Shown here piece after piece: positions 1 to 33,035 of a stretch of 33,035 bases of DNA; positions within the stretch are counted from its first letter, which is position 1, and the number at the start of each line of letters is the position of its first letter. The stretch lies in the NCBI GenBank assembly GCA_938030705.1, contig CALHIR010000032.1, forward strand, positions 1-33,035, written 5' to 3'. The notes under the pieces are model-generated. The model was not told the DNA's origin and made no database searches. It saw nothing but the letters and a program-made list of their open reading frames with translations. Position numbers and translations under genes: made by a program. This DNA is from Candidatus Poseidoniaceae archaeon. Lineage in GTDB: Archaea; Thermoplasmatota; Poseidoniia; Poseidoniales; Poseidoniaceae.

Positions 1-525
1 ACCATGCGCATCGCCAGTCGCTACGAATCCCTCTTGGGCGCTTTGTTTGAATGGATGGACGCCCACCCCGAACGTCCCGTTTTGGGCACGTGCGCAGGCG
101 CCATCTTGCTGGCTGCTCCCGAAGAAGGACGCACGCCTTACCTCGCCGCTGGTATTTCTCGCAATGCGTGGGGTCGCCAGCGAGAATCTTTCGAGGCGGT
201 GGTTGATGTCAGTCTTGACGTTCCCGAGGCGACCTATCAACAAACGGAACCCGTTGGCCGCGACCGGTTTGCTCATCTTCCCTTGGAAGTAACCTCTCAG
301 GCGGCTTCCGCGCTGAAGGAAGGTTTCCCGGGGGTGTTCATCCGTGCCCCACGCTTTGACCAAGCCTCGGTGGGCTGCACCCCTGTCGTTCACCTCGGGG
401 AGGAGGTTGTGGGTGTGCTCGACGGCAAAAAACTCGGTGTGACCTTCCATCCAGAATTGACGCTTGACCGACGTTTTCACCGGTGGTTACTTCATGAAGC
501 CCACCTCATGACGGAGGGAGCTTGA
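1..525 (+). CDS. pdxT: PdxT, glutaminase subunit of pyridoxal 5'-phosphate synthase (5'-truncated)
   Basis: PdxT hydrolyses glutamine and passes ammonia to PdxS, which builds PLP. The first codon in the window (ACC, Thr) continues the frame, and Thr-Met-Arg fits the family's ESTTMR stretch, so the ATG at 4 is internal and the true start lies before the window. The class I glutaminase nucleophile is visible in GTCAGAILLA (Cys codon 91-93). The His-Glu of the triad is in FHPEL near the C-terminus. About 30-45 N-terminal residues are missing relative to the usual ~190-200. No pdxS is in the window. The stop overlaps the next gene's ATG (TGATG), which suggests translational coupling. The family call is firm; the truncation is only a window-edge effect. 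Confidence 0.93.
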   Translation, partial: TMRIASRYESLLGALFEWMDAHPERPVLGTCAGAILLAAPEEGRTPYLAAGISRNAWGRQRESFEAVVDVSLDVPEATYQQTEPVGRDRFAHLPLEVTSQAASALKEGFPGVFIRAPRFDQASVGCTPVVHLGEEVVGVLDGKKLGVTFHPELTLDRRFHRWLLHEAHLMTEGA

Positions 526-1607
526 TGAGAAATTTGCCAATGGCAACCGAAGTTCTTCCCGCAGAAGCGGGTGAGGCTGAGGGGTGTGTTCAGTGTCAGC
601 AGGGCAGTAAACTGGTGCTCTTTGTCACCGGGAAATGCCACTGGGGCTGTGATTACTGCCCGCTTTCCGAAAACCGGCGAGAGACGCCCGACATGTTTGC
701 CAACGAACGCCGTTGCACATCGTGGGAAGAGGTCATTGAGGAAGGTCATGCGATGAAGGCGACCGGCACCGGCATCACCGGGGGCGACCCGATGCTGGAC
801 CTCGAAAAGACCCTCGAAGCGGTTCGCCAACTCAAAGCGGCGTTCGGGCCCGACCATCACGTTCACGCCTACACGTCCATCCCGTTCGACCCAAATCGAG
901 CAGTTGATTTTGGCCAAGCCGGTCTGGACGAAATTCGCTTTCACCTGCTTGACGGCACCACCTCGAAGTACCGGGCCACGATGGAGGCCTGTGCAGAACG
1001 CGGCATTGAAGTTGGTGTGGAACTGCCCTGTGAACCGGACAAAGAAACCCAACTCTTTGCTCTGCTCGATGAATTGGCTACCGTTCCCGTCTCGTTTCTC
1101 AACCTCAACGAACTTGAGATCACGGTCGGGAATCAAGAGAACATGGACGTGCGTGGTTTCAATCTTAGTGGTGGCATCACGGCAGCGGCCGAAGGCTCAG
1201 CTGACCTCGCTTTGCGCCTCAAAGAAGCCGCCGCCGACAAACCCTATCACCTCAAATTCTGCACGGCGAAATACAAGGATGCAGGTCAACTTCGGAACCG
1301 ATTCAAGCGCCGAGGCCAAGCGACACTCCGCCCCTACGAGGTGCTCAGTGACGATGACACCGTCTTGTTCGGAGCGATTCCAACTTCCCTGGAGGACGCC
1401 CAAGACGACATGGCTGAACTCAAGGCCGAACTTGGGATGGCCGAGGGATGGCTTCGCTACGATGCGGCTCACCAACGCATCGAACTCCCGCTCTCGCTGG
1501 CCGAGGACTTGGCTGAGGTTCTTGACGTGCCGGTCCTCCTGGTTGAGGTCCATCCAACGCACGAACGGCTCGAGGTCGGCGTGGTCCATCTGAACGAGCA
1601 CCGTTAA
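525..1607 (+). CDS. Radical SAM protein, COG2108-like (function unknown)
   Basis: The 4Fe-4S/SAM motif CX3CX2C is seen as CHWGCDYC (C38, C42, C45 from the ATG at 525), followed by PLSENRR, a YANER-like stretch (FANER) and GTGITGGDPML. These are hallmarks I associate with archaeal COG2108 proteins, described as related to pyruvate formate-lyase activases. An extra CxxC (GCVQC) precedes the radical SAM core and may bind metal. The C-terminal third, about residues 280-360, lacks recognisable motifs. The ATG at 525 overlaps the pdxT stop; a TTG at 522 and an ATG at 540 are alternatives. The substrate is unknown. Coupling to pdxT hints at a link to cofactor metabolism, but that is inference. Confidence 0.85.
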   Translation: MRNLPMATEVLPAEAGEAEGCVQCQQGSKLVLFVTGKCHWGCDYCPLSENRRETPDMFANERRCTSWEEVIEEGHAMKATGTGITGGDPMLDLEKTLEAVRQLKAAFGPDHHVHAYTSIPFDPNRAVDFGQAGLDEIRFHLLDGTTSKYRATMEACAERGIEVGVELPCEPDKETQLFALLDELATVPVSFLNLNELEITVGNQENMDVRGFNLSGGITAAAEGSADLALRLKEAAADKPYHLKFCTAKYKDAGQLRNRFKRRGQATLRPYEVLSDDDTVLFGAIPTSLEDAQDDMAELKAELGMAEGWLRYDAAHQRIELPLSLAEDLAEVLDVPVLLVEVHPTHERLEVGVVHLNEHR

Positions 1608-1618
1608 CCACGGTATGG

Positions 1619-1626
1619 CTTATACC
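1619..1626 (+). promoter_or_regulatory. TATA-like box for tRNA-Val
   Basis: CTTATACC lies about 28-35 bp upstream of the tRNA-Val 5' end, near the expected distance for an archaeal TATA box. The gap between the radical SAM stop and the tRNA is otherwise featureless. Called on position and composition only. Confidence 0.45.
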
Positions 1627-1653
1627 CGCGGGTCGGGTCGGCGAATTACCTAG

Positions 1654-1726
1654 GGGCTCGTGGTCTAGGGGTTATGACGTCGCCTTCACATGGCGAAGAT
1701 CGCCGGTTCAATTCCGGCCGAGCCCA
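1654..1726 (+). tRNA. tRNA-Val (CAC anticodon)
   Basis: A 73-nt cloverleaf: acceptor GGGCTCG pairs with CGAGCCC and the discriminator is A1726. The anticodon stem TCGCC/GGCGA closes the loop TTCACAT, giving anticodon CAC, which reads GTG (Val). The T arm contains GGTTCAATTCC. No CCA is encoded. No intron is visible. Confidence 0.95.
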
Positions 1727-1825
1727 TATACAAGAATGACAAGGCCGATTTGAACCAGCAACGAATCACTGCTCCCAAATCGTTCTTGGGCTACATTCTT
1801 CAACGACCGGCTCCCAGTATGAGGT

Positions 1826-3289
1826 ATGGGCCTGCTTGACCAAGCCGATTGGGGTGTGTTCAAACGGAAGGACACATGGCAAGCTTTTGTCATCGCTGTC
1901 GTGATGTTCGGCACCATTTCTTTCGCTGCGCTGTCCATGTTTGACAGCATGGACGAGTTGTTCCAATCCGACGCTGAACCTGCTCCCATCCCCGACATTG
2001 TGTTTGAATCCTTGAATCGAGATGTTGAGGCTGGCGTTGTTAACGAGACCGGTTGGTTTAACCTCAGCGACCATCGAGGGAGCGTCATCATTCTTGATTT
2101 GATGGCCAGGGACTGTACCCTCTGTCACAAGGTGCAACAACACATTGAGGAAGAAATGGAGGGTTGGCATCGCATGGCCAATGCCTCTGGGACAGATTTG
2201 AAGATCTTCGCCTATGGCGCATGGTACTACGAATCTGTTGAGGATCTCAACGAAAGTAAGGGCGAGTATACCGTTCCGCTTTATCCCACAGGCATCGGCT
2301 CAACGGAAGCAGCCATCTTTGAGGACGGTTCAAGCACGGACCCCGTCCGCTTGTTCACCACGGGCGGTACTGGCCAAATTCCCGTTGTGCTCATCATTGA
2401 CGAGGAGGGCTACATCATTGCAACACAAGCCACCGGAACACCTGCGGATAAGTGGGCTAAATTTGATGGTGTTCTCGAAACGGCCTTGACCGAAGATGTA
2501 TCGGAGACTTATGACTTGAGAATTGGGTGGGAAGAGCCTGAGACCTCCTATACTGCAGTGTTCGCATTGGGCCTCATTCTCTCCATTCTCGTTTACTTTT
2601 CACCGTGCGCCTTCCCCGTACTTCCTGGATTCATCTCCTACTACCTCTCCCTCGGTGCTCGTGAGGACGAACTCATAGAGCAAGGGAAACTGAAGACACG
2701 TATGCCGAGTTCGTTTAACATCGGTGTACTTTCGGGCCTTGGTATGTGGACCTTCTTTGGCCTCATCGGAATCCTCGCCTTTCTCATGGGTGAGGCCTTT
2801 GCAAGTTCAGGCATCATCCACTACATTGCCATCTTCATTGCCATCTTGCTCATCGTACTCGGTTCCATGATGCTCTTGGGCATCACTTCGCACGTGATGG
2901 GCTTCGTTCAAACCTGGGTTGATAAATACAGCACGACCGAGGCTGACGAGACCTTCACCCCCCGTCGCAACATGTACCTCTACGGTATTGGCTACGCCGC
3001 AGCCTCCATTGACTGCACGGCAGCAGCCGTTTTGCCATTCGTCATTTTCATGAGCACCCTCGGAACAACCGCCATTGGCTTTGGAATCGCTGGCCTTATG
3101 GTCGGTTTGCTCATTCTGATGATCGCCGTCACGATGCTTGTGGGCATGGGTCGTCAGGTGATGATCAATTTCTTGCGCCGAGCCACCGGCCACATCAAGA
3201 TGATCGGTTCATGGATGATGATCATGGCCGGTGTTGGCCTGACCCTGTATTTGACCAACGCCGAAGTGGTGAACGCTTTGTTCAGCTGA
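1826..3289 (+). CDS. Membrane-anchored thioredoxin-like domain fused to a CcdA/DsbD-type transporter
   Basis: Likely moves reducing equivalents across the membrane for extracytoplasmic thiol-disulfide exchange or cytochrome maturation. Order of parts: an N-terminal membrane segment (about residues 18-38); a thioredoxin/TlpA-like domain (about 60-225) with active-site CTLC (C97, C100); then a CcdA-like multi-helix region (about 240-487). The two conserved CcdA cysteines are visible in SPCAFPVLPG (C261) and ASIDCTAAAVLP (C397). DsbD usually carries its C-terminal thioredoxin after the membrane domain; here the redox domain comes first. The ATG at 1826 lies just after the tRNA-Val region. The last 8 bp overlap the convergent PAP2 gene. 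The electron acceptor is not evident from the neighbours. Confidence 0.88.
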   Translation: MGLLDQADWGVFKRKDTWQAFVIAVVMFGTISFAALSMFDSMDELFQSDAEPAPIPDIVFESLNRDVEAGVVNETGWFNLSDHRGSVIILDLMARDCTLCHKVQQHIEEEMEGWHRMANASGTDLKIFAYGAWYYESVEDLNESKGEYTVPLYPTGIGSTEAAIFEDGSSTDPVRLFTTGGTGQIPVVLIIDEEGYIIATQATGTPADKWAKFDGVLETALTEDVSETYDLRIGWEEPETSYTAVFALGLILSILVYFSPCAFPVLPGFISYYLSLGAREDELIEQGKLKTRMPSSFNIGVLSGLGMWTFFGLIGILAFLMGEAFASSGIIHYIAIFIAILLIVLGSMMLLGITSHVMGFVQTWVDKYSTTEADETFTPRRNMYLYGIGYAAASIDCTAAAVLPFVIFMSTLGTTAIGFGIAGLMVGLLILMIAVTMLVGMGRQVMINFLRRATGHIKMIGSWMMIMAGVGLTLYLTNAEVVNALFS

Positions 3290-3971
3290 GCAGTCCAGGG
3301 CGTATCCAAAGGTACCACATGACGAGTGCGAGCGCCGTCCCTGATATTCCATCGAAGAGGTAGTGTTGCTTGATGAGGGCCGTTGAGGCAACCAGCAAGG
3401 CACAAGCCGTCCACGCAACTACCGCTTTCGGGGCCGTCCACGTTTGGTTTTGGCGTTCAATGAATCGAATGAAAAAGACGACGAGGATACTCAGCAGGAC
3501 ATGAATGGACGGCCAAGCATTGTAGGGGGCGTCGGCTTCGTGTAGTCCATCCATCAAGAGGCCAAACACCCCTTCTGCCCCGTAGGCTTGAGTTCGCAAC
3601 TCAATCTCGACAGGGAAGATGAGGAAGATGGCGAAGGCAACCCATGCGGCGACGATCATCCGCTGAAAGAAGAGCAAGCCATGGTGTCGGATTCCCGGTG
3701 CTGCGCCAACCCACGCAGCGAGTGGAAAATAGAGGTAGTACGAGTAGTAAGGAATCACCATCCATGGGAGGAAAGGAAGGTTCCAATCCAACGTGGTCTC
3801 GAAGTTGAAACTGTTCGCACCCCTCCAGGCGGAGAACCGATTGATGAGGCCGTAGGGGAGAGCTCCCAGAAGGAGGAACATGCCGAGGAGAAAACCAGCA
3901 TACCGTGTTCGAGACCAGGACGCCCGTTGTGGCCACCAACGGTCAACGATGGTCCAATCATTGGTTGTCAT
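3282..3971 (-). CDS. PAP2-superfamily membrane phosphatase/phosphotransferase
   Basis: Several hydrophobic segments (for example FLLGMFLLLGALPYGLI and AWVAFAIFLIFPV) make this an integral membrane protein. The PAP2 active-site signatures are WPSIHV (H157) and KQHYLFD with the second catalytic His (H203) and Asp (D207). The first motif (KX6RP) is not clearly present, as in AUR1-like PAP2 relatives. Family members cleave phosphomonoesters or pyrophosphates of lipids or other small molecules. The start (ATG, 3971) overlaps the end of the upstream ABC ATPase by 14 bp, so it is very probably the last gene of the thiamine-uptake operon. That raises the possibility that it acts on phosphorylated thiamine, but lipid phosphatase is the default alternative. 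Its 3' end overlaps the convergent CcdA gene. Confidence 0.82.
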   Translation of the reverse strand: MTTNDWTIVDRWWPQRASWSRTRYAGFLLGMFLLLGALPYGLINRFSAWRGANSFNFETTLDWNLPFLPWMVIPYYSYYLYFPLAAWVGAAPGIRHHGLLFFQRMIVAAWVAFAIFLIFPVEIELRTQAYGAEGVFGLLMDGLHEADAPYNAWPSIHVLLSILVVFFIRFIERQNQTWTAPKAVVAWTACALLVASTALIKQHYLFDGISGTALALVMWYLWIRPGLLS

Positions 3972-4620
3972 CAGTGGCGACCTCCTTGCCTCGGCTCACA
4001 AGGTCCTTCCAATGAATAATTCGGTCGGAGAGCAGGTTCGCTTCCTCTTCGTCATGGGTCACGTGGAGGGTCGTCACACCTCGTTGTTTGAGGTGCGTCC
4101 GGGTCATGGCTGCGAGTTCCAACCTCCGCTTGACATCAACTGATGCAAAGGGCTCGTCGAGCATGATAACCTTGGGTTCCTGCATCAAGGCACGTCCGAA
4201 CGCCACCCTTTGGGCCTCACCCCCCGAGAGTCCTGCGACACCTCGGTGCTGAAACCCCTCCAAACCAATCGCGTTCAACACCTCCTGGATTCGCCTTTTC
4301 TTCTCCTCTTTGCTCATCGCTTTGGGAGCACCCAACGCCATGTTCTTTGAAACATTGAGGTGAGGGTAGAGCACGGGTTGTTGAAACAGCATGGTGATCT
4401 CGGGGTGAATCGTAGCGTTCTCGAGAAGGACTCCCTCGAGATGCCGCTCACCTGATTCAAGATGTTGGAGGCCACAACAGACACGGAGCAGCGTGGTCTT
4501 TCCACAACCGCTTGGTCCGAGAATGGAAACGATTTCTCCCTTCGCTACTTGGAGATTTAAACTTTCAAAGACCAACCAATCGCCCAAGCGTACAGCACCG
4601 TTTCGTAATTCAAACATCAT
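3958..4620 (-). CDS. thiQ: ABC transporter ATP-binding protein, ThiQ-like
   Basis: Energises uptake through the adjacent ThiP-like permease. All ABC ATPase motifs are visible in order: Walker A GPSGCGKTTL, Q-loop in MLFQQPVLYP, signature LSGGEAQRVAFGRAL, Walker B VIMLDEPFASVD, and switch HVTHDEEE. At about 220 residues it has no C-terminal regulatory extension, matching the short ThiQ type rather than the longer MalK/PotA/FbpC type. MMFELRNG at 4620 is the likely start, overlapping the permease stop by 11 bp; an upstream ATG at 4650 would add an unconvincing basic leader. Substrate assignment rests on the ThiB- and ThiR-like genes in the same operon. Confidence 0.87.
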   Translation of the reverse strand: MMFELRNGAVRLGDWLVFESLNLQVAKGEIVSILGPSGCGKTTLLRVCCGLQHLESGERHLEGVLLENATIHPEITMLFQQPVLYPHLNVSKNMALGAPKAMSKEEKKRRIQEVLNAIGLEGFQHRGVAGLSGGEAQRVAFGRALMQEPKVIMLDEPFASVDVKRRLELAAMTRTHLKQRGVTTLHVTHDEEEANLLSDRIIHWKDLVSRGKEVATDDNQ

Positions 4621-6382
4621 GTCTTGACCTCCATGCGCGTGCGCTTTCATTGATGGAAAGCACCAGCAGGGTGACCACCATCAGAATGGTCGCCAACGCC
4701 ATCGCTGTCGGGAATACGTAGGGGTCAAACTTTGGTCGTGAAGCGACTTGATCCACAAGGATGGACAGCGAGTCCCAAGAACCGACACGAACCACCAGGA
4801 ACGTCGCCCCAAACTCTCCCATTGAAAACGCAAGGCAGAGAGAGGCTGCCATGGTGGCGGGAACCACCAAGAATGCCCCCCTTGTATGCCACCAAAAACC
4901 CACTTTGCCCATCGGCAATAATGAGGCTTGTTCGCCATAGACGGGGTCGATGCGCTCAATGGCCGGAACCATCAGACGAATGACAAAGGGCAGGACCAGC
5001 ATGATGTGAGGTACGGCGGGAAGGTACGGGAAGGAAAACATCTGGGGGAACCACTGGAGGATGCCAGCCACCATGCCCAATCCGACCATCACCGCAGACA
5101 TGGATAAGGGGAGCATGCACAAAGAATCCAGCACCCCTGCAGCTCGTTGGTGGCCTCGTTGACGTAAGGTCACCAAGCTGGAGGCTACGGCGTAGCCCAA
5201 GGGCAGGGCAACCAAAAGTGAGACAAAGGCATAGGACAGCGAATTCGTTAAGGCCTCAAGTAAGGGCGTCGTGGAGAAATCCCCGTTCCATGCTCTCCTC
5301 CAACCTTCGAGGGTCCAATCGGAGGAGACGCCTGCACCGTTGACCGTTCGTACTCGAAACGATGACAAGACCACCGTGGCGAGGGGGGCGAGCAACAAAA
5401 CCAAGATGCCGTTTACAAACAAGACCCAGCGACGGGAAGCCGGACCGTGCCGCTCCCTGTTCATGGTCTCGTGATGCATCGACAGCACCTGACTGTGGCG
5501 CCGTTCAAACCGACCGGCCAGAATCAGCATCACCAGCATCAGCAGCATCTGGAAGGTGGCGATAGCCAGCACGGCAAGGCTGGTTTCTGTCCGGTAGCCC
5601 GGGATGCCGGCCGTTCCACCGATTTCTCCCAAAAGCGATTCCATGGTGTTGGACGATGGTGCCAACCATTTGACCAGGGCGAAGGAGGTGAAACTGAAAA
5701 AAAACGTATAGGTGGCCGCCACCAAGGTGGCAGGTCCAAGAACGGGGCGCCAGAGGTGTTGGATGCGTCCGAGTCGCGTCTGCCCAGAAGGAAGGAGGGC
5801 GAGTTGTTCCTCCCAAACGGGGTTCACCTGAGCCACGACGGGCTCAACAAAACGAATCATGAGGGAAAGATTGAACCACACGTGGGCGGTTACGAGGGCG
5901 ATGAAATGACCGGGATGCTCCCAACCGGTCTTCGCTGCCAACCATCCAACCACTCCCGATTCACTCCGGAGGTCAAATCCGATGTTGTACAATACGCCAC
6001 CCGGAGAAATCAGGGCCAAGAACCCCACTGCTGCCACCACCGGGGGCGTTACAAAAGGCAAAAAGAGCAAAGCTCGTTTCAAGCGAATGTTTCGCCACTG
6101 GTAGCGACCAAAGGCCCAAGCGAGTGGCAAACCAATCACCACCGTAAGTCCGGTTGAAACGGTCGCTTCAAACAAGGAAAATCGGAAGGCATCCATGGCT
6201 CCCGGCTGTTCGTTCACGCTGATGAGGGCTTCCAGCGGCGTGATGCCGGTCACCGCCCAGAGGCGAACGAGCGCCAAGGTAATGGGGAACAGGCCCAATC
6301 CGATGACAAAGATCACCGCCAACCAGTGAATGAGGGGTACGCCAGCGAAGCGTGCCTTCCATTCAATTGACACATTCTCCAC
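4610..6382 (-). CDS. thiP: ABC transporter permease with two fused MetI domains, ThiP-like
   Basis: Membrane channel of the thiamine-type importer. The 590 residues contain two homologous permease halves (about 50-290 and 340-575). Each has a cytoplasmic EAA-type loop that docks the ATPase (EEQLALLPSGQTRLGRI in the first half, GEQASLLPMGKVGF in the second). About twelve hydrophobic segments are evident. The fused two-domain architecture is that of ThiP and FbpB. The start is GTG at 6382, immediately after the upstream stop. A second GTG at 6373 is preceded by a Shine-Dalgarno-like GGTGGAG and may be the real start. Iron(III) transport is the main alternative; the ThiB-like binding protein and ThiN-type regulator favour thiamine. 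Confidence 0.87.
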   Translation of the reverse strand: MENVSIEWKARFAGVPLIHWLAVIFVIGLGLFPITLALVRLWAVTGITPLEALISVNEQPGAMDAFRFSLFEATVSTGLTVVIGLPLAWAFGRYQWRNIRLKRALLFLPFVTPPVVAAVGFLALISPGGVLYNIGFDLRSESGVVGWLAAKTGWEHPGHFIALVTAHVWFNLSLMIRFVEPVVAQVNPVWEEQLALLPSGQTRLGRIQHLWRPVLGPATLVAATYTFFFSFTSFALVKWLAPSSNTMESLLGEIGGTAGIPGYRTETSLAVLAIATFQMLLMLVMLILAGRFERRHSQVLSMHHETMNRERHGPASRRWVLFVNGILVLLLAPLATVVLSSFRVRTVNGAGVSSDWTLEGWRRAWNGDFSTTPLLEALTNSLSYAFVSLLVALPLGYAVASSLVTLRQRGHQRAAGVLDSLCMLPLSMSAVMVGLGMVAGILQWFPQMFSFPYLPAVPHIMLVLPFVIRLMVPAIERIDPVYGEQASLLPMGKVGFWWHTRGAFLVVPATMAASLCLAFSMGEFGATFLVVRVGSWDSLSILVDQVASRPKFDPYVFPTAMALATILMVVTLLVLSINESARAWRSRHDV

Positions 6383-7516
6383 CTACTGGGTTGCTGTCTT
6401 CCAATCAGAAATCCAACCTTCCATTTCCTCAGCGATACGTTCATTGGTGATTTCAGCGTTCAACGATGGCGAGTCGGTGTGGTAGGCATACCCATTGGTT
6501 TCAGGCCATGTCGCATTGTCCAGCACCGATTGCATGAGGTTGTTTTCAGGCATGTTCCGATTGACTTCCTCAGACAGCAAATAGGCGATGAAAGCATTTG
6601 CAGCCTCAAGTTCCGTACCGCCATTGATGATGCCAGCATACTCGACTTGATGGAAAGTTGAACGCTCCAGTGTCAATGAGGTGGACTGGGTCCAATTCTC
6701 TCCGTAGAAGGCTTCAACGCCGGGTGAATGACAGTAAGACACCGTCAGAGCAGCATCGCCGAGATGACCCTCGACCCATGCGCCGTACCCTCCGCTGTAA
6801 TGGATTTCGTAAGCTTCCGTCCAGCCACTGGTGAAGATGGCTCCGTTCTCCGCCATGGCTTTCCACCAATCAAAAGCGTCTGTGGTGTTGTCCTCGTCGT
6901 TTTCAAAATAATCCACGGTGGCCGACATGAAGGCTCTGCCTGGAGAAGACGTGACGGGAGAGGGAAACACGGTTTGACCCTCCCATGCGGGTTCGGTCAA
7001 GTTCCACAGCGATGTGGGTTCGGTCAAGTTGGTGCCGTCGACCCGGGATTCATCGTAGTTCAGGCAAACATCGCCTCGGTCAAAGGGGACGGCGTTGGGT
7101 CCATCGTAGGGTTCCAAGGCCGTCTCAGAAAGGCCAGTAAGGTTGAGTTCGTGAGGCTGAAGGAGGCAGAAGTTCAGTGCTGTTTGCAAGTAGGTGTTGT
7201 CCAGGCCGATGGCCAAATCGGCCTGTTGGGCCTGTTGAGTTTGAAGGAGTTGTTCGAGGATGCCGCCGGAATCATCGACTCGAATCATTTCAACATCGTA
7301 GCCGGTTTGGTTGGTGAAGGTCGAAATCATCTCATCGGAAAAAGCAGCGATATCGTAGGTGAGGATTCGAAGCACACCGTCCGACGTTCGACCAGCATCA
7401 AGGACAGCGCACTGCCCTTCTTCATCGGCGGTGATGGGTTCCAGAGTTTCGAGGCACCCGCTGAGAGGGGCAGTGAATAAGAGGAGCATGACGAAACAAA
7501 AGCATCGCATGGTCAT
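6383..7516 (-). CDS. thiB: ThiB-like substrate-binding lipoprotein (thiamine ABC transporter)
   Basis: Extracytoplasmic binding protein. The N-terminus is MTMRCFCFVMLLLFTAPLSGC, a short basic and hydrophobic signal ending in lipobox LSGC (lipidated Cys at residue 21). The mature part resembles ThiB: LRILTYD near the start, ADLAIGLDNTYL (ThiB has VVLGLDNNLL), VFPSPVTSSPG, SGWTEAYEIHY, and ALTVSYCHSPG. The ATG at 7516 overlaps the upstream regulator's stop (ATGA). The longer frame back to 7606 would run inside the regulator and lacks a signal peptide. It probably binds thiamine or a phosphate ester; which form cannot be read from sequence. Confidence 0.87.
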   Translation of the reverse strand: MTMRCFCFVMLLLFTAPLSGCLETLEPITADEEGQCAVLDAGRTSDGVLRILTYDIAAFSDEMISTFTNQTGYDVEMIRVDDSGGILEQLLQTQQAQQADLAIGLDNTYLQTALNFCLLQPHELNLTGLSETALEPYDGPNAVPFDRGDVCLNYDESRVDGTNLTEPTSLWNLTEPAWEGQTVFPSPVTSSPGRAFMSATVDYFENDEDNTTDAFDWWKAMAENGAIFTSGWTEAYEIHYSGGYGAWVEGHLGDAALTVSYCHSPGVEAFYGENWTQSTSLTLERSTFHQVEYAGIINGGTELEAANAFIAYLLSEEVNRNMPENNLMQSVLDNATWPETNGYAYHTDSPSLNAEITNERIAEEMEGWISDWKTATQ

Positions 7517-8376
7517 CACTCCGTATTCATGGCATCGATGATGGCATGGGTTCTGTCGATGAGATCCATCGGGTTCGGGCCGAGGATGTAAAGAGAAGGC
7601 TCCCACCCGAAGGCACCTTCGTCAAGGATGATGTCAAGTCGACCAACATGAGGGTGGAGGTTGCCTTTGCTGGCATAACCGAGTTTGTAGTCAAGTTCGT
7701 CAGAGATGTAATTGATGTCGCCTTGGTCAACCAGGCCGTCCAGCGTCGGCGGTTTGAGGTTGAGAATGGCGACCTTTTCCTGGTCGATGGATTTCGCCTG
7801 CAACAGGATCTCTGCGAGGTGGTTAGAGGCGCCGAATTCTGGTGTTTCGTGTCTTCGCAACACACGGTCAACGAGGGTCATGCGGCCAGGGTAAGCCGCC
7901 ACTTGGTCGATGGAAGCGGCGTCTTCCATACAGGTTGCGATGTTCATTCCCACGGCGGGCATGTAGGTCTGCAATCGCTTGAGGTCAAGCCGTCCCGTGG
8001 CCCATTCCAGCCGTCGCAGTAAGGCCTTGGAGGACTGGTCCTCATCAAGGTCCATGCCGGTCAGCGTTTTGTCGTATCGGAGCGTTTGACTGCCACCGAA
8101 CTGGAGTTCGAACACGAGTCGCTGGCGGACCACTGAGGCATCCGGGCCAAACTGGGCGAGGGATTGAGCAAGTTCACGCGCCCACCCATCTACCGTGGTT
8201 TCGTCGGCTGTGGCGCCAAGGGGGATGACAGATTTGGTGATGAGCCGTGAAACCGTACTTTGGGTTGAACCGGTGGCCGTAGCAATTTGCATTTGAGTCC
8301 ATCCGGCGGATTTGAGTTCCTTTGCGAGTTGTTGGTGCAATCTGTCCAGCCACTTACCGCCAATATGTCCAAGCAT
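7516..8376 (-). CDS. thiR: ThiR-like transcriptional regulator (HTH plus ThiN-type ligand-binding domain)
   Basis: The N-terminal helix-turn-helix lies at about residues 26-48 (WTQMQIATATGSTQSTVSRL). The C-terminal region (about 110-285) resembles the ThiN domain found in archaeal thiamine regulators and ThiD-ThiN fusions: MPAVGMNIATCMEDA, YPGRMT, and DEGAFGWEPSLYILGPNPMDL. ThiN domains bind thiamine phosphates, so this is probably a sensor that switches the operon off when thiamine phosphate is plentiful. It is the first gene of the thi operon and is coupled to the binding protein by an ATGA overlap. The ATG at 8376 gives 286 residues. An inverted repeat around a TATA-like element lies 29-53 bp upstream and may be its own operator. 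Confidence 0.85.
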   Translation of the reverse strand: MLGHIGGKWLDRLHQQLAKELKSAGWTQMQIATATGSTQSTVSRLITKSVIPLGATADETTVDGWARELAQSLAQFGPDASVVRQRLVFELQFGGSQTLRYDKTLTGMDLDEDQSSKALLRRLEWATGRLDLKRLQTYMPAVGMNIATCMEDAASIDQVAAYPGRMTLVDRVLRRHETPEFGASNHLAEILLQAKSIDQEKVAILNLKPPTLDGLVDQGDINYISDELDYKLGYASKGNLHPHVGRLDIILDEGAFGWEPSLYILGPNPMDLIDRTHAIIDAMNTE

Positions 8377-8404
8377 GACCTTCGCAGAGAAGGGCGTCTA
8401 TTCA

Positions 8405-8429
8405 ATCTTGCTCATAAATTATGCAAGAT
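8405..8429 (-). promoter_or_regulatory. Candidate thi operon promoter/operator (inverted repeat flanking a TATA-like core)
   Basis: Perfect 7-bp arms ATCTTGC (8405-8411) and GCAAGAT (8423-8429) are separated by an 11-bp A+T-rich core containing CATAAATTATG, a TATA-like stretch. The site lies 29-53 bp upstream of the thiR ATG on the minus strand, so transcription would begin close to the start codon. A regulator bound here would block TBP. Assignment to ThiR is inference from position. Confidence 0.5.
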
Positions 8430-8712
8430 GAATGAACAATCAACCAATGTTTTTCCGTTTCGGCAGCGATTTTTGGCAGGTTCGCCAGATTGTTCCACCA
8501 AATTCAGGGCAACTCTACAGACGGATATGGTTTGTTTTTTTTGATGGGAAATACACATTTCTTCTTCAAGTGATGTTCTAAAAAATGACGCTGAGTGCCT
8601 TTTTTATTCATTTTAGGTAGAGGTTATTCATATTTGATTAAACCTCCGAATTTCAAGGCCCTGGGTGGGTGTTTTTGACCATACACAGACTCATAAGCGG
8701 TACGCGAGAGCC
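8430..8712. other. A+T-rich divergent intergenic region
   Basis: The largest gap in the window, between divergent thiR and the PLP decarboxylase, and clearly more A+T-rich than its surroundings. It holds a T8 run (8535-8542) and an A6/T6 inverted repeat (8579-8585 with 8600-8606, 14-nt loop). A TATA-like stretch around 8628-8645 (CATATTTGATTAAA) would place decarboxylase transcription starts near 8660. No small ORF, tRNA or riboswitch core was recognised. In particular, no TPP-riboswitch CTGAGA core context was found. Confidence 0.5.
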
Positions 8713-10152
8713 ATGGCCATGAGCGAGATGGAAACGGCGACCTTTCTTGACGAGGTGTCGAAGCGAATCTCAGCTTACATCGCCTCAAAGGACGAGCCTG
8801 GCCGAGTCAATCCTTCCGCGAGCCTCGCCACCATGCGACGAACCCTCGACCTTCAGTTGCCGTTGGAGGGCCACGGGGTGAACGCAGTTCTGGACGACTT
8901 GGACACCTTCATCGCCAACAGCGTCAAGACGAACCGCTCAGAATTCATGAACCCACTGTGGGGAGGAATGTCTCTCCCGGCCTTTGCTGGAGAAATGATC
9001 GCAGCCATGACCAACAACTCGATGTACACGTACGAACTTTCTCCGATCAGCACGGTTATTGAACAAACCATCATCCATCGCATGTCGGAGATGGTGGGTT
9101 TTCCGGATGGATTTGGTACGTTCACAACCGGGGGTTCAAACGGGAACATGCTCGGTATGTTGTGCGCTCGGGAAAACCAGATGGCTGGCTCGACAAAAAC
9201 GGGATTTGACGGCAGGAAATCCGTTATCTTCGTATCGGCCGAGGCCCATTACTCCGTTCTGATGGCGGCCAATGTCATCGGGATTGGTCACCAAAACATC
9301 ATCAAAGTTCAATGCGACAAGGACGGAAGGATGATGCCGAACCGTCTCGAGGAAGAAATCGCTTTTGCCCGACAGGAGGGCTTCACTCCATTGTGCGTGG
9401 TGGCGACGGCAGCCACGACAGTGCGAGGTGCCTATGACGATTTAGAGGCGCTCTCCACGATTGCTCATCGGGAGAACCTTTGGCTTCACGTCGATGCTGC
9501 TTGGGGAGGGACGTGCTTGTTTTCCACAGAACATCGGCGCCTCATGGACGGGGTTGAAAAGGCGGACAGCGTGTGTTGGGATGCTCACAAAATGATGGGC
9601 GTTCCGTTGATCTGCAGCGCTTTTTTGGTCAAGGAACCGAAGGTATTACGCCGACTCTGCGACCACACTAACGTGGCCCATTACTTGTTCCACAGCGATA
9701 CCGAACAGGACGACTTGGGCCGTTATTCACTTCAATGCGCTCGCCGCAATGACGCCCTCAAACTTTGGCTGGATTGGCGTGTTCGTGGCGATGCAGGTTG
9801 GGCGAAAATGGTCGACGACCTGATGCACAATGCTGATTATTTGGAGGAGCAGATTGTGAGTCACCCTTCGCTTGAGATGATGTCCTCTCGCATGTGGACC
9901 AATGTCTGCTTCCGATTCAAACCCGACGATGCCTCCTTGGATTTGAACGAACTGAACATTGAAATCCGCAATCGTTTGATTCAGGAGGGGAGTTTCATGG
10001 TGAGCCGTTCAAACATTGGCGAAGATGTTGTTCTCCGCATGGTGGTGGCGAACCAAAGCATTGACCGGGGCACCCTCGATCGGTTCCTTGAACGTGTTAT
10101 ACATCACGGGGTTGAGGTCTGCCGAGGTTTGCCGGCCCTCAATGAACCGTGA
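8713..10152 (+). CDS. Group II PLP-dependent amino-acid decarboxylase (glutamate/aspartate/cysteine-sulfinate type)
   Basis: Removes the alpha-carboxyl of an acidic or related amino acid using PLP. The cofactor lysine is in WDAHKMMGVP (codon 9589-9591, K293 from the ATG at 8713), preceded by HVDAAWGG with the PLP-contacting Asp. The N-terminal stretch NPLWGG..LPAFAGEMI..NNSMYTYELSPI resembles the GAD/CSAD subgroup rather than MfnA or aromatic decarboxylases. Products could be beta-alanine, GABA or hypotaurine; the sequence alone does not decide. The ATG at 8713 is chosen; a GTG at 8665 would add 16 residues and sits where transcription may begin. It ends 4 bp before gcvT and is probably co-transcribed with it. 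Confidence 0.85.
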   Translation: MAMSEMETATFLDEVSKRISAYIASKDEPGRVNPSASLATMRRTLDLQLPLEGHGVNAVLDDLDTFIANSVKTNRSEFMNPLWGGMSLPAFAGEMIAAMTNNSMYTYELSPISTVIEQTIIHRMSEMVGFPDGFGTFTTGGSNGNMLGMLCARENQMAGSTKTGFDGRKSVIFVSAEAHYSVLMAANVIGIGHQNIIKVQCDKDGRMMPNRLEEEIAFARQEGFTPLCVVATAATTVRGAYDDLEALSTIAHRENLWLHVDAAWGGTCLFSTEHRRLMDGVEKADSVCWDAHKMMGVPLICSAFLVKEPKVLRRLCDHTNVAHYLFHSDTEQDDLGRYSLQCARRNDALKLWLDWRVRGDAGWAKMVDDLMHNADYLEEQIVSHPSLEMMSSRMWTNVCFRFKPDDASLDLNELNIEIRNRLIQEGSFMVSRSNIGEDVVLRMVVANQSIDRGTLDRFLERVIHHGVEVCRGLPALNEP

Positions 10153-10156
10153 ACGG

Positions 10157-11305
10157 ATGTTTATGGAGTCCATCGAACCCCGGGTGTCCATGAGCGGCAC
10201 CGCACCTGTTCGAACCTCACTCTACGACGAGCATCTAGCTTTGGATGCCAACATGGTTGACTTTCACGGATTTGAACTGCCCATTTGGTATTCGAACATC
10301 AAGGAAGAACACCTCGCCACACGGTCGGGAGCGGGCCTTTTCGATGTCTCTCACATGGGATCATTCCGATTTTCAGGCCCAAATGTTCGGGCTTGGCTGG
10401 AAACGATGGCGACCCAACGGGTCACGTCAATTGCGCCGCCTCGTTGCGCATACACCCATTTTCTTGATGAGGACGGCTTCATCATCGACGACATGATTTT
10501 TGCTGTGGTCAGTGAATCTGAAATCTTGGGTGTCCCCAATGCATCGATGATCGATGTCATGTGGTCGTGGTTTTCCAAACACCTTCCTCGCGACGGCTCG
10601 GTGGTCATGGAAAACCTCTCATCAGCAACGTCCATCATGGCCCTTCAAGGGCCAAAGGCCAAGGAAATTTTGGATGCGGCCATGGGCGAAGGCCAGCATG
10701 TGGGCCGGTTCAAATGGCGAGCACTGACCGAAAACCAATTGGGAATCAACGGTTGGATTCAGGGGACGGGGTACACCGGTGAGGCCGGTTACGAAATTTT
10801 TGTTCCCAACGATGAGGCTCCCCTTCTTTGGCGAGCGCTGGTGACCAACGGAGCGACCCCCGTGGGTTTGGGAGCTCGGGATACCTTGAGGTTGGAAAAA
10901 GGCTACCTGCTCTCCGGCGTTGATTTTTGTTCTCCTTCGCTCTCTGCGGATGATGATGGCTTCCTCGCCCGTGATTCATGGGAGACCAACGTTCCGTTCG
11001 GGTTGGACTTGGAGCACGATTTCGTTGGAAAACACCGGGTTATCGGTCATGAGCCTACCGATGAACGGTGGTGGGGAGTAAAATACGTCGAGAAAGGACC
11101 CCTTCCCCGTCCTGGAAAAGATGTGACTTCCCTTGATGGCGCCCCCCTCGGTCGTCTTTCTTCAGGCGCTCCTTCGCCAAGTTTGGACAACACCGGCATC
11201 GGTATTGGATACCTCGCCAACGTCAAGGAAGGCGACGAGGTGTTGGTCGTTGCAAGTCCTCGAAAATCGGTACGTGCCGTCGTGGTCCGGCCACCTTTTT
11301 ACTGA
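10157..11305 (+). CDS. gcvT: GcvT, aminomethyltransferase (T protein of glycine cleavage)
   Basis: Transfers the methylene group from the aminomethyl-lipoyl H protein to tetrahydrofolate, releasing ammonia. Family landmarks: TSLYDEHLAL, MVDFHGFELPIWY, GLFDVSHMGSFRFSG, LQGPKAKEIL, GTGYTGEAGYEIFVP (folate and substrate site), GARDTLRLEKGY, and DFVGK near the C-terminal barrel. About 380 residues is normal. Starts at 10142, 10157, 10163 and 10190 are possible; 10157 is preferred because it avoids overlapping the decarboxylase. The C-terminus overlaps the convergent glycosyltransferase by 7 bp. The two P-protein genes follow after that gene. GcvH and the lipoamide dehydrogenase are not in the window. 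Confidence 0.93.
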   Translation: MFMESIEPRVSMSGTAPVRTSLYDEHLALDANMVDFHGFELPIWYSNIKEEHLATRSGAGLFDVSHMGSFRFSGPNVRAWLETMATQRVTSIAPPRCAYTHFLDEDGFIIDDMIFAVVSESEILGVPNASMIDVMWSWFSKHLPRDGSVVMENLSSATSIMALQGPKAKEILDAAMGEGQHVGRFKWRALTENQLGINGWIQGTGYTGEAGYEIFVPNDEAPLLWRALVTNGATPVGLGARDTLRLEKGYLLSGVDFCSPSLSADDDGFLARDSWETNVPFGLDLEHDFVGKHRVIGHEPTDERWWGVKYVEKGPLPRPGKDVTSLDGAPLGRLSSGAPSPSLDNTGIGIGYLANVKEGDEVLVVASPRKSVRAVVVRPPFY

Positions 11306-12447
11306 AGGATGGCGAACACCTCAGCCATCGCTTTCAGCCACCGCTGTCGTTCCCGTTCCCCGTTCGCCGTCAACTCCACGACCCGGTCTTTGAGTTCAAA
11401 CAAGACCTCGCCAACCCTCTCCTCATGGCCCCAAGGAGCCGCCATGCCGATTCCCTCTGTCTCGGCCAAGTCACCCATGAGGCAATCATCGTTGACCAAG
11501 GTTGGAATCCCTTGAGCGGCGGCATCAAACATCTTTACCGGCAGGGCACCCTGCATGATGTTGCCTCTCCTTGGCGAATACATGGCGTACATCACGTCGA
11601 TTTCATTCAGCAAGTCTGGAAGTTCATGGTGGGTGAATGCGCCGCTGACCTCCGCTTCAAGGTGGCCCTGTTCAACCTCTTCCATGAGCATCGTTCGTAC
11701 CTTGGCAGCCATCGTGCCATCACCTGCAACACGAAGTTTAGGTCGGTTGTGCGGGGGCAACGACTTCACGGCTTGAACGAGCAAATCGAAGGCTTTCATG
11801 TCCCGTACACGCCCGATGTATCCCACGGTCCACGTCTCGCTTGGTGGCGTTTTCCCGGGCGCAAACGGTGGCATCGGACGGTTTTCTACTGCATGGCTTT
11901 CCAATCCGTGGTGGTGCAACCATTCCAAGAATCCACGGGGTTTTCCTTCGTTGAGTTGTGCGCTTGAGGTTATGATGACCGTTGCTTGTTTAGCCCGATT
12001 GAGCATCCTGCTTTTCATTCGGCCGCTGAGGGCTGCTCGAAATCGTGATTGAGGGGCTGCGTAGCGAATCCAAGTGTGCTGAAGGTCGTGCATGTCAAAC
12101 ACAAACGGCACGTTCTTTGATGCGCGGAGGGCGCACCCTACTCGCAGCGTGTCGGCATCGTGGCAGTAGACCAACTCCGGTGGGTCATTGGCCAATGTCC
12201 GGATCACCTTGTGCTGAAATCGGCGTATGCCTCGGTACGTGTTGAGCGTTCCACCGTAGGCCACTGAGCCCAGTCGGTATCGCATGATGCGTACGCCGTG
12301 ATGATTCTCGCTCAAAGGCTGTTGCTCTTCACGGTCAAAGGCGTGGACCGTGACGCTGTACCCCGCTTCTTGCATCCAGCGGGCATGACGCAGGACGCGT
12401 GGGTCTGGAGCGCACGCATTGGTGACCACCATCGCCACTCGGACCAT
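11299..12447 (-). CDS. Glycosyltransferase family 4 (GT-B fold)
   Basis: Retaining sugar transferase of unknown acceptor. The N-terminal domain begins VRVAMVVTNACAPDPRVLRHA with the basic residues and glycines of GT4, and includes LVYCHDADTL and FDMHD. The C-terminal nucleotide-sugar domain contains VGYIGRVRDMKAFDLLVQAV, LRVAGDGTM and DVMYAMYSP, and then PVKMFDAAAQGIPTLV in place of a canonical EX7E motif. It is soluble or peripherally membrane-associated, with no clear transmembrane helix. It lies antisense between gcvT and gcvPA and shares no pathway with them. Surface glycan or protein glycosylation is a reasonable guess. The start is ATG at 12447, with a 121-bp divergent gap to gcvPA. Confidence 0.87.
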   Translation of the reverse strand: MVRVAMVVTNACAPDPRVLRHARWMQEAGYSVTVHAFDREEQQPLSENHHGVRIMRYRLGSVAYGGTLNTYRGIRRFQHKVIRTLANDPPELVYCHDADTLRVGCALRASKNVPFVFDMHDLQHTWIRYAAPQSRFRAALSGRMKSRMLNRAKQATVIITSSAQLNEGKPRGFLEWLHHHGLESHAVENRPMPPFAPGKTPPSETWTVGYIGRVRDMKAFDLLVQAVKSLPPHNRPKLRVAGDGTMAAKVRTMLMEEVEQGHLEAEVSGAFTHHELPDLLNEIDVMYAMYSPRRGNIMQGALPVKMFDAAAQGIPTLVNDDCLMGDLAETEGIGMAAPWGHEERVGEVLFELKDRVVELTANGERERQRWLKAMAEVFAILQ

Positions 12448-12568
12448 GGTCTTCGCAGGGCCTTTCTTGTCATAGGCTGTTCCCTGTTTTCAGGTGGCGC
12501 GAAGCAATTCATTATGAGCGGCGCCGGCATGGATTCATCCATACCCAAACGCGTGGAGTGTGTTCATC

Positions 12569-13942
12569 ATGGTCGACCAATTACCCAACAGGGGCCGAGA
12601 AGCGGAAATGTTGCAGGAAATGGGCCTTCAATCCATGGAAGATTTATTCTCTGATATCCCTGAAAATGTCCGATTCAAAGGCGAGTTGCCGTTGCCTCCG
12701 CCCCAATCCGAGGAAGAAATTCTGAGCGATGCCCGACGATTACTCGGTTCAAACACGGCCATGGGTAGTCGCCCTTCCTTCCTCGGCGCCGGTTTGTATC
12801 GAAATTACGTGCCTGCCTCCGTGTTCCAACTCGTCACACGGGGTGAATTCTTGACGGCCTACACGCCCTATCAGCCCGAAGTCAGCCAAGGGATGCTGCA
12901 GGCCATGTGGGAATTTCAGACCCTTGTTTCCGAACTTGTCGGCATGCCCATCGCCAACCTTTCCCTCTACGATGGCTCAACCGCTGCCGCAGAGGCGTTA
13001 ACCTGCGCTGTGCGGGTGCACAACCGAAAAGCAAGCCAACCCGACACGGTGTATGTTTCGGCTCTCACACCCCCCGACAAACTCTCGGTCATGCAAAATT
13101 ACTGTCAAGGGGCTGAAATCAACATCCGATTTCTTGCCCACAACGATGACGGTACGCTGGACTTGGAAGCGCTCAAAGCAGCTGCAGGTTCTTGCGGCGT
13201 CTATCTCGAACAACCCAACCCCTTGGGTGTCTTGGATGAAGGGCTGACCGCAGTGAAGGAGATCATCGGGTCAAATACAGCCCTTATCGTCGGCGTCCAA
13301 CCTGTCTCTTTGGGCGTGGTCGAAGCACCCGGGCATTACGGTGCTGATATCGTGGTCGGCGAAGGCCAACCTTTGGGCAGCCCCGTCACCGGTGGTGGTC
13401 CACTCTACGGGATTTTTGCCTGCACGAAGCCCTACCTGCGTCTGATGCCCGGTCGCATTGTGGGCCGTTCCATCGACGTGGACGGAAAAGAGGCCTACTG
13501 TCTCACGCTTTCAACACGAGAACAACACATTCGACGGCATCGTGCCACCTCCAATATATGCACAAATGAGACGCTCATCGCTCTCATGGGAGCGATGCAC
13601 ATGGCGCTTCTCGGTCCTGACGGCTTGCGAGATTTAGCCAACCGGAACATGATGGCCTGTCAGAAGGCCAAGGAAGTGCTCGCCAAAACGCCCGGTGTCC
13701 GAGTTGTTCATGATGCGCATCACTTCAACGAATTCGCCATTGAAGTCCAGGGGTCTGCGACGGAATGCTTGGCCTACCTCGACAATAATGGGATCATCGG
13801 AGGCTTGGACCTTGGACGCTGGTACGAAGACACCACCAACCAAATTCTGGTCACCGCTACCGACCAAACAACCCTTCGGGAAATCGAGGCCCTCTCGGCC
13901 CAACTGGCGATGTGGTCATCCCACTCGGGGGTGAATGCATGA
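12569..13942 (+). CDS. gcvPA: GcvPA, glycine dehydrogenase (decarboxylating) subunit 1
   Basis: N-terminal half of the P protein, which decarboxylates glycine onto the lipoyl arm of GcvH. Recognised by FLGAGLYRNYVPASV, TAYTPYQPEVSQGMLQAMWEFQT, NLSLYDGSTAAAEA and GEGQPLGSPVTGGGPLYGIFA, all typical of the subunit 1 type. It lacks the PLP lysine, as expected, because that residue lies in subunit 2. About 457 residues is normal. The ATG at 12569 (MVDQLPN) is chosen over the GTG at 12560. The stop overlaps the gcvPB start as ATGA, so the two subunits are translationally coupled. Confidence 0.94.
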   Translation: MVDQLPNRGREAEMLQEMGLQSMEDLFSDIPENVRFKGELPLPPPQSEEEILSDARRLLGSNTAMGSRPSFLGAGLYRNYVPASVFQLVTRGEFLTAYTPYQPEVSQGMLQAMWEFQTLVSELVGMPIANLSLYDGSTAAAEALTCAVRVHNRKASQPDTVYVSALTPPDKLSVMQNYCQGAEINIRFLAHNDDGTLDLEALKAAAGSCGVYLEQPNPLGVLDEGLTAVKEIIGSNTALIVGVQPVSLGVVEAPGHYGADIVVGEGQPLGSPVTGGGPLYGIFACTKPYLRLMPGRIVGRSIDVDGKEAYCLTLSTREQHIRRHRATSNICTNETLIALMGAMHMALLGPDGLRDLANRNMMACQKAKEVLAKTPGVRVVHDAHHFNEFAIEVQGSATECLAYLDNNGIIGGLDLGRWYEDTTNQILVTATDQTTLREIEALSAQLAMWSSHSGVNA

Positions 13943-15438
13943 GCCACCTGTTCAATCATAACGGCGCTGAAAACACGGGCTACAGCCAACCCGCCCCGTT
14001 GAGCAGCGACGCCATGCCGGCCGTTCCAAAGGGGCTTGTTCGCAAAGCAGCCGCCCGTTGGCCCCGTCTCTCAGAACCCGAAATGGTGCGGCACTACACG
14101 TGGCTGTCCAAGCGCAATTTCGGCATTGACACCGGATTTTACCCGCTGGGTTCCTGCACGATGAAACACAACCCGAGGGTCAACGAAGTCATTGCACAAC
14201 TCCCAGGCATCGCCGACATTCACCCGCATCAGCCCGAGCATCATCTGCAAGGTTTGTTGTCTATTTTCTACGAGATGCAACACATGTTGGAAGTCTGTGC
14301 GGGCATGGACCAAGTCACGCTGCAACCCGTGGCGGGGGCTCAAGGGGAATTCACGGCTGTTCGCTGTATTCAGGAGTACTTCCGTCTCCGTGGAGAAGAG
14401 CAGCGAACCAAGGTCATCGTTCCTGATTCTGCTCACGGCACCAACCCCGCCAGTGCAGCCATGTCCGGGTTTGAGATCGTTGAGATTCCAAGCCTCGAAG
14501 ACGGTCGAATGGATTTGGAAGCCCTCGCTGCGGTCGCTGATGAGACCACAGCAGCGATGATGATCACCAACCCCAACACCTTGGGATTGTTTGAAGCCGA
14601 CATTAAGGCCGCCAGTGAAATCGTTCACCAAGCAGGCGGTCAGATGTACTACGACGGTGCAAACTTCAACGCCATCCTCGGCATCACTTCCCCCGGGCTC
14701 ATGGGCTTTGATGCGGTCCACTTCAACCTGCACAAGACCTTCTCCCAGCCCCATGGTGGGGGCGGCCCAGGGTCGGGCCCCATCGGTGTGAAATCTCACC
14801 TCGCTCCTTTCTTGCCAGGTCCCTTGGCGGCACGCCGAGACCCCACGCCCGGCGAATTGGCTGTCGCAGTCGACGAGCACTGGTATCATTGGGAACAGCC
14901 CGAACACAGCATCGGAAAGGTGCAACAGTGGCACGGCAACGCAGGGGCCGTGATCCGGTGTTGGGCCTACTACCGAAGGTACGGTTCTGGCCTCAAAACG
15001 ATGTCTGAGCACGCTGTGCTCAACGCAAATTACCTTCGGCACGCCATTCATAGGGAGGCCAAGAAAGCAGGCGTTGACCATCTCTTTGTCGACGGAGCCG
15101 AAACCGATGTGGCCAAGCATGAATTCACGCTTTCCATGCAACCGGCGAAGGAAGCATTGGGTGTTTCCGCCATGGACGTGGCCAAAGGCCTGCTCGACCG
15201 CGGCTACATGGCGCCCACGGTCTACTTCCCGCTGGTCGTTCCAGAGTGCATGATGATCGAGCCGACAGAAACGGAGTCAAAAGACACCCTCGATACCTTT
15301 GCTGAGCATTTCGCTCAAGTGTTGAGGACCGAGCCCGAAGCGCTTCATGAGGCGCCCATCACCACGCCGGTCAGGCGGGTTGACGAGGTCTATGCGGCGA
15401 GAAACCTCTGTCTGCGCCATCCCTACGACGATGCATGA
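13939..15438 (+). CDS. gcvPB: GcvPB, glycine dehydrogenase (decarboxylating) subunit 2
   Basis: PLP-binding half of the split P protein. The Schiff-base lysine is in NLHKTFSQPHGGGGPGSGP (K266), followed by the glycine-rich PLP and substrate loop. Other family landmarks are FYPLGSCTMKHNPR near residue 75, LQPVAGAQGEFTA, DSAHGTNPASAAMSGF and MMITNPNTLGLFE. The start at 13939 (MSHLFNH) gives an ATGA overlap with gcvPA; the earlier in-frame ATG at 13912 lies inside gcvPA. At 499 residues it is of typical length. It is followed at once by a small membrane protein gene overlapping its end. Confidence 0.94.
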   Translation: MSHLFNHNGAENTGYSQPAPLSSDAMPAVPKGLVRKAAARWPRLSEPEMVRHYTWLSKRNFGIDTGFYPLGSCTMKHNPRVNEVIAQLPGIADIHPHQPEHHLQGLLSIFYEMQHMLEVCAGMDQVTLQPVAGAQGEFTAVRCIQEYFRLRGEEQRTKVIVPDSAHGTNPASAAMSGFEIVEIPSLEDGRMDLEALAAVADETTAAMMITNPNTLGLFEADIKAASEIVHQAGGQMYYDGANFNAILGITSPGLMGFDAVHFNLHKTFSQPHGGGGPGSGPIGVKSHLAPFLPGPLAARRDPTPGELAVAVDEHWYHWEQPEHSIGKVQQWHGNAGAVIRCWAYYRRYGSGLKTMSEHAVLNANYLRHAIHREAKKAGVDHLFVDGAETDVAKHEFTLSMQPAKEALGVSAMDVAKGLLDRGYMAPTVYFPLVVPECMMIEPTETESKDTLDTFAEHFAQVLRTEPEALHEAPITTPVRRVDEVYAARNLCLRHPYDDA

Positions 15439-16147
15439 AATGAGGAAGGATTATTCCACCCTCACCCGAGCCGCCTTCGTGGATGACCTACCCGACGGCT
15501 GGACGGCGACCGAGGTGAAACACGATTTCACCATCACGCTCTTCGTTTTCTCTTGGGCCCTTTTGCCGGTCGGTTTCATGGTGCTCATGGCCTTCAGTAG
15601 TCGGTATGCTCAACACCGAATCACGCTTGCAACGGTGGCGTTGCTCATGTTGATGCTGGCGTTTTGGACCGGTGCAGGACAACGACGATCATCGCTCAAC
15701 GAGCCGCGCATGCAACTGGCGGTGGCTTCGTTGGCGACCTCTGCAGGGTGTTTAGGCCTCCTTTGGGGGTTGGACATGCCAACTTGGTGGTGGGTCGCTT
15801 ACGGGTTGATTTTTGGGACCGTTGCGACCATGTACACGGGTCTGAATCATTTGGCCTCGTGCGATGCTCCTTCGTTGAGAATCCCTTGGTCTACCAAGAC
15901 GCCCTTGCCGATGGGGGCGATGCGTGGCTGGAGTATTCAAAATGGACGTTGGACCAACGGCCGAATGGGTGTTCTGCGCTTGAAAGATGGCGGCGTTTGC
16001 ACCATGTACGGGGTCATGGACGGGGAGACGGCGTACCTGTGTCTGGAGCCCTTATCCCCTGCAGCGACTTCCCCTCCCTTCACTGAATGGGGGCTTGATT
16101 TTACTGCATTTCGAGAGCACTCGTCCCCCATCACGAGCGAAGAATGA
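15431..16147 (+). CDS. Hypothetical membrane protein with about four transmembrane segments
   Basis: I do not recognise a family. After a soluble N-terminus of about 30 residues (MHEMRKDYSTL) come hydrophobic segments at about 33-55 (FVFSWALLPVGFMVLMAF), 63-82 (TLATVALLMLMLAFW), 97-115 and 120-135 (WWWVAYGLIFGTVATMY). A C-terminal soluble region of about 90 residues follows, including IPWSTKTPLPMGAMRGW and a beta-rich GVLRLKDGGVCTMYGVMDG. The ATG at 15431 overlaps the gcvPB stop in another frame; an ATG at 15440 is an alternative. Its position suggests co-transcription with the gcv genes, but nothing in it points to glycine metabolism. Confidence 0.65.
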   Translation: MHEMRKDYSTLTRAAFVDDLPDGWTATEVKHDFTITLFVFSWALLPVGFMVLMAFSSRYAQHRITLATVALLMLMLAFWTGAGQRRSSLNEPRMQLAVASLATSAGCLGLLWGLDMPTWWWVAYGLIFGTVATMYTGLNHLASCDAPSLRIPWSTKTPLPMGAMRGWSIQNGRWTNGRMGVLRLKDGGVCTMYGVMDGETAYLCLEPLSPAATSPPFTEWGLDFTAFREHSSPITSEE

Positions 16148-16209
16148 GGTCAACTTCTTCATCGGTTGAATCAGTCATCATAAAGAACCACCCGCGATGG
16201 CAATTAGGC

Positions 16210-16689
16210 ATGGATGTAACCATACTGCTAGGGTCTTCCTCGGACCTCCCTATTGCCCAGAAGTGTACAAAAATCTTGGACCATTTTGACGTCCCTTACC
16301 AACTGCGCGTCGCCTCGGCCCATCGCTCCCCTAAATTTGTTGAAGAAATCGTGGGCGACGCCATCGATGACGGCTGTTCCGTTTTCATCGCCATGGCGGG
16401 TCTCGCCGCTGCGCTTCCCGGAGCCGTCGCCGCCTTGACCACCAAGCCGGTCATCGGTGTGCCTTGCGGCGGCCGAGTGCCGTTTGACTCCTTGTTGTCC
16501 ATCGCTCAACTCCCACCGGGCGTGCCTGCCGCCACCGTCGGTGTGGACCGTGGCGACAACGCCGGGTACCTTGCTGTCCAAATGTTGGCTCTTTCCAACG
16601 CCAAATACGCCGCTGCGCTTGAGCAGAACAAGCTCGACCAAATCGACCGTGTGAAGGCTCAGGACAAAGAAGTCAACGGCGGTGCTTGA
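16210..16689 (+). CDS. purE: PurE, 5-(carboxyamino)imidazole ribonucleotide mutase / AIR carboxylase
   Basis: Acts in the sixth step of de novo purine synthesis, producing CAIR. The signature motifs are clear: TILLGSSSDLPIAQKC at the N-terminus, LRVASAHRSP with the catalytic His, IAMAGLAAALPGAVAA, KPVIGVP, DSLLSIAQLPPGVPAATV and VDRGDNAGYLA. The ATG at 16210 (MDVTILLG) begins right at the conserved strand; the upstream extension to 16144 is not family-like. About 159 residues is typical. Whether it uses N5-CAIR or CO2 cannot be told, since no purK is visible. guaA subunit B starts 1 bp after its stop. Confidence 0.94.
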   Translation: MDVTILLGSSSDLPIAQKCTKILDHFDVPYQLRVASAHRSPKFVEEIVGDAIDDGCSVFIAMAGLAAALPGAVAALTTKPVIGVPCGGRVPFDSLLSIAQLPPGVPAATVGVDRGDNAGYLAVQMLALSNAKYAAALEQNKLDQIDRVKAQDKEVNGGA

Positions 16690-16690
16690 G

Positions 16691-17638
16691 ATGTTTGATG
16701 CTGAGGAATTCATTGCCGAGAGCATTGAATCCCTCAAGGCGACCATTGACGACGTGGCCATTATCGCTTGTTCAGGAGGGGTGGATTCCACCGTGGCAGC
16801 GGTCATTGCGAACAAAGCCGTTGGAAGCCTCTTGCATTGTGTCTATGTGGATACGGGCTTCATGCGAAAGAACGAGACCGAACAAATTGAAGCGCTTCTG
16901 GAAGCCCAAGGCATCAACCTCATCACGGTGCATGCCGCTGAACGCTACTTTGAGGCCCTCAAGGGCGTTACCGAACCGGAACAAAAGCGCAAGGTCATCG
17001 GAGAATTATTCATTCGAATTTTTGAGGACGAGCAGAAAAAATGCGGGGCCAAATACCTCGTTCAGGGCACCATTGCACCCGATTGGATTGAATCGGGCGG
17101 CGGTGTTCGGGACACCATCAAATCACATCATAACGTCGGTGGTTTGCCAGAAGACATGACCTTGGAAGTGGTTGAGCCTTTGCGAGAACTCTACAAAGAC
17201 GAAGTTCGTGAACTGGCGCGCAATCTCAAAATCAACGTGGCTGAGCGTCAGCCTTTCCCTGGACCTGGTTTGGCCGTTCGAACCCTCGGAGAACTTACCC
17301 CCGAGCGAGTTGGTGTGGTCCGAGAAGCCTGTGCCATTGTTGAGGAAGAGTTTGAAGCTGCTGCCGAGCGTGGAGAAATGGACTTGCCGTGGCAGTATTT
17401 CGCTGCGTTGCTACCGGTTCGAAGCGTCGGTGTTCACGGTGATGTCCGAGCTTACGGTGAGACCGTGGTCGTCCGAGCGGTTCAATCCATGGACGGTATG
17501 TCTGCTCGCTACTCTGAGATACCCCACAAGATTTTGCAGAAGATCAGCACCCGCATCACCAACACGGTGAAAGGTGCCGTCAACCGAGTTGTTTACGACA
17601 TCACTCACAAGCCACCCGGTACCATCGAGTGGGAGTGA
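16691..17638 (+). CDS. guaAB: GMP synthase subunit B (ATP-pyrophosphatase subunit, archaeal split type)
   Basis: Converts XMP to GMP using ammonia from a separate glutaminase subunit. The PP-loop is IACSGGVDSTVAA (S28 onward), followed by YVDTGFMRKNE, YLVQGTIAPDWIESGG and KSHHNVGGLP. The C-terminal dimerisation domain has PFPGPGLAVRTLGE and ends in KPPGTIEWE, the canonical GuaA C-terminus. The protein has no glutamine amidotransferase domain, which is the usual archaeal arrangement; the partner subunit is not in the window. The ATG at 16691 is favoured; a GTG at 16682 would overlap purE. Together with purE it forms a small purine-synthesis pair. Confidence 0.95.
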   Translation: MFDAEEFIAESIESLKATIDDVAIIACSGGVDSTVAAVIANKAVGSLLHCVYVDTGFMRKNETEQIEALLEAQGINLITVHAAERYFEALKGVTEPEQKRKVIGELFIRIFEDEQKKCGAKYLVQGTIAPDWIESGGGVRDTIKSHHNVGGLPEDMTLEVVEPLRELYKDEVRELARNLKINVAERQPFPGPGLAVRTLGELTPERVGVVREACAIVEEEFEAAAERGEMDLPWQYFAALLPVRSVGVHGDVRAYGETVVVRAVQSMDGMSARYSEIPHKILQKISTRITNTVKGAVNRVVYDITHKPPGTIEWE

Positions 17639-17686
17639 AATCGACGGCAGGCATACCTTCTTCAAGCAGACCGATGAGGAAATTCC

Positions 17687-19078
17687 ATGGCTGTGATGGA
17701 CGCTGCTGATGTTGTCCTCGCCGGGCTCCTGGTGGCCGACGATGTGAGGGGCGCTCGCAAACGTGGCCTTCTCGGCACCCTCTTGGTTGTCATGTTGCTC
17801 ATTGGCCTCGCCTTGAGTGCGGACATATTCCTTGGCGACAATAACGGGAATCAGTCGTTCAACAACGGTCAACCCCCTTCCTCGGATTGGCGGCCCTACT
17901 CGGTCGTGGCTCCCATCGATACGGGGATCAATGTCTACCACGACCACTTCCGTACGGACGAAATCTATCCTGCTTGGTTGCTCGAGGGATTGGGTGTTAC
18001 CAAAACTTGCAATCCAACCTTTGAGGGCACATGGCAGGAACGCTATGAAGCGGACAAAACCTCGTGTTGGGACACCATTACCCCGTCAGATATCGTTTAC
18101 TTTGAAGGTACAAAGATCATCGGCACATCACCCGATGGTGGCACGGACATCCACATCCTTGACGACCCATCCGACGGTCACGGTACGGCCGTGACGGGCG
18201 CTGTATTGGACGCGAATCCAGATGCAGTCATCTTCTTCGTGGAGGGCTTCTCCTCGGAGGCGGTGCTCGCTGCCGGGAACCAACCTCTGGTTGACATCGT
18301 GACCACCTCGTTTGGTGCCATCGGGTCTTTGCCCGTTCCCGGCATTGAAACGGCGACCTACCAAACGGTTGTCGTCAACCAGAAGATCCACACCGGTGCG
18401 GCTGACAACACGCCCTCTCCTGCCGTTCAAGATGCCACGGCCGGTCCGCCCTGGTCAATCGGTATCGCGGGTTATGCCGAAGAAGGCGATGACCAGAAAG
18501 AAACGATGAGTGGTTCCTATCCAGACATTGCTGCCGACTGGACCCAAGTTTTGCCGAATCACGACGATGTCGACGGCTATCACGAAACTTCCGGGACCTC
18601 CTTCGCTACGCCCCGAACCGCCGGCATTCTCTCCTTTGTCCTTGAGCATCTCCGACAGGAAGTGGGTGATTTGGGTTCAGGAGCCTCCGTTGAGGAACGA
18701 AACGGCTTCCTCGTTGACGGTGTGTGGCCTGCGGACCATCCTGAAGCAGGGGCTGAGGCAAGCATCACAAATTCCGTCGTGCGAAACGCCCTCAACCTTT
18801 CTGCATGGTACCCATCCTTCACGACATGGGACCCGTCTGCAGGGACGATGCCCATCTCCCCCGTCGCCCCTTGCACCCAAGTCGGTTGGGGCGTGGTGAA
18901 CATGTCAAACATTCAGCCCATGATCGAACACTTGAACGGTACACAAACGATGCCTGACCGTCCAGGGGATGTGGTGTTGTGCATGCAGGTCAATCAAGAA
19001 GCCCGAGAGGCGTATTGGGATGTTTACCCGACCGAAGAAGCCCCCGTACGTCCCGTTGAAGTCGCTACCCGCGATTGA
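17687..19078 (+). CDS. Membrane-anchored subtilisin-like serine protease (S8 family)
   Basis: The catalytic triad is visible: Asp in APIDTGIN (D78), His in DGHGTAVTG (H165) and Ser in ETSGTSFATPRTAG (S305). A probable oxyanion-hole Asn is in GAADN (N241), 64 residues before the Ser, close to the spacing in subtilisin. A hydrophobic stretch at about residues 27-45 (LLGTLLVVMLLIGLALSA) after a charged leader looks like an N-terminal membrane anchor, so the catalytic domain probably faces outside. There is no long propeptide between the anchor and the first strand. The start is ATG at 17687, 48 bp after guaAB. The last ~90 residues are a separate tail without recognised domains. Confidence 0.86.
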   Translation: MAVMDAADVVLAGLLVADDVRGARKRGLLGTLLVVMLLIGLALSADIFLGDNNGNQSFNNGQPPSSDWRPYSVVAPIDTGINVYHDHFRTDEIYPAWLLEGLGVTKTCNPTFEGTWQERYEADKTSCWDTITPSDIVYFEGTKIIGTSPDGGTDIHILDDPSDGHGTAVTGAVLDANPDAVIFFVEGFSSEAVLAAGNQPLVDIVTTSFGAIGSLPVPGIETATYQTVVVNQKIHTGAADNTPSPAVQDATAGPPWSIGIAGYAEEGDDQKETMSGSYPDIAADWTQVLPNHDDVDGYHETSGTSFATPRTAGILSFVLEHLRQEVGDLGSGASVEERNGFLVDGVWPADHPEAGAEASITNSVVRNALNLSAWYPSFTTWDPSAGTMPISPVAPCTQVGWGVVNMSNIQPMIEHLNGTQTMPDRPGDVVLCMQVNQEAREAYWDVYPTEEAPVRPVEVATRD

Positions 19079-19149
19079 AACGGCGGATGTGAATTCGCTG
19101 AGTATTTTCGATGATAACACGTTAATTCGGGGTACTGTGGTTGATTTTA

Positions 19150-19222
19150 CGCCGATTGTGGGGCTCGAACCCACGACCTTGGGATTAACAGTCCCACGCT
19201 CCACCAGCTAAGCTAAATCGGC
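19150..19222 (-). tRNA. tRNA-Asn (GTT anticodon)
   Basis: On the minus strand the acceptor GCCGATT pairs with AATCGGC and the discriminator is G. The anticodon stem TGGGA/TCCCA closes a loop with anticodon GTT (CTGTTAA). The T arm is GTGGGTTCGAGCCCCAC. 73 nt, no encoded CCA and no intron. Confidence 0.95.
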
Positions 19223-19242
19223 AAAGTGGGCGACAAGCATCC

Positions 19243-19251
19243 CCTTTATCA
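19243..19251 (-). promoter_or_regulatory. TATA-like box for tRNA-Asn
   Basis: On the minus strand TGATAAAGG lies 21-29 bp upstream of the tRNA-Asn 5' end. It overlaps the stop codon of the upstream nucleoside phosphorylase gene, so the tRNA probably has its own promoter at the end of the long minus-strand array. Confidence 0.45.
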
Positions 19252-20580
19252 CGCCTTCGTTTCAGTGGAATCAATCAATTCAACCAAACGAGGGGAGCGG
19301 CCCGGTTTGTTTTCGCTGATGGTTGCGATGGATTTCAGCTCATGGAGGTCATCCGAGGAGAGTTCACGGGTGTGGAAAAAGGTGAACAATGGTTCATTTT
19401 TCTTGACTTCAACCCCTCGTGTAGCGTCGAGAAGAAACCCGATCAACGGATCGATTTCATCCTCGAGAGCAAAGCGGCCCGCCCCGTGCCTTCGGGCAAG
19501 TTGAGCCATCTTCATCGCGTCGTATCCCGCCACAAACCCATCATTTTGAGCGAGAGCAGTGGTTTGTTCGGCCGCAGTTCCCAACACCTTTTCTGGGGTG
19601 TTGATGAGGGTGGCTGCAACCTCCTTGGAAACGCCCTGTTGCACGCACATCTTGCGAAAGACCTCCAAGGCCTCGCCGTTGTTCAGCACCTTTTCCATGC
19701 GGCGTCGTCCCTCCTCCGTGTCCACGTTGTCAAAGGTCATCGAAAGCAAGGCTGCACCCTGCATCACGACCAGTTCACGGGTGTCGGGAGAACCTTGTCC
19801 CTTCAAGACCAAAATACTCCCCAGCACTTCGAGGGCGTTGCCAATGTGGGTCCCGATGGGTTCGCTCATCGAGGTGATTTGTGCCATGGTCCGAATGCCG
19901 AGGCCTTCGGCGGTTTTGACCATGGAGTTGGCAAGTGTTCGGGCATCCTCAACGGTTTGCATGAAAGCGGCCGAACCCGTCTTTACGTCCAATACGAGCG
20001 CATCCAACCCCTCCGCTGCTTTTTTTGAAACGATGGATGCCGTGATGAGCGGTACACTGTCAATGGTATGGGTGACGTCCCGAAGGGCGTAAAGAACGCC
20101 GTCAGCAGGAGCGATGGCTTCGTTTTGGACCGCAATGCAGCAGCCAACCTCTTTGACGGCGTCCATCATCTCTTCGGGCGAAAGGGCGCAATTGAATCCA
20201 GGAATTGCCTCCAACTTGTCAATGGTTCCACCCGTGTGGCCCAGGCCACGTCCCGCCAACATGGGTACTCGACAGCCGGCCGCTGCCAGTGCGGGTGCCA
20301 ACATCAGCGACATTTTGTCGCCCACTCCCCCTGTGCTGTGCTTGTCCACAACAGGTGGTCCCTCTGGCCACGTTAACCGTGCGCCGGAGTCGATCATGGC
20401 GTTGGTCAACACCACGATGTCATCCACCTCGCAGCCGTGTTGGTGCACGGCCCTCAGCCATCGCGTGGCGTCTTCGGTGGAAACACTTCCATCTGCGACT
20501 TTGGCGACAAACGTTTCCAAATCGCTTCGGTTTTGTCGTTGTCCGTTGTTCACGGCGTCGATGAGCGCATCAAGGTCCAT
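19249..20580 (-). CDS. deoA: Pyrimidine-nucleoside / thymidine phosphorylase (DeoA family)
   Basis: Splits thymidine or uridine with phosphate into base and (deoxy)ribose-1-phosphate. Family signatures: VVDKHSTGGVGDKMSL (phosphate-binding), GRGLGHTGGTIDKLEAIPG, LYALRDVTHTIDS, ASIVSKKAAEGLDALVLDVKTGSAAFM. At 443 residues it lacks the extra N-terminal domain of archaeal AMP phosphorylases (about 500 residues), so a nucleoside substrate is favoured. It is the last gene of the minus-strand array, 9 bp after the oxygenase. Its position downstream of a putative surface nuclease suggests salvage of deoxynucleosides. Confidence 0.9.
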   Translation of the reverse strand: MDLDALIDAVNNGQRQNRSDLETFVAKVADGSVSTEDATRWLRAVHQHGCEVDDIVVLTNAMIDSGARLTWPEGPPVVDKHSTGGVGDKMSLMLAPALAAAGCRVPMLAGRGLGHTGGTIDKLEAIPGFNCALSPEEMMDAVKEVGCCIAVQNEAIAPADGVLYALRDVTHTIDSVPLITASIVSKKAAEGLDALVLDVKTGSAAFMQTVEDARTLANSMVKTAEGLGIRTMAQITSMSEPIGTHIGNALEVLGSILVLKGQGSPDTRELVVMQGAALLSMTFDNVDTEEGRRRMEKVLNNGEALEVFRKMCVQQGVSKEVAATLINTPEKVLGTAAEQTTALAQNDGFVAGYDAMKMAQLARRHGAGRFALEDEIDPLIGFLLDATRGVEVKKNEPLFTFFHTRELSSDDLHELKSIATISENKPGRSPRLVELIDSTETKA

Positions 20581-20589
20581 GTCAAGGCC

Positions 20590-21537
20590 TCAGATCAATC
20601 CGATTTCTTTCAAGCGTTGGTGGAGGTAATCCCCTGCGGTGATGGAGGCGTAGTCAACGCTGCCGCTCGTCATCGCCACAAAGTCAGGGTGAGGGGTCAA
20701 GTCAATTTCGTTGCGAGGATGCACAAACATGGGCATTGAATACCGACGCGTGTTGCTGTCTTTTGGATTGACCACTCGGTGTGTGGTGGATTTGAACAAC
20801 CCGTTCGTGAGGTTCTGAAGCATATCGCCAGAATCCACGATGATGGCGTCTTGATCACCTTGAACCTGAATCCATGAGCCGTCGTGGTCCATCACTTCCA
20901 ATCCATCCGCTGTGGCTGTGACCAAGAGCGTGATGAAATTGATGTCCTCGTGAGCAGCTGACCGTACGGCACCCTCCGGAGTGTCTTCACCGAGTGGAGG
21001 GTAGTGGATCATCCGCATGATGGTGTTGCCTTCATGTGACATGTTTGGCAACCAGTCTGCTGGTTTGCCGAGGTAGAGGGAGCAAGCCGAGAGAAGATGT
21101 TGGGCCAAGGATTCCATGCTGGAGAATAAGGATTCAGTCGTCTCTTGGAACCCGCTGACATGGGCCGTGGGCCAGATGTTCTTCGGGTAGGTTGGCTCGG
21201 TGCCGTCCTTGGGATAGGGTCGTCCAGTTTGCCAAAATTCCTTGAGGTCGGGTGCAGGGTTGTCTTTCGCGTGTTCAACGCCGAAGGCGGTATAGCCTCG
21301 TTGGTGGCCGATGTTGGGTTGAAGGTAGGTACGTTTTGTCTCTTCTTCAAGGTCAAAAAATGAATCACACCTCGCATACGTTTCGTCGATAAGGGTGCGA
21401 GGAATGCCGTGGTTGGTCAACGCAAAGAAGCCAATATCCTTGAGCGCATCACCGACTTGGTCAACAAAACTGGCCCGTTCCTCGGCCACTTCAGAGGTGG
21501 CCAATTGAAAGTCAATGGACGGGATGGACCTGGACAT
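20590..21537 (-). CDS. Fe(II)/2-oxoglutarate-dependent oxygenase, isopenicillin-N-synthase-like family
   Basis: Non-haem iron oxygenase of the double-stranded beta-helix type. Iron ligands: HED in SAAHEDINFITLL (H196, D198) and the distal His in FKSTTHRVVNP (H253). The 2-oxoglutarate-binding Arg-x-Ser is in RRYSMPMF about ten residues later. The N-terminal part (SIPSIDFQLA, LKDIGFFALTNHGIP) matches the DIOX_N region of this superfamily. At 315 residues it is of usual length. The substrate cannot be deduced. It sits 6 bp from the Bax-inhibitor gene and 9 bp from deoA, so a role in nucleoside or base oxidation is possible, but only by association. Confidence 0.87.
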   Translation of the reverse strand: MSRSIPSIDFQLATSEVAEERASFVDQVGDALKDIGFFALTNHGIPRTLIDETYARCDSFFDLEEETKRTYLQPNIGHQRGYTAFGVEHAKDNPAPDLKEFWQTGRPYPKDGTEPTYPKNIWPTAHVSGFQETTESLFSSMESLAQHLLSACSLYLGKPADWLPNMSHEGNTIMRMIHYPPLGEDTPEGAVRSAAHEDINFITLLVTATADGLEVMDHDGSWIQVQGDQDAIIVDSGDMLQNLTNGLFKSTTHRVVNPKDSNTRRYSMPMFVHPRNEIDLTPHPDFVAMTSGSVDYASITAGDYLHQRLKEIGLI

Positions 21538-21543
21538 GGAACT

Positions 21544-22308
21544 TCATTCCCTGAAGGCTTGGAGTTTCGACAGAAGACGGAGGGTTTCGATGTATATCCA
21601 CACGATGGACACCAGTATGCCAAAGGCAGCGTACCATTCCATGTTCTTTGGAGCACCGTAGCGAGAGCCTGATTCAATGAAGCCAAAGTCGCTGATCAAG
21701 GTCAAAGCGGCCACGATCAAAATGAACGTCGTTACGCCGATGCCGATGGGCCCTGAACTGTGAAGGAAGGGGACATCGTAGCCCGTGAAAAGTTGGAGGA
21801 CAAAGGACGTGAGGTAGAGGAACACGATGCTGATGACCAAGCCGCCGACGACCTTGTTGAAGGCCGGCGTAGGGCGGATGATGCGTGAGGTGTACATCAC
21901 GTACATCGTGGCGGTAATGGCCATGGTTCCAAACACGGCCTGGAGCGCAATGCCCTTGTAGGCCGTCAATTCGAGGGCAAGCGACATGGCACCGACCGCC
22001 ATGCCCTCAAAGAGCGCATAGAGGCTCATGAGGGCTGCAGGATTCTTTGGTCGGGACATAAACACGACCATGGCAATGATGAACCCGCCAATGAAACCAA
22101 GTCCCATGAACGCGGTGATGTAGAGGCCACCGTTGCCGTTGTTGATGGCGTTTAGGCACAAAACGGCGGATATGAGGGCGCTGACAACCGTGAGACTGAG
22201 GAGGTAGCCAATTTTACGTAGGCTCCCCTCGATGGTCATCCGGTCGTTTCCGGTCAAGTTGCTCCAAAATTTTTGATTGAGGACAGGATTGCTGCTTCGA
22301 ATCTCCAC
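21544..22308 (-). CDS. Bax inhibitor-1 / YccA-family membrane protein
   Basis: About seven hydrophobic segments in 254 residues, for example YLLSLTVVSALISAVLCL, FMGLGFIGGFIIAMVVFM, GVTTFILIVAALTLISDF and WYAAFGILVSIVWIYIETL. The N-terminus VEIRSSNPVLNQKFW matches the RTSNPVLNEK-type start of YccA/BI-1-like bacterial proteins, which fixes the start at GTG 22308. The longer open frame to 22413 overlaps the upstream gene and is rejected. The family includes pH-sensitive calcium-leak channels, but the function in archaea is unknown. It lies 32 bp downstream of the giant surface protein and 6 bp before the oxygenase. Confidence 0.83.
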   Translation of the reverse strand: MEIRSSNPVLNQKFWSNLTGNDRMTIEGSLRKIGYLLSLTVVSALISAVLCLNAINNGNGGLYITAFMGLGFIGGFIIAMVVFMSRPKNPAALMSLYALFEGMAVGAMSLALELTAYKGIALQAVFGTMAITATMYVMYTSRIIRPTPAFNKVVGGLVISIVFLYLTSFVLQLFTGYDVPFLHSSGPIGIGVTTFILIVAALTLISDFGFIESGSRYGAPKNMEWYAAFGILVSIVWIYIETLRLLSKLQAFRE

Positions 22309-22340
22309 GGGTATCAGTCGTTTCTCGGCAAGGTCCCGTT

Positions 22341-25300
22341 TCAATGTTGCTCTTCTTGACCGTGATTGACCACTTGTTCTTGGTAGTAGGTGGCCAACTG
22401 GTCCATCGTCCAACCTTGGAGCAAGTATTGCTCAACCATCTCGGCGGTCCAACCGGGGACCTGAGCTAACATGTCTGGCGTCACATCGCTGTTTCCGGTG
22501 CCGTCCAAGACGGGTTGTTGCCAGTCTTGGTTGTTCACGGGCGTGGTGACCACATCGGCAAAGGCCGCTTCGCTAATGGCGTCCTTCATCTCCTCGGATT
22601 CGTTTTTCATGCCGCGGAGGACAACAAACGCTCCACCAGAAAGCAAGAGGGCCAGCACCATCAGAATCATGAAGAACGATTGGGCAGAATCACCTGTCGT
22701 GCTTTCCGAACTGTCCTCGACGAGGTCAGCTCGCTGCTGAGATGAACACCCGTTGCTGTCGGTGGCTACTCCGGCCGGCGTGTCGGGACATTGGTCATCC
22801 TCATTTCGAATGCCATCGTCATCGTCGTCGATGCTGACCACCGTGTTGTTTTCGCCGGGTGTGATGTCCACGCCAGCCAAATCACAACCGAGGACTTCAC
22901 TGTCGTTTTGTCCATCATCATCGGCGTCCCACATGGAGATGGCTGCACTGGGTGTGATGGTTTGCAGGTTTGTGTTGAGAGCACTGGCTTGGGCCCAAGC
23001 GACCTCCAGTCCATCAGGAATGCAATCGCCATCGGTGTCAGCGGTGTTGGGGTCGCCCCCGTGAAGTTGCTCGGCGTAGTTGGAAAGCCCGTCGTCATCG
23101 TTGTCCATGAGCGACTCGTCGGCGGAGGCCTCCCCCGAAACGCTTCGCTGGGTTCTGTTCAGGCCGTGCAACACTTCCCACTTGTCAAGCAGTCGGTCCT
23201 GGTCAGTGTCGGTGGTGTTATCCAAACGATTCCAATCCTCGTACCATGAATCAATGTAAACTTGGGCCACGGACGTGCTCGAAAGCATAAGGCCCATCTC
23301 GCGGTTGCGAACAAGGGCAGAATCGCCCCAGTTGATGGACGAGACCAGCACGTGTTCTCCGTCGATGATGATGCCTTTGTTGTGCAACTTGGTGACTTCT
23401 TCATCGCTGCTCATCACGACGGCCGAGGTGTCGTAGCCCATGGTGAAATTCCATTCTTCGTTGAATCGGTCAACAACGCTCTGGATATCCTCATCAAGGT
23501 AGGCGCCGTTGAGGATCAATCGGAGACGTACGTTGCGTTGGGCTGCATTTTCCAATGCTTCCACGATGGGATTGTCGCCCCAACCCCAGGACCAGTCCAT
23601 GTCAAGGTATTGGAGGGAGAGCAAAATTTCGGACTCTGCACCGTCCAGCGCCTTCACCAGTTCATCAATGCAGTTGTCTGGGCACACGAGAAGGGTGGCT
23701 TCGAAATCGCCTTCGATTCCAGTGGCCGTCTGGCCGATGACGGAACTGGATTCCGGCATGCTCCAGCCGGTCGGGGCGTCGGAGGCCAAAACCGGCGTAA
23801 CGTGGTCTTTTGCCTCGTTCTCATCAAACGCAAGGTGGTTGAGCACCATCGTCGCGAGGTTGTCGTCTTGGACGATGACGCCCCAGTCCCGGTTGCCTTC
23901 ATTACCCGGGATTGGATGAGAGGATGCCTTCCAGTTTCCTGAACCAATCCAAACGCTTTCGTTGTCCCGAACGGCGACTTTGCTGTGGATGTAGGCGTAC
24001 GGGTTCTCTCCCGTGTCGCCAAACCACTTGACATCAACGCCGGCGGCGAGTAAGGTCGTCGCCATGCCTCGTTGGGTGTCGAGGTCGTATTGATTCCACC
24101 AATTATCGCCGTAATCCAAAACCACATTGACGTCCACTCCACGGTTTTGCGCATCGATCATCGCTTCAACCAAATGCACCTCGTGAAGCAAATACATGTG
24201 GACATGCAGGGAGGTTGTGGCCCCGTCAATCCAGGCCAAAAGGTCGGTAAGTCCGTAGGCAGGGCCGATGAGTGGCGTGATGGTGCCGTTCGCTGCCGTG
24301 GTGGTGTCGAAGCAGAAGGTGCTGCCGCCAAGACGACTCCACTGCTCATGCCAGTCGGCCACGGTGTTGGTATCCGGTGTATCACCGCAACCGCTACCGC
24401 GAAGGTAAATCAAATTGTCAAGATTGGACAAGGGTTCGGCCAGCGCAATACCGCTCCAACCTGAAACGGAGACAGGGCCGTTGCCGTAGACCAGTGTGTC
24501 CACTTCCGCTCCGCTGCCATCAAACAGTTGCAGGGCTGCGCCTGAGTTCGGGAAGTAGAAATTCCTGTCCAGTGCGCCATCCACATCAACGACGTTGCCG
24601 TCTTCGTAAACACCAAGGGCATCAGCATCGTTGGCCAGGAGGGTGGATGATCCGGGTTGAATCATCAGGTTCGTGATGGTGGCGTTGTACATGCTCATGG
24701 CACCGGTAGTCGTGCGAAGCGTCCAACCGTTGAGAACAGCCAACTTGTCGCCCTGATTCGTCACTTCAATGAATTCCATGTCGCTGGAAATCCCGGTGGA
24801 CCCCGAGGGCATGAAGCGTGTAAATCGCACGTCTTCCTTGTCGGCAAAGTTGGTCGGGTCCGGTTCGGCTTGACCGGGCGTTGGCCAGAGGGTGTGTTCC
24901 CAATCATCGCTGGCTTGATCGCCAGGCATCAGCGTTTGGCAGTCCGTGATGACCACCCATGCAGCGCTGGTTATGATGTCGCCGTCGGGATTGAGCAATT
25001 CAAACGCATCACCCAAGCCCGTGAGCATGAATTCCTCCATCGTGAACACGGCGCGCTCGTCGGGTTGGAGCATGACCTGAGCGGTCTGGTTTTCATCCAC
25101 CCATAGGCTGTCCATTCGTATGAATCGCCGGTCGCCATCTGCGGTGAGCACCGACCAGCGACTGATGTTGAGGGGTGTTACTCCTTGGTTGTGAACCTCC
25201 ACCCAATCTTCAGTTGGTTCAATAGAGTCGTCGTTACAATAGGGCAGGACTTCAGTGATGGCCAGTTCCGTTGAACCGGTGTAGGCCGGCCAGACCGGGT

Positions 25301-27227
25301 TGACCTCTCCGGGTGTAGCCCAAGCAGCGAGTATCCAGTTGCCGGTGGCGTTGCTGGCGTTGGGGCCAACGCCCGCATGCGTGCTGTTTGGGGCGACAAG
25401 CGATTCACCTTCGACGGTGTTCGTCCATGCGATGGTGTCGACGGCCGATCCGGAAGCATCGACCAGACCGATGGAATCGGACGAGGTGTGCTTGAGGTAG
25501 AAACTGCTGGTTCCATTTAAGGCAATCAGCACCGCTTCACCACCCTTGACCATGGTGGTCTCCTGCAATGGCATGTTGTGTTCGTGCAGGGTAAGGGAGC
25601 GCGAAGCCGCTTGTAATTTCCAACCGGCCAAATCCACATCGGTCGTCCCGTAGTTGTGCAGTTCAATCCATTCGCCGTTCGGCCAAGTTTGGCTGTCAGA
25701 GCCGACAGCGTCGGGGAGAATCTCTGAGAAGCGAACGGTGGTTGAGGACGGCGTGGAACCGGGTTCAGGCTGGCCTGGAGTTTTCCATGCGGCTGGCGTC
25801 CACGGGTCCACGGGATTGCTTCCACGAATCAACGCCATGTCTTCGCCGTAATCGGTGGTGTAATCGGCAGTATCCACCACTTGCTCGGAAACGTCTCGCA
25901 GGAAAAGGTGGTTGTAATTGTCCCACAGCTCGGTGTGGCTCGTGAACTGAACCAAGCGTCGTTCGTCGGGGTCGATGACGGTTGACCCCTGGCTAGCGTT
26001 GAACACGAGGGTGCCCGGGTCGAGAAACGTCAAGTTGCCCATGCCGTCCATGATGCTCCAACCCATGAGGTCGATGGAGCCGCTCCCGATGTTGTGAAGT
26101 TCAATCCATTCGCCATCGGGGAAGGCCTGTCCATCGTTGGTTGCATTGGCGAGAATTTCGGTCATCTGCACGTCGCCAACTTGTCGGGGCATGAGTTCCA
26201 TGGGCAACGGGTTCATCGCCTCAGGCGTGGGATAGGGGGCGTTGGCCCACGGGGCGCTGGACTGTGCGGCGACCATCAATGAGAATCCCTGAACCGTTGA
26301 AGTCCAGGAAATTTCCTGCGATCGGCTGCCGTTGGGCCACTTGAGGGTCAAGCTTTCCACACCGTTGTTCAACACGCCGTAACCGCTGGTGGCGTTGACG
26401 GCGACAATACGGTGCTGGCCGGGGGTGATCAGCATGGATTGCGAAGCATTGACGAGGTGTGAGGCGTTGAAGGGGAGGACATTGCCAGCGGCATCCTCAA
26501 GGGTGTAACCCGTCAAATCAAGGTCGCTGCTTCCCGTGTTGAGAATCTCAACCCATTCACCGCCGGGCCATGATGCGTTGTCATAGGATGGCCAGGAATT
26601 GGCCATGACTTCGGTGATGATGAGGTCGCCCGGAATGAGGTTGTTGCTCACCGTCGCTGAATTGACTTGACCAGGAGTGGGGTTGTTGGTCTGAATCCAA
26701 TTGGCGGTTGAGCTTGTTGGGTCTTGTTCGTAACTCTTCCCAGACAGGACCGTTCCCCAAGTGGCTTGATGCAAGTTGTTGTTGCTGCTGTCGACCAAGG
26801 TCATGCTCATGCCCGTGTTGGTCAAGTAGAAGTTGTTGTCTCCATTTCTTGCAATAACCACGTATTCACCGGGGCTGATGGTCCATGTGGAACTGTTACT
26901 TGCTTGATATCCTACGATGGTGTTGGCATCAAAATCGAGGGTTTTCGAGGCACTTGTGGTTACTTTCCAGCCCGTCAAGTCCACGTCAGATGTACCGCTG
27001 TTGTAAAGTTCAAACCATTCGCCATCGGGGTAGGTTCCGGCGTCGAGACCGTTCGGATTCGGGATGACTTCGTTGATGCAGACATCTCCCGTACAGGCGG
27101 TTGAGCGTCCAGTGGTTTGGTGTGTATCCTCGCTCTCCTGAAGCACAGGGGCCAAGGGTGAGGCCAACGAGAGGAGGAATAAGAGCATCAGGCTGGTGGC
27201 GGTTAGGGTCGTTTTCATGCGTTTCAC
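22341..27227 (-). CDS. Giant surface protein: six lamin-tail-like repeats, two PLD/HKD domains, Ca-binding repeats, C-terminal membrane anchor
   Basis: 1,628 residues. A signal peptide (about 1-28, SLMLLFLLSLASPLAP) leads to six repeats of about 150 residues starting near 48, 200, 352, 497, 655 and 800. Each resembles a lamin-tail domain (for example ITEVMANS, PGGEWVEILNTG, DLDLTGYTLEDAAGN). Two phospholipase D/nuclease-like domains follow: YIHSKVAVRD with GSGNW near 1080, and KLHNKGIIIDG with SSINWGD near 1280, each an HxKx4D motif. Asp-rich thrombospondin-3-like repeats (DNDDDGLSNYAEQ, DTDGDCIPDGLE, DDDDDGIRNEDDQCPD) precede a helix (FMILMVLALLLSGGAFVVL, ~1520) and a ~95-residue tail, presumably cytoplasmic. 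An anchored extracellular nuclease or phospholipase is likely. LTD domains accompany secreted nucleases in bacteria, which favours DNA. The start is ATG at 27227. Confidence 0.87.
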   Translation of the reverse strand: MKRMKTTLTATSLMLLFLLSLASPLAPVLQESEDTHQTTGRSTACTGDVCINEVIPNPNGLDAGTYPDGEWFELYNSGTSDVDLTGWKVTTSASKTLDFDANTIVGYQASNSSTWTISPGEYVVIARNGDNNFYLTNTGMSMTLVDSSNNNLHQATWGTVLSGKSYEQDPTSSTANWIQTNNPTPGQVNSATVSNNLIPGDLIITEVMANSWPSYDNASWPGGEWVEILNTGSSDLDLTGYTLEDAAGNVLPFNASHLVNASQSMLITPGQHRIVAVNATSGYGVLNNGVESLTLKWPNGSRSQEISWTSTVQGFSLMVAAQSSAPWANAPYPTPEAMNPLPMELMPRQVGDVQMTEILANATNDGQAFPDGEWIELHNIGSGSIDLMGWSIMDGMGNLTFLDPGTLVFNASQGSTVIDPDERRLVQFTSHTELWDNYNHLFLRDVSEQVVDTADYTTDYGEDMALIRGSNPVDPWTPAAWKTPGQPEPGSTPSSTTVRFSEILPDAVGSDSQTWPNGEWIELHNYGTTDVDLAGWKLQAASRSLTLHEHNMPLQETTMVKGGEAVLIALNGTSSFYLKHTSSDSIGLVDASGSAVDTIAWTNTVEGESLVAPNSTHAGVGPNASNATGNWILAAWATPGEVNPVWPAYTGSTELAITEVLPYCNDDSIEPTEDWVEVHNQGVTPLNISRWSVLTADGDRRFIRMDSLWVDENQTAQVMLQPDERAVFTMEEFMLTGLGDAFELLNPDGDIITSAAWVVITDCQTLMPGDQASDDWEHTLWPTPGQAEPDPTNFADKEDVRFTRFMPSGSTGISSDMEFIEVTNQGDKLAVLNGWTLRTTTGAMSMYNATITNLMIQPGSSTLLANDADALGVYEDGNVVDVDGALDRNFYFPNSGAALQLFDGSGAEVDTLVYGNGPVSVSGWSGIALAEPLSNLDNLIYLRGSGCGDTPDTNTVADWHEQWSRLGGSTFCFDTTTAANGTITPLIGPAYGLTDLLAWIDGATTSLHVHMYLLHEVHLVEAMIDAQNRGVDVNVVLDYGDNWWNQYDLDTQRGMATTLLAAGVDVKWFGDTGENPYAYIHSKVAVRDNESVWIGSGNWKASSHPIPGNEGNRDWGVIVQDDNLATMVLNHLAFDENEAKDHVTPVLASDAPTGWSMPESSSVIGQTATGIEGDFEATLLVCPDNCIDELVKALDGAESEILLSLQYLDMDWSWGWGDNPIVEALENAAQRNVRLRLILNGAYLDEDIQSVVDRFNEEWNFTMGYDTSAVVMSSDEEVTKLHNKGIIIDGEHVLVSSINWGDSALVRNREMGLMLSSTSVAQVYIDSWYEDWNRLDNTTDTDQDRLLDKWEVLHGLNRTQRSVSGEASADESLMDNDDDGLSNYAEQLHGGDPNTADTDGDCIPDGLEVAWAQASALNTNLQTITPSAAISMWDADDDGQNDSEVLGCDLAGVDITPGENNTVVSIDDDDDGIRNEDDQCPDTPAGVATDSNGCSSQQRADLVEDSSESTTGDSAQSFFMILMVLALLLSGGAFVVLRGMKNESEEMKDAISEAAFADVVTTPVNNQDWQQPVLDGTGNSDVTPDMLAQVPGWTAEMVEQYLLQGWTMDQLATYYQEQVVNHGQEEQH

Positions 27228-27236
27228 GTCCGAGTT

Positions 27237-28739
27237 TCAAATGAATCCAAAGCTGTCGAATTTCTGTGCAAAAGTGTAGATCATGATGGGTACGAGGATG
27301 ATGCCCATACCGTGTGAGCGTCGTATGCCAATACGGGGTGGTAGCAGGCCAATGATGGTGCCGACGATGAGCACGCCAATGCCAACAAAGCCCGTTGAGA
27401 GCCAAACCAAGGCGACAACGAAGAGAATGACGCCCATGACCATTTGCTGGAGAGGAATCGCTGCGTGCAGACGGAGCATACCTCTTCCGACATAGCGCAT
27501 CATGGGCATGGCCAGCAAACCTGCCGCTAAGGTGACCGCCAGGAGACGGATGAAATCGCTGGTTGGCTCAAGCGAAGACCACGTCTCAATGGGGTACATC
27601 ATCTTCAACGCCAGCGTGGCGCCGGAACGAGAACGGCTGATGATGTAAAGGAAGCCAAGAACCATGACCGTAACTGCTGTATTGGTCGCCGAGAGCAAAG
27701 CAATCACTTCCAAGTCTTGCTTTGTTTGTGGACCTTCGACGCCTTCTTCGGCTTCAGCCTTTGCGATTTCGAGCAGTTCATCGTCGCTGAGTTCCGTGAG
27801 ACGACGCGTCTCCCAATCCATGCCGTACCCTTGCTTTCCTTGTGCTTTCGCAGCGAGGTTTCGACCACCCATCACCAACACCGTGGCTTGTGAGGCTGTC
27901 ATGCCTGGAAGTACGCCCATGGACGCTCCTGCAACACTTGACCAGAAACACGGCACCACGAGCGGGCGAACGGGTGGTAGTGCCCAATTCTCTCGCTGTG
28001 GAGGGAGGTGTGAGGTCGTGGCGTAAATGTCCAAAAGGTTGGCGATGCCGAACAATCCAGCGAGGCTCGGCAGGAGCAGGCTGGCGTCTGGCATGCCGAT
28101 GGGTGAGCGTGCAGGCAGGGTAAACACACCCCATCCGTAAAGTCCAGCCAGCAAGAAAAAGGCCGTTGCAGCGAGGAAACCCGCAAACCGTGAATCCCGG
28201 CCAAGGCGTCCGCCGGTCAACCTCTGCATCCACATCGGCCAATCCAAACGTGTGGTTTCGGTGGCGAGTAAAAGAAATGAAATGGTCAACAGCACGAAGG
28301 GAAGAACTGAGCGCAGGTTGTCGTACCAACCCAGCTCAGGTCCAAAGGCGATGCGAGCCAAAACGATGAGCGGTAAGGAGAGAAACAAACCCAGCTGGGA
28401 GCCGCGGGCCGACCAAGCAACGCCCCGCGCAGCATTGCCGGAGAGTAACATACGGTGGCCGGGAAGCAGTGAGAGAGCCGTGTCACCATCGGGCGCGCCG
28501 ATAAGTGCTGACGGGATGTAGTTGAGGAACGTGTGGACGGTACCGGTCGAGACGATGATGGCCGCCACGGACGCGAGTGGAATGCCCAAGTCGAGCAAAG
28601 CAGGCGAGAGTGCGAGGAGAATCAATGCGACGTTGTTCACGTGAAAACCCGGAATGAGTCCGGTCAAGGAACCGAGCATGACCCCAAAGAACAGGGCGCC
28701 CAATAACCACGCCAAGTCCAAAAAATACCCTTCGAGCAA
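27237..28739 (-). CDS. TctA-like (archaeal DUF112-type) membrane permease
   Basis: About 11-12 hydrophobic segments in 500 residues. The internal duplication typical of the TctA superfamily is visible as two matching loops, GSLTGLIPGFHVNN near residue 25 and GASMGVLPGMTASQA near 270. IPSALIGAPDGDTALSLLPGH matches the archaeal subgroup. Bacterial TctA works with a binding protein on tricarboxylates, but archaeal members' substrates are unknown. The only start is TTG at 28739: an in-frame TGA, the stop of the upstream gene, lies three codons before it. It sits 9 bp from both neighbours, an OB-fold surface protein and the LTD-PLD protein, and so probably transports something these two process. 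Confidence 0.83.
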   Translation of the reverse strand: MLEGYFLDLAWLLGALFFGVMLGSLTGLIPGFHVNNVALILLALSPALLDLGIPLASVAAIIVSTGTVHTFLNYIPSALIGAPDGDTALSLLPGHRMLLSGNAARGVAWSARGSQLGLFLSLPLIVLARIAFGPELGWYDNLRSVLPFVLLTISFLLLATETTRLDWPMWMQRLTGGRLGRDSRFAGFLAATAFFLLAGLYGWGVFTLPARSPIGMPDASLLLPSLAGLFGIANLLDIYATTSHLPPQRENWALPPVRPLVVPCFWSSVAGASMGVLPGMTASQATVLVMGGRNLAAKAQGKQGYGMDWETRRLTELSDDELLEIAKAEAEEGVEGPQTKQDLEVIALLSATNTAVTVMVLGFLYIISRSRSGATLALKMMYPIETWSSLEPTSDFIRLLAVTLAAGLLAMPMMRYVGRGMLRLHAAIPLQQMVMGVILFVVALVWLSTGFVGIGVLIVGTIIGLLPPRIGIRRSHGMGIILVPIMIYTFAQKFDSFGFI

Positions 28740-28748
28740 ATGATCGCC

Positions 28749-30500
28749 TCATGTCTGCCCGTTTGCATGTTCTTCTCGGTCGCCGATACCGTCATCGTCG
28801 CTGTCTTCTGCATACGGTGAGCTGCCGATGTTCTCTTCGAGTGTATCGCCCAAGCCATCGCCGTCGCTGTCAAGGACATCGGCTTGGTCCAGCGTGTAGA
28901 CCAAACTCATCCCATCCTCACTTTGGACCTGGCGCAAGCGTCCAGCCCACGTCATGGATTGATTGGCATGATATTCGTCCACGCCGATGGCCTGGCCCTG
29001 GAGATTCAACTCCACGGATTCGTTTGAACCGTCCCGGAAGAGGTGCCACTTGCCGTCGGTGAATTCTGCACGACCGTTCAGCAGAACATTTTGGTCCCTC
29101 GCATAACTCCACTGAGTTGCTCCGTCATCCCAAAGCAAGGTCCTTGACGCAGGAACCGTCCCGAGAGTGTAATCGTGGATTGTCAGGCGAATTCGCATGT
29201 CTTCGTCGTCCCATCCAACCGAGACGTTCGCGATGATGTTCTGCCCCGATTCAAGCCAGGCGTTTCGTGGGCCGGGTACGGTGACGGCAACGGTGGTCCA
29301 CCCAGGGGAGTAGGCGGCTGAATCAACAATGAACGCTTCCTCGTTTTCCACACCGGGTTCCACGGCGTATTTGACATAGGCAGAAAGGGTGTATGTCGAG
29401 TCTGGATCAGCCACCATACCGACAGGATCGGCGGAGAGCATGGCCAACAAACTGATCGGTGTTTCGGGATTCACCAGTGTGGGAGCGTCTCCTTCGTTGG
29501 CGTCGATGCACCAACCGGCTTCCGTTTCCGACCACATCAGTCGCCCTTCAACCGTTTGCAACGTGTTGTGGATGGATTCCGTGGCGTCGGCTTGACGGTC
29601 CTCATCGGTTGGAAGCACACAAATCGACGTTCCGGTTGGTCCGTACAACGCCCACTCCTCGGGGGATATGTCCATCACGCCCGTCATGGTCACCGTTTGC
29701 CCGGATTGGTAACTCCACGTGGCTTGTGCGTTCCAGTCCAGTTGAGGGATGTTGACGACGTGGTTTCGGTCAACGAGGATTTCCGGTCCTTGCACCTGCA
29801 AACTCCAACGAAGGTCTCGCTGTTGGTAGGTGAGGATGCCTTGAACCTCCACTTTCGAGGTCGCTTCAATCCATTCGCCCTTGGCTGAGCGAATGATAAG
29901 GTGCATTTGATGTTCGGAATTTCCGTAGTTTGGATGGTCTCCAAGATAGGCTGACGTGAAGGTGGCGTCCGGCGTGATGGATTTGCTGATGAATCCCGTT
30001 AATTGTATGACTTTGCCCATATAGCCGGCTGGGTCTTGAGCGACATCGGCAATGGCGAGAATTTCAACGTCGGGTAGGTCATCGGCCGACCATTCCATGG
30101 CTCCTGCGCCAAGGGATTGAATCCATACTCGGCCGTCGTATTCAATGACATCGCCCATCACGGTCACGGTGGTGCCAATCGGCGGCATGTTCCCGGGTCT
30201 GTACCATCTTGATTCCACGACGCCGGTTCCGTCATCGATGATGGCGTCCACTCGGTCGTCGCCGGATGCGTACGGGTCCTCCACCCAAGAAATCAGGGTG
30301 CCTTCAATCTTCACCACCTCATTCTTGTACTCCAGCAATTGCCGGACTTCGATGACCTCGGGTTCTCGAACGTAAGCATACCAGTTGAGCGTTGCGACGA
30401 GGAACATTGCGAGCGCAAACATGACCCACAACTGCTGACCTCGTGTTTCGGGGTCATCATTCGTGATTTTGTCCATCAGGCCCTTCACGGCATCCGCCAT
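28749..30500 (-). CDS. Membrane-anchored extracellular protein with OB-fold-like repeats and C-terminal Ca-binding repeats
   Basis: After a short charged N-terminus there is one membrane segment (about residues 23-40, WVMFALAMFLVATLNWYAYV), then ~520 residues presumably outside the cell. Beta-rich units resemble nucleic-acid-binding OB folds: VVKIEGTLISWV..AIIDDGTGVVESRWY..TTVTVMGDVIEYDGRVWIQ (about 60-125), KVIQLTGFISKS..VEVQGILTYQQRDLRWSLQV (about 160-240), and a third at about 265-340. The end carries thrombospondin-3-like Asp repeats (DSDGDGLGDTLEE, DSDDDGIGDREE), as in the LTD-PLD protein. The ATG at 30500 is preferred to a TTG at 30521. It is the first gene of the array. It may bind DNA or RNA at the surface; OB folds can also bind sugars or proteins. 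Confidence 0.7.
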   Translation of the reverse strand: MADAVKGLMDKITNDDPETRGQQLWVMFALAMFLVATLNWYAYVREPEVIEVRQLLEYKNEVVKIEGTLISWVEDPYASGDDRVDAIIDDGTGVVESRWYRPGNMPPIGTTVTVMGDVIEYDGRVWIQSLGAGAMEWSADDLPDVEILAIADVAQDPAGYMGKVIQLTGFISKSITPDATFTSAYLGDHPNYGNSEHQMHLIIRSAKGEWIEATSKVEVQGILTYQQRDLRWSLQVQGPEILVDRNHVVNIPQLDWNAQATWSYQSGQTVTMTGVMDISPEEWALYGPTGTSICVLPTDEDRQADATESIHNTLQTVEGRLMWSETEAGWCIDANEGDAPTLVNPETPISLLAMLSADPVGMVADPDSTYTLSAYVKYAVEPGVENEEAFIVDSAAYSPGWTTVAVTVPGPRNAWLESGQNIIANVSVGWDDEDMRIRLTIHDYTLGTVPASRTLLWDDGATQWSYARDQNVLLNGRAEFTDGKWHLFRDGSNESVELNLQGQAIGVDEYHANQSMTWAGRLRQVQSEDGMSLVYTLDQADVLDSDGDGLGDTLEENIGSSPYAEDSDDDGIGDREEHANGQT

Positions 30501-30518
30501 GTGTCCGGCTGACAAAAG

Positions 30519-30534
30519 CAACGCTTATGCGTTG
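30519..30534. promoter_or_regulatory. 16-bp inverted repeat in the divergent promoter region
   Basis: CAACGC (30519-30524), TTAT, then GCGTTG (30529-30534) form perfect 6-bp arms. The site starts 19 bp upstream of the minus-strand OB-fold gene ATG, with the divergent HD-hydrolase start 66 bp away. A TATA-like ATAAG is part of the site. It could be an operator for the minus-strand array, but repeats this short also arise by chance. Confidence 0.3.
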
Positions 30535-30569
30535 TCTTTGGAAGGTTTCCCGCAGTTTCCGAGAAGGGC

Positions 30570-30575
30570 TATAAA
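30570..30575 (+). promoter_or_regulatory. TATA box for the HD phosphohydrolase gene
   Basis: TATAAA at 30570-30575 is 25-30 bp before the ATG at 30600. In archaea transcription begins about 25 bp downstream of TATA, so the mRNA would start at or next to the start codon (leaderless). Confidence 0.55.
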
Positions 30576-30599
30576 GACAGGAGAGACCGGGAGGTCATC

Positions 30600-31901
30600 A
30601 TGAACGGTAGAGACCGCGTGATTCGCGACGAGATTCACCGGGATATCTTGGTGCCCGCATCGCATGCAGGCATCATTGACACACCTGAATTTCAACGTCT
30701 TCGAGCCATCCAGCAACTCTCCACATGCGAGTATGTTTTCCCTGCGGCGACCCACAATCGGTTCGCGCACTCCCTCGGAGCGTACCACCTGGCGGGCCGA
30801 TTGGCCGCTCATCTTCAGGAAGTTCATCCGGGATTGCTCTCAAAAGACGACGAAGAACTCGTTCAACTCGCCGCTCTGCTCCACGATATCGGTCATCCGC
30901 CTTACTCCCACCTGCTCGAGACGCCTCGTGTTTACGCCACTTTCCGCTCGCACGAGGCTTGGGGGCGCGATATCCTTGAATCCCCAAACACCGCCATCGG
31001 ACAAGCCGTTCGGGCAACCGTTGGTGAACAACGCCTCGGGCGCCTCTTTGCACTCATGGACGGGCAGGATGCCCACGATGGTGCCCCCATTCCACGGTTC
31101 TTGAAGGAAATCGTGAGCAGCCAATTGGACGTTGATCGCATGGATTACATGATCCGAGACCAGGCCAACACGGGGGCGCAAATTGGAGGTTTTGACAGCG
31201 CCAGAGTCATTCGTGCGCTCCGTGTGGGTGATGATGGCCGAATGTATGTCAAACGGTGGGGCCTTCCTGCCATTGAAGCCTATCTGGTCACCCGGTATCA
31301 CATGTACCAGCAAGTGTACTTCCACAAGGTCAACATGCTGACGCAAGCCTATCTGGTCAACATGCTTGAACGTGCTCGTGAATTGGCAAAAACCGGGAAA
31401 TTGGACCTTTCCAACGAACTCTCCCACATGTTGCTGAACGAACAACTTTCTCCAGAGGAATACGTCCTCCTCAACGACGCTCACATCAAGGTCGCTTTAC
31501 CATCATGGGCGAACCATGAAGATGCACGCTTATCCGGCTACGCCAACCGCTTGCTGTCGAGGAAAGATTTCCACAAATCCCTACGAATTGACCATTTGAC
31601 CGTGGAAATGTGCGATATTGTTCTTCCTCGGCTCGAAGAGCAGCTAAAGGAAGGTGGTTATGACCCTGAGTTGGATTTGATTCAAGCGACCATCAGCAAG
31701 CGGGGCTACCTCCCCTATGACACCGGTATCGTCCTTGAAGATGGACGAGATGCGTCGGAACATTCTGCTCTCATACGGTCGCTGGCGCAGCCGCACGAAC
31801 GCTGTTTGATTTTCGTTCCCGAAGCGGTTCGGGATGAAATGGAGCGGAACGTGCGCGAGTGGATCAAACCCTCGCAATCATCCTTGGCTCAATTTGATTG
31901 A
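30600..31901 (+). CDS. HD-domain phosphohydrolase (dGTPase-like / YdhJ-type)
   Basis: Metal-dependent phosphohydrolase. HD-superfamily residues: FQRLRAIQQLS and THNRFAHSLGAYHLAG with the first His, LLHDIGHPPYSHLLE with the HD pair (H95, D96), and SSQLDVDRMDYMIRD with the distal Asp. These motifs (QRLR, HSLG, DVDRMDY) are those of dNTP triphosphohydrolase relatives and the COG1078 group. At 433 residues it matches COG1078 length. Likely substrates are dNTPs or other nucleotides. It is transcribed away from the OB-fold/PLD array, with a 99-bp shared promoter region. The start at ATG 30600 fits the TATA position. Confidence 0.87.
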   Translation: MNGRDRVIRDEIHRDILVPASHAGIIDTPEFQRLRAIQQLSTCEYVFPAATHNRFAHSLGAYHLAGRLAAHLQEVHPGLLSKDDEELVQLAALLHDIGHPPYSHLLETPRVYATFRSHEAWGRDILESPNTAIGQAVRATVGEQRLGRLFALMDGQDAHDGAPIPRFLKEIVSSQLDVDRMDYMIRDQANTGAQIGGFDSARVIRALRVGDDGRMYVKRWGLPAIEAYLVTRYHMYQQVYFHKVNMLTQAYLVNMLERARELAKTGKLDLSNELSHMLLNEQLSPEEYVLLNDAHIKVALPSWANHEDARLSGYANRLLSRKDFHKSLRIDHLTVEMCDIVLPRLEEQLKEGGYDPELDLIQATISKRGYLPYDTGIVLEDGRDASEHSALIRSLAQPHERCLIFVPEAVRDEMERNVREWIKPSQSSLAQFD

Positions 31902-31941
31902 GACAAGAAGGTTCATCATGCTCATGATTGACCAGCCTTTG

Positions 31942-32015
31942 GGGCCCGTAGCTTAGTTGGTTAGAGCGCCCGGCTCATAACCGGGAGGTCAGGGGTTCAA
32001 CTCCCTTCGGGCCCA
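31942..32015 (+). tRNA. tRNA with CAT anticodon (elongator Met, or Ile2 if C34 is modified)
   Basis: Acceptor GGGCCCG pairs with CGGGCCC and the discriminator is A32015. The anticodon stem CCCGG/CCGGG closes the loop CTCATAA, anticodon CAT. The T arm includes AGGGGTTCAACTCCCT. 74 nt, no CCA and no intron. The GGGCC acceptor resembles archaeal tRNA-Ile2, in which C34 becomes agmatidine to read AUA, so identity as Ile2 is at least as likely as elongator Met. It is not initiator-like. Confidence 0.9.
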
Positions 32016-32100
32016 CCTCTTCGCTTGCTTGCAAGGTGGCACCCTTTCGCACAACAGACCCATAATGGTTATGAGGTGGGGGGGGTTGGGAAGACCGTTA

Positions 32101-32106
32101 GGTGAG
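32101..32106 (+). promoter_or_regulatory. Shine-Dalgarno-like site of the surface protein gene
   Basis: GGTGAG, complementary to the anti-Shine-Dalgarno end of archaeal 16S rRNA, lies 3 bp before the ATG at 32110. Many other starts here show no such site, so this mRNA probably has a 5' leader. A G8 run (32078-32085) lies just upstream. Confidence 0.45.
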
Positions 32107-32109
32107 ACA

Positions 32110-33035
32110 ATGTCGGCATGGAAGCGAGTCGTGGCCTTGTTGGGAATCTACTTCTGTTCGCTGATGATGGTGGCCGTTCCAGCATCTGCCCAAGTCTCCG
32201 GTGCTGCTGTTTCAATGACATGCGCTCCAGGACAAATTCAAGTTGAAGTGAAGCCAGGTGCCACGCTCACCGGTTACACGACCTGTACAGTTTCCAACCC
32301 GACGGCCTATGTCGAGAAGGTCGCCATTCAAGTGACCAGCGATGGCCTTGCAACCGCCGCTCCTGGCGACATGTATGTGGGCGCTGGACAAGAGGTTGAC
32401 TTCCAAGTCGTCGTTCGTGCCAACCCCTACATGCAAATGCAATCCCGTCAATTGACGGTCTCAGCGCAAGTTCAGGAGTTGAACAATTTGCCTCCTCCCA
32501 ACACCGCTTCCTCGCAGGTTAACGCCCTCATCAACATCATGCAGTTCAGCATCGTGCAAGTTGAGGCCGTCGAACCCTTCGTTCAGTTGATGCCGAAGAC
32601 CGACAAGAACTTCCAGTTCAAGGTTTACAACTTTGGCAACCAAATTGACCGAATGAAGATCGGTGTCACCCCCGACACCCGCGACTCCCTTGAGGAAGCA
32701 GGCTTCACCGTCAACCTCCCTCAAACGGTGGTGACCATCGAGCCGAACACCGCTCCTGAGACCGCCCGTATCATGGTGCGAACACCCAAGAACCAAGGCT
32801 GGTCAGACGCCTATCACGTACTGGAATTCTTTGCTGAGTCCGAATTTGCCTGTCAGAACGGCGGATGCAACCGTGAATCTCAGATGATCACGGTCTACGT
32901 TCGTGGTGTTTACCTTCCAGGCTTCGAAGTCGTTCCTGCCATCTCGATGATCGCCCTCGCTGGCGCTGTGGCTGGCCGACGCTTCCTCAACACCGAAGAA
33001 GACGGTGAGGAAGAAGTCTGGCGAGAGTCGGCTCC
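32110..33035 (+). CDS. Secreted surface protein with PGF-CTERM-like C-terminal segment (runs off the window)
   Basis: An open frame with no stop before the window end (308 complete codons). A signal peptide is visible (VVALLGIYFCSLMMVAVPASAQ, cleavage probably after ASA near residue 28). The body (about 30-275) is beta-rich, with two Ig-like stretches (TTCTVSNPTAYVEKVAIQV and FQFKVYNFGNQIDRMKI) like the NEW3/COG1470 domains of archaeal surface proteins. A Cys pair is seen in FACQNGGCNRE. Near 275-295 LPGFEVVPAISMIALAGAVAG then RRF resembles a PGF-CTERM sorting signal, followed here by an acidic tail (NTEEDGEEEV). A GGTGAG ribosome-binding site (32101-32106) supports the ATG at 32110. The function is unknown; structural or cell-surface adhesion is possible. 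Confidence 0.75.
   Translation, partial: MSAWKRVVALLGIYFCSLMMVAVPASAQVSGAAVSMTCAPGQIQVEVKPGATLTGYTTCTVSNPTAYVEKVAIQVTSDGLATAAPGDMYVGAGQEVDFQVVVRANPYMQMQSRQLTVSAQVQELNNLPPPNTASSQVNALINIMQFSIVQVEAVEPFVQLMPKTDKNFQFKVYNFGNQIDRMKIGVTPDTRDSLEEAGFTVNLPQTVVTIEPNTAPETARIMVRTPKNQGWSDAYHVLEFFAESEFACQNGGCNRESQMITVYVRGVYLPGFEVVPAISMIALAGAVAGRRFLNTEEDGEEEVWRESA

Follow-up and report, generated by a model that had tools for sequence, protein, structure and literature searches.

Genes at the locus

The window, which is the whole stretch of 33,035 nucleotides that was analysed, carries six closely spaced genes on its minus strand and a divergent neighbour (Table 1). All six open reading frames and the gaps between them (9, 9, 32, 6 and 9 bp) were re-read from the sequence, and the array described in the initial annotation is real.

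Table 1. Genes and motifs of the operon and its divergent neighbour (a)
Feature	Position	Strand	Family or remark
OB protein	28749..30521	-	possible starts: TTG 30521 or ATG 30500
N-terminal membrane anchor of the OB protein	~30369-30431	-	single hydrophobic N-terminal segment
Five predicted tandem OB folds	~28866-30344	-	followed by a short Asp-rich tail
TctA-like permease	27237..28739	-	PF01970
Giant surface protein (LTD/PLD)	22341..27227	-	PF00932, PF13091
First HKD motif of the giant (H1081, K1083, D1088)	23964..23987	-	alignments
Second HKD motif of the giant (H1282, K1284, D1289)	23361..23384	-	alignments
C-terminal membrane helix of the giant	~22617-22673	-	predicted topology
Bax-inhibitor-1-like membrane protein (BI-1)	21544..22308	-	PF12811; GTG start
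2OG-Fe(II) oxygenase, DIOX_N/2OG-FeII_Oxy type	20590..21537	-	Pfam domains
DeoA-type thymidine/pyrimidine nucleoside phosphorylase	19249..20580	-	Pfam, NCBIfam
HD-domain phosphohydrolase, dGTPase-like, divergent neighbour	30600..31901	+	PF01966 + PF19276
a The gaps given in the text presuppose that BI-1 starts at GTG 22308. Its longest open reading frame, starting at TTG 22413, overlaps the gene of the giant.

The OB protein has no Pfam match, and its sequence retrieves nothing better than E 0.18 from the PDB. Its assignment as an OB-fold protein, already proposed from the window, is upheld by three lines of evidence: an AlphaFold model (mean pLDDT 83.1, pTM 0.58) with five barrel-like repeats, Foldseek matches of this model to the OB proteins HIN-200, RPA and CST, and Pfam matches of distant relatives to PF01336 and, under its cut-off, to DUF4131, described as the OB domain of ComEC (PMC12455585). 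The next gene encodes a TctA-like permease (E 7e-42); family searches of the six genes found neither TctB nor TctC among them.

The giant (1628 aa) comprises a signal sequence, six LTD stretches, two PLDc_2 stretches, Asp-rich repeats and, beyond its membrane helix, a short tail predicted to be cytoplasmic. As the initial annotation had it, the PLD domains keep their HKD motifs; both stay unchanged throughout two alignments, one of 20 and one of 17 sequences, which have some genomes in common. The substrate is less clear-cut. A sequence profile of the PLD part finds Nuc (5e-16), PLD6 and NucT (1e-12) as best matches and ranks phospholipase lower, which agrees with the proposed nuclease-like character. 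Foldseek with the PLD model ranks a phospholipase D first, followed by the nucleases PLD3 and PLD4; by fold, DNA and lipid are therefore both candidate substrates, and a lipid preference may hold. The giant could accordingly be seen as a surface phosphodiesterase acting on phospholipids or other phosphodiesters, in an operon that scavenges phosphorus from the lipids of dead cells. Besides the top structural match, this reading could call on the two HKD domains per chain, unlike Nuc and NucT, and on the PHO4 and PhoU-like genes that adjoin TctA in one genome of genus g4 (L060). It is nevertheless very unlikely: the sequence profile prefers nucleases, among the 20 best Foldseek chains 18 belong to the two-HKD nucleases PLD3 and PLD4, and lipid use leaves no role for DeoA and the OB protein. 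Both the PLD part (pI 4.16) and the mature OB protein (pI 4.17) are very acidic, which does not favour DNA binding.

DeoA contains PF00591 and PYNP_C domains. Its identification as a thymidine/pyrimidine phosphorylase is borne out by the NCBIfam model NF004490 (433.5 bits, cut-off 269), whose cut-off is also passed by ten relatives; the stricter equivalog TIGR02643 gives 371, under its cut-off of 570.7, which the relatives do not reach either. DeoA has been exchanged in place in one genome (G031; tree without support values), which suggests that this place in the operon calls for a phosphorylase. DeoC was discarded as a marker of deoxyribose use: PF01791 is found in 96/96 genomes and is uninformative because the family also covers other aldolases.

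Conservation and composition of the core

Among 96 Poseidoniales genomes, order and strand are kept in every same-contig pair: OB followed by TctA (76/76), TctA by the giant (67/67) and the giant by DeoA (56/56). Genes broken across contigs entered with one piece per genome, the second copy of G051 was left out, and the four genomes of genus g4 that have TctA were entered as without a giant match. The linkage supposed from the window is present in related genomes and exceeds chance. A TctA-like gene occurs in 80 of the 96 genomes. All four core genes are found in 30 of the 48 genomes of the sister family f2, none in 13 and some in 5. In 43 of these 48 genomes DeoA goes with the rest of the core, both where it is present and where it is missing. 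In both g4 loci fetched the stretch in between reads as N, and a supposed loss of the giant in this genus, which may still carry it, was withdrawn. In genus g11, the core genes of G028 are spread over three contigs, and G001 and G048 lack all four.

The core order is common to families f1 and f2 though the inserted genes differ. The conserved core is OB, TctA, the LTD/PLD giant and DeoA; BI-1 and the 2OG oxygenase lie outside it. Their inclusion in the array, as first proposed, holds for the window and family f1, where BI-1 (PF12811, E 1e-61) is an operon member and the oxygenase is one too, as it is in genus g14. By distribution both are peripheral: in 31/31 f2 genomes having BI-1 and TctA the two lie on different contigs, BI-1 is retained in 11/13 f2 genomes without the module, and the oxygenase gene occurs in 49/96 genomes.

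That the genes are mere neighbours in a stable genome region, with no common task, is extremely improbable. The order of the flanking HD and GMP synthase genes is also conserved in part of f1, as this view would expect, but the four core genes are absent together from 13 f2 genomes in which BI-1 (11/13) and a CD36-like gene (12/13) stay, and their order persists across families with different inserted genes. The CD36-like gene (~900 aa, PF01130, E 3e-8) was read between TctA and the giant in f2 loci of genera g11, g12, g15, g17 and g19; in the g11 loci that carry it, the giant is located elsewhere. Its product was considered as a module part replacing filaments and rejected, relatives being present in 85/96 genomes, 12 of the 13 module-less ones included.

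The 2OG oxygenase has DIOX_N and 2OG-FeII_Oxy domains. Next to a thymidine phosphorylase, its reading as a thymine-7-hydroxylase was attractive. Its residues H196, D198, H253, R265, S267 and Y179 correspond to the Fe and 2OG ligands H214, D216, H271, R286, S288 and Y194 of that enzyme (PMC4787775; a numbering offset of 2 was derived in this analysis). Two of the six thymine-contacting residues are kept (F292, R190), and Y217, N87, E122 and N294 are replaced by I199, Q79, Q103 and H273. The identification was rejected on account of these 2/6 contacts and of four other PDB sequences that score better.

The HD phosphohydrolase matches an NCBIfam dGTPase subfamily under its cut-off, and its gene is found in 33 fetched loci, including 13 of 15 f1 loci taken by place. 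It is thematically related, since it would make deoxynucleosides if it were a dNTPase; its membership of the module is putative.

The OB-TctA pair and its substrate

Of 72 TctA loci, 51 have an OB gene immediately upstream of TctA and 21 have none there; when loci of the long-OB Poseidoniales type are set aside, the pair is seen in 26 of 47. The OB profiles, built in part from the same genomes they were tested on, match 0 of 3030 other open reading frames; by these profiles, the two Alkanophaga-type loci lack an upstream OB gene. Other Thermoplasmatota carry OB-TctA without the giant or DeoA, and the pair is found in many archaea beside other neighbours. The wider contig scan kept 80 of 534 confirmed stretches, with no Methanococcus among the matches listed.

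Natural transformation of Methanococcus maripaludis is reported to require both an OB-fold gene and its TctA-like neighbour, each of them being essential; the deletion phenotype is rescued in trans, the OB protein has one TM and the TctA-like protein is the proposed DNA transporter (PMC10133366). The same study reports that the TctA homologue is needed in Methanoculleus thermophilus and that a secreted nuclease is needed too. Transformation of M. maripaludis also depends on T4 filaments, which are essential for it. The initial annotation had the permease import the products of cleavage. Because both methanogen genes are essential for transformation, the permease more likely carries DNA itself than nucleosides, which revises that claim.

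It might instead move an organic acid; the OB protein would then be a partner that binds the substrate or has a regulatory role, and the giant and DeoA would be linked to the pair through the scavenging of organic matter in general. Carboxylates are the substrates of the TTT family, a comparative study suggests the same for archaeal TctA (PMC5898192), and the pair has other neighbours in many archaea. Against this stand the missing TctB and TctC in the operon, the transformation phenotypes of two methanogens (PMC10133366), and an OB partner, a nuclease-like domain and a thymidine phosphorylase that all indicate nucleic acids; the alternative is considered improbable.

Nutrition or gene exchange

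Matches to T2SSF, the type IV filament platform, occur in 48/48 f1 genomes and in 11 of the 34 f2 genomes with TctA. The 23 carriers without a T2SSF match point away from pilus-driven transformation as the use of the module; to the same degree as their lack of the platform favours feeding, it weakens a direct transfer of function from M. maripaludis. The ComEC competence domain PF03772 was found in 0/96 Poseidoniales genomes, against 10 of 14 control genomes.

Natural transformation might nonetheless come first, with DeoA merely clearing stray deoxynucleosides. The phenotypes in Methanococcus and Methanoculleus are defects of transformation (PMC10133366), and the filament platform is universal among the f1 genomes. 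This primacy of gene exchange is unlikely, given that the methanogens cannot be transformed without filaments, although 23/34 TctA-bearing f2 genomes have no T2SSF match, and that DeoA is co-present or co-absent with the other core genes in 43/48 f2 genomes.

The use of extracellular DNA, first suggested from the window, is the best reading. The operon core is proposed, with a probability of about 0.6, to be a module for DNA uptake and DNA use that serves mainly nutrition. The permease and the membrane-anchored OB protein would together make up a DNA importer, similar in kind to the pair reported as essential for M. maripaludis transformation. The anchored giant would hold and cut DNA at the cell surface and hand it on to this importer as strands or fragments. 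Once such DNA has entered the cell, pyrimidine deoxynucleosides derived from it would be split by DeoA. Nutrition (phosphorus, nitrogen, carbon, bases) would probably be the main use, with recombination as a possible by-product. We infer that DNA is what is carried in Poseidoniales, that it is cut, in which order the steps follow, and that nutrition is the purpose. More tentatively, and at somewhat less than even odds, OB-TctA may be the archaeal counterpart of ComEC, a two-protein split importer pulling DNA strands across the membrane, and serving in Poseidoniales a filament-free feeding on whole DNA in which the giant captures and cuts and thymidine phosphorylase performs the first catabolic step.

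Archaea lack ComEC, and for the passage of DNA through their membrane a genetic study points to the OB and TctA-like pair (PMC10133366). The operon supports, independently and by comparison, a role of the pair in handling nucleic acid, because the pair is tied to, and co-present or co-absent with, a nuclease-like protein and a thymidine phosphorylase. Poseidoniales are described as the most abundant planktonic archaea of surface waters (PMC8821943). The arrangement suggests that these archaea feed on sea-water DNA; on the more tentative reading, one of the most abundant archaeal groups of the surface ocean would eat whole DNA. Two questions become testable: whether OB-TctA moves DNA as food rather than for gene exchange, and whether Poseidoniales contribute to the turnover of dissolved DNA and its phosphorus.

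Comparison with known systems

The initial annotation knew of no described archaeal system with this set of genes; its OB-TctA part is already described in M. maripaludis (PMC10133366). As in MMJJ_13020/MMJJ_13030 of that species, a one-helix OB gene adjoins a TctA-family gene, and TctA comes without TctB and TctC; homology to this pair is drawn from family, order and topology rather than from sequence comparison. The OB protein of the window differs from MMJJ_13020 in its five predicted OB folds and its Asp-rich tail. Unlike the MMJJ pair, that of the window shares an operon with the LTD/PLD giant and DeoA, and many Poseidoniales carriers are without the T2SSF platform.

The proposed working resembles that of bacterial ComEC with EndA-type nucleases, in which an OB domain, a membrane channel and a nuclease are brought together (PMC12455585); the weak DUF4131 matches of distant OB relatives also recall ComEC. 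By contrast with ComEC systems as described there, the parts in the window are separate proteins, the nuclease-like part belongs to the PLD superfamily and the competence domain is lacking from the 96 genomes.

With its intact HKD motifs, the giant is a PLD-superfamily member like Helicobacter pylori NucT, which is implicated in purine salvage and transformation, and the Salmonella plasmid nuclease Nuc; these are described as small, with one HKD domain per chain, unlike the two of the giant (PMC5714352). It shares LTD with Haloferax volcanii Hvo_1477, reported as a surface LTD nuclease that supports, and is needed for, growth on DNA (PMC3929857). That protein is a 327-aa lipoprotein with a thermonuclease domain, unlike the much larger PLD protein of the window, and the parts of the source drawn on here describe no linked importer. 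A likeness in layout is offered by the DNA-degradation loci of Ca. Izemoplasmatales, where extracellular nucleases, including a large LTD nuclease, are linked to genes of import and catabolism (PMC8289736); those organisms are bacteria with ABC transporters for the products, whereas the window has the OB-TctA pair.

Conserved operon of Poseidoniales

The operon is a conserved one in Poseidoniales, combining a putative archaeal DNA-uptake pair (OB protein and TctA-like permease) with a giant nuclease-like surface protein and DeoA, a thymidine phosphorylase. Its function is probably the import and use of DNA, with feeding as the main purpose (rough probability 0.6). In the window (contig 32 of a 2.0 Mb genome), ORF reading bore out the six minus-strand genes of the initial annotation and their gaps of 9, 9, 32, 6 and 9 bp. 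Five are assigned by Pfam and NCBIfam: TctA, giant, Bax-inhibitor-1-like (BI-1), DIOX_N-type 2OG oxygenase and thymidine phosphorylase. The first, the OB gene, gave no match in the Pfam search.

One set of 96 genomes from the order was searched for each protein (E limit 1e-5 for TctA, OB and BI-1; 1e-20 for 2OG oxygenase, DeoA and giant). BI-1 was found in 88 genomes, TctA and OB in 80 each, DeoA in 77, the giant in 73 and the 2OG oxygenase in 49. Order and strand are kept, with spacing below 12 kb, in every same-contig pair: OB>TctA (76/76), TctA>giant (67/67) and giant>DeoA (56/56). The OB-TctA-LTD/PLD linkage noticed in the window is conserved.

Gene orders were read from 40 fetched stretches. 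Families f1 and f2 are presumably Poseidoniaceae and Thalassarchaeaceae. The f1 order is OB-TctA-giant-BI1-2OG-DeoA; in f2, genus g16 has OB-TctA-giant-DeoA and genus g14 the same plus 2OG. In genera g12, g15, g17 and g19, TctA is separated from the giant by a CD36-like gene, and DeoA is followed by an acyltransferase-like gene. The fetched g4 loci show only N where the giant could lie.

The genomes are MAGs (79-97% complete), in which single absences carry little weight. All four core genes (OB, TctA, giant, DeoA) occur in 30 of the 48 f2 genomes, none in 13 and some in 5. Within genus g11, they are spread over three contigs in G028 and all absent from G001 and G048. Since f2 genomes devoid of the module retain BI-1 (11/13) and CD36-like genes (12/13), the joint absence of the core genes is not general gene loss. 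BI-1 and TctA lie on different contigs in 31/31 f2 genomes having both. One genome (G051, contigs C57 and C1) has two copies each of OB, TctA and giant, with differing identities to the window (mixed bin or two operons).

Coordinates of the operon and of other features. L, fetched locus; G, genome; g, genus.
Location	Feature	Remarks
Window 19249-30521	Six-gene operon	Minus strand
Window 30600-31901	Divergent HD-domain gene	dGTPase-like; same place in 13/15 f1 loci taken by place
Window 8665-15438	Glycine-cleavage T and two P-type genes; upstream of them, PLP decarboxylase-like gene	Ordinary-looking
L053:12434-13705	DeoA of G031 (g1)	Usual place; g3/g4/g7 lineage
L032:5915-8587	CD36-like protein P0007	Two-helix layout of CD36 scavenger receptors; PF01130 above cut-off (E 3e-8)
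L032:12941-14023	Acyltransferase-like membrane protein (one f2 genome)	PF01757, PF07786; directly after DeoA; genes of similar length at this position in other f2 loci
L060:5319-9364	PHO4 phosphate transporter, PhoU-domain protein (weak MazE match), TauE-like gene	G025 (g4); right behind TctA

G031 seems to have exchanged its DeoA in place; its TctA still groups with g1 (FastTree tree without displayed support values). In the 2OG oxygenase, the Fe and 2OG ligands are conserved, but only 2/6 of the thymine contacts of thymine-7-hydroxylase. Relatives of the CD36-like family are found in 85/96 Poseidoniales genomes, many with several matches; a PDB sequence search with P0007 gave no match up to E 1.

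OB-TctA pair

The TctA profile matches 138/194 genomes of the phylum. Of the 80 named-genome loci surveyed for pairing, 72 have room upstream of TctA. An OB gene lies directly upstream in 51/72, 25 of these being of the long-OB Poseidoniales type (one labelled Deltaproteobacteria); outside this type, the figure is 26/47. The 21/72 loci with no OB upstream count against the DNA reading. Among other ORFs, 0/3030 matched the OB profiles at E 1e-3 (profiles partly built from the same genomes). Locus L145, titled Deltaproteobacteria bacterium AH-558-G13, has a Poseidoniales-type OB, TctA and giant, and is probably mislabelled or mixed.

Distant OB proteins match PF01336 or PF12869, and some match DUF4131 below its cut-off; PMC12455585 gives DUF4131 as the OB domain of ComEC. 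The window OB protein, modelled with 26 relatives (mean pLDDT 83.1, pTM 0.58), shows one anchor, then five barrel-like repeats. Foldseek retrieved HIN-200 with DNA (2e-11), RPA, CST and telomere proteins, as expected for any tandem OB protein; TM-scores by query length are low (0.10-0.18) because the repeats are arranged differently.

Giant LTD/PLD protein

The giant has a signal sequence, six LTD stretches, two PLD domains, Asp-rich repeats and a C-terminal helix. H, K and D are invariant in both HKD motifs (alignments of 20 and 17 sequences, some genomes common to both). The PLD sequence profile matches Nuc endonuclease (5e-16), PLD6 (9e-13; PDB name cardiolipin hydrolase), NucT (1e-12) and phospholipase (1e-9). 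With the PLD model (pLDDT 88.6, pTM 0.90), phospholipase D ranks first in the structure search, followed by PLD3 and PLD4, which account for 18 of the 20 best chains. NCBIfam DrmC and NucT match under their cut-offs. Motif invariance, profile and fold matches, and these sub-threshold matches make the giant a likely nuclease.

Feeding or transformation

A Methanococcus maripaludis transposon screen led to MMJJ_13020, an OB-fold protein with one membrane helix, and MMJJ_13030, a TctA-like protein with 11 (PMC10133366). Strains deleted for either gene no longer transformed, a defect cured by complementation; a secreted thermonuclease is likewise needed, and Methanoculleus thermophilus also needs a TctA homologue. 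The authors proposed the TctA-like protein as DNA transporter; an earlier study (PMC5898192) suggested carboxylates as substrate of the family from comparative data.

ComEC was found in 0/96 Poseidoniales genomes (the same search was positive in 10/14 controls). T2SSF, the filament platform, is present in 48/48 f1 genomes but in only 11/34 f2 genomes having TctA. As methanogen transformation depends on filaments (PMC10133366), the 23 f2 carriers lacking T2SSF point to another use or to a pilus-free mechanism, or else argue against carrying the methanogen function over directly; taken with the presence of DeoA, they favour feeding. The strongly acidic OB part (pI 4.17) and PLD part (pI 4.16) were counted against the DNA reading; the pI of other proteins in the operon and window lies between 4.05 and 9.83. 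Acidic surfaces are discussed as a hindrance to DNA binding in a paper on a salt-tolerant DNase (PMC4486849). The DeoC family (PF01791), sought as a marker of deoxyribose use, does not discriminate: it occurs in 96/96 genomes because it includes other aldolases as well.

The DNA idea of the initial annotation stands; the role it gave the permease (import of cleavage products) and its inclusion of BI-1 and the 2OG oxygenase have been changed.

Comparison with known systems

No description of the operon or of DNA uptake in Poseidoniales was found in open PubMed Central papers. The window OB and TctA resemble MMJJ_13020/13030 as a pair of OB and TctA-like proteins, likened on family, gene order and membrane topology. 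LTD joined with a nuclease, putative in the giant, is also found in two DNA-eating organisms: in Hvo_1477 of Haloferax (PMC3929857) and in an Izemoplasma locus (PMC8289736).
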